DNA from: Fontibacillus panacisegetis
GTDB lineage: Bacteria; Bacillota; Bacilli; Paenibacillales; Paenibacillaceae
Direction: 5' to 3'
Assembly (NCBI RefSeq): GCF_900102215.1
Contig: NZ_FNBG01000013.1
Coordinates: 62,001 to 126,000 of the forward strand
Length of the DNA: 64,000 bases
This document shows, piece after piece, positions 1 to 64,000 of the stretch. A program made the translations under genes and the position numbers. Position 1 is the stretch's first letter; each line of letters begins with the position of its first letter. The notes beneath the pieces are model-generated. The model had not been told where the DNA came from and ran no database searches. It saw nothing but the letters and a program-made list of their open reading frames with translations.

Positions 1-1211
1 CCAGCCGGATAACCAAGAAGGAGCTCCTTCTCTTTCCCGGCTACGCATTCACCACTCTTAATTTTGGAAAAGAGCTCCGCTCCATCCGATATATCACCAA
101 ACAAAACAGCTCCAACCAACCTGTCGTCCTGCAAAACAATCTTCTTGTATGTTCCTTCGATATCGTCCTGGATACGCAGGGACCGCGTTTGCGGCGATTC
201 ATTGAAATAACCCGCAGAAAATACATCTACGCCGGACACCTTCAGCTTCGTAGAAGTCACCGAACCTTCATAGCCAGGAGCATCCAGACCTGCTAGGCGT
301 TTTGCTAGAACATTGCCTTGCTCATATAACGGAGCCACCAGCCCGTAGGCAATTCCCCGATGCTCGGCACATTCACCAACTGCATAAATTTCTGGAATAC
401 TCGTCTCCAGGTAATCATTTACTATAATGCCGCGTCCAACCTCGATTCCCGAGGATTTGGCAAGCTCGATGTTAGGCTTAATTCCCACCGCCATAACAAT
501 CAAGTCTGCTGAGAGCTCAGTCCCATCGGCAAATTGAAGTCCTTCTGCACGACGTCCCCCGACTATGCCGGAAGTCTGCTTCTGCATTAGGAACTTCATG
601 CCTTGGGCCTCAAGCTCCTTTTGGAGCAGCTTGGCTGCCGGCTCATCCAATTGGCGTTCCATTAAATAGGAATTGATGTGAATGACTGAAACATCCATTC
701 CGAGATGAAGCAATCCTCTTGCTGCTTCCAATCCCAAGAGCCCCCCACCGATTACAGCCGCCTTGCTATATTTTTTCGATGCTTCCATCATCAAATTGCA
801 ATCATGGATATCCCGAAATCCGATAACACCTTCTTTATTAGCACCTGGTAGTGGAAGCATAAATGGATTCGAGCCAGTAGCCAGAATCAAGGCATCATAC
901 GGAGCACGCACACCAGATTCAGACATCACATATCGATTCGTTGTATCGATAACTGTAACCGCATCACCAGTATGCAAATGAATATGATTCTCTGTGTACC
1001 AATCCCAATCGTTGATGACGATTTCCTGCATATCTGCTCCACCTGCCAGCACAGAAGACAACATAATCCGGTTATAATTCGGATACGGCTCAGCCCCGAA
1101 TATCGTGATTTCATAAGTGTCAGGAGCCAGCTTCAACACATGCTCAATTGTACGAACACCAGCCATTCCATTGCCGACCATCACTAGTTTTTTCTTTTCT
1201 CTCATATTCAT
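1..1211 (-). CDS. nirB: Nitrite reductase [NAD(P)H] large subunit, N-terminal part
   Basis: FAD/NAD-binding half of an assimilatory NirB/NasD-type nitrite reductase, the cytoplasmic enzyme that reduces nitrite to ammonium. The visible ~403 residues hold an N-terminal FAD-binding Rossmann motif (GNGMAG), a central NADH-binding motif (GGGLLGLEAARG) and the ATGSNPF-type pyridine-nucleotide oxidoreductase signature. The sulfite/nitrite reductase and [2Fe-2S] parts lie beyond the window start, so the gene is partial here. ATG at 1211 is chosen over ATG 1205 because GGAGGAGAG precedes it. The ~190-nt leader and promoter carry GlnR boxes and an ANTAR-type switch, listed separately. A stand-alone NAD(P)H nitrite/rubredoxin reductase is the main alternative. 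Confidence 0.85.
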   Translation of the reverse strand, partial: MNMREKKKLVMVGNGMAGVRTIEHVLKLAPDTYEITIFGAEPYPNYNRIMLSSVLAGGADMQEIVINDWDWYTENHIHLHTGDAVTVIDTTNRYVMSESGVRAPYDALILATGSNPFMLPLPGANKEGVIGFRDIHDCNLMMEASKKYSKAAVIGGGLLGLEAARGLLHLGMDVSVIHINSYLMERQLDEPAAKLLQKELEAQGMKFLMQKQTSGIVGGRRAEGLQFADGTELSADLIVMAVGIKPNIELAKSSGIEVGRGIIVNDYLETSIPEIYAVGECAEHRGIAYGLVAPLYEQGNVLAKRLAGLDAPGYEGSVTSTKLKVSGVDVFSAGYFNESPQTRSLRIQDDIEGTYKKIVLQDDRLVGAVLFGDISDGAELFSKIKSGECVAGKEKELLLGYPA

Positions 1212-1261
1212 CTTCTCTCCTCCCGACTGGAATTGAACTTTGAACTGCCTTATTAAAATCA

Positions 1262-1376
1262 GAAAAAGCCTACCTTCACCTCGGAATACACACATGCACC
1301 TTGAAATACATGTAGTTCCTTATACAGGCGAAGACAGGCTCCATTGCCGCTTCTGGCGAACACCCCATTGTGTTCG
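1262..1376 (-). promoter_or_regulatory. ANTAR-type two-hairpin antitermination leader of nirB
   Basis: On the minus strand the leader first forms P1 (stem 1357-1363/1370-1376, CGAACAC with GTGTTCG, hexaloop AATGGG). Three nucleotides later comes P2 (1330-1353, GAAG/CTTC and GGC/GCC, hexaloop AATGGA). Both loops have A at position 1 and G at position 4, the pattern recognised by ANTAR domains. A 15-bp terminator stem with three G-U pairs (5' arm 1326-1340, 3' arm 1267-1281), followed by five U, overlaps the 3' side of P2. P2 and the terminator are therefore mutually exclusive. An ANTAR-domain gene starts at 1690. Structures were paired by hand. Confidence 0.8.
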
Positions 1377-1409
1377 GTTTGAGCTATTAAATTGGTTGTG
1401 ATGAGACTT

Positions 1410-1438
1410 ACTATAAATAAGGATTTTAATTATGTCAA
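1410..1438 (-). promoter_or_regulatory. Sigma-A promoter of nirB
   Basis: On the minus strand TTGACA (1433-1438) is followed by a 17-nt spacer and TATAGT (1410-1415), a near-consensus vegetative promoter. The start point would be near 1403, giving a leader of about 190 nt. The -35 hexamer overlaps the first GlnR/TnrA box. Confidence 0.7.
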
Positions 1439-1449
1439 TATTTATAACA
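1433..1449. promoter_or_regulatory. GlnR/TnrA box 1
   Basis: TGTCAATATTTATAACA fits the GlnR/TnrA consensus TGTNA-N7-TNACA exactly. It overlaps the -35 element of the nirB promoter, centred about 38 nt upstream of the inferred start. This position can suit repression, or activation from a close site. Nitrogen-source control of nitrite reduction is the expected meaning. Confidence 0.75.
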
Positions 1450-1473
1450 TAATTTTTATTTTATTAATTTTAA

Positions 1474-1490
1474 TGTAATATAATCTAACG
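1474..1490. promoter_or_regulatory. GlnR/TnrA box 2
   Basis: TGTAATATAATCTAACG matches TGTNA-N7-TNACA at all fixed positions but the last. Its centre is 41 bp (about four helical turns) from box 1, so two dimers could sit on the same DNA face. It could also serve the divergent ANTAR gene. Confidence 0.6.
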
Positions 1491-1689
1491 TAATTATGTA
1501 ATTTACAGACAAATCAATATATTTTTTGCATAAAATCATTGAAATTTCCGAAAGTATATTGATTTTTCAGAAAAACGGCGCGAAAATACATCTATAAAAT
1601 TAAAGTTTAAAATTTATATGTCAGGTTTTTTAACTAATTGATTGCATTCACATATCCAATGTTCGTATGATAGGAGGGTTAATCTCCCG

Positions 1690-2304
1690 ATGCGTTTTTT
1701 ACTGGTCGTTCGCGAATTCGCCTCCCCACTTGCTGAAGAGACATGTACAAAGAGATCAAATATTTCAACAGGTACCGCGGATCCGGAATACTTACTGAAG
1801 ACGAATGGCTATCAGGTATTTTCCTCAGATCTCGAAGCTGAAATCTATGGCTCAGTTAAAGAAGCTGACGCTGCTATTCTCCAATTACCGATTGCTGGCA
1901 TCAAAGTCTGGAGTGAGCTGCTGCATAAGCGGAAAGCACTTCCTCTCTTGTGGTGGTGCAGCCCAGAGGCAGCATCAGCCTCTCTGCAGGCCTGCGAGGA
2001 AGACGTGCCGATCGATGGTATTTTAACACCTACGATGACTGCACAGGAGCTGCACTGGAGTCTTCATTTTGGCGCGAAGCATTTCATCGAGAGGCAGCAA
2101 TGGCAAACAGAACGTGCCGGATTAGTATCCAGACTGGAAGAAAGAAAATGGATAGATCTGGCCAAGGGAATTCTGTGTGATGTCAATAGAATTTCCGAGG
2201 CGGAGGCTTACGATGTACTTCGTAAACGGGCTATGAACGAACGAAAACGGATTGTAGATATCGCAACAACCATCGTTAAAGCACATCAACAGTTAAGAAC
2301 ATAG
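1690..2304 (+). CDS. ANTAR-domain transcription antitermination regulator
   Basis: 204-residue protein. The first ~130 residues resemble a degenerate receiver fold. A short coiled linker leads into a C-terminal three-helix ANTAR domain at about 145-197 (WIDLAKGIL, EAEAYDVLRKRA). ANTAR domains bind paired RNA hexaloops and prevent termination; exactly such a leader precedes the divergent nirB gene, so nitrate/nitrite assimilation is the likely target. ATG 1690 is chosen over the upstream TTG 1642 because AGGAGGG lies at 1672-1678. That ribosome site can pair with CTCCC just before the start, a possible translational brake. The input signal is unknown: I see no nitrate-binding NIT domain. It probably forms an operon with the next gene (22-nt gap). 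Confidence 0.8.
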   Translation: MRFLLVVREFASPLAEETCTKRSNISTGTADPEYLLKTNGYQVFSSDLEAEIYGSVKEADAAILQLPIAGIKVWSELLHKRKALPLLWWCSPEAASASLQACEEDVPIDGILTPTMTAQELHWSLHFGAKHFIERQQWQTERAGLVSRLEERKWIDLAKGILCDVNRISEAEAYDVLRKRAMNERKRIVDIATTIVKAHQQLRT

Positions 2305-2326
2305 TCAGTAAAAGGAGGACCGCTGA

Positions 2327-3391
2327 ATGAACATGATCGATATCTTGAAGGAAGTGGGACGTGGAAAAAGAGGAGCTCGTGATCTCACCTATGAAGAAGC
2401 ATGTTATGCGGCAGAACAAATCCTGACCCAAAAAGCCTCGCCAGCACAAATCGGTGCTTTCTTCCTCGCAGAACGAATTAAGATGGAGAATGTGGATGAG
2501 CTTTACGCCTTCATAATGATATGTCGCAAATACGCCCAGCGTTCACAGGTTCAAGCAGGGATTGATTGCGCCGGCCCTTACGATGGCAGAGCTACTTCCT
2601 TTATGGCTACCTTCGCTACATCCTTTGTGCTAGCTTCCGCAGGACTTCCCGTAACCTTACATGGCACTGCCTCTCTCCCTCCAAAATGGGGCGTAACGGT
2701 CTATGATCTTTTAAGTGAAAGAAGCAAAATACCGCCTACTCGCAGCCTCTCGCTTCACGCCGCTGAACTCACAAACGTCCTGTTTGTATCTGCTGAAGAA
2801 TGGTGTCCGCCACTTAAAGAGCTTCGCCCAATCCGGGAGGAATTAGGCTTGAGAACAACACTTAATACAATTGAGAAGCTTATAGATTACAGCTACTCTC
2901 CCTACCTTGTATACGGGGTTTACCATAATACCGTGTTCGATCGAATGTCACAGCTTATTATGCAGCTAGGTTATCGCAAAGCGCTCATTGTGCAAGGCCC
3001 TGAAGGCTCGGAGGATGTATACATTAATCGTCCAACCCGTACCTATGTCGTTGAAGGAGATAAGGCTGAACTGCAAATTATTGACCCTGAGCTGTATGGT
3101 CTTGATGCCACCCCTCCAGAGGTCCATTGGACCGCAGCTGAACAGCTAAGAACTGCAGAACAGGTGCTAACAGGTGAAGCGCACATTGCATTTATTCATC
3201 AAGTCATTCTAAACGGCGCTGTTCGCCTTCATATCGCTGAGAAAGTAGATTCCATCGAAGAAGGAATTTATACCTGTAAAGCTCTTTTGGAGGAAGGGGC
3301 TCCTTATGCAATATATCAAAAATGGCTTAGCGCCATGACTCACCATTCCCCTGAGCAAACTGTGGCGAACGGATCAAGCTATTCTGGATGA
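2327..3391 (+). CDS. TrpD2/YbiB-like anthranilate phosphoribosyltransferase-family protein
   Basis: 354 residues with an N-terminal helical domain (about 1-75) and the alpha/beta domain of the glycosyltransferase-3/TrpD family. The phosphoribosyl-binding glycine loop of true TrpD is replaced (GPYDGRATS, then HGTASLPPK instead of the HGNR motif). This points to the TrpD2/YbiB branch, whose known member binds nucleic acid rather than making tryptophan. AAAGGAGG precedes ATG 2327. It sits 22 nt behind the ANTAR gene and no other trp gene is near, so a role with the ANTAR/nitrite system is more likely than tryptophan synthesis. Its function is not established. Confidence 0.65.
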   Translation: MNMIDILKEVGRGKRGARDLTYEEACYAAEQILTQKASPAQIGAFFLAERIKMENVDELYAFIMICRKYAQRSQVQAGIDCAGPYDGRATSFMATFATSFVLASAGLPVTLHGTASLPPKWGVTVYDLLSERSKIPPTRSLSLHAAELTNVLFVSAEEWCPPLKELRPIREELGLRTTLNTIEKLIDYSYSPYLVYGVYHNTVFDRMSQLIMQLGYRKALIVQGPEGSEDVYINRPTRTYVVEGDKAELQIIDPELYGLDATPPEVHWTAAEQLRTAEQVLTGEAHIAFIHQVILNGAVRLHIAEKVDSIEEGIYTCKALLEEGAPYAIYQKWLSAMTHHSPEQTVANGSSYSG

Positions 3392-3404
3392 TAGCATAGA
3401 ATAA

Positions 3405-3440
3405 GGGACTCGATAGGATGAAAAATTCCCGTCGAGTCCC
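3405..3440. terminator. Terminator between convergent genes
   Basis: GGGACTCGA (3405-3413) pairs with TCGAGTCCC (3432-3440), a 9-bp stem with an 18-nt loop. It lies just after the TrpD2-like gene and before the minus-strand remnant. The flanking U-tract is weak. Confidence 0.6.
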
Positions 3441-3457
3441 CCACTTATTTTAATTAG

Positions 3458-3703
3458 TTATCTGCCGTAGTGACGAATTTTCCCTTCAGCCTGCAGCTTA
3501 TTGAGAACCTCAAATACTTGTCCATTCTGTAATACCGCAAAAGGTGGACAGTGAATCTGGTATAGATCAATTCGTTCGCGTTGCAGGCGTTTTAGACTAT
3601 CTTCACAATAATTGTGTATAGATTGTTCAGAGTATGTGTTCAGATTATGAACATCTCCGGCTCGGCAAAACTTGGTCGCTATATAAATTTCATCTTGAAC
3701 CAA
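3458..3703 (-). pseudogene. Aldo/keto reductase internal fragment
   Basis: 81 codons match only the middle of an aldo/keto reductase (DEIYIATKF, DSLKRLQRERIDLYQIHCPP, LQAEGKIRHYG). The N-terminal catalytic Asp/Tyr region and the C-terminal half of the barrel are missing. The fragment begins exactly where the esterase gene ends, in another frame, overlapping it by 25 bp. A deletion probably joined an esterase gene to the inside of a reductase gene. No ribosome site precedes it. It is almost certainly not functional as a reductase. Confidence 0.75.
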
Positions 3704-4287
3704 GCAGCCGCCTCCGCAACCTCGCTAGAGGTAAGCTGATGACCGAACTGCTCCCAATGGACGCTTACCGATGCACCCGCTCCAGTCAGCAGGGACTCCA
3801 AATCCTCTGTTTCACTTGGCGGACACATCCGGTCATTGCTTCCTGCAGCGATAAACACAGGAACGTCCTTTAGATCAGGCAATTCTATTTCACGCCTTGG
3901 AACCATAGGATGATGCAGTATCGCTCCGCGTAAGGCATCCTTATAATGGAACAGCAGACTTCCGGCAATGTTCGCGCCATTGGAATAACCTACTGCGATG
4001 ATATTTTCACGGTTGAAGCCATATTGCTGCGACGTTTCATCCAGAAATCGATTTAATTCCCCGGTTCGGAAGATCAAATCCTCTTCATCAAACACACCTG
4101 CTGACAGTCTGCGAAAAAAACGAGGCATCCCATTCTCCAGCACATTTCCCCTTACACTTAAAACGGATGAGGTGGGAGATATTATTTCCGCCAAAGGCAG
4201 CAAGTCATCTTCATTCCCTCCTGTACCATGCAATAAAAGCAGTGTAGGTGCATCGAGGTTAGTCCCTTGCTTAAAAATATGCTTCAT
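3679..4287 (-). CDS. MhqD-like carboxylesterase (alpha/beta hydrolase)
   Basis: 202-residue cytoplasmic esterase of the carboxylesterase/phospholipase family: HGTGG oxyanion loop, nucleophile elbow GYSNG, Asp in GSNDRMCP and His in FGHQL. It resembles Bacillus MhqD (YodD), a member of the MhqR regulon that responds to quinones and catechol. It is the last gene of an operon with the nitroreductase (12-nt gap) and the DoxX protein. AAGGAGG precedes the ATG. The last few residues (WFKMKFI) may have been created by the deletion that fused it to the reductase remnant, but the catalytic core is complete. Confidence 0.8.
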   Translation of the reverse strand: MKHIFKQGTNLDAPTLLLLHGTGGNEDDLLPLAEIISPTSSVLSVRGNVLENGMPRFFRRLSAGVFDEEDLIFRTGELNRFLDETSQQYGFNRENIIAVGYSNGANIAGSLLFHYKDALRGAILHHPMVPRREIELPDLKDVPVFIAAGSNDRMCPPSETEDLESLLTGAGASVSVHWEQFGHQLTSSEVAEAAAWFKMKFI

Positions 4288-4299
4288 TCTATATCCTCC

Positions 4300-4920
4300 T
4301 TACAGGTAACTTACAAACTCCGATACAGGCTTGCGATAGCCGCGTGGACGCTGGCTTGACGTATCCTCTTTCCCAATCGAAATCAGCATGGCAGGGATAG
4401 TTGATTCCGGAATGGATAATGCTTCACGAAGTGCTTCCGGGTCAAAGCCGATCATCGGGCACGTATCCCAGCCTTGATCTTTCGCAATGAGCATCAGTTG
4501 CATAGCAGACAGACTTGCGTTTCTGATCGCTTCATCACGCTTGAAGACATCTCCCCCTGTTTCATAAAAAGAGACCACCGACTCTACTTCTCTATCAAAT
4601 TCCTGCTTATTGATCACGCCGAGATTAAGCAGGCCTTCATTTATTTTGTCCACATCTTTATAAGCATCCATACGTCCTAATACAACAATAACAGCCGAAG
4701 AGGTCAAGATTTTATACTGCTTGTTGGCAGCCTCATATACTTTTTGTTTGAGCTCCGGGTCCCGAATCACCATATAATGAGCATGCTGCAGGTTGAACGC
4801 CGAGGGTGCAAACTTCACCAGCTGAAAAATTTGATCCAGATCCTGATCCGTGATCTCTACACCTGTCATAAATTTATTCGCCGATCTCCGTGATTTGATT
4901 AAAGAAGTAAAATCGTTCAT
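4300..4920 (-). CDS. MhqN-like FMN nitroreductase family protein
   Basis: 206-residue nitroreductase-fold oxidoreductase: the SRRSANKF N-terminal FMN contact, the APSAFNLQHAHY motif and the C-terminal IGKED/GYRKP strand are present. The family uses FMN and NAD(P)H to reduce quinones or nitro compounds in the cytoplasm. The closest known analogue by neighbourhood is Bacillus MhqN (YdfN), co-regulated with MhqP (DoxX) and MhqD by MhqR. All three partners are here in one minus-strand operon with small gaps, so quinone detoxification is the best inference. The true substrate cannot be read from sequence. Confidence 0.8.
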   Translation of the reverse strand: MNDFTSLIKSRRSANKFMTGVEITDQDLDQIFQLVKFAPSAFNLQHAHYMVIRDPELKQKVYEAANKQYKILTSSAVIVVLGRMDAYKDVDKINEGLLNLGVINKQEFDREVESVVSFYETGGDVFKRDEAIRNASLSAMQLMLIAKDQGWDTCPMIGFDPEALREALSIPESTIPAMLISIGKEDTSSQRPRGYRKPVSEFVSYL

Positions 4921-4958
4921 ATTATTAGCTCCTATTCACACAAAATATTTTTTCATCA

Positions 4959-5360
4959 TTAAAATAACAAAGCATCCAAAGAATATGCTCCCGCACCGGA
5001 TATAGCAATGCTTACCGCTGCTGCGATAATCAACAAGTTAAACTCATATCCGTTTGCCGTAGACCAATAGCCATTTTTACCATGTACAGTAGCAATTGCT
5101 ATGATCATCGTAATCACTATAAGCCCAGCTCCAACAGGAGTCAACAAGCCTGAAGCGAACAAAACTCCGCCTACTAACTCTGACAATCCGGCCATAACCG
5201 CCATAGCAACTCCCGGCTTCATACCGATCGATTCGAACCATCCGCCAGTTCCTTTCACACCGTACCCACCAAACCAACCAAACAGCTTCTGAGCTCCATG
5301 TCCTACAAACGATAAACCAACCACCAAACGTATAATCAACAAACTTAATGCTATAGTCAT
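4959..5360 (-). CDS. DoxX-family membrane protein (MhqP-like)
   Basis: 133 residues with about four transmembrane segments. It starts with the DoxX signature (RLVVGLSFVGHGAQKLFGWFGG) and continues with the glycine-rich GLSELVGGVLFASGLLTP segment. Family members act in the membrane with thiol or quinone stress responses (MhqP/CatD in Bacillus). It is the first gene of the doxX-nitroreductase-esterase operon: AAAGGAGC precedes ATG 5360 and an MhqR-like operator lies 37 bp upstream. Confidence 0.8.
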   Translation of the reverse strand: MTIALSLLIIRLVVGLSFVGHGAQKLFGWFGGYGVKGTGGWFESIGMKPGVAMAVMAGLSELVGGVLFASGLLTPVGAGLIVITMIIAIATVHGKNGYWSTANGYEFNLLIIAAAVSIAISGAGAYSLDALLF

Positions 5361-5396
5361 TATGAATTGCTCCTTTTTATAAATTTTTATATTAAG

Positions 5397-5414
5397 AATC
5401 TTAAAATTGAGATA
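5397..5414. promoter_or_regulatory. MhqR-like operator upstream of the DoxX operon
   Basis: AATCTTAAAATTGAGATA agrees at 15 of 18 positions with the perfect palindrome upstream of the marR gene (5952-5969). It also keeps the ATCT...AGAT frame of the Bacillus MhqR site. A shorter overlapping repeat TTAAGA-A-TCTTAA (5392-5404) lies at the same place. Confidence 0.65.
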
Positions 5415-5461
5415 CTTGACCGAAAGAAAAGCGGCTCTTTTTCATTCCGCAATTCTGTTAT

Positions 5462-5905
5462 CTATTTATAGCCTGCTTGAGCATATTTCCCCATCTTCTT
5501 TAAAAGCCGAGCCGCTACTCGCTTCTCTTCCTCATCCAGACCACCAAGTGCCGCATCGATCACTTCCGCATGTTTCGGGAAAATTTCCTCGAAAAACTGC
5601 TTCCCCTGATCCGTAATCTCTGCATAGATTAACCGGCGATCTTCGGTACAATCTCTGCGACGAACGTAAAGCTTCTTCTCAAGCTTGTCAAGCACATAGG
5701 TGATATTACCACTGCTCATAAGTACTTTGCCGCAAATCTGCTGAATCGGTTGAGGGCCTTTATGATACAAAAGATCGAGCACTCCAAATTCGGTTCTTGT
5801 CAAATCATGTGACTTAATATTGCGATCCGAATAAGCATTGACCCATTGACTAGCACGCGATAACGCGACAAACAGATCCAACGATTCTTCCTTGCCATGC
5901 TCCAT
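5462..5905 (-). CDS. MarR-family repressor, MhqR-like
   Basis: 147-residue winged-helix regulator: LTRTEFGVLDLLYHKG (helices 1-2), QPIQQICGKVLMSSGNITYVLDKLEKKLYVRR (recognition helix and wing), CTEDRRLIYAEIT and a C-terminal dimer helix. The size and CGKVLMSSGNITYVLDKLE core fit MhqR of Bacillus, which represses quinone-resistance genes. ATG 5905 is chosen over the in-frame TTG 5923 for its GGAAGGTG spacing. A perfect 18-bp palindrome upstream suggests autoregulation, and a near copy stands before the adjacent operon. Several Cys/Arg residues are present, but no thiol-switch claim can be made. Confidence 0.8.
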   Translation of the reverse strand: MEHGKEESLDLFVALSRASQWVNAYSDRNIKSHDLTRTEFGVLDLLYHKGPQPIQQICGKVLMSSGNITYVLDKLEKKLYVRRRDCTEDRRLIYAEITDQGKQFFEEIFPKHAEVIDAALGGLDEEEKRVAARLLKKMGKYAQAGYK

Positions 5906-5951
5906 CTCTGCACCTTCCTTCAATTAAAAATCAAATTGCCTCATTTCAATT

Positions 5952-5969
5952 TATCTTAATATTAAGATA
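5952..5969. promoter_or_regulatory. Perfect MhqR-like palindrome upstream of marR
   Basis: TATCTTAATATTAAGATA is a perfect 18-bp palindrome 46 bp upstream of the marR start. A half-copy TTTCGAGATA follows at about 5974-5983. It is the likely autoregulatory operator. Confidence 0.7.
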
Positions 5970-6063
5970 CTTTGTTTCGAGATAGTTGTCAAGCACTTTA
6001 TAGTAAAGCCTGCCTCATCAGAGAATAAGCTCCAATTAAACAGGCTGTTATATTCACTACATA

Positions 6064-6816
6064 TTATTTAGCTGTGAATCCACCATCAATCGGAAGCTCA
6101 ATACCTGTAATGAAAGAAGATTCATCTGATGCTAGGAACAATACCCCTGCCGCAATATCTTGAGCTTCACCCAAGCGAGGAAGCGGGGTTACAGAATCGA
6201 ACCAGGCTTTCATTTTGTCGTCTTTCATCAAATCATCTGTCATCGGAGTTCTGATGATCCCTGGATGTACGGAATTCGCACGGATATTATGCTTCGCAAA
6301 ATCAACGGCTGTAGCCTTAGTCAACATACGAACTGCGCCTTTACTTGCAGTATATGGACCCGAACCGTTCGCTCCCGTTAAGCCAGCTATCGAGGAGATG
6401 TTAACGATAGAACCTCCTCCGTTCTCAATCATATGAGGAACTACGTATTTCTGTCCGAAGAATACACTCTTTACGTTGATGTCCATTACCTTATCCCATT
6501 GCTCAGTGCTTGTTTCTAACAAAGGTGTAGGGCTGGACACACCCGCATTGTTAACGAGAATATCGATCTTACCGTATTTTTCAATCGCTGTGTCGACAAC
6601 ACGCTTCCAGTCTTCTTCCGAAGTAACGTTTTGAACTACGCCAATCGCATCTCCGCCGTTATTTATAATTTCTTGTGCAGTTTGCTTAATCTTTTCTTCT
6701 TGGATATCCGTAATAACAAGTTTCGCTCCTTCCTTCACAAAAAGAAGAGCATCTTCTTTCCCCATACCACCTGCTGCACCAGTAATAATAGCTACTTTAT
6801 TGTCTAATCTTCCCAC
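6064..6816 (-). CDS. SDR-family oxidoreductase (glucose 1-dehydrogenase-like)
   Basis: 250-residue classical short-chain dehydrogenase: Rossmann loop TGAAGGMGKE, NNAG motif, catalytic Ser (NISSIAG) and YTASK, and the C-terminal ITGIELPIDGGFTAK ending typical of glucose 1-dehydrogenase/cyclopentanol dehydrogenase annotations. It is a soluble NAD(P)-dependent enzyme whose substrate is unknown. It lies alone, downstream of the MarR promoter region and divergent from the next SDR gene. CAGGAGGATG precedes the start. Confidence 0.85.
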   Translation of the reverse strand: MGRLDNKVAIITGAAGGMGKEDALLFVKEGAKLVITDIQEEKIKQTAQEIINNGGDAIGVVQNVTSEEDWKRVVDTAIEKYGKIDILVNNAGVSSPTPLLETSTEQWDKVMDINVKSVFFGQKYVVPHMIENGGGSIVNISSIAGLTGANGSGPYTASKGAVRMLTKATAVDFAKHNIRANSVHPGIIRTPMTDDLMKDDKMKAWFDSVTPLPRLGEAQDIAAGVLFLASDESSFITGIELPIDGGFTAK

Positions 6817-6921
6817 TTCTGTTCATCCTCCTGTTGTTAGCGATCTGAGGGGCTTCATCTTAGAGCCGAACCAGAGCATTTTCAGACTCTTAAAAAAATA
6901 CTGAATTTTAATAAACAAATG

Positions 6922-6942
6922 TTTAAATAACTACTATTTAAA
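6922..6942. promoter_or_regulatory. Inverted repeat between divergent SDR genes
   Basis: TTTAAATA (6922-6929) and TATTTAAA (6935-6942) form an 8-bp inverted repeat with a 5-nt spacer in the shared 256-bp promoter region. It could be a repressor site. The region is AT-rich, so chance is not excluded. A TATAAT -10 candidate for the plus-strand SDR is at 7001-7006. Confidence 0.3.
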
Positions 6943-7072
6943 TATTACTGCAGTCATTTTACACAGTCAAATCTCATATGATTTGGTTCTTAAGGGTAGT
7001 TATAATATGATAGATGTAGAGTAAGTTGATAAAGTAACATAGTTCAAATTACGAATCTCAGGAGGTAATAAT

Positions 7073-7792
7073 ATGGATTTCAAAAATAAGACCGCAATCA
7101 TTACCGGAGCAAGCAAAGGGATCGGCAAAGCAATCGCCACTGCTCTCGCTAAAGAGGGTGTTCACTTAGGACTGATCTCTCGATCCACCACTGACCTGGA
7201 AGAATTGCAGCACTCTCTGCGCAACGAATATTCCGTTAATGTACATATAGCATCAGCGGATGTTTCGAATCGCATTGAAGCGGAAGCAGCTGTTCAAAGC
7301 CTTCAAAAAGAGCTGGGCAGCATAGACATCCTGATTAATAATGCCGGGATCGCTAAATTCGCTACACTTCTCGATATGGACCCAAGCGAATGGGAACGGA
7401 TTATACAAGTCAACCTTATGGGAACGTACTATATCTCTCGCGCTGTACTTCCTTATATGTTAAATCAAAACAGCGGAAACATTATCAACGTAGCTTCTAC
7501 AGCGGGTGAACGAGGTTTTGCGACCGGGTCTGCTTACTGTGCTTCGAAGTTTGCATTGCTTGGTCTAACGGAATCGCTTCTTCAGGAAGTTCGTAAATCC
7601 AATATCCGCGTTGTCGCATTAACGCCAAGTACAGTGAATACAGAATTGGCTCTAAATGCCGGGCTGAAAATCGGAGACGAGGATCGTATGATGCAGCCGG
7701 AGGATGTAGCTGAGCTAGCTGTAGCAACACTTCGCCTTCCAGAACGGGTCTTCGTCAAAACTGCAGGTATTTGGACAACAAATCCCCAATAA
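7073..7792 (+). CDS. SDR-family protein, 3-ketoacyl-ACP-reductase-like
   Basis: 239-residue short-chain dehydrogenase: TGASKGIGKAIA cofactor loop, NNAGIAKF, active-site Ser (NVASTAGERG) and YCASKFALLG. It ends early (GIWTTNPQ) without the FabG C-terminal signature. This resembles the FabG-like SDRs of bacilli that lie outside fatty-acid operons. AGGAGG precedes ATG 7073. A strong terminator follows, so it is monocistronic. Substrate unknown. Confidence 0.85.
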   Translation: MDFKNKTAIITGASKGIGKAIATALAKEGVHLGLISRSTTDLEELQHSLRNEYSVNVHIASADVSNRIEAEAAVQSLQKELGSIDILINNAGIAKFATLLDMDPSEWERIIQVNLMGTYYISRAVLPYMLNQNSGNIINVASTAGERGFATGSAYCASKFALLGLTESLLQEVRKSNIRVVALTPSTVNTELALNAGLKIGDEDRMMQPEDVAELAVATLRLPERVFVKTAGIWTTNPQ

Positions 7793-7803
7793 CAGCTAAG
7801 AAA

Positions 7804-7852
7804 AGAACCTCCAATTCCCACTCAATGCAAGTGGTTTTGGAGGTTCTTTTTT
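7804..7852 (+). terminator. Intrinsic terminator of the SDR gene
   Basis: AGAACCTCCAA (7804-7814) pairs with TTGGAGGTTCT (7837-7847), followed by six T. It lies between convergent genes. Confidence 0.85.
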
Positions 7853-7871
7853 GATTTTTTATGATTAGTAT

Positions 7872-8579
7872 CTAAATTGGAATTTTGTAGAAATCTCCGT
7901 CCCATATTTGATAACGACTGTTCACGGCAAAACCTTCAGGTGATGAGTTGGAATGGATATAACAGCCGTCGATGCCCATCCGTTGGGCTCCTTCCATATC
8001 GGTTCTAGGGTCATTGCCGACCATAATAGCCGATGACAAATCCGCATGATACTTATCCTCTAAATATTTATAAAACAACGGGTCTGGTTTGCTTATCCCT
8101 GCCTCAGAGGAGATGGCAATCCCGTCAAACAGCTCATAAATACCTAACGTTCGAAGCTCTGCTTCCACATAAGTCTTTTGACCATTAGATAGTAAAAATA
8201 CGTCTTTCCCCTGCTCCTTCAGCTTCACTAGCATCTCTCTGACGCCATCATACAAAGCCAGATGACGCATAGACAATATGCGAAACCATCTCACGGTCTC
8301 ATCAAGCCATTCCGTATCGGGGTTACCGCCCAGAGCTTGCCCTACTACCTTCAACACATCCTGCATCACAAAATCGGGAAACTCACAATGCTGAGCAGCT
8401 TCCTCCATTTGCACTTCGATTTCCTTTGCTACTAACGTTTTGAGATGTTGTCCCGATATCTCCATTCCACTGTAACGAAAATGAAAAGCCAGAGTCTCCC
8501 ATACTTTGAGATCCTCTTCATCGGTATGAATGTCGATCAATGTCCCATACAAATCGAATATGTAGGTCTGATACCCCAT
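7872..8579 (-). CDS. HAD-IA family hydrolase
   Basis: 235-residue haloacid-dehalogenase-type phosphatase. Motif I is FDLYGTLID (nucleophile Asp), motif II LLSNGQ, motif III the Lys in GISKPDP and motif IV VGNDPRTDMEGA, with a helical cap between. It is probably a cytoplasmic phosphatase like YfnB-type proteins, but the substrate cannot be named. ATG 8579 is chosen over the upstream in-frame start at 8612 because AAGGAGG sits 5 nt before it. Confidence 0.8.
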   Translation of the reverse strand: MGYQTYIFDLYGTLIDIHTDEEDLKVWETLAFHFRYSGMEISGQHLKTLVAKEIEVQMEEAAQHCEFPDFVMQDVLKVVGQALGGNPDTEWLDETVRWFRILSMRHLALYDGVREMLVKLKEQGKDVFLLSNGQKTYVEAELRTLGIYELFDGIAISSEAGISKPDPLFYKYLEDKYHADLSSAIMVGNDPRTDMEGAQRMGIDGCYIHSNSSPEGFAVNSRYQIWDGDFYKIPI

Positions 8580-8681
8580 AACAGCCTCCTTGACAACTAT
8601 TTCGATGTTCAACTTACAAGTTCATCTAATAGTTTCAATTCGATTCGAAGGCATGAATGTCCTGCCTAATCTGAAGTTCGT

Positions 8682-8906
8682 TTATCTTGACCAATTCAAG
8701 GCAAACCGCAGAGCTCTACTGATTAATGCGGGCAATACCGATACATGGCCCTCATCCTCAAATTCCTTAAATTCTGCAGCCACACCCCGATTGACATAAG
8801 CGGATAGACGCCGGGACAATTGACGAGCACGATCACTATTACGTGATATATGAGTTTTTTCAAATTCCCCTGCTCCTAAATCACAGAAAACAGCATGGTC
8901 TTCGAT
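8682..8906 (-). pseudogene. C-terminal remnant of a siderophore-type esterase
   Basis: Reading the minus strand, 74 codons from an in-frame stop (8907-8909) to TAA (8682-8684) give EFEKTHISRNSDRARQLSRRL, then EFEDEGHVSVLPALISRALR near the end. This is the conserved C-terminus of BesA/IroE-like alpha/beta esterases that open trilactone siderophores; it includes the catalytic His region (GHVSV). The nucleophile half is absent and no start or ribosome site is present. It is a decayed gene. The assignment rests on motif memory, not a search. Confidence 0.55.
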
Positions 8907-8925
8907 TCAATTTGTATGATGCATA

Positions 8926-10365
8926 TTAACGAGTTAACACAATCTTATAGTCCTTCTCCAAATACTTATGAATACGCTGGAAGTCTGTCTTGGTTAGCTC
9001 GCTGAGCCGTTTGTTATTTTGCAGCTCCCGCCCCATAATAATCCCTATGGTCTGTCCTGCCAAAGCCGTTGTAGCCATTATTCGTGCACTTCCATACGCT
9101 TTGATTGTAGCACCAACATTTTTCCCTGCAACTACGACGTTATCATAAGATTTTAACTGGAAAGAACGAAGCGGAATCCCGTATTTGTCAGGCTTGCCAT
9201 ACCCCACTCCTTTTTTTACCGTACGCGTAGCTTGCAAATCCACAGGATAACCGCCAATCGTCACACTATCCCAAAACATAGTGTTAGACATTAAATCTGG
9301 ATAGTCGAGTACATATTTTGTCTCGTACCGATTGTAATCACGAATATATAGATATTCCGGAAACCCGTTCAGCTCAGCCTTCTCGAAGCCAGGAATATGC
9401 TTTCGCAAGTATTTTAAAACATGGGGAGCCTCTTCCGTCCCTTTTTTCACAGCGTTAGCCACCGATTTAGGATCGGAAGGATCAACATCATAGATCAATA
9501 GTGCGTTGATAATGACTTCTCCATCCTTTTGATACGTAGCATTCAGACCTCTAAGCATAAGCTGGGAATTCTGTGGTTTATAATCAAATGTCAAATTACC
9601 AAAACCGGTGGCGAAATTCCAGTCCACGTATGTATTCGCACCATACTTTTTTCTTACGTTCGTAAGTGGATAATCCTCCAGTACTTTTTGGTGCAGCTTG
9701 CCCCAGCTAATATTTTTGAACTTAAGTACATAAGTGGCAGCCATGTAGTCTGGCTTATTGACCTTAGATATGACCTCCATTCCAGAAATTCGAGTACCTC
9801 CAAGCTTGCTGGTTAATGCGTTAAAATCCGTATTTTCCACCCAATACTCCGACGTTATTGTATACTTGCTTCCATCCTTGGCCCGATAGGTTAAAGATTT
9901 CACTGACTTATCGGCATCCTTAGTGTCGATCTCCACCGATTCAATAACAATGCTGTTCTTGATCGGAATATCCTTAATCAGTCTCTTATAATAACTCTCA
10001 AAGGACGATAATTTTCGTATGGTTCCCGCGTTATATCCATTAAACAAGTTCTTAATCTCACCTTGAATCAGGCTACGCCCCTTGTTGTCATTCACTGGAT
10101 CTAACACAAGCATTTGTCCCTGAATAAGTTCTCCTCCGGCTTTGCTGCGTGGATCAAGAATGATTACGTTTAAACCGTTTTCTTTTGCGGCTTTGGCAAG
10201 CAATACACCTTGCAACTCGCTTCCGATAACTACGACATCAAAATCGTTTGATGACTTACTCTTTGCCGCCGCTTCAGCAGTTGATATCCCCCCCGAAAGC
10301 TGGATTACTAACGCCATCACCAGAGTTAAAACACACAACCTCATCCAAGTCATTCTCGTTAGCAT
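8926..10365 (-). CDS. Exported FAD-dependent oxidoreductase
   Basis: 479 residues. Residues 1-33 form a signal peptide with Ala-rich cleavage (STAEAAAKS). A FAD/NAD Rossmann motif follows (FDVVVIGSELQGVLLAKAA), with GGELIQGQM and a C-terminal flavin-binding stretch (VVVAGKNVGATIKAYGSARI, ALAGQTIGIIMGRE). This matches the FAD-dependent oxidoreductase family (Pfam 12831 type) found outside the membrane in bacilli. The second glycine of the usual GxGxxG is Ser/Glu here, so FAD affinity is uncertain. ATG 10365 follows AAGGAGAG; the longer in-frame start at 10407 lacks a site. Substrate unknown. It is monocistronic. Confidence 0.7.
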   Translation of the reverse strand: MLTRMTWMRLCVLTLVMALVIQLSGGISTAEAAAKSKSSNDFDVVVIGSELQGVLLAKAAKENGLNVIILDPRSKAGGELIQGQMLVLDPVNDNKGRSLIQGEIKNLFNGYNAGTIRKLSSFESYYKRLIKDIPIKNSIVIESVEIDTKDADKSVKSLTYRAKDGSKYTITSEYWVENTDFNALTSKLGGTRISGMEVISKVNKPDYMAATYVLKFKNISWGKLHQKVLEDYPLTNVRKKYGANTYVDWNFATGFGNLTFDYKPQNSQLMLRGLNATYQKDGEVIINALLIYDVDPSDPKSVANAVKKGTEEAPHVLKYLRKHIPGFEKAELNGFPEYLYIRDYNRYETKYVLDYPDLMSNTMFWDSVTIGGYPVDLQATRTVKKGVGYGKPDKYGIPLRSFQLKSYDNVVVAGKNVGATIKAYGSARIMATTALAGQTIGIIMGRELQNNKRLSELTKTDFQRIHKYLEKDYKIVLTR

Positions 10366-10580
10366 AACGTACGATATCTCTCCTTCCGATCTGGAAAAAT
10401 TGCCCATTATCCAACATTTTAATTTGCACTAATATCCACCATCGTACTATAAATTGAAATAATTAACTGTATTTATCTTCATTCAATTTATCATTTTAGA
10501 TTGAGCCAGCATATATTAAATTATAATGTTAGGTAATATAATAATATTTGTAATAACAAATATATTCAAAGGAGATTACC

Positions 10581-11933
10581 ATGAGCTTTCATCAAGATTT
10601 TGTCTGGGGCGCAGCTACTGCGGCTTATCAAATTGAAGGGGCTGCCCGTGAGGATGGAAAAGGCCCCTCTGTCTGGGATATGTGCTCCCGAATTCCCGGG
10701 TTTGTCAAAGACGGACATACGGGAGACATCGCATGCAATCATTATTATCGCTATAAGGAAGATGTTCAGTTAATGAAAGAGATTGGCCTTGGTGCCTATC
10801 GCTTATCCATTTCATGGCCACGGGTACTGCCGGAAGGCACGGGGCGTTTAAATGAGAAAGGTCTTGATTTCTATGACCGTTTGATTGATGAGCTGCTGAA
10901 CAATGGAATTACGCCGTATGTTACTCTGTTTCACTGGGACTACCCTCAAGAGCTGTTCAAGCGTGGCGGCTGGCTTAACCCAGACAGCCCGGATTGGTTC
11001 GCTGAATATACCAAAGTGATTTCTGACCGTCTGTCAGACCGTGTTACCAACTGGTTCACACAGAATGAACCACAATGCTACCTTGGTCTCGGACATAGCA
11101 CCGGAACTCATGCTCCAGGGCTAAAGCTCGGCCATGCCGAGTTCCTGCAAGCTACACATAACTCGCTGCTGGCTCACGGCAAAGCGGTACAAGTGCTGCG
11201 CCAAACTTCCAGGCGTCCTTGTCAAATTGGCTACGCTCCGGTTGGAATCACTTCATATCCCTCCGACCCAGCACCGGACAACATCGAAGCGGCTAGACAA
11301 CGTACCTTTAGCATCACAGAGCCTCACTTCTGGATGAATACGTGGTATATGGACCCTGTGTTACTTGGGCGTTATCCAGAGGATGGATTACAGGTGTTCG
11401 AGCCATGGCTGCCGGAAATAAAATCAGGAGATATGGAGACCATATGCCAGCCTCTCGATTACTTAGGATTGAACATTTATCATGGCACACCAACTCAAAT
11501 GGGTTCAGACCATAAGCCTGAGGTCATTCCAAACCACGACGGATATCCTCAGACCCTTATCAGATGGACGGTGTCGCCGGAGTCACTATATTGGGGGCCG
11601 AAGTTTTTCCATGAAAGATATGGCCTACCTATCGTTATTACGGAAAATGGCCTGTCCAGTATGGATTGGGTGAGTCTTGACGGCAAAGTGCATGATGCCC
11701 AGCGTATAGATTTCCTCCATCGTTATCTTCGCGAATATCGCCGAGCTGCTGCGGACGGTGTACCTGTGAAGGGATACTTCTGTTGGTCGTTCATGGACAA
11801 TTTTGAATGGGCAGAGGGGTATAATGAGCGTTTTGGTCTAGTGCATGTCGATTACCGTGACGGCAAACGTACGATCAAGGACTCCGGGTACTGGTACAAA
11901 TCTGTGATTGAAAGTAACGGAGATAAACTGTAG
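10581..11933 (+). CDS. bglA: GH1 beta-glucosidase
   Basis: 450-residue glycoside hydrolase family 1 enzyme. The N-terminal signature DFVWGAATAAYQIEG is followed by acid/base Glu163 in TQNEP and nucleophile Glu355 in ITENG. WSFMDNFEWAEGY near the C-terminus contacts the sugar, giving a complete (beta/alpha)8 barrel. There is no signal peptide and no phospho-sugar-specific basic patch that I can identify, so it is likely an intracellular beta-glucosidase hydrolysing cello-oligosaccharides or aryl glucosides. AAAGGAG precedes ATG 10581 and TATAAT at 10522-10527 is a possible -10. No PTS or ABC sugar gene is adjacent. Confidence 0.93.
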   Translation: MSFHQDFVWGAATAAYQIEGAAREDGKGPSVWDMCSRIPGFVKDGHTGDIACNHYYRYKEDVQLMKEIGLGAYRLSISWPRVLPEGTGRLNEKGLDFYDRLIDELLNNGITPYVTLFHWDYPQELFKRGGWLNPDSPDWFAEYTKVISDRLSDRVTNWFTQNEPQCYLGLGHSTGTHAPGLKLGHAEFLQATHNSLLAHGKAVQVLRQTSRRPCQIGYAPVGITSYPSDPAPDNIEAARQRTFSITEPHFWMNTWYMDPVLLGRYPEDGLQVFEPWLPEIKSGDMETICQPLDYLGLNIYHGTPTQMGSDHKPEVIPNHDGYPQTLIRWTVSPESLYWGPKFFHERYGLPIVITENGLSSMDWVSLDGKVHDAQRIDFLHRYLREYRRAAADGVPVKGYFCWSFMDNFEWAEGYNERFGLVHVDYRDGKRTIKDSGYWYKSVIESNGDKL

Positions 11934-12036
11934 ACCTTCTGGGTGAGTGTGAAGTTCAAAAAATGTAAAAATATTGCATTTTTTCAGGCTTTTCTAGTAA
12001 TATTCAGGGTTTTCATTCATAAAACGGAACTTTTGC

Positions 12037-12285
12037 CACTAGCGTTGCATCAAACTGGAGCATGAACGTCAAATGTGACGTAGAAATGGTCGGGAGACAA
12101 GCCGAAGCATCCCTGGCAGAATCCACATTTAACAGTTTCAGACATTAACAAATGATGGTTTGATTCGGTACGTTATCCTTAGTCATCTCCTTATTGTTGA
12201 GGCGTTTTTTATGGATAACGCGTAGGTAACTCAACAATAGGAGATGTCTTCTTTTTTGTCTGCGGAATTTAATGCAACGCTAGTG
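12037..12285. repeat. 249-bp MITE-like element with terminal inverted repeats
   Basis: The element is bounded by CACTAGCGTTGCATCAAA (12037-12054) and its inverse (12268-12285, one mismatch). It encodes no protein. Inside are ACGTCA-AATG-TGACGT and a long hairpin, CATCTCC-TATTGTTGAG type arms of 17 bp with one bulge (about 12183-12246), whose loop holds a smaller GCGTT/AACGC stem. The left ~75 bp recur at 63310. Non-autonomous transposable element or mobile structured-RNA cassette are the two readings. The 11934-12036 stretch before it holds only AT-rich sequence. Confidence 0.65.
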
Positions 12286-12304
12286 CACTTTTGCAGCTTT
12301 TTAT

Positions 12305-13177
12305 TTACAGTGCGTCTTTTTGTCGCCTAATACCTTCCATAAAATAATCCATCGCTTGGATAAACTCATTCGGGAGACTATCCACATTTAAATAACCCGT
12401 CATCTCCTGTTTAATCATTTCAGTATTGTCTCCATGCTGGGCTACAAATAAAGCAAATTGTTCCCAGCGGTGGATGTCCCGATAGAACTCGCTTTTTTCT
12501 GTCGGTATACCGTGTGACTCCACGAAAATTTCCGCTTCATATTGACGCATCCGAGTAAGAAGCGCCAGGAAATTGCCTGGTGTATAATAACGCGGGCCTC
12601 CATAAATCGATGGCCCAAGGGCATCGCCCATAAATAGCGTTTTGTCTTCTCTTACATACACATAACAGCTATCTGCTGCGTGGTCGCCTCCTACAAGCTC
12701 AACGTCACAGATCACCCCGCCAAGATCGATTTCCAATTGTTCCTTAAATACGAGATCTGGAACGATGACCCGAATACCGGATACATCCGAATATTCTTTA
12801 GTTATATCAGACGAGCTCTGGTCATTAATAATGCCCTTGTCCTCAAGCTCTCGGAGCGTCTCCTTTGACCACTCCAAACCTGCGAGCTGGCGCAGCATTT
12901 CGGATGTTCCAGACTGTGCAATCACTGGGATGTTCCAGGCTGGAAGACCAAAGGTATGATCCCAATGCCAATGTGTAAGCACTACATAATCGGGTGATGG
13001 ATGTCCTTCTTGCTTTAAATAGCTCTGAAAAAGAGCTGCATGCTTTGGCGAATTCCCTGCATCAATTAATAATGTTTTGTCGGCTCCCTTTACTACAGCC
13101 AAAATGGGGCGATCCGTCTCATGCTCGGCATGCATGATCGTAATATGTTCACTGATTCGTTCGAAACGTGTCATCAT
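12305..13177 (-). CDS. MBL-fold metallo-hydrolase
   Basis: 290-residue metallo-beta-lactamase-fold protein: THWHWDH zinc motif, Asp in LLIDAGNSP, ELVGGDHAADS second His, LFMGDALGPS and the late ESHG. It is a cytoplasmic zinc hydrolase; family members act as glyoxalase II-like thioesterases, lactonases or others. The tandem ATGs at 13177 and 13174 follow GAAGGAGAAG, and the first is used. It diverges from an MFS exporter with 123 bp between them, suggesting joint control. Substrate unknown. Confidence 0.8.
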   Translation of the reverse strand: MMTRFERISEHITIMHAEHETDRPILAVVKGADKTLLIDAGNSPKHAALFQSYLKQEGHPSPDYVVLTHWHWDHTFGLPAWNIPVIAQSGTSEMLRQLAGLEWSKETLRELEDKGIINDQSSSDITKEYSDVSGIRVIVPDLVFKEQLEIDLGGVICDVELVGGDHAADSCYVYVREDKTLFMGDALGPSIYGGPRYYTPGNFLALLTRMRQYEAEIFVESHGIPTEKSEFYRDIHRWEQFALFVAQHGDNTEMIKQEMTGYLNVDSLPNEFIQAMDYFMEGIRRQKDAL

Positions 13178-13221
13178 TAGCTTCTCCTTCACTTTTTACA
13201 AAAAAGTACTTGATATTCTTT

Positions 13222-13237
13222 TTATTAAACTTAATAA
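13222..13237. promoter_or_regulatory. Inverted repeat in MBL/MFS divergent promoter
   Basis: TTATTAA (13222-13228), two nucleotides, then TTAATAA (13231-13237) make a symmetric 16-bp site midway between the divergent genes. No regulator gene is adjacent. It is AT-rich and could be fortuitous. Confidence 0.3.
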
Positions 13238-13300
13238 TAGGAAGCTGAACTTACTTTTTAATAGTATATTGTATTTTAATAGAAAGGTTGAACCTACTCC

Positions 13301-14503
13301 ATGAACTCCTCAACTATGGTAAATGGGAACACAGCTGCTGGCAAAGCTAAAGAGCCGTTCCCGATTTCTCTCTTGTCCCTGACAGTCGCTGCCTTTGCGA
13401 TCGGCATGACTGAGTTTGTCATCATGGGAATTTTGCCTAATGTCGCTGAAGATTTGCATGTCAGCATTCCTTCAGCAGGCCAACTGATTACTGCCTATGC
13501 CATGGGCGTTGCTATTGGAGCTCCAATTCTAACCATTCTGACCCAACGTATTCCTCAGAAACGACTGTTATGTCTGCTAATGGTGCTGTTTATCTTAGGC
13601 AATGGCGTCTCGGTGATTGCTCCAAATTATGGGGTATTGATGGTAGCGCGTATTCTCACGTCGCTCACACACGGAACCTTCTTTGGCGTTGGTGCCGTCA
13701 TAGCTGCAAGTCTCGTTCGACCGGACAAACGCGCCGGAGCTGTATCCATTATGATGGCCGGGCTAACGATTGCTAACATTATAGGTGTCCCTCTCGGCAC
13801 GTTTATTGGACAGCATATGGGATGGAGGGCTTCCTTTGGAGCTATCGCCATTATGGGTGTTATCGCCTTGATCGGTATCGCTCTATTCATTCCACAAATC
13901 AAACAGGACGAACCCATCAGTCTGGCAACACAGGTACGTTCGCTGCTCCGACCTAAACTACTGCTATTTCTGCTGATCGGCGCTCTTGGCAATACAAGCT
14001 TATTTGCTGTCTTCACCTATATTGCACCACTTCTCCAGCAAATTACCGGATTTGCCGAGCATAGTGTCACATGGATTCTTATCATCTTTGGCTTTGGTGT
14101 AACGATTGGAAATATTATAGGCGGAAAACTTGCAGATTGGAAGCTTATGCCTTCTCTAATTGGACTTTATCTTCTTATTTGTATCCTTCTTGCGATATTT
14201 ACCTTTTCCATTCAAAGTCCTGTTGCCGCCGTCATTACAATCTTCCTGTGGGGAGCAGCCTCCTTTGGCGTCATGCCAGGATTACAGATACGTATAATGA
14301 GCTTGGCGAAGTCAGCTCCAGCGCTCGCCTCGACCTCAAGCCATTCCGCCGGAAACCTCGGCAATGCAGCCGGTGCATTTATCGGTGGCGTGGTGATTAC
14401 TCATGTTGGACTATCGTCTCTTCCATGGGTCGGATCCATCATCGTAGCGCTTGGACTAGTGCTTCTAGTTCTCAGCTTTGTACAGGAGCGCAAGCAAGCC
14501 TAA
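13301..14503 (+). CDS. MFS transporter, DHA1 family (YdhP/AraJ-like)
   Basis: 400-residue 12-TM major facilitator protein. FAIGMTEFVIMGILPNVAEDL opens TM1. The family motif PILTILTQRIPQKRLL lies in the loop 2-3 region, and LTHGTFFGVGAVIA and GRASF-type helices follow. This pattern is typical of the AraJ/YdhP/purine-efflux DHA1 branch, proton-driven export of small molecules. It diverges from the MBL hydrolase. A terminator ends it. Substrate not predictable. Confidence 0.85.
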   Translation: MNSSTMVNGNTAAGKAKEPFPISLLSLTVAAFAIGMTEFVIMGILPNVAEDLHVSIPSAGQLITAYAMGVAIGAPILTILTQRIPQKRLLCLLMVLFILGNGVSVIAPNYGVLMVARILTSLTHGTFFGVGAVIAASLVRPDKRAGAVSIMMAGLTIANIIGVPLGTFIGQHMGWRASFGAIAIMGVIALIGIALFIPQIKQDEPISLATQVRSLLRPKLLLFLLIGALGNTSLFAVFTYIAPLLQQITGFAEHSVTWILIIFGFGVTIGNIIGGKLADWKLMPSLIGLYLLICILLAIFTFSIQSPVAAVITIFLWGAASFGVMPGLQIRIMSLAKSAPALASTSSHSAGNLGNAAGAFIGGVVITHVGLSSLPWVGSIIVALGLVLLVLSFVQERKQA

Positions 14504-14515
14504 GCTTAATAAAAT

Positions 14516-14557
14516 GAGCCCGGACACCTATACAAGATGGCCGGGCTCGTTTTTTTT
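14516..14557 (+). terminator. Intrinsic terminator of the MFS gene
   Basis: GAGCCCGG (14516-14523) pairs with CCGGGCTC (14541-14548), followed by eight T. Confidence 0.9.
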
Positions 14558-14571
14558 ATCATATTCGCTCA

Positions 14572-17103
14572 TTACTCCACTTCGCGAAGTCTCTCCACAA
14601 TCGTAGCTTTTGTCAGCGACTTATATGCCGCAAGAGTTACGATGAGCGAAATACCTATCAGCAGTGGGAAGACAGATAAGATCGGGATCGGGTTCATATG
14701 AAATACCGTGAAGGCCATATTTTCTGAAATTCCTCTGGCGATCTGATACGTAATATAGATACCCACTGTTCCAACGATCAGGCATGTAAATAAAATGCTG
14801 TACAATCCTTCATAAATCAGCATTTTCTTTAATTGTTTTCTCGTCATGCCCACACTCTCCAGAATAGCGAACTCATTCCTTCTTGAAATGACCCCTGTCA
14901 GGATCGTATTAATATAATTTAGAATTCCAATAAATGCAATAATGAAGCTTAGACCATAACCGACCGTCTGGAAAATCCGGATAAAACCCTTCATTTCCTC
15001 TTTATAATCTTCTCTCGATTTTAACGCCAGGTTCTGATTGGAGCTGGTTAACGAGGACAGGGAATTTCCCACCTGAGCTTCTTTTTCCGGATCGATATGA
15101 ACCGTTGCAGATAAAATAATGGCATCCTCTGCATGCTGCCGCATCTCATTTGCAGGAAGGAACACTTTGAAGCCGGCAACGTTGAAAAACTGAGTGCCTG
15201 CCGCATAAAGCGCATCCGATTTCAACACGGCCATCACTTCATAGCTTTTTCCCAAGCTGCCCAGCTTGATCTGATCTCCAGGTTCATAATAAGTGATATC
15301 TTCAATTTCCCGAAGCGTCGTTTCTGTAATCAAAACATAATTCCCCGTCTCAAACTTCTCCTGATCGAATGAACCCGATACGATATCACTCTTTTGAATA
15401 ACATCATACCAGCCTCGATCAATTCCATGTAGCTGAATAGAGACCGCGCCACTATTTAATATTGAGGTAGTAACAGGCTCCTCAGGGTTTTCATTTGCTG
15501 CAATAGGTTCAAGTACCTTCCGCAGCCGTTCATCAATAGGTAACGTATCTCCTGAGTAGTATACTTTATCCAAGCTCGTTACTCCATCTATAGTGCTTAT
15601 CGCCTGACAAAGCACTTCTGAAACTCCGACATCAGCCTGAGGTTCGTCCCTTCTGATGCTTTCAATCGCGCCATTATTTGCCTTTACGACATAATCTCCC
15701 GAAATAAAAGCGTTCAAATATTTATTTACACTAAAGGAGGATATAACGGTGTAAATTACGCTAAACAGAATAATGCTTAGAGATAAGGATGCCAGCATTA
15801 AAACAAGCTTTTTCTTTTGTCGAAATAAATTAGCGAAAGCCATTCGATGCAGCTTGGCTCCATGAAGAGATTTACGAATTTTTCTGCCTTTCCCTCCATT
15901 TACACCTGCAAACTTCACCGCCTCCACAGGCGAGATTCGTGCGGCTGTCCTGCCGGGTCTACTAGCAGCAATTCTAACCGTTATATAAGAAAACAGGGCT
16001 GCTCCTGCAAAAATTAACGGACTGAATGAATAGGATATTTCTGAATTCTCAGTGGAAAAGCTCATCAGCATAGGTGTTAACCAGCATCCCATTCCATAAC
16101 CTAATGCAAGTCCAATTGGCATCCCGACCGCATATAACAAATTCGCTTGAATAGAGATGATTTTTTTGAGCTGCCTCGGGGTTGTTCCCATCGTTTTTAG
16201 AAGTCCATAAAACTTTATGTCCCGCACTACCGAAATATGGAAAATATTATAAATCAATAAATACCCGCTCAGCATAATGATCAGCACCAACAATCCGTAA
16301 GGGAGCAAATTGATAGGGTCACTGAACAGACCGACGCTGGAATAAGCCCAATTGACTCCGTAGGTTACGTCCAATCCAGTATCGGACAGCACCTTCTGTA
16401 TTTTTTTCTCAATACCTATCGAATTGCTGAACATCACATCCAGTCTGGTAGTATTAATATAGCTGCCTGTTTGCTTGGATTCCTCAGGATCGATATGTGA
16501 GATGTATTTCTGTACAAAGGGCTCCGATACAAAAGCTATCCCCGCCATCGCAATATGCTTATCCGCTTCGTAATAGCCCGATAAAACAAATGGTTTGGAA
16601 AGGATCTCGCCATCGATATCAACGTCCAAATCCACTGTTGCCCCAATCTTATGCGGAACCCCTAGTAAATCAAGCGACCAGGTGTTCATGACAATTTCAT
16701 TCTCAGCAGTAGGCAGCCCGCCTGCTATAAAATGGATGAAGCTGTGCTGAGCCCCATTTTCATCAGAATAATCGATTTCGATTCGATAATCCCTAAGCTC
16801 ATTATTTACCGCTTTTCCAACAAGAACAGATTTGCTGTAGTTTTTAATTGATGGATGAGACTCCAGCTTCTTTACTTCTTCCGGATTAAGATATTTAAAG
16901 CTCCCGTGAAAATCACTGCCCGCTGTTTTCATCTGAACAAGCTGCATAGATTGATTCATGCTTAGAACGGTCGTAAAAATTGTAGTAATGAGTAGTGTAG
17001 TCAAAACAATTGCACTGACGATAATGATATTTCGCGATCGGTTCGCGCTAAGACTTCTTTTTGCGATTCGGGAGATAGCCCCTCCATTACTGCTTCGGAC
17101 CAT
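14572..17103 (-). CDS. FtsX-family ABC transporter permease
   Basis: About 843 residues with an N-terminal TM helix, a large extracellular MacB-type domain, three TM helices (about 260-380), a second N-terminal-like TM near 430, a second large extracellular domain, then three TM helices ending ...SLTKATIVERLREVE. Two FtsX modules in one chain are usual for the 800-residue peptide-stress/lipoprotein-type permeases of Firmicutes. ATG 17103 follows TAGGAGGT; only 4 nt separate it from the ATPase stop. With the upstream ATPase, kinase and regulator it forms a complete sensing and transport module, likely for antimicrobial peptide or envelope stress (inference). Confidence 0.85.
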   Translation of the reverse strand: MVRSSNGGAISRIAKRSLSANRSRNIIIVSAIVLTTLLITTIFTTVLSMNQSMQLVQMKTAGSDFHGSFKYLNPEEVKKLESHPSIKNYSKSVLVGKAVNNELRDYRIEIDYSDENGAQHSFIHFIAGGLPTAENEIVMNTWSLDLLGVPHKIGATVDLDVDIDGEILSKPFVLSGYYEADKHIAMAGIAFVSEPFVQKYISHIDPEESKQTGSYINTTRLDVMFSNSIGIEKKIQKVLSDTGLDVTYGVNWAYSSVGLFSDPINLLPYGLLVLIIMLSGYLLIYNIFHISVVRDIKFYGLLKTMGTTPRQLKKIISIQANLLYAVGMPIGLALGYGMGCWLTPMLMSFSTENSEISYSFSPLIFAGAALFSYITVRIAASRPGRTAARISPVEAVKFAGVNGGKGRKIRKSLHGAKLHRMAFANLFRQKKKLVLMLASLSLSIILFSVIYTVISSFSVNKYLNAFISGDYVVKANNGAIESIRRDEPQADVGVSEVLCQAISTIDGVTSLDKVYYSGDTLPIDERLRKVLEPIAANENPEEPVTTSILNSGAVSIQLHGIDRGWYDVIQKSDIVSGSFDQEKFETGNYVLITETTLREIEDITYYEPGDQIKLGSLGKSYEVMAVLKSDALYAAGTQFFNVAGFKVFLPANEMRQHAEDAIILSATVHIDPEKEAQVGNSLSSLTSSNQNLALKSREDYKEEMKGFIRIFQTVGYGLSFIIAFIGILNYINTILTGVISRRNEFAILESVGMTRKQLKKMLIYEGLYSILFTCLIVGTVGIYITYQIARGISENMAFTVFHMNPIPILSVFPLLIGISLIVTLAAYKSLTKATIVERLREVE

Positions 17104-17107
17104 GACC

Positions 17108-17794
17108 TTACCTCCTACCCGCATCAGAATGGCTTACAATCTTACCATCCTCGATTCGGATGACCCGATCGGCCGTTTGGGCGATCTCTTCGTTATGTGT
17201 AATCATCACGATCGTCTGATTGAATTTCTCACTCATCTGTTTGAGGAGGATCATAACCTCCTGACTTGTTTTGCTGTCAAGGTTTCCCGTAGGCTCATCG
17301 GCTAATACGATGGATGGCTTAGTAGCTAACGCCCGTGCAATGGCCACTCTTTGCTGTTGTCCACCGGACAAATTGGAGGGAAGATTGTGAATCTTCTCTT
17401 GCAGACCAAGGGCACTTATGACCTGATCTACATAATCCTTGTCCACGCGGGCTCCGTCCAGTTCAATCGGTAATACAATATTTTCATACACGTTCAGAAT
17501 CGGAATCAAATTATAGCTCTGAAACACAAAACCGACCGCACGACGTCTAAAGATCGTCAGCTTCTCATCATCCATGCTGAAAATATCATTGCCATCCACA
17601 TAAACCTTGCCTTCTGTGGCCCGATCCAATCCGCCCAGCATATGAAGAAGCGTACTCTTCCCGCTGCCGCTAGTACCGACAATAGCTACGAATTCCCCCT
17701 TTTCAATGCTCAACGAAACGCCATCCAGTGCCTTAACAGCATTCTCTCCTATTCCATAACTCTTCTTTAAATGATCTATTTGCAGAATCGGCAT
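17108..17794 (-). CDS. ABC transporter ATP-binding protein (LolD/MacB type)
   Basis: 228-residue ATPase with Walker A GTSGSGKST (40-48), Q-loop FQSYNL, signature [15 protein letters not shown], Walker B IVLADEPTGNLD and H-loop MITHN. It powers the adjacent FtsX-type permease at the inner face of the membrane. AAGGAGATTAAC precedes the start, and that site lies directly after a terminator-like hairpin (17810-17840). Confidence 0.93.
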   Translation of the reverse strand: MPILQIDHLKKSYGIGENAVKALDGVSLSIEKGEFVAIVGTSGSGKSTLLHMLGGLDRATEGKVYVDGNDIFSMDDEKLTIFRRRAVGFVFQSYNLIPILNVYENIVLPIELDGARVDKDYVDQVISALGLQEKIHNLPSNLSGGQQQRVAIARALATKPSIVLADEPTGNLDSKTSQEVMILLKQMSEKFNQTIVMITHNEEIAQTADRVIRIEDGKIVSHSDAGRR

Positions 17795-17809
17795 GTTAAT
17801 CTCCTTATT

Positions 17810-17840
17810 AAAAAAGTCTGTATCCCCTAAGGGTACAGAC
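17810..17840 (-). terminator. Attenuator-like hairpin between kinase and ABC genes
   Basis: On the minus strand GTCTGTACCC (17831-17840) pairs with GGGATACAGAC (17816-17826, one bulge), followed by six U. It ends 16 nt before the ATPase start. It should stop much of the read-through from the regulator-kinase pair, so the transporter may have its own or a conditional signal. Confidence 0.65.
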
Positions 17841-17902
17841 TAAATGTAACAAATCAATCTGACGAGCGAATGTCTGAAATATAACAGTACTGACAGAATT
17901 GC

Positions 17903-18934
17903 TTAAAGTACAGGTAAAAATACAGAAAAGACGGACCCTTCGCCTACTTTTGAGGTAACCTTGATATATCCGCCCTGAGCCGTCACGATCTCTCTAGCTA
18001 AAAACAGACCAATGCCTACGCCTTCATATTCGGCCACTCTTTTGCTTCTGAAGAAGCGTCTGAATATCAAATTCAATTCCTTCTCTTCAATACCCATTCC
18101 CGTATCGGTGATATCAATCCGTGTGAACATTTCGCTACTATGGGCCGTGATATTTATTCTTCCACCAGATTCACTGTACTTCACTGCATTTTCTAACATA
18201 TTAAAAAGTGCTTCGCTTGTCCATTTTGCATCATGCCTTGCTTTTACATTAGCATCACACGAAATTCTGACTTCTATGCCTTTACGCTCAGCCGCAGAAT
18301 AAATTTGTGATATTGCCTGCGTAATCGCTCCAACTACAGGAAGGGAAGCCGTCTGAATAGAGATGATGCCCGTCTCCAGCCGGGACATCTTGACCAAAGA
18401 CTCGATTAACCAATCCAACTTCTCTGACTGCAGCTTAATCCGATCTACATATTGAGAGCTCTCCTTATCCAGCCCGGCCACCTCTCCTAAAAGCTGGCTA
18501 TAGAGAATGATGTTCGAGAGGGGTGTTTTCGTCTGATGGGATATGTCGGAGATCAAAGCCTTAATCTTGCTTTTCTCAGCTTCAATATTCTTCTCATGAG
18601 TCATAGACATATCCACATATCGATGCACCTTGTCCTCTAATGCTGAAATGCTCGTCTCCTCGTATCCCGTTATTCGCTCCTGTTTGTTAATAGCCCGTTC
18701 AACGATGTCATCCACTTTTCCGATCATGCCTCTCATCTTTACTCTCATCGTCCACAATAAAGCCCCTCCCAATATTAGCAGGGTGGCAGCTAACCCGAGA
18801 GAAATCCAGATGACTACACTATCAAAAGCGGTAAAATACCATAATGCTCCGGTGTAACCCACAACCACAAAAAAGAATACACCAGCGTAGAGTATATATA
18901 TGGATTTTAATGAAAGCTCAGTGTTCTTTTTCAT
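17903..18934 (-). CDS. Sensor histidine kinase, intramembrane-sensing type
   Basis: 343 residues. TM1 (about 11-32) and TM2 (about 38-62) have almost no extracellular loop, followed by a linker and the H-box ISHQTKTPLSNI (His133). N-box (FNMLENAVKYSE), G1 (DTGMGIEE), F-box (FRRFFRS) and G2 (GVGIGLFLARE) are all intact. Kinases with so short a sensor region usually sense through an ABC transporter, as in BceS-like systems; here the transporter is encoded next. The start overlaps the response regulator by 17 bp. Confidence 0.9.
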   Translation of the reverse strand: MKKNTELSLKSIYILYAGVFFFVVVGYTGALWYFTAFDSVVIWISLGLAATLLILGGALLWTMRVKMRGMIGKVDDIVERAINKQERITGYEETSISALEDKVHRYVDMSMTHEKNIEAEKSKIKALISDISHQTKTPLSNIILYSQLLGEVAGLDKESSQYVDRIKLQSEKLDWLIESLVKMSRLETGIISIQTASLPVVGAITQAISQIYSAAERKGIEVRISCDANVKARHDAKWTSEALFNMLENAVKYSESGGRINITAHSSEMFTRIDITDTGMGIEEKELNLIFRRFFRSKRVAEYEGVGIGLFLAREIVTAQGGYIKVTSKVGEGSVFSVFLPVL

Positions 18935-19616
18935 CTAACATCCCTTCGGTCCACACATAACCTAGACCGTACACGGTTTTTATATATTTGGGTGCTGACG
19001 GGTCATCTTCTATTTTGGCCCGCAGTCGTTTTACTGTGACGGTCAGGGCATTTTCATCTACAAATTCTGCTCCATGTATCCATACTTGATCCATCAGTTG
19101 ATCTCGCGTTAATATTTGCCCCCGATTACTAACAAGCACCTTTAGCAGCTTCTGTTCCGTCTTGCTTAGTGCAATCTGCTGCCCTTGTCTCCTGAAATCC
19201 ATTTTCCCAAAATCAAAAGTCATGTCACCCAAAATCAGCTTGTCCTCACGACCAAGATCACTTCTCCTCAGCACAGCCATCACTCGGGAACGCAGCACCA
19301 TCAGACTGAACGGCTTCGTAATATAATCATCCCCACCAAGCTCAAAGCCAAGCACAATGTCTGACTCCATATCGTTCGCGGTCAGAAAAATGATAGGTAT
19401 TCGTGACGCTGCACGGATTTTCTGGCAGAAATCGAGTCCACTTCCATCGGGAAGGTTCACATCAAGCACGATAAGATCAATGCTGCGACTGAAAAACAGC
19501 GTCTCCGCAGACGTCAAATCATAAGCCTGCTCTATAATTATCCCATCCTGAGCTAAAGTGAGAGCTATCCCTTTATTTAAACTAATATCATCTTCAACAA
19601 TGAGGATTGTGATCAC
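18918..19616 (-). CDS. OmpR-family response regulator
   Basis: 232 residues. The receiver has the acidic pair VEDD, phospho-acceptor Asp52 in VLDVNLPDG, Thr in FLTAND and Lys in YITKPF, all intact. The C-terminal winged helix (LSKTEQKLLKVLVSNRG to VKRLRAKIEDDPSAPKYIKTVYGLGYVW) is complete. GTG 19616 is chosen for the GGGGGAAG site and family alignment. It is the first gene of the regulator-kinase-ABC module, and its DNA targets probably include this locus. Confidence 0.92.
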   Translation of the reverse strand: MITILIVEDDISLNKGIALTLAQDGIIIEQAYDLTSAETLFFSRSIDLIVLDVNLPDGSGLDFCQKIRAASRIPIIFLTANDMESDIVLGFELGGDDYITKPFSLMVLRSRVMAVLRRSDLGREDKLILGDMTFDFGKMDFRRQGQQIALSKTEQKLLKVLVSNRGQILTRDQLMDQVWIHGAEFVDENALTVTVKRLRAKIEDDPSAPKYIKTVYGLGYVWTEGMLDEKEH

Positions 19617-19739
19617 AACAGCTTCCCCCCGAACCTTATTGCGTTCATTATACAACATCTCCAGCTTGATTCAGCTATGCGAATAATTTCAGCAATATCA
19701 TTCATAATAGGGAGGAACCAATCGATAGGAGGATGTCTT

Positions 19740-19922
19740 ATGATTGATAATCTGGAAAGTGACTATAACTGTGCCAACGCCGGAGATGATCTGCCTCAGC
19801 TCAAGCAAGAGCTTGCCACACTTCGCGGACAAGGCGATGAAAGCAAGGAAACACAGGAGCGAATCAACCACCTGGAAAATCAAATTTCGTTCATTATGAA
19901 CAAATGCGATATCAACCACTGA
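19740..19922 (+). CDS. Small coiled-coil protein, 60 residues
   Basis: Short acidic protein whose middle and end form a predicted coiled coil with heptad Leu/Ile (DLPQLKQELATLRG, RINHLENQISFIMNK). It contains two Cys and no TM or signal peptide. Translation is well supported: AGGAGGATG lies 6-12 nt before ATG 19740, and a clean terminator follows the stop. I do not recognise the family. Confidence 0.65.
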   Translation: MIDNLESDYNCANAGDDLPQLKQELATLRGQGDESKETQERINHLENQISFIMNKCDINH

Positions 19923-19931
19923 AATTAGTAA

Positions 19932-19964
19932 AGAACACCCTCGCCAAAAAGACGAGGGTGTTCT
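19932..19964. terminator. Terminator after the small coiled-coil gene
   Basis: AGAACACCCTCG (19932-19943) pairs with CGAGGGTGTTCT (19953-19964), a 12-bp stem between convergent genes. The U-tract is weak on both sides. Confidence 0.75.
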
Positions 19965-20021
19965 AATCCGCTAGAATACCGAGACGGCCGGAGTGTCGGA
20001 AGTAAAAGCCGCGATATATCC

Positions 20022-22574
20022 TCAGCTTGATTCCACCGAATCCTGTCCTTTCTCATGATCCTGCTGCTTCATTCTGCTGGATACCCGTTGATAAATATAT
20101 GAAATGCCGAGAAGCACGATACCGAACGAGAAATAGGCAACAATTTTGCTGCCTGCTGTCATCAGATTCAGGTCGAACAACAGCATTTTACCGGTGGATA
20201 GCAAGCTTAAACCAAGTCCCACACGGCGAATCAGAATATATCTGTATCGGAATCCGTACATAATATAACCGATGGAGAGCAGCAGATAAACTATGCTAAA
20301 GAGCAGCTCTATATGCCCCAGATGGAACTGTATGCCGAGGAAAACAGTGATGGTACTAAACAAGTAAATCGCAATAATCACCGGATACCATTCCATATTG
20401 TTCATATGCTGACGGATAACGCTGGACAGCAGCGCTCTACCGCTGAAGAAGACGAATATGTTGAACCCGATCAGAATACCGAGTGCGATATAATTTGCCA
20501 CAGTGTTTTGTGAATAATCTGCATCCAGTGTTGGAATGCTCAGCGTAACAGCAATACATAGCAGGTAGCTAATGACGTAAAGTGATAAGCTGTAATACTT
20601 GATAAAGGTGTCATATAGAATACTCACTCGAGTTAACGTAAAGGCCAGACCCATCGTAATGGCTGCACTCAGCAACGTGCTATAGAAGTCATATAATCCA
20701 TGATCTGCCGGCATGACCAGCTCATACGCTTTTCCAGCTTCATACAGCAGATAGAACCATATATTAATCAGAGCTATATATTTTAGAACGGTAATAATTT
20801 GCAACTCTGCCGGCCTATATTGCTTCATTGTATCTTGAAGACGATGGCGAATGGCATAAAAAATCGTTACAATCAGGATTCCAATCGACACGTAACTGTA
20901 CTTCCAGTTGAAACGATCTCCTCCATCCACCCATGATAACAAAGCATCGAACATGATAAAGGAACCCAGGCAAAGCCCGATAATCCCCCATCCCACTCTC
21001 TCCACCTGCTTGGAGCGATATAGATGTCCGTAGCCCGTAAGCACGATCCCCTCAATCAACCAGCCCAGAGAAACCCATTCATGTCCGAACTGGATCGGGA
21101 TCATCAAAATGCCAAACGTAAGCGAGGTTCCATAAAATAATAAACGTGCTTCCATTTCTTGCGGCAGTCGTATATGAGTAAAGCGGGCAATGCCCAAATA
21201 TACCGCACAAAAAACAAACGCCAATAAACCTTGGAAATCCTCCCAGCCAGCGCTTCCGAACAAGCTGTACAGCACACCGCAGCTGATGACCGTATTGAGA
21301 GCCAAAAGGGAGAAATCCCACCACGAAAGCTTGGTAGCATACCGGAATGGAACAGATAACGTGATACCGAGGTACATCATAAAGGTAACGATCACGTACA
21401 GTATACTTACTGGTGCACTACCCGCAATCCAGACCAGTGTCAACATAGAATAAGTATTGAGTACAAAGCTTATGTAATGGACGATAACCCAGCGCTTGCG
21501 TAGAGAAATGAGCAAAATGGATGCATTCAGCAAAAGTAAATACCCCATCGCCACATATACTGCGCTTCCTTCCAAACCAAATGCCGCCATATAAGAAAAT
21601 AACGGAAGATAACCCCCTATCAGCGCTATGGAACAGATGGTTCGAGACTGATACCTGAGCGATAGCAATACCGCGGCTGCAGTAATAAGTACGGAAAGAA
21701 TCAGCCCTACTGACAATTCGATGATTTCCAGCAAAAAATAACTATAGAACACCGACCCGTACAGCACGGAAATTCCGCCGCCAAGCAAGCCAAGTGCAAA
21801 AATCTGCTTCTTTTTCCTGAACAACCATTCTCCACCCGCGAGCATAAGCAACCCCAGCAGGAAAAAGGCTCCGCCCTTCATATAGCCGCTAAACCAGTTT
21901 GAATAGGAATATTTAAACGCCGCTCCTACCCCTAAAATAATGAGCAAAATACCGAGACGGTTAATCCAGTTCAAGCCAATTTTCATCTCAATCTGATTTT
22001 GCTTGATCCGGCGCTGGATGGTCTCTTCAGACACTCCTTCGTTCGTCAGTTGATCATAGCTTTGGCCCAGATCAGCACCAATTCGCTGCTGCTCCTCCTG
22101 AAGTTGACGACGATGATCCGCCATCCTGTGGTTCATTTCTTCCTGGAACTGTCCCAGCTTGGCCTGAACGACCTCTTTATCCTGACCTAGATGTTTATCA
22201 GCTTGATCATACAAACTTGATATTCTCAGCTTGGCAGAATGCTCTAACGAATCCAGTCGATTCATATGGCCATGCGCTTGAGATGCAAAATAGGCCTCCA
22301 TCTTTTCTTTCGATGCCTTGATCAGACCAAGCTTCTCATCGAGAATTTGCTCAGTAAGTGCCTCACGAAGCTTTCCGTTCTCTGTTTCCAGCTTCTTCAG
22401 CTTATCCTGCAGCACGGCATCCCGCTGTTTATATTCCGCATACTGACGCCGTAGAACCTCATTTTCGTTCACTAGATCATTAGATTCATATTCCTCGAGC
22501 AGACTTTGGTATTCTTTTGTCAGCTTGTTCTGGCTGTCTTTGACAAGCTTAAGACGCTCCTTAAAATCCTGCAT
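20022..22574 (-). CDS. DUF2339 polytopic membrane protein with N-terminal coiled coil
   Basis: 850 residues. Residues 1-190 are a long charged coiled coil (MQDFKERLKLVKDSQNK onward, many Glu/Gln/Lys heptads). The rest is some twenty hydrophobic helices in the DUF2339 pattern, beginning KIGLNWINRLGILLIILGVG, ending in a charged tail. The coiled coil should face the cytoplasm. ATG 22574 follows GGAGGGACGAA, and the in-frame upstream starts are unsupported. Function unknown; the protein is monocistronic, with no partner visible. Confidence 0.8.
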   Translation of the reverse strand: MQDFKERLKLVKDSQNKLTKEYQSLLEEYESNDLVNENEVLRRQYAEYKQRDAVLQDKLKKLETENGKLREALTEQILDEKLGLIKASKEKMEAYFASQAHGHMNRLDSLEHSAKLRISSLYDQADKHLGQDKEVVQAKLGQFQEEMNHRMADHRRQLQEEQQRIGADLGQSYDQLTNEGVSEETIQRRIKQNQIEMKIGLNWINRLGILLIILGVGAAFKYSYSNWFSGYMKGGAFFLLGLLMLAGGEWLFRKKKQIFALGLLGGGISVLYGSVFYSYFLLEIIELSVGLILSVLITAAAVLLSLRYQSRTICSIALIGGYLPLFSYMAAFGLEGSAVYVAMGYLLLLNASILLISLRKRWVIVHYISFVLNTYSMLTLVWIAGSAPVSILYVIVTFMMYLGITLSVPFRYATKLSWWDFSLLALNTVISCGVLYSLFGSAGWEDFQGLLAFVFCAVYLGIARFTHIRLPQEMEARLLFYGTSLTFGILMIPIQFGHEWVSLGWLIEGIVLTGYGHLYRSKQVERVGWGIIGLCLGSFIMFDALLSWVDGGDRFNWKYSYVSIGILIVTIFYAIRHRLQDTMKQYRPAELQIITVLKYIALINIWFYLLYEAGKAYELVMPADHGLYDFYSTLLSAAITMGLAFTLTRVSILYDTFIKYYSLSLYVISYLLCIAVTLSIPTLDADYSQNTVANYIALGILIGFNIFVFFSGRALLSSVIRQHMNNMEWYPVIIAIYLFSTITVFLGIQFHLGHIELLFSIVYLLLSIGYIMYGFRYRYILIRRVGLGLSLLSTGKMLLFDLNLMTAGSKIVAYFSFGIVLLGISYIYQRVSSRMKQQDHEKGQDSVESS

Positions 22575-22683
22575 TTCGTCCCTCCAATCCATCATGCAAA
22601 ATATAGCTATAATTTTACATGAAGTTAACATCAATTGAAGTACTATTTTTGGAAAACCGCCTTTTTATCATAAAATTTTTACA

Positions 22684-24294
22684 TTAACGATCCCTCTTGA
22701 CCACTCGCCAGTTATTGTTGCAGGTCGCCGGGATAACTCTCCGTTTGAAAATATATTCTGCAACGAGCTCAAACATATCAAATTGAACTTCCTTTACAAT
22801 GGGCTTTCCTTTATACATCTCATAATCTCCGCCTCCACCAGCACGGTAGCTATTCATCACTACATCAAATTCCATCTCATCTGCAATCCGCACGCCCTCC
22901 TGTTCCAGCTTCACCACTCTCTCACCAACGGGTTGGACGATATCCAGCTCATACTCGATACCTTCCCACATATCGTAATTGTAATGCTGGGATTTAGGCT
23001 CCATATAAGCCGGGTTAACTGCGACTTCCCCGTCTGAATCAAGAATAAAATAATTAGCACTCTGCTCAAGCGCCTCACGAATATCACGTCCGGTAAGCCG
23101 CAATACAGTCAAAGTATTCGGATACATGAAGTTGGTCAGTACATCTCTCATCGTAATGACGTCACCGAACCCCTTCGATTCATTGCTTAATAGCGCCGCA
23201 TTCGAGATATTAACCTCCGAAGCCTCCATTTGTACCCTATTAACAAATTCCATAAAGGGATGATCACATAGTCTGCAAGCCAATGGACTTTCAATGGTCA
23301 TATCGCCTGTTGTTTCTCCGATCGGTTCATCCAGCCACCGCTGTGTCTCCTCTTCAAGCTGCTGCGTCAAGGACATCACCGTCTGATCAGGCTTCACTGA
23401 CTCATCCGCCATAATCAACTCTGCATGCTTATGGCGAATGGCCCAAGTTCCGTTAACTCTCCGGATCAGATCGACCGTGATTTTACCAAGTGCTTGGCCG
23501 TTGCAGCCAGGCTGAACGATCGTTACTCCATTTACTTCTCCTGAAAGAAGCCGATGCTGGTGTCCCGTAATGAGCACATCAATGCCTTCCACTTCTGTAC
23601 ACATGGCGTACCCCTGATTTTCTCCAGTTAATCGTTCAGCAGCTTGACCTGTAGCGAGATCCCGTTCAATACCTCCATGATACAATACGATCAGCAAATC
23701 CGGTTCTTCCTCCTGACGAATACGGGGAACCCAATATTTTACCGTCTCCAGAGCATCATGAAATTCTAATTCCTCAATATGCGCGGGGTTCTCCCAATTC
23801 GGAATGTAATGAGTAGTTACGCCCAGAACGGCTACCTTCATCTCTTTTCCTATTATTCTCGTAATGTACGGCTTCCCGAATATCGGTTCACGCTTGCCCT
23901 GTGCCGTAATTCCCGCCGACAACCAAGGGAAATCCGAATCGTCCATACATTGATACAGAGTACCCATTCCATAGTTAAACTCATGATTTCCTGGCACGGC
24001 CGCATCGTATTTGAGTTCATTTAGTACTGCTATGGAAGGGTGAATCTCACTATTCAGTTTATTTTTCAAGTAATAGGTTGCCAGCGGCGTTCCTTGTATC
24101 AAATCACCGTTATCTATTAAAAGAAGCTCTGGTGAATGTTCACGCTCTTTACGAACCATTGCCCCTATTTTAGCCAATCCCAAGTTACGCTCCTCTGCAC
24201 TTCGATAATCCGTCGGATATACATGTCCATGAATATCGCTAGTTACTAAAATTTTGCATGTCATCTCGTTCACATTCTCAGACATATGGCTCAT
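22684..24294 (-). CDS. Metallophosphatase/5'-nucleotidase (YunD-like)
   Basis: 536 residues. An N-terminal calcineurin-like phosphoesterase domain (SDIHGH, DNGDLIQG, PGNHEFNYG, LYHGG, TGHQHR) supplies all metal ligands. The C-terminal 5'-nucleotidase substrate domain (about 340-520) follows, with the stacking segment YRAGGGGDYEMYKGK. No signal peptide is present, so like YunD it should act in the cytoplasm on nucleotides or other phosphoesters. Two in-frame ATGs lie at the start; the first follows AAGGAGATAGG. It shares its promoter region with the phn transporter and its PhoP-like repeats, suggesting a link to phosphate supply. Confidence 0.85.
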   Translation of the reverse strand: MSHMSENVNEMTCKILVTSDIHGHVYPTDYRSAEERNLGLAKIGAMVRKEREHSPELLLIDNGDLIQGTPLATYYLKNKLNSEIHPSIAVLNELKYDAAVPGNHEFNYGMGTLYQCMDDSDFPWLSAGITAQGKREPIFGKPYITRIIGKEMKVAVLGVTTHYIPNWENPAHIEELEFHDALETVKYWVPRIRQEEEPDLLIVLYHGGIERDLATGQAAERLTGENQGYAMCTEVEGIDVLITGHQHRLLSGEVNGVTIVQPGCNGQALGKITVDLIRRVNGTWAIRHKHAELIMADESVKPDQTVMSLTQQLEEETQRWLDEPIGETTGDMTIESPLACRLCDHPFMEFVNRVQMEASEVNISNAALLSNESKGFGDVITMRDVLTNFMYPNTLTVLRLTGRDIREALEQSANYFILDSDGEVAVNPAYMEPKSQHYNYDMWEGIEYELDIVQPVGERVVKLEQEGVRIADEMEFDVVMNSYRAGGGGDYEMYKGKPIVKEVQFDMFELVAEYIFKRRVIPATCNNNWRVVKRDR

Positions 24295-24348
24295 CTTCCT
24301 ATCTCCTTTAATCCCTTTTTCTTAGATTCTATCAACCAATATCACACT

Positions 24349-24384
24349 TTATATTAAAATTACAAAACTTTACAAAATTTTATC
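24349..24384. promoter_or_regulatory. PhoP-box-like direct repeats
   Basis: Four hexamers lie at exact 10-bp spacing: TTATAT (24349), ATTACA (24359), TTTACA (24369), TTTATC (24379). The Bacillus PhoP consensus is TT(A/C/T)ACA repeats 4-6 bp apart; the two central copies fit it well. They lie between the divergent nucleotidase and phnD genes, about 85 bp before phnD. Confidence 0.5.
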
Positions 24385-24466
24385 ACTCTTCTAACTGGGC
24401 GTTAATATACCTCCTCTATAGTTAAACAGGTAATCAAAAAAATAGGATTTGTGGAGGTCATATTCT

Positions 24467-25477
24467 TTGAGAAAAATCGCTAAATTCATGCTCCCGTTAT
24501 TTGTATCCATTGCAGTCATCAGCGGCTGCGGAAGCAACAATGCTGCAAGTAATGCAGCAAATAAAACAGATGCGGCAAATGCCTCTCAAAATCAAAGTAA
24601 CTCGCAAAATACTGAACAAAATTCAGCAGAAAATACTCCAGCAGCTACTGGCTACGTTCCAGAGAAGCTGACTGTGCAGTTTGTACCTTCCCAAAATGCG
24701 GACACTCTTGAAGCCAAAGCTAAGCCGCTTGAAAAATTATTGACTGACCGTCTCGGCATTCCTGTAGAAGTTAGCGTATCGACAGACTATAACACCATTA
24801 TTGAAGCAATGGCTTCCAAAAAAGTTGATGTAGGTTTCTTGCCTCCAACTGCTTATGTGCTTGCTAAAGAAAAAGGCGCTGCTGAGGTTATCCTTCAAGC
24901 GCAACGCTTTGGTGTAAAAGACGAAACTGGCGAGCCTACGGATGAGCTGGTTGACTTCTACAAAGCTATGATCATCGTTAAGAAGGATTCCGACATCCAA
25001 AAGATCGAAGACCTGAAGGGCAAAAAGATCGCTTATCAGAATGTAACTTCCTCCGCTGGTTTTGTATGGCCTGCCGGCAAGCTGATGGAAGCTGGACTTG
25101 ATCCACTGAAGGATGTACAAGGCATTACAGTTAAAGGCCACGATCAAGGCGTACTTGCAGTACTCAATGGAGATGTAGATGCAGCAGCTATTTTCCAGGA
25201 CGCTCGCAACATTGTGAAAAACGATTACCCGACCGTGTTTGATGATACGCGTGTACTGACTTATACAGAAAAGATTCCTAATGATACTATTACCGTTCGC
25301 TCCGACATGAATCCGGAATGGATTACCAAGCTCCAGGACGCATTCATCTCTTTGGGAACCGATGAAGAGGGTCATAAGATCATCTCTGAAATCTACTCCC
25401 ACGAAGGATATGTAAAATCCGAAGACAGCATCTTCAATATCGTTCGTGAATACGGCGAGAAGGTAAAGACTGAGTAG
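24467..25477 (+). CDS. phnD: Phosphonate/phosphite ABC transporter substrate-binding lipoprotein
   Basis: 336 residues. A lipoprotein signal with lipobox VISGCG is followed by an Asn/Ala/Gln-rich linker (about 23-65) and a PhnD-type periplasmic-binding domain (KLTVQFVPSQNADTLEAKA, GFLPPTAYVLAKEKGA, GKKIAYQNVTSSAGFVWPA, DAAAIFQDARN). TTG 24467 is the best start, after TGGAGG. It binds phosphonate, phosphite or a phosphate ester outside the membrane. No phosphonate lyase or phosphite dehydrogenase gene is near, so the ligand is open. A hairpin after the stop should lower phnCEE expression. Confidence 0.88.
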   Translation: MRKIAKFMLPLFVSIAVISGCGSNNAASNAANKTDAANASQNQSNSQNTEQNSAENTPAATGYVPEKLTVQFVPSQNADTLEAKAKPLEKLLTDRLGIPVEVSVSTDYNTIIEAMASKKVDVGFLPPTAYVLAKEKGAAEVILQAQRFGVKDETGEPTDELVDFYKAMIIVKKDSDIQKIEDLKGKKIAYQNVTSSAGFVWPAGKLMEAGLDPLKDVQGITVKGHDQGVLAVLNGDVDAAAIFQDARNIVKNDYPTVFDDTRVLTYTEKIPNDTITVRSDMNPEWITKLQDAFISLGTDEEGHKIISEIYSHEGYVKSEDSIFNIVREYGEKVKTE

Positions 25478-25512
25478 ACAACAGTATTAGTAATAGCAAA
25501 ATAGCAAGGAAT

Positions 25513-25560
25513 ACAGCCAGTCAGGGTGCTGCGGCACTGTGGCTGGCTATGCTGTTTTTT
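25513..25560 (+). terminator. Hairpin between phnD and phnC
   Basis: AGCCAG (25515-25520) pairs with CTGGCT (25543-25548) around an inner GTGC/GCAC stem, and a T-run ends at 25560. It probably gives partial termination, making excess binding protein over the membrane parts. Confidence 0.7.
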
Positions 25561-25601
25561 ATGTCTTTTTAAACAATACTCTCTAAAAGGATGATCGCAT
25601 A

Positions 25602-26375
25602 GTGATTGAGGTACGTAACGTTTCTAAAACATATGCCAACGGAACAAAAGGACTAGACCAAATCAATCTAACCATCGAGAAGGGTGAATTTGTTGCGATC
25701 GTTGGTCTCTCCGGTGCGGGGAAATCTACGCTTCTTCGATCCATTAATCGACTCCATGACATTTCCGAGGGAGAAATCCTGATTAACGGGCAATCGATCA
25801 CCAAAGCCAAAGGTAAAAGACTTCGCATGATCCGCCGGGATATCGGCATGATCTTCCAAAGCTTCAATCTGGTCAAACGCTCCAGCGTTCTGCGAAACGT
25901 CCTCTCCGGTAGAGTCGGATACCATTCAACTCTACGCACTATTCTAGGCAAATTTCCAAGTCAGGATGTTGACCTGGCATTTGCAGCCTTGGACAGAGTC
26001 AATATTGTTGAAAAAGCATATTCCCGTGCAGATGAGCTGTCTGGCGGACAGCAGCAACGGGTCGCAATCGCCCGTGTATTGGCACAGGAAGCCAAAATTA
26101 TTTTAGCCGACGAGCCAGTAGCCTCTTTGGACCCCTTAACGACAAAGCAAGTAATGGATGATCTCAAGCGGATCAACATGGAGCTCGACATTACGACGAT
26201 AGTAAATCTGCATTTTATAGATTTGGCAAGAGAGTATGCTACTAGAATTATCGGCCTTCGTGCTGGCGAGGTCGTATTTGACGGTCCCGTATCTGAAGCA
26301 ACCGACGAGCGTTTTGCAGAAATCTATGGACGCCCGATCAGCAAGGATGAGCTATTAGAGGAAGTGACTCTATGA
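25602..26375 (+). CDS. phnC: Phosphonate ABC transporter ATP-binding protein
   Basis: 257-residue ATPase: Walker [10 protein letters not shown] (35-43), Q-loop [22 protein letters not shown] (a PhnC hallmark), signature LSGGQQQRV, Walker [13 protein letters not shown] and switch His in [11 protein letters not shown]. It starts with GTG at 25602. Its stop overlaps the first permease by 4 bp (ATGA). Confidence 0.93.
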
Positions 26376-27178
26376 AACCCGTTAACCTTTCAACCAATCA
26401 CTCACTAAAGCGTCCAAATCCTCCGAGCAAAATGAAGCATTACCTCACCGTAGTCATTATCCTGTTGCTGCTCTGGGGAAGTGCTGTTCAGAGTGACTCG
26501 ACATTGCGCGAGCTCATTCAGGGACTGCCTAATATGCTCGATTTATTGAAGGAAATGTTTCCCCCAAAATGGAGTTACCTTGATAACATTTGGGATGCCA
26601 TGCTGGAGACGATCCGGATGGCAATCATCGGTACGACCATCGGAGCTATTCTAGCGATTCCAGTTGCTCTCTTATGTGCCAGTAACATTACAAAAAAGAG
26701 CATCATCTTTTATCCGGTTCGCTTCATACTGAATCTGATCCGTACGATTCCGGATCTGCTGCTGGCAGCTATTTTTGTCGCTATTTTTGGACTCGGGCCG
26801 CTCCCTGGTATCTTCGCTTTGTCTGTATTCTCACTAGGACTTATCGCCAAGCTTGCCTATGAAGCTCTGGAAGCAATTGATTCTGGCCCAATTGAGGCAA
26901 TGACCGCGTCAGGAGCTAATTCACTGCAGATCATCGCATATGCCGTCATTCCACAAATTCAAGCCCATTTTATGTCGTTTACGCTCTATACATTTGAAAT
27001 CAACGTCCGTGCCGCGGCAATTCTGGGTCTCGTTGGGGCAGGGGGTATCGGTCATTACTATGAGGTTACACTTGGGTTTTTGGAATATGACAAAACTTGC
27101 ATGATTATTATATTTACCCTTGCTGTAGTTCTGCTCATTGACTATGCAAGCACTAAATTGCGGGAGAAGCTGCTATGA
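26372..27178 (+). CDS. phnE: Phosphonate ABC transporter permease 1
   Basis: 268 residues with about six TM helices. The permease EAA loop [19 protein letters not shown] lies near 190 and the PhnE-type ending [24 protein letters not shown] follows. It is translationally coupled to phnC and to the second permease by ATGA overlaps. It forms the inner-membrane channel together with the next gene. Confidence 0.9.
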
Positions 27179-27987
27179 CGAACTCAACTAAATCATGGAA
27201 CCAGATCGTACCTAAGCCAAAAAAGTCCCTATACCGTTGGGGAATCTATATAGTACTTGCCGTAATCTACGTATGGGCCTTCGCAGGTGTGCCTGTTAAC
27301 GGCATCAAAGAAACTGCGGGTCAAGTAACCAGGTCTATTCTATCGGGACTATTCTCACCGGATTGGGATTATGTATATTTGCCGGATGGAGAAGATTTAC
27401 TGCGAGGTCTTTTAGATACGCTGGCTATATCAATACTTGGAACTCTAATCTCCACCGTAGTCTGTATTCCACTAGCTTTCTGGTCTGCTGTAAATATGAG
27501 CAAATCAAGGTGGACTTCAGGCTCGGGAAAAATAATGCTTAGCGTCATTCGTACATTTCCGGAGATCGTGATGGCCATCCTGTTCATCAAAGCTGTCGGG
27601 CCTGGTTCTTTCGCGGGTGTACTTGCGCTCGGTCTGCATTCTGTGGGGATGCTCGGCAAGCTGTTTGCAGAAGAGGTTGAAAATATGGACTCCGGTCAGA
27701 CTGAGGCTCTACTCGCTTGTGGCGCAAGCAAGCTGCAAATACTGTGGTTTGCCGTAATCCCACAGGTACTTCCCGGATTTCTATCGTATACATTGTACCG
27801 TTTCGAGATCAATCTGCGTTCCGCCACTATCCTTGGCGTGATTGGTGCTGGAGGGATAGGCACACCTCTCATCTTCGCACTCAGCTCACGAAACTGGGAT
27901 CGAGTCGGCATTATCCTGCTCGGCATTATCGTGATGATCACGTTAATCGACATGATCTCTGGAGCCATTCGCAAGAAGCTCGTGTAA
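27175..27987 (+). CDS. phnE: Phosphonate ABC transporter permease 2
   Basis: 270 residues, about six TM helices, EAA loop ACGASKLQILWFAVIPQVL, then GVIGAGGIGTPLIFALSSRNWD. It is paralogous to the preceding permease and likely its heterodimer partner. It ends the phnDCEE operon; the 155 bp after it hold no clear terminator. Confidence 0.9.
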   Translation: MTNSTKSWNQIVPKPKKSLYRWGIYIVLAVIYVWAFAGVPVNGIKETAGQVTRSILSGLFSPDWDYVYLPDGEDLLRGLLDTLAISILGTLISTVVCIPLAFWSAVNMSKSRWTSGSGKIMLSVIRTFPEIVMAILFIKAVGPGSFAGVLALGLHSVGMLGKLFAEEVENMDSGQTEALLACGASKLQILWFAVIPQVLPGFLSYTLYRFEINLRSATILGVIGAGGIGTPLIFALSSRNWDRVGIILLGIIVMITLIDMISGAIRKKLV

Positions 27988-28142
27988 ATGAATTGATGAA
28001 GGAAACGAAGATGAAGTGTAATTTTGATATGGTCGCATTCCCTGTTTTATGATACGATTCTCCTGCAATCTAACATGACTCGATGTCTCAGAACTTCCAC
28101 GGTCATTGCCAACTTTACCTATATCATAAGGAGGATTTTTTC

Positions 28143-28520
28143 ATGGAATTAATTTTACCTATTATTTACATTGCTTTTTATCTAGTCTATTGTGGGGCAT
28201 TCTTTAGTCTTGCCAAAAAGGCTGGGCTCGATCACATTGCATGGTTTGCATTTATTCCAATATTAAGTACAATCCTGCAGCTTCGGATGATTAAACAAAG
28301 CGGCTGGTGGATTCTGATGATGCTTGTTCCGATTGCCAACTTCGTATTTGCGATCATCTGGCAGGTAAAATTGCTGAATGCTTTCGGAAAAAATGGCGCG
28401 TTCGTATTGTTCATTTTCCTTGGCCCTGTGTACTCGATTCTGTGGATGGTTTGGGGATACTCCCAAGAAACAAGATACTATCTCAATGACGCTCCGCAAA
28501 ACCCAACATTTTTTGCGTAG
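28143..28520 (+). CDS. DUF5684-type small membrane protein
   Basis: 125 residues with three to four TM helices. Motifs: AKKAGLDHIAWFAFIPILSTILQLRMIKQSGWWILMMLVPI (quoted in parts: AKKAGLDHIAWFAFIPI, then QSGWWILMMLVPIANFV) and AFGKNGAFVLFIFLGP. This Gly-Trp-Trp pattern occurs in a conserved family of unknown function in Firmicutes. TAAGGAGG lies 10 nt before ATG 28143. It is monocistronic, with its own terminator. Confidence 0.7.
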   Translation: MELILPIIYIAFYLVYCGAFFSLAKKAGLDHIAWFAFIPILSTILQLRMIKQSGWWILMMLVPIANFVFAIIWQVKLLNAFGKNGAFVLFIFLGPVYSILWMVWGYSQETRYYLNDAPQNPTFFA

Positions 28521-28587
28521 TTGTACATAGATCCAGCAAGCTTCAAATCAAATAATGAATTATAGTTAAAATGCATACTTAACAGAA

Positions 28588-28635
28588 AAAGGATTGTTGC
28601 TGTCAAGCCCTGGGGGCTTCAGCAATAATCCTTTT
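28588..28635 (+). terminator. Terminator between DUF5684 gene and rlmN
   Basis: AAAGGATTGTTGCTG (28588-28602) pairs with CAGCAATAATCCTTT (28620-28634), with an inner AAGCCC/GGGCTT stem and a T-run. Bidirectional. Confidence 0.88.
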
Positions 28636-28652
28636 AAATTATTTACCTGACG

Positions 28653-29720
28653 TTATACCTGCTCAAGCTTCTTAATCTGCTTGCTCCGAAGCTGTCCGCA
28701 CGCAGCATCGATATCGGTTCCATGCTCCAAGCGAACACTGCAGCTCACGTTACGCTTTTTCAGCTCATCGTAAAAGTCAAGAATTGTTTCCTTGTCGCTT
28801 CGTTGATATTGACTATGCTCATCCACCGGATTGTACGGAATCAGGTTCACATTAACGAACGGACGGCGATCACCAACTAGCTCAGCCAGCTCCTCAGCAT
28901 GCTCACGCTGATCATTAACTTCTCTCAACAAGATGTACTCCAGCGTGATCCTTTGATTAGTTTTCTCCAAATAATAATCAATCGCCGGAAGCAGCTTCTC
29001 GAGAGGAATTGCACGGTTTATTTTCATAATACGAGTTCTGAGCTCATTGTTTGGTGCATGTAATGAAATCGCCAGATTCACCCGCAGGTTGAGGTCGGCA
29101 AATTCTTTGATTTTATCAGCCAAGCCGCTTGTTGATACGGTAATATGTCTTGGCCCGATGGCAAGTCCTTTATGATCGGTAACGATCTTTAAGAAATTAA
29201 CCATATGCTCAAAGTTATCAAACGGCTCTCCAATCCCCATCACGACGATATGGCTAACACGCTCATCTTTGCCTACCCCATCCAAATGAAGCTGCACCTT
29301 CATTATTTGCTCCGCAATTTCACCTGCAGTCAAATCACGACTCTTCTTAAGCAGACCACTTGCACAGAAGCTGCAGCCAATATTACAGCCTACTTGGGTA
29401 GTAACGCAGACGGATAACCCGAATTTATGTTTCATCAAGACCGTCTCAATAAGATTCCCGTCCTCTAATCTGAACAAGAACTTGATCGTACCATCCTGAG
29501 ATTCCTGTCTTGTATACTCAGTCAATGTCTGAATCGCAAAATGCTCGTGAAGCAGCTCTATGCAATCCGGTGCTACATCGCTCATATCTGCAAAATCGGT
29601 CACTCTTTGACGATATAGCCAGTCCCATACCTGCAGAGCTCGTGATTTCTTGAACCCTCGTTCTGCGAGCCAAGCAATCAATTCCTCAAGTGTTAATCCA
29701 TATATAGATGCCTTATTCAT
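28653..29720 (-). CDS. rlmN: 23S rRNA (adenine-2503-C2)-methyltransferase
   Basis: 355-residue radical-SAM methyltransferase: CxxxCxxC cluster motif at Cys112/116/119 ([12 protein letters not shown]), the GMGEPFDNF motif, SLHAPNN, and a conserved C-terminal Cys ([13 protein letters not shown]) that forms the methyl-protein intermediate. It methylates C2 of A2503 in 23S rRNA and some tRNAs. Resistance-type Cfr is less likely, because the RlmN spacing and the housekeeping length fit. It is monocistronic. Confidence 0.95.
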
Positions 29721-29925
29721 GCGTTATCCTCTTTTCAAATGCCTGAAGTTACATTAACAAATCTGTTCTATTGTCGCAAATTTTATTTATTAAAACAAGA
29801 GTACGTATATTGCCGAAATCAGGTTATTTCCATGATAGGAGAAATCTCATAGCTATAGGAGTAAATAAATCAAACCATGCTATAATTCCTTTTAACTATT
29901 ATGTAAGGAAGGAAGCGCAAACTCT

Positions 29926-30759
29926 ATGGCTGTTTTTCAATACAATTCCTTTCGTTCCTCGGAGGACATCTCTCCCGGGCTGCAGCTTGTCTTCTGGGGA
30001 AAAGAGGACTGCGTTCCAGGACATACTGTCGGCCCCGGAGTTAGGGACTTATACAAAATCCACTTTGTTCATAAAGGAAAAGGCGTTGTGCGAGCCGGAA
30101 CAGAAGCCGTCCAGCTTGTGGCTGGGCAAGCCTTTCTGATCTGGCCTGATATTGTCTATTATTATAAAGCTGATGACGAAGATCCCTGGACCTATTCGTG
30201 GATTGGGTTCGAGGGGAGTGAGGTGCAGGAGCTGCTCAGTCGAACTTTTCTTACTCCAGAGATGCCCATTTTTTCAATGGACAGTAAAGTGATGCCCACT
30301 TTATATGACCACTTATCCGACGCTTCCTTATCGAGCGCTGCCTTGGATTTGAGGTTGAACAGTATTTTCTACGAATTTCTGGCTACTTGGGTAGAGACTG
30401 CAGAGAGAACATCAACACCGGCAGTAATTTCAGGAAGAGGTGATCAATACGTGCACCAGACTCTTGAATTTCTTCATACTCACTATAACGAAAATATTTC
30501 ACTTGCAGATCACGCGGATAGCTTGGGGATCGATCGAAAGCATTTAAGCACTCTTTTTAAAAAATCACTGGATATACCGCCTCGACAATATTTACTGCAC
30601 TATCGAATGGATAGAGCCTGTGATTTACTGGTTACGGGCAAATATACAGTAGGTGAGGTCGCAAGATCCGTAGGATATCAGGACCCGCTGCTATTCTCAA
30701 GAATGTTCAAGAAGATTAAGGGCATACCACCCAGCATGTATTCACATTCATTGAAGTAG
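29926..30759 (+). CDS. AraC-family transcriptional regulator
   Basis: 277 residues. An N-terminal cupin ligand domain (GKEDCVPGHTVGPGVRD, HKGKGVVRAGTEAVQLVAGQ) is followed by a C-terminal double helix-turn-helix (ISLADHADSLGIDRKHLSTLFKK and VGEVARSVGYQDPLLFSRMFKK). This is the sugar-responsive AraC type of Firmicutes. TAAGGAAGG precedes ATG 29926 and TATAAT lies at 29881-29886. The downstream same-strand aldo/keto reductase (99-bp gap) is a plausible target. Confidence 0.88.
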   Translation: MAVFQYNSFRSSEDISPGLQLVFWGKEDCVPGHTVGPGVRDLYKIHFVHKGKGVVRAGTEAVQLVAGQAFLIWPDIVYYYKADDEDPWTYSWIGFEGSEVQELLSRTFLTPEMPIFSMDSKVMPTLYDHLSDASLSSAALDLRLNSIFYEFLATWVETAERTSTPAVISGRGDQYVHQTLEFLHTHYNENISLADHADSLGIDRKHLSTLFKKSLDIPPRQYLLHYRMDRACDLLVTGKYTVGEVARSVGYQDPLLFSRMFKKIKGIPPSMYSHSLK

Positions 30760-30857
30760 AAAACAGACATTAGTCTATAAATCTCACCCCTCCTGTTATA
30801 GGTTATCTTTCATGAAATATATACAATATACTTAGTAAGACTAAAGGAGAGATGATC

Positions 30858-31847
30858 ATGGTATATGCAGCAGATGATAAGCGATACGAAATGATGACAT
30901 ATCGGAGATGTGGAAAAAGTGGATTGAAGCTGCCCGCCATTTCTCTTGGACTGTGGCATAATTTTGGTGGCATCGATAAGTACGAGAACGGAAGAGCAAT
31001 GGTGCGAAGAGCTTTTGATCTGGGAATCACTCATTTCGACCTTGCTAACAACTATGGACCGCCCGCTGGCTCCGCTGAAGAGACCTTCGGTCGAATTTTA
31101 AGAGACGATTTCATGCCGTACCGCGACGAAATGATTATTTCCACTAAAGCAGGATATTACATGTGGCCAGGTCCTTATGGTGAATGGGGCTCCAAGAAAT
31201 ATCTCGTTTCCAGTCTTGATCAAAGCTTAACAAGAATGGGACTTGATTATGTAGATATTTATTATCATCATCGCCCAGATCCGGATACTCCGCTTGAGGA
31301 GACGATGGCTGCTCTTGATCTACTCGTTCGTCAGGGGAAAGCCTTATACGTCGGTATTTCAAATTATTCACCTGAAATGGCACTTGAAGCTTCACGTATT
31401 CTGAAGAGTCTTGGTACTCCTTGCCTTATTCACCAGCCTCAATATTCGATGATGGCACGTCAGCCTGAGCAGGGATTGCTGCAAATATTAGAAGAGGAAG
31501 GAATCGGTTCAATTGCATTCTCTCCTCTGAATAAAGGTATTTTGACGGATCGGTATTTGAACGGGATTGCACCGGATTCCAGAGCTGCTGGACCAAGTGT
31601 GTTCCTGAATCAAGGTGAAATTACAGAAGAGGTCATCGCTAAAGTGTCCAGGCTGAATGACATGGCTGCCAAGCGCGGGCAAAAGTTATCCCAAATGGCT
31701 CTCGCCTGGACGCTTCGTGGCGGCAAAGTTACCTCTGCCTTAATCGGCGCAAGTAAAGTCAGTCAAATTGAGGATGCCGCGGCTGCAATCAACAATCTGT
31801 CATTTACTGACGAGGAGCTTGCACAGATTGATCGTATTTTGGCTTAA
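30858..31847 (+). CDS. Aldo/keto reductase (YghZ/GPR-like)
   Basis: 329 residues. Catalytic tetrad: Asp in HFDLANNYG with its Tyr, Lys in ISTKAGY and His in YYHHRPD. NADP-binding residues sit in the C-terminal ALIGASKVSQIED. The long KAGYYMWPGPYGEWGSKKYL insertion and overall length match L-glyceraldehyde-3-phosphate/methylglyoxal reductases of the YghZ branch. ATG 30858 is preferred over ATG 30852 for its spacing from AAAGGAG. Likely cytoplasmic aldehyde detoxification or sugar metabolism. Confidence 0.85.
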   Translation: MVYAADDKRYEMMTYRRCGKSGLKLPAISLGLWHNFGGIDKYENGRAMVRRAFDLGITHFDLANNYGPPAGSAEETFGRILRDDFMPYRDEMIISTKAGYYMWPGPYGEWGSKKYLVSSLDQSLTRMGLDYVDIYYHHRPDPDTPLEETMAALDLLVRQGKALYVGISNYSPEMALEASRILKSLGTPCLIHQPQYSMMARQPEQGLLQILEEEGIGSIAFSPLNKGILTDRYLNGIAPDSRAAGPSVFLNQGEITEEVIAKVSRLNDMAAKRGQKLSQMALAWTLRGGKVTSALIGASKVSQIEDAAAAINNLSFTDEELAQIDRILA

Positions 31848-31896
31848 GTGGTAGTCAAGTAACTGATTCTAAATAACAACTTCTGAGAACAGCCTC

Positions 31897-32652
31897 TTAC
31901 AAGGGTTCATTATCTGAGAAAAGATCAGGGTTCTGGCGCAGCATGTCAGATAAAATGCTCGTCATTTTCACGGTATCACATACCCAAGTGTCGGCATCGC
32001 CAAATCGTGCTTTATGAATGGCTCCTTGCTGCTCCAGTACTCCTTCTACCTTCCAGAAATGCTCAGACCAAGGCAATCCGCAATGTCTTCGAGATGGCAC
32101 TGATATTTCCGTTCCGTCTCCAAGAACTGCGTATAGCTGCTCATGACCATCTGTTAATCTTCCCGGAATATCCACCCATTCCTCGATTCCGTGAATAAAC
32201 GTATTACGGCGCAAATCCACACCTACGAGCATAATGGTGGCCTCTCGATCAAGTAACCTGCCCCATGGAGACTCTCTATGGCACGGTGTATCCCAACGTT
32301 CCGCTCCTTCTACGAATGAAGCCGCATCCTCACCAAGAGCTGCCACGGAGTGTGTAGGATGAATGGAACGAATCACACCGCTGCGTTGCCGAAATAGTTC
32401 AGGCAATATCCCTACGCAGGATGGAGATGATTCCACCTCAAATCTCGGATTCTCTGCATTAATATAAGACCATGTATGCGTCGGTAAAACAAGCAATCCT
32501 TCTTGCATATATTCTGAAAGAGCATCCAGCACCGTATCTGCACCACCCTCTACTTCTCCAATACTTTTCATAGACGAATGCATCAGCAGCGTTCCCTTAC
32601 GGTGAACTCCCGCCTCATCAAGATGATGGATCAAGTCCTGTTTTGTGTACAC
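31897..32652 (-). CDS. AAC(3)-family N-acetyltransferase
   Basis: 251 residues of the aminoglycoside 3-N-acetyltransferase/YokD family: GTLLMHSSMKSIG, LPTHTWSY, SIHPTHSVAALG and CHRESPWGRLLDREATIMLVG are the recognised blocks, and the His of HPTHS is the catalytic base. It may acetylate an aminoglycoside or a metabolite such as an amino sugar (the FrbF branch does other chemistry), so resistance is not proven. It is convergent with the aldo/keto reductase, with a 49-bp gap and no evident terminator. Confidence 0.85.
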   Translation of the reverse strand: MYTKQDLIHHLDEAGVHRKGTLLMHSSMKSIGEVEGGADTVLDALSEYMQEGLLVLPTHTWSYINAENPRFEVESSPSCVGILPELFRQRSGVIRSIHPTHSVAALGEDAASFVEGAERWDTPCHRESPWGRLLDREATIMLVGVDLRRNTFIHGIEEWVDIPGRLTDGHEQLYAVLGDGTEISVPSRRHCGLPWSEHFWKVEGVLEQQGAIHKARFGDADTWVCDTVKMTSILSDMLRQNPDLFSDNEPL

Positions 32653-32689
32653 ATCCGTTCCTCCTAGTCGTTATAATTCTAGTAGCTTC

Positions 32690-33000
32690 TCGCCTTCATC
32701 ATAACATAGCCTTGAGATGCTTCCGAATTACGCTAAGCCTTTTGATGATTGATTGGCGATTCTAGTAATACTGATTTGATTGTAAATTCGTGCAAAAGTG
32801 CAGCTTTATTCACTCAACCGATTTGGTTAAATTAAATTCCTGCAAAAGTACATCCTTTCGTACATAAAACTCCCATTTTAGTTATCAGGAGGCCGTAATT
32901 CCTGCAGATTTGCAGACTTTTGTTCTTTATCTACAGAATGAGCTGAAAAAACTGCACTATTACAACTTTTCTTATCAACCTGCTGAATACTAATGAATGC
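32690..33000. repeat. Gene-free spacer with TGCA-type palindromic repeats
   Basis: The 475-bp gap between the acetyltransferase and the Bax-inhibitor gene has no supported gene. It holds three related motifs: GTGCAAAAGTGCAGC (32790-32804), CTGCAAAAGTACATCC (32840-32855) and CCTGCAGATTTGCAGAC (32901-32917), plus a looser copy near 32950. Similar motifs stand at 12283 and 63247, suggesting a dispersed intergenic repeat family. Confidence 0.5.
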
Positions 33001-33049
33001 AAAATGACATGCCTATCACTAAATCCATCAGAAGACGGAAAAACTATAT

Positions 33050-33076
33050 AAAAAAGCCACCGTCCATAGACGGTGA
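33050..33076 (-). terminator. Terminator of the Bax-inhibitor gene
   Basis: On the minus strand CACCGTC and GACGGTG (33058-33064/33069-33075) form a stem with a 4-nt loop, followed by a U-run (A-run 33051-33055). Confidence 0.8.
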
Positions 33077-33127
33077 CCTCGATCATCTGAGAATCAGACG
33101 TTTCATACTAATAATCAATCGCTTCCC

Positions 33128-33868
33128 TTAATCCCGACTCCAAATTTTAGCCAGCAAACGAAGCATTTCAATGTACAGCCACACCAAAGTAACCATCAAT
33201 CCAAATGCACCGTACCATTCCATATATTTAGGAGCGCCTTGGTTAGCGCCATTTTCGATGAAGTCAAAGTCCAGCACAAGGTTGAGTGCAGCCACGATAA
33301 CAATAACTACAGAGATTCCGATTCCGATCCAACTGCTATCGTGAAGATATGGCATATTAATACCGAATAGGCGAAGGACAAAGCTCAACAGGTACACCAA
33401 GCAAATGCCGCCCGTAGCCGCAAATACGCCTAGCTTAAAGTTTTCGGTCGCCTTGATCATTCTCGTCTTGTAAGCAAGGAGAAGAGCAAAAAATACGCCC
33501 ATGGTCAATAATGCCGCCTGCAGAGTAATTCCATAATATAGATTCTCAAAACTGGCTGAAAGCGCACCAAGGAACATACCTTCAGCTATAGCGTAAACCG
33601 GCACCAGGATAGGAGCCGTTGTAGGCTTAAAAGAAATAATCAATGCAAGAACAAACCCTACAATTGCTCCGCCAATGGCAAAAGTGGTTACATTGTATCC
33701 GTCAAAAAACATCATCCATGTACTGAACGCGCTTGCCAAAAGTATAGTAAGCGTAATAAATGCCTTGTTCACTGTACCATTAATTGTCATGCTGTCCTGT
33801 CCTACATATTGCCCAGATGGTTCAAAAGTATTGTCATTTAAAGTAGGATTACCGCTTCGTCCGATCAA
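33128..33868 (-). CDS. Bax inhibitor-1/YccA family membrane protein
   Basis: 246 residues. A ~28-residue soluble N-terminus (GNPTLNDNTFEP, typical of the YccA branch) is followed by seven TM helices and the conserved ending ALNLVLDFDFIENGANQGAPKYMEWYGAFGL, with the acidic pair of the proton/calcium leak pore (quoted in parts: NLVLDFDFIENGA, YMEWYGAFGLMVTL). It probably acts as a pH-sensitive ion leak or membrane-protease modulator. It starts with TTG at 33868 after GAGGTGATC. Confidence 0.88.
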   Translation of the reverse strand: MIGRSGNPTLNDNTFEPSGQYVGQDSMTINGTVNKAFITLTILLASAFSTWMMFFDGYNVTTFAIGGAIVGFVLALIISFKPTTAPILVPVYAIAEGMFLGALSASFENLYYGITLQAALLTMGVFFALLLAYKTRMIKATENFKLGVFAATGGICLVYLLSFVLRLFGINMPYLHDSSWIGIGISVVIVIVAALNLVLDFDFIENGANQGAPKYMEWYGAFGLMVTLVWLYIEMLRLLAKIWSRD

Positions 33869-33945
33869 GGATAGATCACCTCATTAGTTATTTTGACTCA
33901 ATAATATCATATTTTGAGGCCTTATCCCATATTTTCCCTCGATTG

Positions 33946-34260
33946 TTATAACAAAAAGCTGGCGACAACCGTGGTGACGATCAGTCCAATCAACACAGGC
34001 TTCAAATTGCGGCGAGCAAGCTCAAACGGACTCACCCCACAAATAGCTGCTGCTGGAATCAATGCCCATGGAATCAAAGTACCGCCGCCAACCCAGATTG
34101 CAGCTATTTGGCCAAGTGCCGTTAACGTAGCTGTCCCTGAATGCGTAGCAACAGCAAACAATTTAGCGATCGATCCAGCGAGGGAAATGCCGGAGAATCC
34201 AGATCCATCCAGCCCAGTAATGGCTCCAGTCACCGTGGTATATGCTATGTAGGGGCATGG
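33946..34260 (-). pseudogene. C-terminal remnant of a polytopic transporter
   Basis: Roughly 105 codons encode three hydrophobic helices with transporter-like glycine-rich loops (AITGLDGSGFSG, ATHSGTATLTALGQIAAIWVG, GVSPFELARRNLKPVLIG). The reading frame upstream holds no helices, start or ribosome site, so the N-terminal part is lost. I cannot name the family. Reading continues in a different frame upstream, suggesting both deletion and frameshift. Confidence 0.5.
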
Positions 34261-34300
34261 GCATTTGTTCAATACTTGGAGACTCCACAACATCGCAAAA

Positions 34301-34337
34301 AAGCCCCCCGTTCGCTATTTTAGCGACTGAAGGACTT
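34301..34337 (-). terminator. Terminator of the diguanylate cyclase operon
   Basis: On the minus strand AAGTCC (34332-34337) pairs with GGGCTT (34301-34306, one G-U), with an inner TCGCT/AGCGA hairpin, followed by TTTT. Confidence 0.6.
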
Positions 34338-34375
34338 GTAGTATCCAAGTGATATTTTCTATCAAAATTACCAAC

Positions 34376-34888
34376 TCAGGCTTCCTCCGACACCGTCTTC
34401 CCGTTCCTGCCCAGACGAATCTGCTTATAGGATTCTTCTGCGATCTCATTGAGTGTCGTCTGATGAATCAACTTGTATGTGCTGATTTTTAAATAATCGT
34501 CCCTGTTAATTTTGCCCTGCTCCAGAATTTGATCCAGTACAGGCAGCCGAAAGTCTTTTGTCGGCAAATATGAGATAATGATGTTCTCTTCCTCGGTCTT
34601 AATAAATATTTTAATGCCTGTTAATCGAGGAAAAAAAAGAGATCTATAATCCAGCTTGATCACCAGATCCTCTTGTTTGGCATTTTTTAATGTCGGTATG
34701 TTGCTCGGCAGGGATACAAAATAAACAATTTGCTCAAAAGAATAATCAAGATCTACTATATTTAAGCCCAGAGATTTTGTAATCCTTACAGCTACAGATT
34801 TCATTTCAACAAAACAAAAGAAACGGCTGCTAAGCAAAAGGAATCCAACAAAAACCAAAGTAGCGACTATTACACTGAATCCAGTCAC
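34376..34888 (-). CDS. Single-pass membrane protein of unknown function
   Basis: 170 residues: one N-terminal TM helix (about 5-24, FSVIVATLVFVGFLLLSSRFF) then a soluble domain, ending in a basic/acidic tail. GTG 34888 is chosen because GGAGGGGGAC precedes it; the upstream extension only overlaps the cyclase gene. It lies 16 nt behind the GAF-GGDEF cyclase, so it is in the same operon and may be its partner. No known domain is recognised. Confidence 0.6.
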   Translation of the reverse strand: MTGFSVIVATLVFVGFLLLSSRFFCFVEMKSVAVRITKSLGLNIVDLDYSFEQIVYFVSLPSNIPTLKNAKQEDLVIKLDYRSLFFPRLTGIKIFIKTEEENIIISYLPTKDFRLPVLDQILEQGKINRDDYLKISTYKLIHQTTLNEIAEESYKQIRLGRNGKTVSEEA

Positions 34889-34904
34889 GCTTGTCCCCCT
34901 CCTC

Positions 34905-36410
34905 TTAGCATACAACCTTATTTTTACCAGCTTCCTTTGCCCTGTAAAGAGCCCTGTCAGCAATATCAACCAGATCGAAGGCAATTGATGACTGCATCTC
35001 TTCGGTAGAAGCTACGCCCAGACTAATGGTTAAGCGCCCTGCGGGTTGTTTCTCTCCACAGGGAAACGAAGTATTTTCTACATTCATACGAATACGCTCA
35101 GCGACTTGCACAGCAGCCTCCTTGCTTGTAGAAGGAAGAAGCACCACAAACTCTTCGCCACCAAAACGAAAAGCCAAATCCTGATTATCTATTGAGCTTT
35201 TAATAACATCAGCCAACTGAATCAGCACCTGATTACCTAGCAAATGGCCATTCGTATCGTTAAAATGCTTAAAATAATCGATATCGATCAAAATCGTGGA
35301 TAGCGGAGACTGTTTTCTATGTGTCCAATGCTGCTCCAATACTGTCTGAAATGCTCTTTGATTGAACAGAGCTGTTAGCCCATCCTTCAAAGCCATATCT
35401 TCAATCTTACTATATAAACGTGTATGTTGAATGGCGATAGCGGCTTGGTTAGCAAGTGGAATAACACTTTCTATAGCAGTAGCAGTAATAGGCTTCTTAT
35501 TTACTGGATTATCGACTATTAGAATCCCAACCTTCGTTCCTTGGCTAATCAGGGGGAAAACTGCCAATTCGCTCATATTGAACTGTTGGGCAAATAACTG
35601 TAGGGCCCTGTCATTTTCGTCGATTCCTTTAATATGTAACGGAGTTTCACTTTCCAAGGTTCTATACAAAAAGTTGGGCTCATCGAGCGGAATCTCCAGC
35701 CGCATCACTCGTTCATTAAGCAACAAGTCGATGGATTTTTCACTTTCCTTATTCTCAATGAGATCCATCAGATTATATTTACTCTTTGTAATCCGATTCC
35801 ACGTTTTGTAGCCTTCTTCAGCGGTCATTGGACCTGTGCCCATTATTCCGCTTAGCTTAGAACCGTTCTCATCAATTAACAGAATGATCGCTCTATTAAA
35901 ACCGAGGCCATATCCTGCGGTTACAGAGGTCAAAATCGTTTTCAGCAATTTCTGCAAATTCAGCGTCTGCTGCATCGAGAAGCTAACTTCTTTAAAAACA
36001 TTCAATTGCTTAGAGTTTTCAGTAAGCTTGCTCAGCCAATGATCACTTTCTATCTGAGTATTGGATACTAAACTAGCTAACAAATGTACCAATCCAGCAA
36101 ACGACAGATAGCTAAACAATACCGTTAAATCGCTTTCACCAATCTGTACAAATAAAATCAGCCCAGAGACAGCCGCGCTAACCAATCCCCCCAGAATATG
36201 AAAACATATTACCGATACACCAATAAAAACGGCCAATATCCATTTAGTATTCAAAAAGTCAAACAATAATCCTTCAATCTCTACCAAGACAAGACTAGAA
36301 ACAACTAAAAAACACTTGTTGAATGTAGTCCTTCCTTTAAACCGAAAATAGTTGGTAATGATTACTAGAATGATGGTGTATATCACTAATTGAATATATT
36401 GTATAATCAC
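34905..36410 (-). CDS. Diguanylate cyclase with N-terminal TM and GAF domains
   Basis: About 501 residues: six N-terminal TM helices (1-130), a GAF domain (about 150-330) and a C-terminal GGDEF domain with DIDYFKHFND metal ligands and active-site FRFGGEEF. It should make cyclic di-GMP. The inhibitory RxxD site is absent (DNQD in its place). GTG 36410 is preferred to TTG 36416 because the GGGAG spacing is better. No EAL or HD-GYP partner is in the window. Confidence 0.85.
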   Translation of the reverse strand: MIIQYIQLVIYTIILVIITNYFRFKGRTTFNKCFLVVSSLVLVEIEGLLFDFLNTKWILAVFIGVSVICFHILGGLVSAAVSGLILFVQIGESDLTVLFSYLSFAGLVHLLASLVSNTQIESDHWLSKLTENSKQLNVFKEVSFSMQQTLNLQKLLKTILTSVTAGYGLGFNRAIILLIDENGSKLSGIMGTGPMTAEEGYKTWNRITKSKYNLMDLIENKESEKSIDLLLNERVMRLEIPLDEPNFLYRTLESETPLHIKGIDENDRALQLFAQQFNMSELAVFPLISQGTKVGILIVDNPVNKKPITATAIESVIPLANQAAIAIQHTRLYSKIEDMALKDGLTALFNQRAFQTVLEQHWTHRKQSPLSTILIDIDYFKHFNDTNGHLLGNQVLIQLADVIKSSIDNQDLAFRFGGEEFVVLLPSTSKEAAVQVAERIRMNVENTSFPCGEKQPAGRLTISLGVASTEEMQSSIAFDLVDIADRALYRAKEAGKNKVVC

Positions 36411-36568
36411 CAGCAAACACTCCCAATCCCGTGATGACTAGATATAATGACCTAAATCTATTGTATCATCATTATTTTACATTGAAGAGTATTTTTCAAC
36501 TGAATGTAAATAACAATCCATGAAATTTTCGTTCTGCTTTCATAAAGAACGGTATGCGGACACTATTA

Positions 36569-38458
36569 CTATACTGAACTTTCAACCGCATAATCGACTT
36601 CGCTCTGTGCGCACACTTGATTTCTTCCTAACGCTTTAGCCTTATACAAATGATTATCCGCTAATTTGATCAGCTTCGTGTACTCTTTATCTTCCTTTAA
36701 ATACACTGTAGCAACACCAACACTGACAGTTATAACATCTGCAACCTTTGAATTTTCATGTGAAATTCGCAGCTGCTTGACTAAATCACATACTTTTTCA
36801 GCAATATCTTTAGCCTGCTCAGCACTATATCCTGGTAAAACCACTGCAAACTCCTCTCCTCCATAACGGGCAACCAGACCGTCTGATGGGGGAAAGCTTG
36901 TTTTAATAGCATTCACAACAGCTTGCAGACAACGATCTCCCTGAATATGTCCATAACTGTCATTGTACCGCTTGAAATAGTCTATATCGATTAGCAATAA
37001 CGAGATTGGAGATTGATCCTCAATGGCTAACATCAAATGATTTCCCAAGTACTCATCAAAATGCCTGCGATTCGCTGCTCCTGTTAATCCATCTGCCATA
37101 GACCATTCCTGCAGCTGGCGATTGAGCTCTATTAACTGTTTGCGTGACTCTTCGATCACCAAGGTCCGCTCATGTACCTTCCAATCCAGGCCCTCGTTCA
37201 ATTCAGTTAGTTCATTGGCGAGCTGCTCGGTCGTATTAAATGCCTTGGACAACTTCTTCGATAGAACAAAAGAGAAGCAGATGATAAACAGTACGATACC
37301 TATCGAATATATGCTACGCTCTGAATATCTGAAAATATATTTAAGTAAATCAAATGCCACTACCGTTTCGAAGATCAAAAAGCCTACGAGCGCATACATG
37401 GCCCCATCCTCTCGATGCAGCGCCGCACGAATAAACACAATCAGCGCGTAGAGCAAACCGACCAACATAAAGATTTGATAAAAAATCAGGAATCGAATAT
37501 ACACTTCTGCCTGAAAAATCAAAGTTACAATCACATAAATTCCAGCGATAGCCAAGGCTGCTTTAGTGAATTTTTTCGAAGCCTGCTTGGGAAACAGATG
37601 CAGCGTAAACAATGCCAAAAGCACAAACTCCATATATAAGGAAATGTACTCCATCCTCATGGCAAGTGCCCAAGGGAAATGAGGAAAATACTTCGTAATG
37701 AGCACTTCATCAATCAATAAATTCCTCAAAGCATCATTGAGACAGAACAACCCAAAGTACAGCATGGAGAGATCTTTTTTACGGAACATACTAATACCCA
37801 GATGGTAAATACCCGACAGGGCCAGAACACCAATTAAAAGGCCTCTTTCTGCCAAATGGTGATCATGCTTCATGGATACAGCTGAGGCTGCGCCATAAAC
37901 GAGAGGGTCCCACATTCCGCCCCGTAGATCATGATAATTTGAAATTTGCAATACAAGCTGAACCTGATTTGTGTTTGACGAGAAATATATGATCTGCGTT
38001 ATTTTTTGTGGAACACTACTGGTTGAATCCGTTCCTACTACTCCACTAGCAGCTTCAAGCTGACCATTAATCCACAGCTTGTAATTCGAATATATTTTCG
38101 GAATAGATAGAGCCTTGACCCTATTTACTTCGGAAATTTGCATATTCAATACAAAGGTTGCGTATCCCTTTCCAGGGAGCTCTTCTCCATTTAATTTATA
38201 CTTTTCCCAGTTACTTGGCATATCAATATAACCCGATAGCTCACCGCGTCCTGCTTCAATATCCGCTGGCTCTAGCAACTGGTTCCAATAGAATGACCAT
38301 TCCCCATTCAATTCAGCAAGCTTATGTTGCCCCCCCTGAATGCCAGTAACGTCTATAACTCCAGCTACCGCTTCAGGGTGATACGAGGAATTTGTACTCT
38401 GTACCATACATCCGGAAAGCACAAAAAGAAGGAACACAATCAACAAATGATGTCTCAT
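36569..38458 (-). CDS. 7TMR-DISM diguanylate cyclase with lipobox
   Basis: 629 residues. A signal with lipobox LSGC (Cys17) leads to an extracellular jelly-roll DISM domain (LNGEWSFYWNQLLEP, MPSNW, GYATFVL; about 40-190), seven TM helices (about 205-400), a coiled coil and a GGDEF domain (IDIDYFKRYND, ARYGGEEF). The sensor domain resembles carbohydrate-binding folds. The inhibitory site is missing. ATG 38458 follows GGGAGGAGG. It is transcribed alone, divergent from the sfp-like gene. Confidence 0.87.
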   Translation of the reverse strand: MRHHLLIVFLLFVLSGCMVQSTNSSYHPEAVAGVIDVTGIQGGQHKLAELNGEWSFYWNQLLEPADIEAGRGELSGYIDMPSNWEKYKLNGEELPGKGYATFVLNMQISEVNRVKALSIPKIYSNYKLWINGQLEAASGVVGTDSTSSVPQKITQIIYFSSNTNQVQLVLQISNYHDLRGGMWDPLVYGAASAVSMKHDHHLAERGLLIGVLALSGIYHLGISMFRKKDLSMLYFGLFCLNDALRNLLIDEVLITKYFPHFPWALAMRMEYISLYMEFVLLALFTLHLFPKQASKKFTKAALAIAGIYVIVTLIFQAEVYIRFLIFYQIFMLVGLLYALIVFIRAALHREDGAMYALVGFLIFETVVAFDLLKYIFRYSERSIYSIGIVLFIICFSFVLSKKLSKAFNTTEQLANELTELNEGLDWKVHERTLVIEESRKQLIELNRQLQEWSMADGLTGAANRRHFDEYLGNHLMLAIEDQSPISLLLIDIDYFKRYNDSYGHIQGDRCLQAVVNAIKTSFPPSDGLVARYGGEEFAVVLPGYSAEQAKDIAEKVCDLVKQLRISHENSKVADVITVSVGVATVYLKEDKEYTKLIKLADNHLYKAKALGRNQVCAQSEVDYAVESSV

Positions 38459-38538
38459 GCACAACCTCCTCCCGTCGCAAATGCCATTCTAGCAATTTCA
38501 TAATATAAGTCGATTGTATCATTTTCTTGAGCAAAAGA

Positions 38539-38567
38539 TTTACAAGTATAGAACAGGTCACTATAAT
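38539..38567 (+). promoter_or_regulatory. Sigma-A promoter of the phosphopantetheinyl transferase gene
   Basis: TTTACA (38539-38544), a 17-nt spacer and TATAAT (38562-38567), 31 bp before the GTG start. Near-consensus and well placed. Confidence 0.75.
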
Positions 38568-38598
38568 ACGAGTTGATTATATCCGAAGGAGGAATATA

Positions 38599-39300
38599 GT
38601 GGATACCCGAGTCTTTGGATTACAGCTGCCGGAGGATATGGCCTCCTCACCCTTACTACAGCTTATTACGGCTCTTCCTGTAGAGAAGCAGCGCCGAATT
38701 AAAAGGTTCGTACACGTAGAGGATGCTGTACGAACTTTAAGTGCAGATATTCTATCAAGACTGCTTTTATGTGATCAGCTAGGAATTAAAAATAGCGAGC
38801 TCTTCTTCACCAGTAACCAGAATGGCAAACCCCTTCTGCAAGGTCTCGATGACCTGCACTTTAACAACTCCCACTCAGGGAGATGGGTACTATCTGCCAT
38901 TTCCGACTACCCTGTCGGCATAGATGTTGAGAGAATTCGCGAGCTTGATCTTGACTTAGCCAGACATTGCTTCTCAGAGAAGGAGTATCATGACTTAAAT
39001 GATCTTCCCGACGATCAGACAAAGCTGGATTACTTCTATGACTTATGGACGCTTAAGGAAAGCTACATCAAAGCGGTGGGCCTTGGCCTGTCCATGCCAC
39101 TATCCTCATTTACCATTCGAAAAACCAAGGATATGATTCAGCTTCAGACATCTAATACATTCAATCACTGCTTTTTCAAACAATATACTATCGATAATAA
39201 TTATAAAATATCACTTTGTGCACAGCGTGAGCATATTGATGAGAATCTCGTATTAATCAGCGAAGATGAACTGCACCAACGCTTTGTAAAATATCTATAA
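38599..39300 (+). CDS. 4'-phosphopantetheinyl transferase, Sfp type
   Basis: 233 residues. The magnesium/CoA motifs are VGIDVERIR and LWTLKESYIKAVGLGL (the KExxxK helix), with NNSHSGRWVLSAIS before them. It transfers phosphopantetheine from CoA to the Ser of carrier-protein domains. GTG 38599 follows AAGGAGG; the longer upstream frame lacks a site. The A-T and C-A-T proteins 2 kb downstream are the evident clients, and fatty-acid ACP may be another. Confidence 0.92.
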   Translation: MDTRVFGLQLPEDMASSPLLQLITALPVEKQRRIKRFVHVEDAVRTLSADILSRLLLCDQLGIKNSELFFTSNQNGKPLLQGLDDLHFNNSHSGRWVLSAISDYPVGIDVERIRELDLDLARHCFSEKEYHDLNDLPDDQTKLDYFYDLWTLKESYIKAVGLGLSMPLSSFTIRKTKDMIQLQTSNTFNHCFFKQYTIDNNYKISLCAQREHIDENLVLISEDELHQRFVKYL

Positions 39301-39365
39301 TTATATCACGAACAATGTAAGAATCATCTAAAAAAGAGAATGATCCAGAGCAGCAACATGGTAGT

Positions 39366-39439
39366 ATCCCCTCATGTAGACGGTGAAATTAAAGTTCATT
39401 GGATGATGAACTTGACACTGTAGACCAGAGGGGATTTTT
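39366..39439 (+). terminator. Branched terminator after the sfp-like gene
   Basis: ATCCCCTC (39366-39373) pairs with GAGGGGAT (39428-39435), followed by T5. An inner AAGTTCAT/ATGAACTT hairpin (39392-39413) fills the loop. Confidence 0.65.
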
Positions 39440-39484
39440 GTCTCGCCTAAAACATTGTTGCAAATTTAATAAAATTGATTTATT

Positions 39485-39519
39485 ATGTTTGATATATCAA
39501 TGATTGATGCATCAAACAT
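39485..39519. promoter_or_regulatory. 35-bp nested palindrome, probable MarR operator
   Basis: Outer arms ATGTTTGAT (39485-39493) and ATCAAACAT (39511-39519) and an inner ATCAAT-G-ATTGAT (39496-39508) share one centre at 39502. Only the two-base steps between them fail to match. It lies 38 bp before the MarR gene. Confidence 0.75.
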
Positions 39520-39557
39520 TGTTGATTTGTATAAATGTAAAGGAGGAATGAGCTAAT

Positions 39558-39983
39558 TTGTGCTCTTTAGAATCAACAATATTGTATAAGCTGCATTTTC
39601 TTAATAAAGAAATCAACTCGAAATTTTCCGAGTGTACAGGTATCAGCCCCTCGAGGCTTGAACTGCTACAATTGCTTTATCAGGGAGATGAGCTGAGTCA
39701 ACAGGATCTTCAAAAAGAGCTGAATATTGATAATGCCGCAATAACACGCCATTTACAGCAGCTTGAGGCTAATGAAATGATCACTAGACGTAAGAAGGAA
39801 AGCGACAACAGAGTCACTCTGGTTAAACTTACCAATTATGGACGTCAAAAAATTGATACCTTTGAGGAAGAAAAAAAACGATTCGTAAATACTATGCTGG
39901 AGGATGTTCAGGCTGAAGAGCGCAAATTGCTCCTTGATCTGCTGAATCGGATGCAAAACAACATTCAACACATTCTTATGTAA
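39558..39983 (+). CDS. MarR-family regulator
   Basis: 141-residue winged-helix regulator: GISPSRLELLQLLYQGDELSQQDLQKELNIDNAAITRHLQQLE recognition region (quoted in parts: GISPSRLELLQLL, NIDNAAITRHLQQLE), RRKKESDNRVTLVKLT wing and a C-terminal dimer helix. TTG 39558 is the only start near AAAGGAGG. Cys2 and Cys11 (SECTG region) might sense oxidants, which is inference. It heads an operon with the nitroreductase, monooxygenase and DUF1304 genes, probably self-regulated through the nested palindrome. Confidence 0.83.
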   Translation: MCSLESTILYKLHFLNKEINSKFSECTGISPSRLELLQLLYQGDELSQQDLQKELNIDNAAITRHLQQLEANEMITRRKKESDNRVTLVKLTNYGRQKIDTFEEEKKRFVNTMLEDVQAEERKLLLDLLNRMQNNIQHILM

Positions 39984-40026
39984 CTTACAATAATTAACGA
40001 TATAGATAAAAGGAGTAGATGAAACT

Positions 40027-40656
40027 ATGCAAAAAACAAACGATTTTCAAAAAATCATTACAGGACGCCGTTCTATTCGCAAATATGATGAATCGGTAAA
40101 AATCAGTAAAGAAGAAATGACGGAAATACTTACCGAAGCGACACTCGCTCCTTCTTCAGTCAATATGCAGCCTTGGCGCTTTCTAGTTATCGATAGTGAG
40201 GAAGGGAAAGCTAAGCTGGCGCCACTGGCACGGTTCAATCAAACTCAGGTCACTACATCTTCAGCGGTCATCGCTGTTTTTGGCGATCTCAACAATTTCG
40301 AATACGGGGAAGAGATATACGGTAAAGCCGTAGAGCTTGGATACATGCCATTAGAGGTAAAAGAAAGACAAATCAGCGTTCTTTCAGCACATTTTTCAGC
40401 TCTGGATTCTCAAGTGAATAAAGATACTGTGCTCATTGACGGAGGGCTGGTATCGATGCAGCTCATGCTGGCAGCACGTGCTCACGGATATGATACATGT
40501 CCTATGGGCGGCTATGAGAAGGATCAAATTGCAGAAGCCTTCGGTTTGGACAAGGATCGCTATGTTCCTGTTATGCTCATTTCTATCGGCAAAGCAGCTG
40601 ACAGCGGTTATCAATCTGTTCGACTTCCTATCGACCGAATTGCTCAATGGAAGTAA
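40027..40656 (+). CDS. Nitroreductase-family FMN oxidoreductase
   Basis: 209 residues: TGRRSIRKYDESVKIS (FMN contact), LAPSSVNMQPWRFLVID, LMLAARAHGYDTCPMGGY and the C-terminal LISIGKA strand. NfsB/YdgI-like. The tight operon with MarR, a small monooxygenase and a DUF1304 membrane protein suggests an oxidant- or electrophile-induced reductase (HypO-like in Bacillus by arrangement). AAAGGAG precedes ATG 40027. Confidence 0.85.
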   Translation: MQKTNDFQKIITGRRSIRKYDESVKISKEEMTEILTEATLAPSSVNMQPWRFLVIDSEEGKAKLAPLARFNQTQVTTSSAVIAVFGDLNNFEYGEEIYGKAVELGYMPLEVKERQISVLSAHFSALDSQVNKDTVLIDGGLVSMQLMLAARAHGYDTCPMGGYEKDQIAEAFGLDKDRYVPVMLISIGKAADSGYQSVRLPIDRIAQWK

Positions 40657-40681
40657 GCAATATCAAATGGAGGATACAAAG

Positions 40682-40975
40682 ATGATACTTATTCATGCCG
40701 GATTTTTTGTAGACCCTTTGAAAGAACAAAATTTTCTGGAGGAAATTGCTTCGCTTATTCAGGCCTCAAGACAAGAAGCAGGAAATATTTCGTACCAACT
40801 ATATAAGGATACGGAAAAAGAGCATGCATTTACGATGGTTGAAGTATGGGAGGATTCGGCTGCAGTAGCCTCACATAATTCTAGCGAGCATTTTACCTCT
40901 TTCTCTGCCAAGGCAGGTCTCTTTTTAACCGCACCTCTGGATATCAAAATTTATGACGGGCAGCGCTTGAAGTAG
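40682..40975 (+). CDS. Antibiotic biosynthesis monooxygenase (ABM) domain protein
   Basis: 97-residue dimeric ferredoxin-like fold: MILIHAGFFVDPLKEQNF, SYQLYKDTEKEHAFTMVEVW and HNSSEHFTSF are the ABM/YgiN blocks. Such proteins oxidise quinols or act in redox defence without a cofactor. Despite the family name and the nearby peptide synthetase, it is transcribed with the nitroreductase on the opposite strand to the NRPS. TGGAGG precedes ATG 40682, 25 nt after the previous stop. Confidence 0.8.
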   Translation: MILIHAGFFVDPLKEQNFLEEIASLIQASRQEAGNISYQLYKDTEKEHAFTMVEVWEDSAAVASHNSSEHFTSFSAKAGLFLTAPLDIKIYDGQRLK

Positions 40976-41002
40976 AGAACCGTTCGAAACAAGGAGAAGG
41001 CT

Positions 41003-41374
41003 ATGGAAATATTGGGGATTATTTTCACTTTACTCGTCGCTGTTGAGCATGTGTATATCATGCTACTGGAAATGTTATTCTCGACGAGCAAAACTACTCA
41101 AAGAACGTTTGGTCTGACAGAGGATTTTCTCAAAAACCCAAGGGTGAAGACACTTTTTGCCAATCAAGGGCTATATAACGGTTTTTTGGCAGCAGGTTTA
41201 TTATGGGGAACTGTATTTGCGCCAGCGTCGTATAACACGTCGATTCAGCTATTTTTCCTGGCATGTGTAATTATTGCAGCAGTATTCGGAGCCATAACAT
41301 CCAACAAAGGGATACTGATCAAGCAAGGCCTACCCGCAATGATTGCCATTGTTTTCGTCCTGTTATCGATGTAA
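41003..41374 (+). CDS. DUF1304 membrane protein
   Basis: 123 residues with four TM helices: LLVAVEHVYIMLLEML, GLTEDFLKNPRVKTLFANQGLYNG (quoted in parts: TEDFLKNPRVKTLFANQG) and an ending rich in Ala/Ile. DUF1304 proteins often follow MarR/redox genes; their function is unknown. It is the last gene of the operon, with its own AAGGAGAAGG site. Confidence 0.82.
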   Translation: MEILGIIFTLLVAVEHVYIMLLEMLFSTSKTTQRTFGLTEDFLKNPRVKTLFANQGLYNGFLAAGLLWGTVFAPASYNTSIQLFFLACVIIAAVFGAITSNKGILIKQGLPAMIAIVFVLLSM

Positions 41375-41404
41375 TGACATGAACAACGATTTGCAGAAAA
41401 AACT

Positions 41405-41451
41405 CGGCGACCTGTCACCGGTATAATACCGGCGGCAGATCGCCGTTTTTT
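41405..41451. terminator. Bidirectional terminator between DUF1304 and NRPS genes
   Basis: CGGCGA...TCGCCG (41405-41410/41440-41445) encloses CCGGTAT/ATACCGG (41418-41424/41426-41432). T6 follows on plus and a U-rich tract on minus. Confidence 0.85.
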
Positions 41452-41476
41452 CATTATTTTATAATTATCATTTGTA

Positions 41477-44400
41477 CTAAACTTCAACGCCGCTTCCGCC
41501 TGAAACGGTGGCAGGCTGCTTTGGGTTCAGCTGGTTATCCAGTCTCTCCTGCAAGGCGTCTCGATCCTCAATAATAGCATCTGGAATCGCATCCTCAAGA
41601 TCATCCTCCATGTACCTAAGAGGCTTGAAGTTGAATCCGATCGTCGCCCAGATCATCACCAGAATACCAACACATACAATCAGAAAACCGATTCCCCGCC
41701 CTGGGCCGACTCCAATGATTGGGCCAAAAGTATCGGCAAGCATTCCGCCTTCGTTCATTGCTTTACCGAACACGTTATCTGCCAGTAGCCCCGCTATTAA
41801 ATAACCTAATGGCATACTAGACATGGCAATCATTTGGTTCGTTGCCAGCACCCGTCCCTGAAGCTCCAAGCCAACTTTAGACTGGATCAGGGATTGCCAA
41901 TGTGTATTTACGAGGGTTACCGAGAACCATACACCGAAAATACCTATTGCCGTAATCAGTACACTTGGCCTAAACCCGGATATGATCATAAAAAAGCCTT
42001 CCAATATGACGAATCCTACCATCCCTGACGCCATACGTTTTGTACCGCCCCAAATACTCATCAGCAGGCCGCCCGTCATCGCACCAATAGCTCCAAGTGT
42101 AGTTACTGTAGCCAAATCCTGCGGTGTTGCAAAAGATAACACCAAAGGCTGAATAAGTACGGTAGATAAACCAAATAATACATTTCCGACAAAGAAAAAT
42201 GCAATCATATACAGCATACCCGGTCTGCGAATAATGAATTTCCATCCCATGAGCACTTCCTTGACGAAGGTCTCCTCCCTGCGATGGAACAGCATGTTCG
42301 GAAATCTCACTAACGCAAGCGTAACAATTGCTATAAGGAAGCTTGCAAAATCAAGAATAAAGATGTTAGTCATACCGATCATCGAATACAAGGCTACCCC
42401 GATCAGTGGAGATATCATCTCACTAGTCGATGTGGCAAGCTGCACAATCCCGTTGGCATGTCCAAGATATTGCTTCGGAATAATTTGCGCGATTGCCGCA
42501 ATAAAGGCAGGTCTATGAAAGGAACGCGCAACAGAGCCGACTGCAGATGTAACGTAAATATGCCACACTTCAAGCGTCCCTGTAGCCATCAATATCGCAA
42601 GAACAGCTATAGGCAGTGCCATCATAATATCGCTGAACAGCATAACCAGCCGTCTGTCGTATCGGTCCACGATAGCACCAGCTATTGGGAGAACAAGTAT
42701 GCCAGGAATTAATGAAGCTGATGAAATGACAGCAAAATCAGCAACTGAACCCGTCTGGGCGAACACCCATACTCCAATGGCTATTCCTGTTAAGCCCGAG
42801 CCCAAAATGGACATCAATTGACCTAATATTACGGTAAAGAACATACTCAAATTAGGAACACCCGTTTTTTTCGGAGGCGTTTGTGGTGTATTTCTTGCAT
42901 TTTCAATGAATGCTTCATTCCCCGGCTCAACTAAATCGCTAATCCACTGACTGAGTTGATCCGCCTGATGCTTAATAAAATAATGACCCGACTGAGGAAT
43001 GACGACCAGATCGACCTGTTCACTAAAATAACTCCATTCCTTATACCGTTCTTCATAAAGCTCGGTAGCCCTGTCCTTTTCGCCAATTATACAAGTAACA
43101 GGACAGCTAAGCTTCGGAAACTCCTTATTATTATAAGCAGCCGTGTAGTAGTCCTCGCTCTCACGCGCATCATGCCTCAGACAACGAATCATGAAGTCCC
43201 GTTCAACCTGATCCTCCACCTCTGTAAACCCGCCAAGCGCCTTCAGGAAGGCGTGGTATGATTTGTTGGACATGCTGCGATCTGACGGGAAAAGCTTTGA
43301 ATAGAGATCGAAGAATCTCCCCGGAATTCGCGCTATCGGGAACGTACCTCCGAGAAATACTCTTAACAGAGGATAATTCTCCTCATTAAGCTGTCTTGCA
43401 ATCTCCATCGTTAATGCTCCGCCTACACAATGTCCATACAATGCCACAGGCCCCTTGACAGTCTGTTTGATTTCTTCGACACAGAGACGAGCGACCTCCT
43501 CGATCGGAAGAAGTTCCTCCTCCTTGCGACTGTAATCATGTCCCGGAAGATCCATGGCGTACAGATCAATCTGGGCTGGCATTTGCGCAGCAAGCGGCTG
43601 ATACGTAATTGCACTGCCTCCTGCATACGGCACGCAGACGAGCGATACCTGGACTCCCTGAACCGTAGAATGTCTCGTTAATTTATGGAGGAAATGACGC
43701 TCTGACTGCTGTCCTTGGTCGATATATTCCGCTAAAGAGCGAATCGTTGGATTTTTAAAGAAATCCATAATACTAATCCAATCTCCCAGCCTTCTAACTA
43801 CCTTGAGCGCTTTAAATGATTCTCCACCCAATTCAAAGAAGCTATCATCAATCCCGATGGCCTCGGTTCCGAGAATATCCTTCCACACCTCCCAAATCCT
43901 CTGTTCGGTTGCCGTTTGCGGCTTGGCTGCATTAGGATCTGACACACTGACCGCAAGCTCCATAGAAGCAAGCAGGTTCACATCTACTTTACCATTGGGA
44001 TTCAGAGGAAGAGACTCCATGGGAACGATATGAGAAGGTATCATGTATTCCGGCAGCTTCTCTTTCATTCTCTTCTTAAGTTCAGCAAGATGTTGATCCC
44101 CATCTATAGTGGAATCAAAGACGACATAAGATGCTATTCTTTTATCAGAACCGCTTACTTCTTTCAGCAATACAACTGCATCCGTCACAAAAGGAAAAGA
44201 GGTAATAACAGATTCTATCTCACCCAGCTCGATTCGGAAGCCACGAATTTTGATCTGCCGATCCATCCGGCCCAAAATGTCCACAGCTCCATCCGGCATA
44301 TAGCGAACACGGTCTCCTGTTCTGTACAGTCTCGCTTCTGGCTCCATACGATCCGCAAATGGATTTGGCAGAAAACGTGATAGCGTCATTTCTTCATTGC

Positions 44401-46990
44401 CGAAATATCCTCTTGCTACTCCAGCACCGCCAATATATAATTCGCCGGGTATACCCACTGGTACAGGATGGCTGCGAGAATCAACCACGTATCGCTTCAC
44501 ATTGCCAAACGGGTGACCAATCGGCACGATGTTAAAGCGTGGTTCCTCCATATCTTCGGGAACCCTGTAGGCAAAGGCGGACACCGTTGTTTCCGTCGGA
44601 CCGTAGTGATTCTGAATGTCGATATGAGGGCGAAGCTCTCTTATCTTGCGTACCGTCTCCCAGCTCAGGGCCTCTCCTGCAAGGATAAGCACCTTGTGAG
44701 GAATTACATTCTCCGGCTCGGCAGCCTCCATCATCACCTCAAAATGACTTGGCACTACCTTCATGATATCGATTCGATTCGCTTTAAAATACTCTGCTAC
44801 CCCATCCGGATCACAGGAAAGATCATATGATAATACATGCAGTGTTCCACCAGTACACAACGCTCCAAATACATTGGTTGTCCCCAAGTCAGCTGCCAAT
44901 GTTGAAGCCATAGCAAAGGTTAACGGTGTCTCAATATTCAAATGTCGGATCAAGCCTTGAATGTAATTGGCAAATTGCCTGTGCTCTACGGAGACTCCTT
45001 TTGGCACACCTGTTGTACCTGATGTGAACACAATATACATCAAATCGTCAGGTGTAGTCTGGAACACAGGATTACTAGCATCTAATAACTCCAGGGATGA
45101 CTGCAGCCCTTTATGATCCAGCTCCAGCTTGGTTACCCCTTCAGGCTGAACATCACCCGACAGCTTTGCTTGAGTCAGAAGCACCTTCATTCCTGATTGC
45201 TGTATCATATATTCCAGACGCTCCTTCGGATATGAAGGATCAAGCGGTACATAAGCTCCCCCTGATTTCAGCACAGCCAGCATAGCAATGACGAACTGTG
45301 CCGACCGTTCCAGAAAAATACCAACAGCCTGATCCGGGCCAATCCCACGGGAACGAAGATCATGTGCCAGACGATTGGCGCTTTCATTCATTTCCTGATA
45401 CGTACAGGAGGTCCCTTCGTACATAAGAGCAATGGCATCCGGCTGTTGTGCAGCAAACCACTCTATCCGTTTCACTACAGCAAACTCGGGATCATATTCG
45501 ATGTCATTTTGATTCCAATCCACAAGAAGCTGCTGCTTCTCTGTATCAGTTAACAGATCAATATCAGCAATTGAACAATCCGACTCAGTGCATGCCCTTC
45601 TCATTAATGTGCAATAATGCTCCAGCAGTCTCTCTATCGTAGCTTCATGAAATAAATCCGTGCTGTACTCCGCCTGCACATTGTATGCATTGGCTGATAG
45701 AGTCAAATCAAATTTAGAGCTGTTCGTATTCGTCGTACCACCAAAATGTAGTGGAAACTCTTCTTCATCCCCCCAGCCCACATGCATGTTCTGTACAACA
45801 AACATCACTTGGAAAAGTGGAGTATGGCTTAGATCACGTTCAATTGGCAGCAATTTGATCAACTGGTCCAGAGGAAAATCCTGATGCTCCTGCGCTTCAA
45901 GGGAAATTTGCTTAATTTGTTGGACTGTTTCCCTGAACGTAGAATTTTCATTCAATTGAATCCGGATCGGAAGCGTATTAACAAAAAAACCGACATTCCC
46001 TTCAATCTCTTCACGACTGCGATTCGCTACTGGAGAACCAATAATGATGTCATCTTGTCCCGTATACCGATAGAGTAAAACGGCATACGCTGCGAGGGAC
46101 ATCATGTAGAAGGTAACATCCTCTTCTCTGCACCATGACTCCAGATGTTGATAGAATTGTTCCGGAAACGGCTTGATTACAGTTGATCCGTTCGAAGTCT
46201 TAACAGGTGGCCTTGGTTTGTCTGCAGACAGCTCCAGTACTGGAAGCTCACCTTGGAATTTGCCGAGCCAATAATTCTGGTGATAGTCCAGAACTTCCCC
46301 CGACAAATACTCCCGCTGCCACGATGCAAAATCCGCATATTGAACATCCAGCGGCGTCAGAGACGGTTTCTCGTCATGGCTCAATGCCACATATGCCTGC
46401 TGAATTTCCTTCATTATGATGCCTAGGGACCAACCGTCACACGCGATATGGTGAATGTTAAGCAGCATGAAATGCTCTTGAGGATTCAACGTAATCAAAT
46501 AGGATTTTATAGGCCATTCACTTTCAAGTCTGAATGGAATAACCGATTTCTCTTTGATGATCTCATCCTTACGGGTATATCTTTCTCCCTCTGATAAATG
46601 AGAGAGATCGTGATGTTCCAAAAAAACAGGAGTGAAAGAGTGGATGACCTGAACCGTATCCTCTTGCACCATTTTATAAGTTGTACGCAGCACCTCATGC
46701 CGCTCAATAAGTATGTTGATGGCCTGCTGCATCAACTCCACATTCAATTGCACAGGGATTCTGAACACGCAAGCGACGTTATAAGCAGGGCTATCCGGCT
46801 CCCACTGATGCATAAACCATTGGCGCTCCTGAGAAAAAGACACTGGGAATTGCTGCAAGCCCTCCTGTCTCGGCATGGGAACGATGGATTTCTTCCTCTG
46901 CTGGCGAGAGTTTTTCTCCTTAATCTTATTAAGCAGCTGCTGACGCTTTTCTGGAGGAAGTGAATTGATTCTTTCTAATAATTCACTCAA
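41477..46990 (-). CDS. Nonribosomal peptide synthetase C-A-T-TE fused to MFS exporter
   Basis: 1837 residues. Linker helix 3-25 (LLERINSLPPEKRQQLL). C domain ~48-480 with active HHIACDG (180-186). A domain ~490-1010, all core motifs present (FTSGTTGVPKG, YGPTETT, YRTGD, Lys1001); pocket D701, L702, T705, K744, I769, A771, H795, V803, S804 looks Asp/Asn-like. T domain with phosphopantetheine Ser1058 (LGGES). TE ~1112-1352 with GHCVG: Cys1188 replaces the usual Ser, plus Asp1306 and His1336. MFS ~1380-1790, about 12 TM helices of the EntS-like class, then a charged tail. TTG 46990 lies 4 nt after the glycosyltransferase stop with GGTGAGG inside that gene, so the two are coupled. It should condense, release and export the product. 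No epimerase or second C domain. Confidence 0.92.
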   Translation of the reverse strand: MSELLERINSLPPEKRQQLLNKIKEKNSRQQRKKSIVPMPRQEGLQQFPVSFSQERQWFMHQWEPDSPAYNVACVFRIPVQLNVELMQQAINILIERHEVLRTTYKMVQEDTVQVIHSFTPVFLEHHDLSHLSEGERYTRKDEIIKEKSVIPFRLESEWPIKSYLITLNPQEHFMLLNIHHIACDGWSLGIIMKEIQQAYVALSHDEKPSLTPLDVQYADFASWQREYLSGEVLDYHQNYWLGKFQGELPVLELSADKPRPPVKTSNGSTVIKPFPEQFYQHLESWCREEDVTFYMMSLAAYAVLLYRYTGQDDIIIGSPVANRSREEIEGNVGFFVNTLPIRIQLNENSTFRETVQQIKQISLEAQEHQDFPLDQLIKLLPIERDLSHTPLFQVMFVVQNMHVGWGDEEEFPLHFGGTTNTNSSKFDLTLSANAYNVQAEYSTDLFHEATIERLLEHYCTLMRRACTESDCSIADIDLLTDTEKQQLLVDWNQNDIEYDPEFAVVKRIEWFAAQQPDAIALMYEGTSCTYQEMNESANRLAHDLRSRGIGPDQAVGIFLERSAQFVIAMLAVLKSGGAYVPLDPSYPKERLEYMIQQSGMKVLLTQAKLSGDVQPEGVTKLELDHKGLQSSLELLDASNPVFQTTPDDLMYIVFTSGTTGVPKGVSVEHRQFANYIQGLIRHLNIETPLTFAMASTLAADLGTTNVFGALCTGGTLHVLSYDLSCDPDGVAEYFKANRIDIMKVVPSHFEVMMEAAEPENVIPHKVLILAGEALSWETVRKIRELRPHIDIQNHYGPTETTVSAFAYRVPEDMEEPRFNIVPIGHPFGNVKRYVVDSRSHPVPVGIPGELYIGGAGVARGYFGNEEMTLSRFLPNPFADRMEPEARLYRTGDRVRYMPDGAVDILGRMDRQIKIRGFRIELGEIESVITSFPFVTDAVVLLKEVSGSDKRIASYVVFDSTIDGDQHLAELKKRMKEKLPEYMIPSHIVPMESLPLNPNGKVDVNLLASMELAVSVSDPNAAKPQTATEQRIWEVWKDILGTEAIGIDDSFFELGGESFKALKVVRRLGDWISIMDFFKNPTIRSLAEYIDQGQQSERHFLHKLTRHSTVQGVQVSLVCVPYAGGSAITYQPLAAQMPAQIDLYAMDLPGHDYSRKEEELLPIEEVARLCVEEIKQTVKGPVALYGHCVGGALTMEIARQLNEENYPLLRVFLGGTFPIARIPGRFFDLYSKLFPSDRSMSNKSYHAFLKALGGFTEVEDQVERDFMIRCLRHDARESEDYYTAAYNNKEFPKLSCPVTCIIGEKDRATELYEERYKEWSYFSEQVDLVVIPQSGHYFIKHQADQLSQWISDLVEPGNEAFIENARNTPQTPPKKTGVPNLSMFFTVILGQLMSILGSGLTGIAIGVWVFAQTGSVADFAVISSASLIPGILVLPIAGAIVDRYDRRLVMLFSDIMMALPIAVLAILMATGTLEVWHIYVTSAVGSVARSFHRPAFIAAIAQIIPKQYLGHANGIVQLATSTSEMISPLIGVALYSMIGMTNIFILDFASFLIAIVTLALVRFPNMLFHRREETFVKEVLMGWKFIIRRPGMLYMIAFFFVGNVLFGLSTVLIQPLVLSFATPQDLATVTTLGAIGAMTGGLLMSIWGGTKRMASGMVGFVILEGFFMIISGFRPSVLITAIGIFGVWFSVTLVNTHWQSLIQSKVGLELQGRVLATNQMIAMSSMPLGYLIAGLLADNVFGKAMNEGGMLADTFGPIIGVGPGRGIGFLIVCVGILVMIWATIGFNFKPLRYMEDDLEDAIPDAIIEDRDALQERLDNQLNPKQPATVSGGSGVEV

Positions 46991-46994
46991 ATCC

Positions 46995-48311
46995 TCACCT
47001 TCTTTCCTGAAGCGTAGCTAACAATTTTTCCCGTTTCTCTGGAGGCAGCTTACTTATGCGTTCCAACAGATCTTGCTTGCCAAGCCCCTCCTTGCTCTGC
47101 CGCTCGGGAGCATCTCCATCGGACAAAATGCTAGTTGTATGATCAATTACACGCTGGAAGTAGCTTTCAAATGCCTTGATTCCAAGCCCTGCATTAAATT
47201 CTGCTGCCTTAATGTATGAATCTTCAGACAGGGTATCGTAGTGCTCCTGATCAGAAGTCAGTTTATTCAAAACCTCAATCCACGGATCTAAATTTTGCTC
47301 TGGAATGACCGCAACCGGAACCTTGGTTGCGAGCACATCCTCCTTGATATATTCTCTAATCGGATTAACCGGCACAATATAATCAAGATATAACTTTGCC
47401 TCAGGAAGCCCGCCTACATGGCTTGCAACAACCGGGATACCGCGAAGCATAGCTTCAACAACTACCTGACCAAATGACTCTCCCCATAGGGAAGGCATGA
47501 GGAACACTTTCGTCTGCTTGTAAATATCATTAATGTTCTCAGCAGGCTTTAAAATCGTTACATTCGGCAGAGATTGCATCTCTTCGATTTCCTCAGATCT
47601 TGTTGCCCACGTAGGAACAGCCGCAAATTGAAGGTGCGGCATCTTCCGCGCTAATCCAATAAAGATGGAAAACCCTTTGATCGCTGAAGGATTAATTACT
47701 GTAATAAAGGGATTATCGAAGTTCGCCAGGTTCGGGAATGGACCTTGACCATAAGAAGGGAAATATATGACTTCAGAGTCCATATCTGCATAAAGATCGA
47801 AGTATTTTTTTAAATAGTCACTCACCGAAACGATGCCATGCAATTTTTTGTAAAGTTCAATCTTTGGAATATCCTCTTGAAAACATTCCGGACCAAATGG
47901 CAGCGTAGCTTGGCTATGAGCCAGATAGATTGTTCTCGCACCCGTCTCCAGCACCGTCTCCAGCAGAAGATGTGTGTTATCCTCGGACACGATCACAACA
48001 TCTGGCTTAAACTCATCAATTACCTTTTTGATAAATGGAAACACCTGAAATTTGCCCTTTACGGTATAGGCCAGGACGCCCTTCTTACGTATGATAAACA
48101 ACTCATCAGGTATATTCTCCACTACTTCGAACTCATGAGTCCCTTTTTTTGACTCCAGATATTCGTCAAATCCTTCGATATCCAGCGAGGGAGTAACAAC
48201 CTGGCACTCATGCCCAAGATCAACAAGCCCCTCCATCAGAATGCGGTTCGCTTTATGCGCTCCACCCCAAGGGTATAAATATTCCATTGATTGGACCAGT
48301 AATATTTTCAC
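46995..48311 (-). CDS. GT4 glycosyltransferase with NRPS-like C-terminal linker
   Basis: 438 residues, GT-B fold. N-terminal acceptor domain begins MKILLVQSMEYLYPWGGAHKA. The donor domain (about 200-395) has INPSAIKGFSIFIGLARKMP, SLWGESFGQVVVEAMLRG and PVVASHVGGLPE, the GT4 E-x7-E nucleotide-sugar motif. The last ~27 residues (LLERISKLPPEKREKLLATL) copy the linker that opens the next protein's C domain. The gene lies between the A-T and C-A-T-TE-MFS genes (17-nt and 4-nt gaps), so it probably glycosylates the peptide, perhaps while docked on the assembly line. Sugar and acceptor unknown. Confidence 0.87.
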   Translation of the reverse strand: MKILLVQSMEYLYPWGGAHKANRILMEGLVDLGHECQVVTPSLDIEGFDEYLESKKGTHEFEVVENIPDELFIIRKKGVLAYTVKGKFQVFPFIKKVIDEFKPDVVIVSEDNTHLLLETVLETGARTIYLAHSQATLPFGPECFQEDIPKIELYKKLHGIVSVSDYLKKYFDLYADMDSEVIYFPSYGQGPFPNLANFDNPFITVINPSAIKGFSIFIGLARKMPHLQFAAVPTWATRSEEIEEMQSLPNVTILKPAENINDIYKQTKVFLMPSLWGESFGQVVVEAMLRGIPVVASHVGGLPEAKLYLDYIVPVNPIREYIKEDVLATKVPVAVIPEQNLDPWIEVLNKLTSDQEHYDTLSEDSYIKAAEFNAGLGIKAFESYFQRVIDHTTSILSDGDAPERQSKEGLGKQDLLERISKLPPEKREKLLATLQERR

Positions 48312-48328
48312 TTGGAACCCTCCCTATA

Positions 48329-50155
48329 TTATTCGTTCTCCAGTTCAGCAAGCAGCCGTTCTAATTCCGTGGAATCCATCTGATCTAGCTGATATTGCTC
48401 CAATGTGACCGCAGTCTGTTCAATCGTTGGCTTAGAGGCGAATATAACGTGCAGCGGCACATCCATACCCAGAACGCCACGAATTCTGGAGACGATTTGG
48501 GTTGCCATCAGCGATTGCCCACCCAGCTCAAAGAAGTTATCGTGAACGCCCACCTTATCGAGTCTCAGCACCTCACACCAGATAGCCGTTAGCTCCTTCT
48601 CCAAATAAGTGCTCGGAGCGATATATTCATCGGCGATTTCCGGTCTTACGTCATCCATAGGCGGAAGGTTATTTCGATCAATTTTGCCACTGGTCAGCAG
48701 TGAGAACTCGTCCACAAATTTATAGCGTGTCGGAACCATATATAGAGGAAATTTTAAAAGCAAATATTCACGAATTTCACTAATATTAAGTTTTGATTGT
48801 GGATCTTTCTTGATATAAGCACCAATCGTATTTTTCTCATAATTGTAAGTAACAACAGCTTCCTGAATCGACGCATGCTCACGCAGAGCATATTCCAGTT
48901 CACCAAGCTCAATACGAATACCCGATACTTTCACTTGATTGTCATCTCTGCCCACCCACTCTATTACACCTTCAGTCACTTGTATGCAAAGATCTCCGGT
49001 ACGGTACAATCGGTCGCTAATTCCATCATTAAACGGATTGCTCACAAAATGTTTAGCCGTCAGCTCTTCTGCATTCAAATATCCCCGAGCCAGACCTACA
49101 CTTGAGATATAGAGCTCTCCTGTTTCGCCATTAGCCACCGGCTGTAAATGCTGGTTAAGAAGGTACACTGCCGTGTCACTGATTGGAGTTCCTAATGAAA
49201 TCACATCCTCGGCAGCATCACAACGATGAATAGTGGCACAGACTGTTGTCTCCGTCGGTCCATACGCATTCAAGAAATTAAGCTTAGGAGCCCAATATTG
49301 GATTAATTTCTTGGTACATGCTTCACCAGCGGTTACCAAAGTTTTCAAATGAGGCAACTCAATGCCTGGAAGCCCACTAAGTACTGAGGGAACCAGCGTC
49401 ACAACCGATATTTTCTTTTCTTTCAAAATATATAGCAGCTCTTCTCCAACGTAGAGGTTATCCTGAGGTAGCAGTACCAGCGTTGCTCCTGCTGCCAATG
49501 TCGTAAAAATTTCCGAGATAGAGGCATCAAAAGAAACGGACGCATATTGGAGAACACGATCACTATGATTTAATAGAAACTTGTTAATTTGCTCATGAAC
49601 CAGAATTGGGATTCCTCGATGCTCAATCATAACCCCCTTAGGCTTACCGGTAGAGCCGGAGGTATATATCATGTAGGCCAGATCGGACGGTTCATTGCGA
49701 CTAGTCAGATTCTCTGTCGATGATTCAGTCACAATTTGCGTCCATTCCTCATCAAGCTGAACTATTTTTGAAGAAGAAGTGATATTGTGACCTACAATCG
49801 TTGACACTCTCTCTGCATGTACGGAATTCGTGAGGATCATATTGAAATTGGCTTCACCTACAATATAGGCAATCCGATCATCCGGGTAGGTTGTTGAGAT
49901 TGGGACATAGGCAGCTCCTGACTTCAGCACAGCTAAAATGGATACAATCATTTCGGAGGATCTCTCAAGAAATACACCAATAAACGTCTCTGGCGCCGCA
50001 CCCTGCTGCTGCAAATAATGCGCTAACTGATTGGCTTTCTCGTTGACTTCGTTATAAGTGAGTGATGATTCCCCAAACTCAATGCAAGGTGCATTTGGAC
50101 TACACTCAACCTGATCTTGAAATAATTCGTAGACAGTTCTAAAATTAGCGTTCAT
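48329..50155 (-). CDS. NRPS loading protein, adenylation-thiolation didomain
   Basis: 608 residues. A domain ~8-510 with YTSGSTGKPKG, FDASISEIF, NAYGPTETT, YRTGDL, GRDDNQVKVSGIRIELGE and the catalytic Lys in TSGKIDRNNL. T domain ~520-590, Ser548 in LGGQS. The C-terminal tail DSTELERLLAELENE looks like a docking helix. Pocket D210-A211-S214-T253-V274-A276-A297-V305-C306-Lys reads DASTVAAVCK, which I recall as a listed tyrosine code. No C domain precedes it, so it should load the first residue. ATG 50155 follows GGGGAGGAAC. First gene of the three-gene operon. Confidence 0.92.
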   Translation of the reverse strand: MNANFRTVYELFQDQVECSPNAPCIEFGESSLTYNEVNEKANQLAHYLQQQGAAPETFIGVFLERSSEMIVSILAVLKSGAAYVPISTTYPDDRIAYIVGEANFNMILTNSVHAERVSTIVGHNITSSSKIVQLDEEWTQIVTESSTENLTSRNEPSDLAYMIYTSGSTGKPKGVMIEHRGIPILVHEQINKFLLNHSDRVLQYASVSFDASISEIFTTLAAGATLVLLPQDNLYVGEELLYILKEKKISVVTLVPSVLSGLPGIELPHLKTLVTAGEACTKKLIQYWAPKLNFLNAYGPTETTVCATIHRCDAAEDVISLGTPISDTAVYLLNQHLQPVANGETGELYISSVGLARGYLNAEELTAKHFVSNPFNDGISDRLYRTGDLCIQVTEGVIEWVGRDDNQVKVSGIRIELGELEYALREHASIQEAVVTYNYEKNTIGAYIKKDPQSKLNISEIREYLLLKFPLYMVPTRYKFVDEFSLLTSGKIDRNNLPPMDDVRPEIADEYIAPSTYLEKELTAIWCEVLRLDKVGVHDNFFELGGQSLMATQIVSRIRGVLGMDVPLHVIFASKPTIEQTAVTLEQYQLDQMDSTELERLLAELENE

Positions 50156-50227
50156 GACGTTCCTCCCCAAGATACTTATTCTTAAAAACGGTATAAAGGC
50201 ATATAACTACTGGTTTGTCCTATTTCG

Positions 50228-50239
50228 ATGCAAACGTTA
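50228..50239. promoter_or_regulatory. ATGCAAACGTTA motif before the A-T gene
   Basis: The 12-mer ATGCAAACGTTA lies 73 bp upstream of the NRPS operon start. The identical 12-mer recurs upstream of the response-regulator gene (51065-51076). Candidate common operator. Confidence 0.4.
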
Positions 50240-50337
50240 GCGCAACTACTTTCATATTATCAGCCGAATTTAAAATTCAGTTAAAATCCAAAATGTTAAT
50301 CCCTCTAAATAATATTATTTTTTACAGATATGCCCTT

Positions 50338-51039
50338 CTATTGAACTAGCTTTCCGTTAAACTTGTATCCAGAGCCCCTCACTGTATGAATATAAAGGGG
50401 GTGATGAGGATTTTTCTCGATCTTTTGTCTGAGGGAATAAATATGTACCATAACCGTTCGAAGATCGCCGAGCTTGGTTTCGCTCCAAATTAGGTTATAC
50501 AGGGTTTCTGTGTGAAATACTCGATTGGGATTTTTGGCAAGAAGCGCCAGGAGCTGAAATTCTTTGGCAGAAAGAACCGCCTCATGTCCATGAATCATGA
50601 CAGTTCTGGCATTCAAGTCTACCTCCAGACCGGGGAAAAGCAGCACATTGCGACGGTTCACTGCAAACGCTCCAGTGTATCTGCGAATTTGCGCCTTTAT
50701 TTGAGTAATAAGAAGCTCATTATGGACAGGAATGTTAATAAAGCCGTCTCCACCAGCATTAAGTCCAAAAATTTTCATGTTGTCATCATTGTAATGATCC
50801 ATGAACAAAACGGGTTTATCACTAATTCGGCGGATTTCAGCACATACATCAGACGAAGCAGATGACGGCATCGGTATATCCAGAATAATAAGATCCGGAT
50901 AATGAGTTCGGATCAGGACAACGGCGCTCTGGCTCTGAACCGGGCAGCTATAAACGTCGAATCCTCGATCTAATAGCAACTGAACTAGAAAAATGCGTAA
51001 ACCTTCATTATCGCTAACGATAATTATCTTCTCCCGCAT
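50338..51039 (-). CDS. Orphan OmpR-type regulator with degenerate receiver
   Basis: 233 residues. The phospho-acceptor Asp54 (LIILDIPMP) is kept, but the first acidic residue is Ser9 (VSDN), the Thr/Ser switch is Asp81 (LFMDH) and the invariant Lys is Ile103 (FINIP). Normal phosphorylation signalling is therefore doubtful. The winged-helix domain (LSAKEFQLLALLAKNPNRVF to VRGSGYKFNGK) is intact. No kinase gene is adjacent. It precedes the NRPS operon on the same strand with a ~180-bp gap and shares an AAACGTTA motif with it, so it is a likely cluster regulator. Confidence 0.85.
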   Translation of the reverse strand: MREKIIIVSDNEGLRIFLVQLLLDRGFDVYSCPVQSQSAVVLIRTHYPDLIILDIPMPSSASSDVCAEIRRISDKPVLFMDHYNDDNMKIFGLNAGGDGFINIPVHNELLITQIKAQIRRYTGAFAVNRRNVLLFPGLEVDLNARTVMIHGHEAVLSAKEFQLLALLAKNPNRVFHTETLYNLIWSETKLGDLRTVMVHIYSLRQKIEKNPHHPLYIHTVRGSGYKFNGKLVQ

Positions 51040-51064
51040 CAGCCATTGTCCCCCTTATAAGTTA

Positions 51065-51108
51065 ATGCAAACGTTATCCCCCTCTATTTTACAAAATAAA
51101 AACGTTAG
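51065..51108. promoter_or_regulatory. Two AAACGTTA motifs upstream of the orphan regulator
   Basis: AAACGTTA occurs at 51069-51076 (within ATGCAAACGTTA) and 51101-51108, 32 bp apart, 30-70 bp before the regulator start. The same core lies before the NRPS operon. Possible autoregulatory sites. Confidence 0.4.
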
Positions 51109-51300
51109 TCGATGTATTTTAATGAAAAAAATAGAAAAATAGTTCTTTAGAACCAAATTAGGGAGGATCAACCTTGTGGTGATCGTTCTACTACAAGCCT
51201 ACATTTAAATACCGAAACATCATGAAATGCATCAAAATGTACAAAATCAGCCCGTTTTTTGTTACAATGATTGAAAATCACATGCGTAAAGGGGATCATT

Positions 51301-52689
51301 ATGGAATACATTAGCACTCGAGGGAAAGTAGGAGGCATTGGCTTTGTAGACGCCGTCCTGATGGGGCTGGCAGACGACGGGGGGCTGCTCGTTCCAAAGC
51401 AAATTCCACAAGTGTCGGCAGATACACTGTCACTGTGGCAGAAGCTCTCTTATTCAGAGCTCGCACTTGAAGTGTTCTCACTATATATTGATGGGGAAAT
51501 TCCTCGCGGGGAATTAAAGAAGCTCGTTAATGACAGCTATGCAACGTTCCGTGACGAAGAGGTAACTCCGGTTCGCCGTTTGAATGACAAGCTGCATGTA
51601 CTTGAGCTGTTCCATGGACCAACGTTCGCCTTTAAAGATATCGCCCTGCAATTTCTGGGTAACCTGTACTCCTACATTTCTCGGGAAAGAAATTCGATCA
51701 TTCATATTCTGGGCGCTACATCCGGTGATACCGGCGCTTCAGCTATTGAAGGAGTACGCGGCAAAGAAGGAATTCGGATCTGCATTCTGCACCCCCACGG
51801 CAAAGTAAGTAAAGTGCAAGAGCTGCAGATGACGACCGTCGACGACGCTAACGTGCTGAACCTGTCTGTTGAAGGAAACTTTGACGATTGCCAACGGATC
51901 ATTAAAGAATTGTTTGCTGATGTAGAATTCAAGCATCGCTATCATTTGCGGGCTATCAATTCTATCAACATCGCTCGTATTCTTGCGCAAACCGTCTATT
52001 ACTTCTATGCATACTTCCAGCTTGTAAACCAGGGAATTAGCGGCAAAGTAAATTTCAGTGTTCCAACAGGGAATTTTGGTGATATCTTTGCAGGTTATTT
52101 GGCTAAAAAAATGGGCCTTCCGATCAACAAGCTAATCCTTGCTACTAACGAAAACAACATTCTGGAACGCTTCATCAATGAAGGCGTGTATCAACCAGGC
52201 GAATTCCATATGACGTATAGTCCTTCAATGGACATTCAGGTTGCCAGCAACTTTGAGCGTTATCTGTACTATCTGCATGGTGAGGATGCCAACACTGTAA
52301 CCACGTTCATGGACAGCTTCAAGCAGGACGGCAAGATCGTGATCGCTGCAGATAAGCTAGAACAAGTAAAACGTGATTTCGTTGCTTATGGCGTGGAGAA
52401 CGATGAATGCCTCGCTACCATCGGACAAAGTCATGATGAATATGGATACTTGCTTGATCCGCATACTGCTTGTGGTGTTGCAGCAGCCGAGAAACTCACC
52501 GACAAAGGTGAAGTTACGGTCGCTCTTTCTACTGCCCATCCGGCCAAGTTCAACGAAGCGATCGAGCTCATTCAAATTGAGCAGACATTCCCGCCGCAAA
52601 TTCAGGCCTTGTTTGACAAGCCTCAGCATCAGATCCTTGTTGATGGATCAAATAATGCGGTGAAAGAGCAATTGCTGAAATTTTTCTAA
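51301..52689 (+). CDS. thrC: Threonine synthase
   Basis: 462 residues, PLP fold II. YISTRGKVGGIGF start, ELFHGPTFAFKDIALQFLGN with the PLP Lys, LGATSGDTGASAIEGVRG, SVPTGNFGD phosphate loop and AVALSTAHPAKF-type ending (VALSTAHPAKFNEA). The length and motifs match the long (E. coli/yeast) class. It converts O-phosphohomoserine to threonine. ATG 51301 follows AAAGGGGATC; the ORF extension to 51271 is unsupported. No hom or thrB neighbour. Confidence 0.94.
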   Translation: MEYISTRGKVGGIGFVDAVLMGLADDGGLLVPKQIPQVSADTLSLWQKLSYSELALEVFSLYIDGEIPRGELKKLVNDSYATFRDEEVTPVRRLNDKLHVLELFHGPTFAFKDIALQFLGNLYSYISRERNSIIHILGATSGDTGASAIEGVRGKEGIRICILHPHGKVSKVQELQMTTVDDANVLNLSVEGNFDDCQRIIKELFADVEFKHRYHLRAINSINIARILAQTVYYFYAYFQLVNQGISGKVNFSVPTGNFGDIFAGYLAKKMGLPINKLILATNENNILERFINEGVYQPGEFHMTYSPSMDIQVASNFERYLYYLHGEDANTVTTFMDSFKQDGKIVIAADKLEQVKRDFVAYGVENDECLATIGQSHDEYGYLLDPHTACGVAAAEKLTDKGEVTVALSTAHPAKFNEAIELIQIEQTFPPQIQALFDKPQHQILVDGSNNAVKEQLLKFF

Positions 52690-52700
52690 TACAAAAACCA

Positions 52701-52745
52701 AAGGCTATCCATCAAGCGTTTCTACTTGAGGGATAGCCTTTTTTG
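52701..52745 (+). terminator. Terminator of thrC
   Basis: AAGGCTATCC (52701-52710) pairs with GGATAGCCTT (52731-52740), followed by T6. Confidence 0.92.
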
Positions 52746-52761
52746 CTTCAATAAATCTGTA

Positions 52762-55188
52762 CTACTTCGTTACATTAATACTTAGGGATACGCCCGTCTT
52801 CACTTTTACATAAGTTACTTCACCATACTGATCCTTACCCGTTGTCCATCCTTCTCCAGACAATTGGTTCAACTGGCTCAGATCCTGAACCTTCGACATA
52901 TCCGCTCCATTAGAAGTCACAAGACTTCCTGCCGCTCCATGAAGCTTGATCAGATAATACTTAGCTTCAGGCGTGTACGTACCCAAAGGAGCTGCCGTAC
53001 TAAATCTGTACTTGCCTGCACTCTCCTCAACAACGCTGAAGTGCTGCTTGAAAAATTGACCATTCTCATATCCGTACGTCGCACCATCATCATCATAGTA
53101 ATCAAAACCTGTTTCAGATGAGCTCGGGAATGCATCAACTGTTACTACATCTACCGGCTTTTCGCCAATGTAGTTCATAACAGGCGCGGTTGGAATGATT
53201 GCTCCTTTCTTGATAAAAAGAGGAATATCCGACCAATTCTCTAGATCAACCTTAAGTGCAATCGTTTGTCCTCCGGTGTAAACCTTGCCGCTGAAATAGT
53301 CAATCCATTCGCCTTGCGGCAAATAAATCGACTTTGTTGCCTCTTGGCTTACTACTGGAGATACGAGCAGCCAATCCCCGAACATCCACGAATCTACAAG
53401 GTTTTGTGTATTGGGATCATCCGGGTAATCATATACCAATGGTTTAACCAGTCCAATTCCTGTATCGTATGCTTTTTCCTCATAGGAATAAATGTAAGGT
53501 ATGAGCTGGTAGCGAAGCTTAATCGCTTCTGTAGCCGCCGCTTCTGCCTTTTCTCCAAAATACCAAGGTTGGCGCTGCATATTTTCTTTACCATGAACTC
53601 TATAAATTGGTGTAAAAGCACCAAACTGCATCCAGCGTGCATAATTCTCAGGCTCAGGATCGGATTGGAAGCCGCCGATATCCATCCCCCACTTGACTTG
53701 ACCTACGTTAATTGCTGTCAGCATACGCTCTCTCTGATTTGCCATCACCTGAAAGCCTGAACCGATATCCCCTGACCATAAACCATACGCATATTTCTGT
53801 GCACCCAGATAAAAGCTGCGATTCACAGACCAGACACGTTGATCAGAATATTCGCGCTGCCCTTCATAAAGACCCTTTTGCATATTAATAAATTGTTCAG
53901 TGGTGTAGCCCTCGTCAGCCTCATCGTTCCAATAACCGATAATCCCTGTATCAAAGGCCTTCTTAATATTATCAAAATACCACGTACGTACTTCCGGCAA
54001 TTCAAAATTAAGATCGTTTACAGGTTGCTTTGAAAAATAATCTAAATAGTTCTTTTTATTAGGCCACCAAAATCCATGCTCTGTCGCATATTTCCCTTGC
54101 TCTGTCTTCACATGTATCCGAGGCTTGAAAATGCCTGTCAACTTAATTCCTTTAGAATCAAGGGTTTCCTTCAGCTTCCCGGATGAGCCACTTGGAAACT
54201 TCTTGTCATTCCAACGGAATTCCCCGTAGTTGTCCTCTGACCAAGCCTTCCAGTCGAAGTCCAGTGAGAAGCTGTCGATCGGAATTTGTTTCTCGCGATA
54301 TGTATTCACATGCTGTAGCAATTCTTTTTCATCGATTCCCCATTCCGTATTCATGAAGCCAAGAGACCATTTCGGAAATAAAGGAGATGTTCCACTTATT
54401 GCTGACACCGTGCTCATAATACTCGTCGGATTACCTACCATAACGTAGTAGTGCGCGCTCGGCTTGGATAAATTTTTGAAAGATACCTTGCCATTATCAT
54501 TGTAATAACGGGCATTAATCGTATCCACGAGCATCCCATATCCTGCGCTGCTCCAGACGAGTGGGGCTCCAGGATGACCCTGCTTACCACCGCTTACGAT
54601 CTCCGTATCCCCAAGTATAATCCCATCATCGGAGCCCTCGGTCGCATCATAGCCGCTGATGCCGTACATCGAATCCTTAGCATCATGAGTGAATTCGATC
54701 TGACCATTTAGTCCGACCAACAAATCGGGCTGTTCAATCAACAGCTTATCGTTGTGATCGTAGACAGTCATGCTATACTTTGCTGTATCTACAACGACTT
54801 TCATCTGATCTGTTGTAATTACAGCAGGATTGCTGCTAACGTCGATCGTTGCACCCACAGGATCAAAATCACGGTTAGCAATAATCAGTGTGTCAGGCTC
54901 GGCAACACCATTAGGATTAACCTGAACCCTGATTGCATCCGGTCGAATTACATCGATCCTGATCACATTTGTATCCGATTTCATTTCTAAATAGTCTTGC
55001 CCCGTTGTTGCAGCCCCTTGTCCTTCTCCGTTAATTACCGGTTCTTCCGCCTTAGTAGCACGTGGCTCAGCTTGCTCTTTGTTTGAGTTACCATTGTTTG
55101 CGAAAACGATTACTAAAATAATGATAACGATTGCACAAACGAGCGTCAAGCCGACTAGCACGGGCTTTTTCTTGATCCAACCCTGCAT
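52762..55188 (-). CDS. Membrane-anchored GH31 glycoside hydrolase
   Basis: 808 residues. An N-terminal TM/signal anchor (about 9-31) leads to a low-complexity linker, the GH31 N-terminal beta-sandwich, a (beta/alpha)8 barrel (about 270-620) and C-terminal beta domains. Catalytic region: GYWNDEADEGY (nucleophile Asp) and WSGDIGSGF (acid/base Asp). The nucleophile motif differs from the WxDMNE of ordinary alpha-glucosidases, so alpha-glucosidase, alpha-xylosidase or transglycosylase cannot be chosen. No clear signal-peptidase site follows the TM, so it is probably tethered outside the cell. AAGGAGGG precedes the ATG. Confidence 0.85.
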   Translation of the reverse strand: MQGWIKKKPVLVGLTLVCAIVIIILVIVFANNGNSNKEQAEPRATKAEEPVINGEGQGAATTGQDYLEMKSDTNVIRIDVIRPDAIRVQVNPNGVAEPDTLIIANRDFDPVGATIDVSSNPAVITTDQMKVVVDTAKYSMTVYDHNDKLLIEQPDLLVGLNGQIEFTHDAKDSMYGISGYDATEGSDDGIILGDTEIVSGGKQGHPGAPLVWSSAGYGMLVDTINARYYNDNGKVSFKNLSKPSAHYYVMVGNPTSIMSTVSAISGTSPLFPKWSLGFMNTEWGIDEKELLQHVNTYREKQIPIDSFSLDFDWKAWSEDNYGEFRWNDKKFPSGSSGKLKETLDSKGIKLTGIFKPRIHVKTEQGKYATEHGFWWPNKKNYLDYFSKQPVNDLNFELPEVRTWYFDNIKKAFDTGIIGYWNDEADEGYTTEQFINMQKGLYEGQREYSDQRVWSVNRSFYLGAQKYAYGLWSGDIGSGFQVMANQRERMLTAINVGQVKWGMDIGGFQSDPEPENYARWMQFGAFTPIYRVHGKENMQRQPWYFGEKAEAAATEAIKLRYQLIPYIYSYEEKAYDTGIGLVKPLVYDYPDDPNTQNLVDSWMFGDWLLVSPVVSQEATKSIYLPQGEWIDYFSGKVYTGGQTIALKVDLENWSDIPLFIKKGAIIPTAPVMNYIGEKPVDVVTVDAFPSSSETGFDYYDDDGATYGYENGQFFKQHFSVVEESAGKYRFSTAAPLGTYTPEAKYYLIKLHGAAGSLVTSNGADMSKVQDLSQLNQLSGEGWTTGKDQYGEVTYVKVKTGVSLSINVTK

Positions 55189-55377
55189 TCTTTTCCCTCC
55201 TTATGAATCTGACAGAATTTAATCCTCCTTTTCCCATTTATATTTAATCAGTGTACAGTCTCATGACTCATAGGACAATACCATTCATTACTATTCGATA
55301 AACAATTTTTTACCCGAAGATAACTAGAAACACATAGAGCAGGAATGCGACCTGCGCACCCCTGCTCTTTATCCTGT

Positions 55378-56427
55378 CTATCTTATCATTTGTTTGATCA
55401 ATTCCCTATTACGCTGCTTGAACACTTCATTGTGCGACGACACCATTCCATACTCACTGGCATCCGGCTGGATGTATTGCTTCGCCTTATTCACTGCGTT
55501 TGCTGCATCCTGAAACGCCCCGGCAATAAGGTGCAGCTTTCCGTCATGTTTTAAAATATCACCCGCAGCATACAGGCCTTCTACTGACGATTCGCTCGCT
55601 GCACTTCCCGCGATGTAGTATTGTTCTGCAATTTCAATCTGCAGTGGGCTATTCTCAAGCAAGACAGTATCTCGTTCATATCCGTGATTAATAATGACCT
55701 CATCAATTTCAAGAACCGTGACTTCTCCTGTTCTGTGATTGGTTAGTTCCACCCGCTCAATGGTCTCATGAGCATCATCAGCGATCAATTTAGTAATCGA
55801 AGTATTGAGGTAACACACCGCTGAGCTATTCAACAATTGCGTCACTTGAGATTCATGACCAGAAAGAGCCTCTTTTCTGTATGTTAGATACACCTGTTTA
55901 GCTATCGGCTCCAATTCATTTGCCCAGTCAACTGCGGAATTTCCTCCCCCGGATACGATCACCGTCTTATCTTTAAATCGCTGCATTGACTTCACGGTAT
56001 AATTCAGATTGGAAACCTCGTATCTCTCTGCACCTTCAATTTCAAGCTTCTGCGGATTTAATATCCCTCCACCTACAGCAACAATCACCGTTCTGGAATA
56101 ATGCTTGTGACCAGAAGCAGCATGCAAGACGAAAATCCCCTCATCATCGCGTGTAATTGACTCCACCTTCTCATTCAACACCACTTCAGGATTAAAAGTT
56201 AATCCTTGCTCTACAAGCTGTTCGATGAGCTTCTCTCCTGTCACGGGGGTTAGTCCTCCAACATCCCAAATCATTTTCTCCGGGTATACATGAACTTTTC
56301 CGCCCAGATGAGGTTGATATTCGATCAGCTTTGTTTTCATTTCGCGAAGTCCACTATAAAAAGTAGAGTACAGCCCTGCTGGCCCACCTCCAATAACAGT
56401 TACGTCAAATAATTCATGCTGCTGCAT
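55378..56427 (-). CDS. Ferredoxin--NADP reductase, YumC/YcgT type
   Basis: 349-residue thioredoxin-reductase-like flavoprotein without the redox CxxC: FAD motif VIGGGPAGLYSTFYSG, IEYQPHLGGKV, NADP motif VSGGGNSAVDWANEL and C-terminal GLYAAGDILKHDGKLHLIAGAFQDAANAVNKA (quoted in parts: YAAGDIL, IAGAFQDAANAVNKAK). It transfers electrons between NADPH and ferredoxin/flavodoxin, in bacilli often iron-regulated and used in iron release from siderophores. A Fur box 38 bp upstream and the divergent siderophore transporter support this. Confidence 0.88.
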   Translation of the reverse strand: MQQHELFDVTVIGGGPAGLYSTFYSGLREMKTKLIEYQPHLGGKVHVYPEKMIWDVGGLTPVTGEKLIEQLVEQGLTFNPEVVLNEKVESITRDDEGIFVLHAASGHKHYSRTVIVAVGGGILNPQKLEIEGAERYEVSNLNYTVKSMQRFKDKTVIVSGGGNSAVDWANELEPIAKQVYLTYRKEALSGHESQVTQLLNSSAVCYLNTSITKLIADDAHETIERVELTNHRTGEVTVLEIDEVIINHGYERDTVLLENSPLQIEIAEQYYIAGSAASESSVEGLYAAGDILKHDGKLHLIAGAFQDAANAVNKAKQYIQPDASEYGMVSSHNEVFKQRNRELIKQMIR

Positions 56428-56464
56428 TCTTTCACTCCCTTATCCAATTCATTTATATTTTCAA

Positions 56465-56479
56465 TGATAATCATTCTCA
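56465..56479. promoter_or_regulatory. Fur box of the ferredoxin reductase gene
   Basis: TGATAATCATTCTCA fits the 7-1-7 Fur consensus TGATAAT-N-ATTATCA at 13 of 15 positions, 38 bp before the minus-strand gene. Confidence 0.75.
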
Positions 56480-56533
56480 CTAGCAACCACTATAACCTGT
56501 TTTCATTTTAAATACAATATTCAAATAATTTGG

Positions 56534-56563
56534 TTGACAAAGAAGTAGTATCCCTATTATATT
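56534..56563 (+). promoter_or_regulatory. Sigma-A promoter of the siderophore transporter
   Basis: TTGACA (56534-56539) and TATATT (56558-56563), 18-nt spacer. The inferred start lies just before or inside the Fur palindrome. Confidence 0.65.
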
Positions 56564-56573
56564 TATGTGTGAA

Positions 56574-56592
56574 ATTGATAATCATTATCAAT
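56574..56592. promoter_or_regulatory. Perfect 19-bp Fur box
   Basis: ATTGATAATCATTATCAAT is a perfect 9-1-9 palindrome containing the full Fur 7-1-7 core. It sits at the transcription start of the siderophore ABC operon, so iron-dependent repression is expected. Confidence 0.9.
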
Positions 56593-56629
56593 CAAATACT
56601 AGACATACATTCAAAAGGAGACATACTCA

Positions 56630-57598
56630 ATGAAAAAATGGCTACTCCCCTTCGCATTAATTCTTGCACTGATGGTCAGTGCTTGCAGTAATTCAGCCAG
56701 CTCCACAAACACTTCTGGTAATAGCAATGCAAATGCAAGCAAGGAAAATGTAACGGGACCAGCTGCTACTGAATCTGAGGCGTCTGGTACAATCACTTAT
56801 CAATCCGAGAGTGGACCTATTGAAGTTCCTGCTAATCCTCAGCGAGTGATCGTGCTCTCTGCATTTGCTGGCAACGTGATGTCACTCGGAGTAAATCTGG
56901 TAGGCGTTGAATCCTGGTCCAAAATGAATCCTCGTTTCGATGCAACCTTAAAGGACGTTGAAGAAGTATCGGATGAAAACTTAGAGAAGATCATCGAGCT
57001 TGATCCGGACCTGATTATCGGATTATCCACGATCAACAATATCGATAAATTAAAGGAAATCGCCCCAACCGTAACTTATACCTACGGCAAAGTAGATTAC
57101 TTAACACAGCACCTTGAAATCGGCAAGCTGCTTAACAAAGAGAAGGAAGCCCAGGCTTGGATCGATGATTTCAAACAACGCGCAGCTTCCGCAGGTGAAG
57201 AAATCAAAGCAAAAATCGGTGCAGATGCTACGGTTTCGGTAATCGAAAACTGGGATAAGCAAATTTACGTGTACGGCGACAACTGGGGACGCGGTACTGA
57301 AATTTTGTACCAGGAAATGAAGCTGGCTATGCCGGAGAAGGTAAAAGAAATGGCGCTAAAAGACGGCTACTATGCATTATCTCTGGAGGTTCTTCCTGAA
57401 TTTGCAGGCGACTATGTGATCTTCAGTAAAAACAATGAGACAGATAACTCCTTCATGGAGACAGATACGTACAAAAACATTCCTGCCGTGAAGAACAATC
57501 AGGTGTTTGAAGCTGATTCAAGGGAATTCTACTTCAATGATCCAATCACACTTGATTTCCAACTCGACTTCTTCAAGAAATCTTTTCTTGGCAACTAA
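56630..57598 (+). CDS. Iron-siderophore ABC transporter substrate-binding lipoprotein
   Basis: 322 residues: lipoprotein signal with MVSACSN lipobox, Ser/Asn-rich linker, then a FeuA/YfiY-type type III binding fold (PQRVIVLSAFAGNVMSLGV, LDPDLIIGLSTINNIDKLK, and the long inter-lobe helix around LTQHLEIGKLLNKEKEAQAWI). It binds a ferric siderophore outside the membrane, and the permeases follow. AAAGGAG precedes ATG 56630. Which siderophore is unknown. No ATPase gene is in the operon, so a shared FhuC/YusV-like ATPase elsewhere must serve it. Confidence 0.9.
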   Translation: MKKWLLPFALILALMVSACSNSASSTNTSGNSNANASKENVTGPAATESEASGTITYQSESGPIEVPANPQRVIVLSAFAGNVMSLGVNLVGVESWSKMNPRFDATLKDVEEVSDENLEKIIELDPDLIIGLSTINNIDKLKEIAPTVTYTYGKVDYLTQHLEIGKLLNKEKEAQAWIDDFKQRAASAGEEIKAKIGADATVSVIENWDKQIYVYGDNWGRGTEILYQEMKLAMPEKVKEMALKDGYYALSLEVLPEFAGDYVIFSKNNETDNSFMETDTYKNIPAVKNNQVFEADSREFYFNDPITLDFQLDFFKKSFLGN

Positions 57599-57616
57599 GG
57601 CAGTAACGGGGCGCAG

Positions 57617-58627
57617 ATGACTGAGAAAAAACGACCTTCAATTCCTTTTTTATATAAGCTGATTGCCGGAATACTTGTCTTTATCGGCATGTTCGCCGTC
57701 GCCCTGATCTATGGTGCAGCGGACACCACTGCAATGGATGCGTGGAACGCTCTGACATCCAATGCGACCGGAGATAAGCTGTCCATCATTCGGGAAATTC
57801 GCCTACCTCGTGAAGTGGCGGCCATTTTTGTGGGGGCGGCGCTTGCTATTGCCGGGGCTGTAATGCAGGGTATTACGAGAAATCCGTTAGCTGACCCTGG
57901 TCTACTAGGACTTACCTCAGGAGCCAATGCTGCATTAGCTATTGCGATTGCTTTTATTCCCGCCGCTAATTATTTCAGTATTATGATCGCCTGCTTCATC
58001 GGTGCAGCAGTTGGAGCAATAATGGTGTTCGGTATCGGCTCTATAAAAAAGGGGGGCCTGTCCCCCCTTCGTATTGTATTGGCTGGTGCAGCAGTATCGG
58101 CATTTCTTCACGCGATCGCGGAAGGTATCGGTATTTATTTTAAAATCTCCAAAGATGTGTCGATGTGGACAGCCGGTGGAATCATCGGGACGACTTGGAA
58201 CCAGTTGCAACTCATTGGACCCGTCATTGGTGCAGGAGTTATCGTTACAATCCTCCTGTCGAAGCAGCTGACGATTCTTAGCCTGAGTGAAGATGTTGCC
58301 ATTGGATTAGGTCTGAAAATCAAACATATCAAGATCATTCTTTTTATCATCATTATTTTACTCGCCGGAGCCTCTGTTGCTCTTGTAGGCAATCTTGTTT
58401 TTATCGGACTGTTAGTTCCACATATCGTTCGCGCTATTGTAGGCACGGATTATCGCTACATCATTCCGATGTCAGGAATTGTTGGAGCGGCATTTATGTT
58501 GTTTGCTGATACACTTGGACGAACGATCAATGCGCCCTGGGAGACACCGGTTGCTGCCATTGTGGCTATGATGGGTTTGCCGTTTTTCCTATTTATCGTG
58601 CATAAAGGGGGCAAACAGTTATCATGA
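57617..58627 (+). CDS. FecCD-family siderophore permease 1
   Basis: 336 residues, about ten TM helices: IREIRLPREVAAIFVGAALAIAGAVMQGITRNPLADPGLLG (quoted in parts: RLPREVAAIFVGAALAIAG, QGITRNPLADPGLLG), and GLLVPHIVRAIVGTDYR ATPase-contact region. FeuB/YfhA-like. It lies 18 nt behind the binding protein with a weak GGGG ribosome site and overlaps the next permease by 4 bp. Confidence 0.92.
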   Translation: MTEKKRPSIPFLYKLIAGILVFIGMFAVALIYGAADTTAMDAWNALTSNATGDKLSIIREIRLPREVAAIFVGAALAIAGAVMQGITRNPLADPGLLGLTSGANAALAIAIAFIPAANYFSIMIACFIGAAVGAIMVFGIGSIKKGGLSPLRIVLAGAAVSAFLHAIAEGIGIYFKISKDVSMWTAGGIIGTTWNQLQLIGPVIGAGVIVTILLSKQLTILSLSEDVAIGLGLKIKHIKIILFIIIILLAGASVALVGNLVFIGLLVPHIVRAIVGTDYRYIIPMSGIVGAAFMLFADTLGRTINAPWETPVAAIVAMMGLPFFLFIVHKGGKQLS

Positions 58628-59631
58628 TTCAATCGGCTCTAGTAAAAAAGCAGCGTATCCTGATGCTCGCCTTGTTGGTGCTTATTATAGCGACTATCGT
58701 TGTTGGGATGGGTATCGGCAGCTCACCTTTCTCATATAATCGACTGCTCCCCACTCTGTTCGGACAGGGGACGTTTAAGGAAGAATTCATTTTATTTTCC
58801 ATTCGATTGCCGCGTATCTTGATTACTTTGTTAGCTGGCATGGCTCTTGCGCTATCTGGCTCTATTCTGCAGGGAGTAACGCGTAACGATCTCGCCGATC
58901 CCGGCATATTAGGCATCAACTCTGGAGCGGGCGTCGCTATTTCTATTTTCTTTTTGTTTGCACCTATTCATGCTGGATCTTTTGTATATTTAATGCCTTT
59001 CATTGCTTTTATAGGCGCATTATTGACGGCATGCATCATTTATATGTTCTCATATAACAAAACCTCAGGTCTTCAACCGGTAAAATTAGTGCTCATAGGT
59101 GTTGGCTTCTCCATGGCTCTCTCTGGGGTCATGATCGTGCTGATCTCTTCTGCCGAACCAACAAAAGTAGATTTTATCGCAAAATGGATTGCAGGGAACG
59201 TATGGGGTACGGACTGGCCTTTTATTTGGGCGCTGCTTCCTTGGCTTGCTCTACTCATTCCGTATACGCTCTATAAAGCCAATCACCTTAATCTGCTCTC
59301 ACTCAGTGAACCTGTCACTATTGGCGTCGGTGTGTCCATTGAGCGAGAACGGGTTACACTGCTATTGACCGCGGTCGCCCTAGCCGCCTCAGCTGTTTCT
59401 GTTACGGGCGGCATTTCCTTTATCGGACTCATGGCACCGCATATCGCCAAAGCGCTCGTTGGACCACGCAATCAATTATTTATACCTCTGTCCATCCTGA
59501 TTGGCGGCTGGCTCCTTTTGTTTGCAGACACAATCGGACGCAACATCGTCGAACCTTCGGGTATTCCAGCAGGGATAATGGTTGCTCTGATTGGAGCGCC
59601 ATACTTTATGTACCTTTTATTGAAAAAGTAA
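58624..59631 (+). CDS. FecCD-family siderophore permease 2
   Basis: 335 residues, about ten TM helices: IRLPRILITLLAGMALALSG, QGVTRNDLADPGILGINSG and ISFIGLMAPHIAKALVG. FeuC/YfiZ-partner type. It pairs with the previous permease; ATGA overlap. A terminator follows at 59638. Confidence 0.92.
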   Translation: MIQSALVKKQRILMLALLVLIIATIVVGMGIGSSPFSYNRLLPTLFGQGTFKEEFILFSIRLPRILITLLAGMALALSGSILQGVTRNDLADPGILGINSGAGVAISIFFLFAPIHAGSFVYLMPFIAFIGALLTACIIYMFSYNKTSGLQPVKLVLIGVGFSMALSGVMIVLISSAEPTKVDFIAKWIAGNVWGTDWPFIWALLPWLALLIPYTLYKANHLNLLSLSEPVTIGVGVSIERERVTLLLTAVALAASAVSVTGGISFIGLMAPHIAKALVGPRNQLFIPLSILIGGWLLLFADTIGRNIVEPSGIPAGIMVALIGAPYFMYLLLKK

Positions 59632-59637
59632 TACTCT

Positions 59638-59672
59638 AGACCATTGGATCGCTAAGATTCAGTGGTCTTATT
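59638..59672 (+). terminator. Terminator of the siderophore operon
   Basis: AGACCA-TTG (59638-59646) pairs with CAGTGGTCT (59660-59668, one G-U type mismatch), followed by TATTTG. Confidence 0.65.
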
Positions 59673-59749
59673 TGTAATAAGGGTATCCTGCTATGCTAAC
59701 ACTCCATTATGTCATCAGATATAATATAGTCTAGAAAGGAGGGGCTGCT

Positions 59750-59965
59750 ATGGATGATCGTTCCTTTATTTTGGCGGATGAACCTACAGCCAGTCTGGAT
59801 ACTGCAAGAGCTCATGAGGTCGTCAGGCTTATTGCGAAAGAAGCTAAATCCCGTGGCAAAGCCGCAATCATGGTTACTCATGATGAAAGAATGCTGCAAT
59901 ATTGCGACAAGGTATATCATATGGAAGATGGTAAGTTAAGTTCTTCTGCTCATAACGTAAAATAA
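59750..59965 (+). pseudogene. C-terminal fragment of an ABC ATPase (HrtA/DevA-like)
   Basis: 71 codons hold Walker B and beyond: ILADEPTASLDTARAHEVVRL, then AIMVTHDERMLQYCDKVYHMEDGKL. Walker A, Q-loop and the LSGGQ signature are missing, so it cannot bind and hydrolyse ATP by itself. Oddly a good ribosome site (AAAGGAGGGG) and an AT-rich promoter-like stretch (TATAAT at about 59721) stand right before its ATG, so the stump may be translated. It resembles the C-terminus of heme-efflux/DevA-type ATPases. Deletion remnant most likely. Confidence 0.7.
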
Positions 59966-59975
59966 TGCAAAAAAA

Positions 59976-60012
59976 GGCGGAGCTACGGATGTTCTTTCCA
60001 CCCAGCTCCGTC
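59976..60012. terminator. Terminator between two gene remnants
   Basis: GGCGGAGCT (59976-59984) pairs with AGCTCCGTC (60004-60012, one G-U). The A-run at 59969-59975 gives a U-tract on the minus strand. Confidence 0.7.
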
Positions 60013-60016
60013 TTTC

Positions 60017-60124
60017 TTATTTGTACACTTCTACGCCATTCAGAATAAGTCTGTGTGTAATGACCGCATTCAAGGAATCCGATACGGAACAATACTTCGC
60101 AGTCCCGAGTTTAATGGCTTTCCA
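60017..60124 (-). pseudogene. C-terminal remnant of an OsmC-family protein
   Basis: Minus-strand frame ending at TAA (60017-60019) reads KAIKLGTAKYCSVSDSLNAV then ITHRLILNGVEVYK, the conserved Cys-containing C-terminus of OsmC/Ohr-like peroxide-resistance proteins. The frame is unrelated upstream and stops soon, so only about 35 codons remain. Its terminator (59976-60012) is still in place. Confidence 0.55.
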
Positions 60125-60193
60125 ATTCGGTAATCCGGAATATCGCCATGATGAGTTAGCTTCTCTTCACTTTGCAGGCACTGTATACAAATA

Positions 60194-61252
60194 TCAAGAG
60201 AATCCTAGTTGCTGCTCCCATTTCGATATCTCCTCTCGAACGCGCGGAGCTACTTCTGTTCCCAGCAGCTCAATCGCTCTCATTACATCCTCATGAGGCA
60301 TCGTACCGAGCGGCACATGCAGCATAAAGCGGGTGATGCCCACTTCCTTGCGCAGGTGAATGATTTTCTGAGCCACCGTTTCGGGATCGCCTACGTACAG
60401 AGCGCCTTCAAAGCTTCGTGCAGCATCAAAGCTGGATCGATCGTAATGCCCCCATCCCCGTTCCCGACCCAGCACATTCATGCTGTACTGAGTCGAAGGG
60501 AAAAATTTATCAGCCGCAAGCTCAGTATCCTCTGCTATAAAACCATGCGAATGTGAAGCTACCGGCAGCTTGGATATGTCATGCCCTGCTTGAGTGGCCG
60601 CTCTATGATAGAGCTTCACAAGCGGTGCAAATTGCGTAGGTCTTCCCCCGATAATCGCCAGCACCAACGGCAGGCCGAGCATACCTGCACGAACGACGGA
60701 TTCTGGATTACCCCCACTGCCAATCCATACTGGCAACGGATTCTGAACTGGTCGAGGATACACGCCCAGATTATCAATCGCAGGACGATGTCCACCCTTC
60801 CAGCTTACTTTTTCTGACTCCCGTATTTTCAACAATAGCTCTAATTTCTCATCAAACAGCTCATCATAATCATCTAAATCATATCCGAACAGCGGGAACG
60901 ATTCGATAAAAGAGCCCCTGCCCGCCATAATCTCCGCACGTCCGTTCGAGATCCCGTCAAGGGTAGCAAAATCCTGAAACACACGCACCGGATCATCAGA
61001 AGAAAGCACGGTCACTGCACTAGTCAGCCTTATTCTTGTTGTCTTGGATGCAGCTGCTGCTAATACCATTGCAGGAGATGAAGCCGCATAATCTTTACGA
61101 TGGTGCTCACCGACGCCAAAAACATCCAAGCCAACCCGATCGGCCAATACGATTTCTTCAACAACCTCGCGCAATCGCTGTGCGTGACTGATGACCTGAC
61201 CCGTTTGAACATCTGGCGTTGTTTCTACAAAAGTACTTATACCTATCTCCAT
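60194..61252 (-). CDS. LLM-class flavin-dependent oxidoreductase
   Basis: 352 residues, luciferase-like TIM barrel: [64 protein letters not shown] and [17 protein letters not shown]. It uses FMNH2 or F420-type cofactor; in Firmicutes FMN is expected. ATG 61252 follows TGGAG; the longer start at 61267 has none. Monocistronic; substrate unknown. Confidence 0.87.
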
Positions 61253-61292
61253 TTTATATCGCTCCATTTTTGGGATATTATAGTATTTCTTA

Positions 61293-62816
61293 TTATGCCT
61301 GCTTGCTTATTTCCTTAATTTGATACATATCTTTATCGGCTTTATTCATTAACGTATCTACATCTCTTCCGTCCTCCGGGAAAAAGCTGATACCTATACT
61401 CATACTGGCTGAGAGCTTTGATCCCATGTAATCCAATTCTTCCTTGATCAGGCTGTATCTGAGCCCTGAGATTAATTCATCTATAGAAGCCATCGATTGA
61501 TCATCACGTATGAACATCACAAATTCGTCTCCGCCCAGCCTTGCAGCCATACCGATGGGCTCTGCTGTCCTTTTGATCAACATAGCTACATGCTTCAGCA
61601 CCTCGTCTCCGGCCTGATGACCATATTGATCATTCGTATACTTGAAGTTATCAAGATCAATAAGCAGTATCGCCAGATGTTGTTCCTTCTCAACCACATC
61701 CTGAATGGTTTCCTCCAATTTCTCATAGAAGAAACGTCGATTCGGAAGCTCTGTCAAAGGGTCATGGTATGCCAAAAACTTAATCTCCTCCTGATGTACT
61801 TTCTCCATTGTGATATCCCGAACAATAAGAATAATATGTGCTACATTATCGACCGTAACATAATCACCATCAATTAGCGTCTCTATAACTTTACTCCCGG
61901 TGCATATCTTCGTCTCATAATCTTTGATTTCCCGACTGCTCCGAATTCTATGCTCCAGCTCAGAATCAACTAATGTATACAAGGAAGTCTGCATCAAATT
62001 GCTGCTATGAAAAAGCTGAATTGCACTTGGATTAGCTTCTTTGATTCTTCCCGATAGTTCAATCATAAGAATAGCTGCTGGACTCATATTAAACAATTTT
62101 TCATACCGCTTACTCTCAAAGCTAAGAAAATCGTATCTCACCATAGCAAGTCTAAGCACCGAACTGAAAACTAACCCGCCATATATATAAGAATACGGTG
62201 GGAACCAGTCTCCCCATTGAAAATAACCAAATACAGCTATCCAGGCAAGCGTCAAAACAACACCAAACATCAGCAAGTTATAAATTTGCTTATGCTCCCG
62301 GACTATTGCATTTTTTTTGCCTAAATACAGAATGATGATATATGAAAAGCTAACCATAATGGAAACTGTAAGTGCAATGTAATAAGGGGTATTAAATATA
62401 GGATATTTCCACAGTCCCTCTTGGACAAATTTGCTAGAAGAGATTACCTCATGTTGACTTAACAGATTAATCACGATTACAAGGAACGGCAGATAAAAAA
62501 TCCAGGGATAAAGGTAACGAGGCATTTTTTTATCCATTCCGGAAAATTTTGCTATGAAGTGCAGCCCTAGCCCCGGAATTAAAATCCCCGTATTAGAGAA
62601 CCACACAGCATTAAGTACAGGGCTATAGGATAACGGAAGCTGATGTCTTACGTATTCCTCTATAAATAGAGATATATAACAGCATGTAAACAGAAAAACA
62701 ATCCTGTGCTCCGTCTTCCTCGAATTTCGTATAATCACATCTGCCGCCATAAAAATAAAAACGAGGACAGGAAGCAGATAAATAATACCGTATGTATAGA
62801 CTTCTACTTCATTCAT
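61293..62816 (-). CDS. Diguanylate cyclase with 7TM sensor and PAS domain
   Basis: 507 residues: seven or so N-terminal TM helices (1-225, histidine-kinase-7TM type), a PAS domain (about 235-340, [21 protein letters not shown] in part) and a GGDEF domain ([37 protein letters not shown]) with active GGDEF. The inhibitory RxxD site is absent. It is the third cyclase of the window and unlinked to the others. AGGTGATG precedes ATG 62816. Confidence 0.88.
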
Positions 62817-63309
62817 CGTGGATCACATCACCTTTGATTGGTCATTACTAAATAAAATCATACTTTTTGTCGAGTCCCTACTTCGATATTAGCGTGGTTG
62901 ATCGTGTTAAGTCTACCTTCTTTGGGTAAAATTACATTTGGTTTGCAATAAATTTGCACCCCACGATTATTATTGCGCTCGATAATGATCTGGGCTTGTC
63001 AAGCCAAGTCCTCATACGGAGTATACTTTTATTGCTTATTGCCGAATAGTGACTGCTGTCATCAGTTTGTCATGTGACAAAATACAGCTGAACTAAAACG
63101 CAAAGGGGCTGTCCCAAAAAGTAGGCTTAGTGTCAAAACTAGAAATAGCGGTGCAAGGAAGACGACCCTTGCACCGCTTGATTCCGTCACATTCCATGAC
63201 CGTATCTCATGTGTAATAGTGTCATGATGCGGAATTTCTGAAATTGCTGCAAATGTGCAGGCTTTCTCTAAGGATTCTCTTCAAACTAGTCTATTCTGAA
63301 CCATATTCC

Positions 63310-63400
63310 CACTAGCGTTGCATCAAACCAGGAGGGTGAGCATCAAAAGTGACGTAGAAATGGTGGGTAGAGCAGCAAACAGCATCCTTTCATGGCTACT
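63310..63400 (+). repeat. Truncated copy of the 12-kb MITE-like element
   Basis: CACTAGCGTTGCATCAAA (63310-63327) is identical to the left end at 12037. It is followed by GTGACGTAGAAATGGT and AGCATCC in the same order and spacing as in the first copy. The internal hairpin and right terminal repeat are missing, so this copy is decayed. Confidence 0.65.
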
Positions 63401-63459
63401 TTTAAAAAACTGCATTTTTGCTTTTCCTGATATCTTGCCTTTCCACTGCTAAACAAGAA

Positions 63460-63498
63460 GCGTCCCTCAAATTTATCTAAGATAACTTTGAGGGACGC
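63460..63498 (-). terminator. Terminator of dhaL
   Basis: GCGTCCCTCAAA (63460-63471) pairs with TTTGAGGGACGC (63487-63498). On the minus strand TTCTTGTTT follows. Confidence 0.85.
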
Positions 63499-63534
63499 CT
63501 CTTTACATATCAGTCTGCGGTTCGTGATGCTGTG

Positions 63535-64000
63535 TTATTTTATCGCTTTTGACAGCTCAGTAAAGATAACGCCTATTGCATACGCACCTGCATCAGGGTA
63601 GCCAATACTTCTCTCGCCAACAGTACCCGCACGTCCCATCCGGGCAACAATCTTCTCCGTCTCTTTGGCTCCCTGAACCGCCGCTTCTGCTGCCTTCGTA
63701 GATGCAGTCTTCAGATCTTCTCCCTGACGCGAGCTGTCAGCCCAGGATTCAGCGTAAGGAGCAAGTGCGTCAATCAAAGTCTTGTCTCCTACGACAGCGC
63801 CCCGTCCAAAAGCACGTTCTCCTGTATCCTGAATACCTTTAACAACAGCCGCCATCATTTCGGCCATCTCGTTAATCGACAGCACTTTCTTATCACGTGC
63901 ATACTTGCTGGCTGCCCGGAAGCCAGAACCCCAAATTGGACCGGATGCTCCCCCGCAATATTCCATAATAATGAGGGAGCAAGCATCCAGGAAGCTTCCA
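63535..64000 (-). CDS. dhaL: Dihydroxyacetone kinase subunit DhaL, C-terminal part
   Basis: The visible 154 codons run off the window end. They match the ADP-binding all-helical DhaL domain: GGASGPIWGSGF, AMMAAVVKGIQ-type helix (MAAVVKGIQDTG), AVVGDKTLIDAL, and the lid segment MGRAGTVGERSIGYPDAGAY. In PTS-type systems DhaL works with DhaK and DhaM to phosphorylate dihydroxyacetone; dhaK should lie just beyond 64000. A single-chain ATP-dependent Dak is a possible alternative. Confidence 0.88.
   Translation of the reverse strand, partial: GSFLDACSLIIMEYCGGASGPIWGSGFRAASKYARDKKVLSINEMAEMMAAVVKGIQDTGERAFGRGAVVGDKTLIDALAPYAESWADSSRQGEDLKTASTKAAEAAVQGAKETEKIVARMGRAGTVGERSIGYPDAGAYAIGVIFTELSKAIK

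Follow-up and report, generated by a model that had tools for sequence, protein, structure and literature searches.

The 64 000-nucleotide stretch of Fontibacillus panacisegetis DNA analysed here (the window) contains a three-gene operon read in one direction. (i) The first gene encodes a stand-alone loading module of a non-ribosomal peptide synthetase (NRPS), consisting of an adenylation and a carrier domain (A1-T1). Its start is placed by eye at an ATG at 50155 with a ribosome-binding site; the open reading frame (ORF) is listed from a TTG at 50170. (ii) The middle gene encodes a glycosyltransferase (GT) with GT4-type Pfam domains above cut-off, and ends 4 bp before the NRPS gene. (iii) The last gene encodes a fused protein, in which a condensation (C), a second adenylation (A2), a second carrier (T2) and a thioesterase (TE) domain are followed in the same chain by a predicted MFS exporter. 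Pfam searches of these three genes revealed no siderophore gene, sulfotransferase or hydroxylase. Coordinates are collected in table 1.

Table 1. Features of the operon and its surroundings (positions within the window).
Feature	Position	Strand	Basis
A1-T1 stand-alone loading module, ~608 aa, acidic tail ELERLLAELENE	48329..50155	-	Pfam AMP-binding, PP-binding
GT4 glycosyltransferase, 438 aa	46995..48311	-	Pfam Glyco_trans_1_4, Glycos_transf_1, Glyco_transf_4
GT C-terminal helix QDLLERISKLPPEKREKLLATLQERR, proposed NRPS docking element	46998..47075	-	ungapped score against NRPS head
C-A2-T2-TE-MFS fused synthetase/exporter, 1837 aa	41477..46990	-	ORF, Pfam, motifs
NRPS N-terminal helix SELLERINSLPPEKRQQLLNKIKEK, twin of the GT tail	46910..46987	-	ungapped comparison
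Condensation domain, HHIACDG at residue 180	45524..46852	-	Pfam, motif
Adenylation domain A2, code DLTKIAHVSK	43988..45463	-	Pfam, code extraction
Carrier domain T2, LGGES	43721..43900	-	Pfam, motif
Thioesterase, triad Cys1188-Asp1306-His1336 (GHCVGG), ObiF type	42953..43642	-	Pfam, alignments
TE-MFS linker, in frame, stop-free (residues 1347-1383)	42842..42952	-	ORF reading
MFS exporter domain (predicted), ~12 TM helices	41642..42841	-	Pfam, averaged hydropathy
Cytosolic tail PLRYMEDDLEDAIPDAIIEDRDALQ, kept across fused proteins	41480..41641	-	alignments
Terminator-like stem, downstream of operon	41405..41420	-	consensus match only
4'-Phosphopantetheinyl transferase, probable carrier activator	38527..39300	+	profile match
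OmpR-type response regulator, possible regulator, upstream of operon	50338..51039	-	Pfam

The fused gene opens with TTG and runs for 1837 codons without an internal stop. Its Pfam domains, each above the curated cut-off, follow in the order Condensation (residues 47-489), AMP-binding (510-863) with AMP-binding_C (924-1001), PP-binding (1031-1090), Thioesterase (1117-1219, profile positions 3-105 of 226) and MFS_1 (1388-1729, profile positions 2-346 of 347; 105.9 bits against a cut-off of 33.4). A match to Abhydrolase_6 covers residues 1124-1346. The first part of the chain is a terminal NRPS module with C, A, T and TE in order and the catalytic motifs kept (HHIACDG, LGGES, GHCVG and SGHYF). 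The first-pass annotation had described an NRPS module and an MFS exporter in one chain without a break, and this description holds: the five domains lie in order on a single open frame, which stays open and in phase across the TE-MFS junction. Possible starts at residues 1330-1409 have no obvious Shine-Dalgarno sequence by eye, and none resembles an efficient internal start.

The spread of this architecture was followed with MFS-only queries. In 394 genomes of Paenibacillaceae, the family of the source (scoring was limited to four candidates in each genome), the 22 closest matches (at least 391 bits, in 16 genomes) all fall within open frames of 1846-1954 aa, and none of the 22 is a close split homologue. 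The match that follows scores 227 bits at 31% identity, and thereafter the frames measure about 400-510 aa, the size of stand-alone MFS proteins. A further MFS-only query confirmed 173 relatives in named genomes, of which the best 80 were kept; the search patterns were derived from fused members, and distant split forms could escape them. TE and MFS share one frame in 80 of the 80 kept loci, and the C domain lies in that frame in 71, the others being contig ends, frame breaks or cases without a match. These loci span about seven phylum-level groups. The hosts include Paenibacillaceae, Clostridia, Lachnospiraceae, Herpetosiphon, Anaerolineae and many actinomycetes, as well as Vibrio, Dyella, Rhodanobacter, Corallococcus, a spirochaete and SAR324. 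A predicted-protein database searched with residues 1105-1800 returned 674 matches at E 0.001, and the best 120 all carry thioesterase and MFS Pfam domains. That count alone is biased, because candidates were restricted to similar length, and the MFS-only searches are fairer. No close relatives were found in viral contigs. The covalent joining of synthesis, release and export domains, which had been proposed from the single sequence, is therefore real and conserved across assemblies; the same domain order recurs in all 22 closest family matches and all 80 kept named loci. The contrary pattern, in which homologues are always split, is ruled out, and split forms were found only in more distant cyanobacterial relatives.

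The TE is distinguished by its nucleophile. The corresponding column holds Cys in 121 of 121 proteins, that of the window included, and Cys is found in all 80 loci; in 78 it is read directly and in L056 and L089, where the TE is spread over two frames, only in the second reading frame (GHCVGG and GHCVGA, respectively). The motif follows the pattern GxCxG, read as GHCVG in the window; a few relatives show SHC or AQC variants. Across 59 aligned sequences the triad of Cys, Asp (column D287) and His is invariant. The best solved relative in the PDB is ObiF1 (E 1.4e-32; next best 1.3e-19), and by alignment the catalytic Asp occupies position II, the later one, with GEKD opposite GGQD of ObiF1. ObiF1 is described as producing a beta-lactone and as having its catalytic Asp in the RifR-like position (PMC6668435). 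SulM and ObiF have been grouped with type II thioesterases by the position of this Asp, and a Gln-Cys-Asn motif is given as the mark of the beta-lactam-forming SulM (PMC11298585). The motif is absent here, where the window reads His-Cys-Val, and a SulM-type beta-lactam product was rejected on that ground. Judged by these alignments, the domain is a Cys TE of the ObiF type and not an ordinary Ser TE. Seven other thioesterase-family matches occur in the source genome. Four of them could be aligned, three showing GHSxG and one lacking it; the remaining three gave no alignment. In a TE tree that left out the frame-broken loci L056 and L089, 79 fused TEs form one group (support 0.895), with none of 11 non-fused TEs inside. 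This group is nested within wider Cys TEs that have no MFS, from Vibrio tasmaniensis, Azospirillum, Streptomyces and Caballeronia. All four show GHCxG, and the joining support is 0.99 for two and 0.10 and 0.81 for the others. Because these Cys TEs surround the fused group, the Cys TE appears to predate the fusion and to have been kept in every fused member examined.

Hydropathy of the MFS part yields 10 segments from the single sequence and 14 when averaged over 59 homologues. Two of the averaged segments were set aside (1611-1627, which continues TM7, and 1744-1760, which is weak) and the remaining 12 are read as TM helices; with the near-complete MFS_1 domain, these mark the part as an MFS transporter. 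The K/R pattern places both of its ends in the cytosol, so that the TE would be on the same side of the membrane as the inner mouth of the pump. The cut-off of the NCBIfam H+ antiporter model TIGR00900 is missed (207.3 of 319.6 bits), and a sequence search of the PDB gave no hit for the domain up to E 1. With stand-alone MFS proteins of Paenibacillaceae as the root, a tree gathers 81 fused MFS domains into a single group (support 0.874), outside which all 10 non-fused domains fall. Three cyanobacterial MFS genes join this group with support 1.0. They lie 14, 32 and 1 bp after NRPS genes in Trichormus variabilis and two Nostoc plasmids, and those NRPSs end in Ser thioesterases (GWSMG, GWSMG and GYSFG). 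For Nostoc MS1 a tblastn span had suggested that NRPS and MFS share a frame; this was ruled out, as the two frames differ. More distant relatives in Nostoc NIES-3756 and Gloeocapsa (L147, L148) adjoin a TonB siderophore-type receptor, and in Nostoc NIES-3756 iron ABC transporter genes are also adjacent. The MFS domain plausibly acts in export, given that its nearest stand-alone relatives among those found follow cyanobacterial NRPSs or sit in cyanobacterial siderophore clusters. The simplest reading of its origin is one fusion event, in which an exporter that already neighboured NRPSs joined an NRPS with a different thioesterase. Fused proteins also conserve an acidic tail after the last helix (PLRxMEDxLPDAxPDAxI..DKDxxQ), which is absent or short in 10 of 10 non-fused relatives (five cyanobacterial and five Paenibacillaceae stand-alone proteins, for which wider stretches were read). 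Domain-distance correlations, computed on the 30 of 70 sequences kept after dereplication, do not single out the TE-MFS pair (TE-MFSc 0.71, C-MFSc 0.69) and give no clear sign that it acts as a freely swapping cassette.

The glycosyltransferase appears to be coupled to the synthetase by a common helix. The GT4 enzyme ends in the pattern LLERI.LPPEKR..LL, and the same helix opens the NRPS. Compared without gaps, the GT tail and NRPS head of the window score 76, a value reached by none of 246 control tails (predicted frames, not verified genes) and none of 300 shuffles. The GT4 tail matches its own NRPS head in 12 of 12 loci, the window's included. Its score exceeds all 246 control tails in 11 of these and all but one in L019; no shuffle among 300 per locus reaches it, except one in L016. 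Of the best 120 GT4 relatives, 117 are at least 395 aa long; 98 of the 117 score higher than the 99% level of the controls, and 53 higher than any control. A strict pattern for the helix matches only 21 of the 120 GT relatives listed. With a profile HMM of NRPS heads, whose alignment was spread over 3743 columns, control tails outscored GT tails. All three GT4 relatives for which the 10 kb read shows no C domain (L136, L137 and L139) lack the helix, their proteins stopping 26, 25 and 6 residues after the GT domain, and so does L138, a GT4 adjoining an NRPS. In L135 a single 3030-aa chain has the order GT-helix-C-A-T-C-A-T-C. The GT-helix-C joint also opens two proteins encoded on short contigs, P0217 and P0192, the latter apparently out of frame at its end. 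A GT placed in line before C, together with two copies of the helix in split systems, argues that the helix serves docking and is not a relic, and we infer that GT4 probably docks on the NRPS line in this way. A GT4 enzyme that shares its helix with the N-terminus of an NRPS offers a handle for finding or engineering on-line peptide glycosylation; no characterized case of glycosylation on an NRPS was found in the open-access literature searched.

The slot before the fused gene is shared by two GT families. The order A-T / GT4 / C-A-T-TE-MFS is found in 11 of the 80 named loci (seven Paenibacillaceae, four Herpetosiphon). Seven others, from Paenibacillus species, Clostridia, Lachnospiraceae and Sporanaerobium, carry a GT1/GT28-type enzyme unrelated to GT4. 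It stands directly before the NRPS in six of the seven, is present in two copies in L026 and L082, and is accompanied by a polysaccharide deacetylase in three loci. The helix is clear in only three of nine GT1 tails (L078, L088 and L091). Neither family occurs in the fetched stretch of 62 of the 80 loci, save for a broken GT4 in L032. Among the Paenibacillaceae a GT lies upstream of the fusion in 22 of 22 loci (13 GT4, nine GT1-like), a count made by coordinates, the genes themselves having been read for the window, G001, G016, G027 and G371. Two unrelated families in the same slot, the GT4 kind carrying the helix that opens the NRPS, suggest a second rule of the operon.

Specificity codes were extracted by alignment to a GrsA segment. 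The A1 code is DASTVAAVCK in the window and DAST[VI]AAVCK across the window and 11 GT4 loci; its main departure from the GrsA code for Phe is at position 239. The best PDB match of A1 is linear gramicidin synthase, with TycA and GrsA, both Phe-activating, also among the best. For PheA, a roughly threefold preference for Tyr has been reported with the W239S substitution (PMC11355689). The A1 substrate is probably aromatic and Tyr-like. The A2 code, which recurs unchanged in 32 of the 74 other loci yielding a code, is one that we take from code tables to be Asp/Asn-like. Elsewhere the terminal codes are, on the same assumption, Cys-like (Vibrio), Ser-like (L093, L048), Orn-like (L068) or Glu-like, and DILQFGLVWK and DILQVGVIWK in other fused systems are presumably Gly-like. 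Since the terminal codes vary among fused members, the TE-MFS end would serve many peptides. The codes found no match in the open literature searched. GT1-type clusters begin with a non-aromatic A code (DILQLGVIWK, DVWQFCLVFK, DVSQVGVIYK and DIWELTADDK), and in L140, a further GT4 cluster, Pfam detects a carrier and no A domain in the starter protein; Tyr would thus be the sugar acceptor in only part of the fused family. The favoured prediction for the window is a Tyr-Asx dipeptide that carries a sugar, or a cyclic derivative of this compound.

Our leading interpretation, which as a whole scheme we hold with slightly better than even confidence, is a compact membrane-bound NRPS line that makes a short glycosylated peptide. 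(i) A1-T1 would load an aromatic, Tyr-like amino acid. (ii) The GT4 enzyme would dock through its C-terminal helix and add a sugar, most likely to a carrier-bound acceptor. (iii) C-A2-T2 would add an Asx-like residue. (iv) The ObiF-type Cys TE would take the chain and release the product. (v) The MFS domain of the same polypeptide, separated from the TE by the linker of about 37 residues, would pump the product out.

A simpler account of the fusion has a substantial though lesser chance of being correct. The MFS domain would again export the product, and the fusion would serve equal dosage and membrane placement; release would be into the cytosol, any copy of the pump could act, and there would be no channelling. 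Among non-fused relatives, the closest are encoded by genes of their own immediately after NRPS genes, so the fusion appears dispensable for such pathways, and the linker is not conserved. Against this account, no reversal of the fusion was seen, no split form being found among the 22 closest family matches or the 80 kept loci. The type of TE also tracks the fusion: Cys in fused proteins, Ser in the three NRPS-adjacent cyanobacterial cases.

At the other extreme, the product might never be free in the cytosol: it would be glycosylated on the carrier, held by the Cys TE as a thioester or reactive ring and received directly by the MFS domain, all in one machine. This stronger version of the assembly-line scheme we consider rather doubtful. 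If it were true, a widespread class of NRPS would combine synthesis, tailoring, release, self-protection and export in one physical machine, with a glycosyltransferase that reads the NRPS's own docking code.

Lower still in probability is a reading in which the Cys TE closes a ring that is strained or reactive (beta-lactone, beta-lactam, thiolactone or succinimide), which the pump would remove at once. Such a product would account both for the Cys of the TE and for its close tie to the pump, and some terminal codes stand for what we take to be nucleophilic side chains (Cys-, Ser- and Orn-like). The nucleophile and the position of the Asp are as in ObiF and SulM, and the closest solved relative, ObiF1, is a beta-lactone former (PMC6668435). 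The three operon genes, however, include neither a sulfotransferase nor a hydroxylase. The A2 code of the window is presumably Asx-like, moreover, and the Gly-like codes assumed for part of the family preclude a side-chain ring, so that a strained ring is unlikely as a general rule. An artefact of sequencing or assembly that joined two genes is ruled out for practical purposes: the source is a draft genome of 76 contigs, but similar length and order recur in the 22 family loci, the named loci and the database proteins, across many assemblies.

The glycosylating, self-exporting line that we prefer resembles several known systems in part. ObiF and SulM (obafluorin and sulfazecin) share with the fused TE a GxCxG-type nucleophile and, by alignment, the RifR-like Asp of type II TEs. 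The parts of their descriptions consulted mention no MFS domain, whereas here one follows the TE; unlike in ObiF and SulM, the terminal residue code varies among fused members, and ring formation here is a candidate only. LgnA, described as a trans-acting TEII chain translocase between carrier domains, has a TEII-like fold but uses Ser77 and is a separate protein (PMC8748450). In the Trichormus and Nostoc plasmid systems the MFS gene immediately follows the NRPS gene and belongs to the closest non-fused lineage found; these systems differ in having two genes, a Ser TE and a short MFS tail. EntS-type exporters are likened here by their MFS fold and by the distant relatives of the domain in cyanobacterial siderophore clusters; EntS is a stand-alone protein, and the three-gene operon has no siderophore gene. 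Chains ending in TE-MFS have been predicted for Verticillium polyketide synthases (PKSs; PMC9495618), and a chain with TE-MFS for an Ophiocordyceps hybrid (PMC11057048). These fungal cases are predictions in tables or text, likened here by description and not by sequence. The architecture is already known as an automatic name, as the first-pass annotation had pointed out: the NCBI label 'non-ribosomal peptide synthetase/MFS transporter' denotes exactly this arrangement. It is a name only, with no characterized member attached to it in the literature searched. Neither a characterized NRPS-MFS fusion nor a Cys TE with an MFS domain was found in the open-access literature, which was searched mostly by listing. 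Transfer of a product from a natural-product enzyme to an exporter is hard to test with separate proteins. With synthetase and pump joined in distant bacteria, and always with a Cys TE where examined, the question of hand-off becomes testable in one gene, and the three-gene operon is short enough to be practical to express.

A response-regulator gene related to the OmpR-type one upstream of the operon also lies upstream in L016-L018, and the stretches read for L015 and L019-L025 showed none. The phosphopantetheinyl transferase family is represented within the fetched stretch in 15 of the 80 named loci. Terminator-like sites such as the stem downstream of the operon number 11 in the region, against 8.0 expected. 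Genes for FecCD and a binding protein lie about 6 kb from the operon, on the opposite strand.

Besides the glycosyltransferase and nonribosomal peptide synthetase (NRPS) genes of the operon, the window carries several neighbouring genes. Those for uptake of the iron-siderophore type are on the opposite strand, some 6 kb upstream of the operon. A link between these genes and the operon product is possible but unproven. The adjoining threonine synthase gene probably belongs to primary metabolism.

Other neighbours of the operon in the window
Feature	Position in window	Strand	Remarks
GGDEF diguanylate cyclase genes (three)	34905-38464 and 61293-62816		Flank the operon
Threonine synthase gene	51271-52689	+	Adjoins the operon, on the other strand
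Peripla_BP_2 gene and two FecCD permease genes	56630-59631	+	Iron-siderophore type uptake

Fused relatives also occur in Vibrio penaeicida and Vibrio sp. (loci L035, L037 and L038), where the architecture is C-A-TE-MFS. The adenylation-domain specificity code of the terminal module is one that we take to be Cys-like in all three, and the upstream partner genes of L035 and L037 carry presumably Gly-like codes. A GT4 / C-A-T-TE-MFS pair is present at L140 (G371, contig C1, 2322000-2336000). The carrier domain is the sole Pfam match in its starter protein, a 735-aa frame.

Different arrangements of glycosyltransferase and synthetase were observed elsewhere. L135 (G297, contig C37, 333000-352000) encodes a 3030-aa NRPS with an in-line GT4 domain at its start, preceded by a second, stand-alone glycosyltransferase bearing the helix tail; this locus is a separate glyco-NRPS. 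In the predicted proteins P0168 and P0177 the GT4 domains are in tandem, and after them come the helix and what looks like a thioesterase start; the end of each protein appears out of frame.

Plasmid-borne relatives include NRPS clusters of Trichormus (L099) and Nostoc MS1 (L100), in which the MFS exporter is a separate gene. Both plasmids are typed as conjugative, and conjugative plasmids are a possible route by which the exporter lineage spread. On a plasmid of Streptomyces sp. NBC_01351 (L105), an NRPS with a Cys thioesterase not fused to an MFS exporter has ATP-grasp, kinase and MMPL transporter genes as neighbours.
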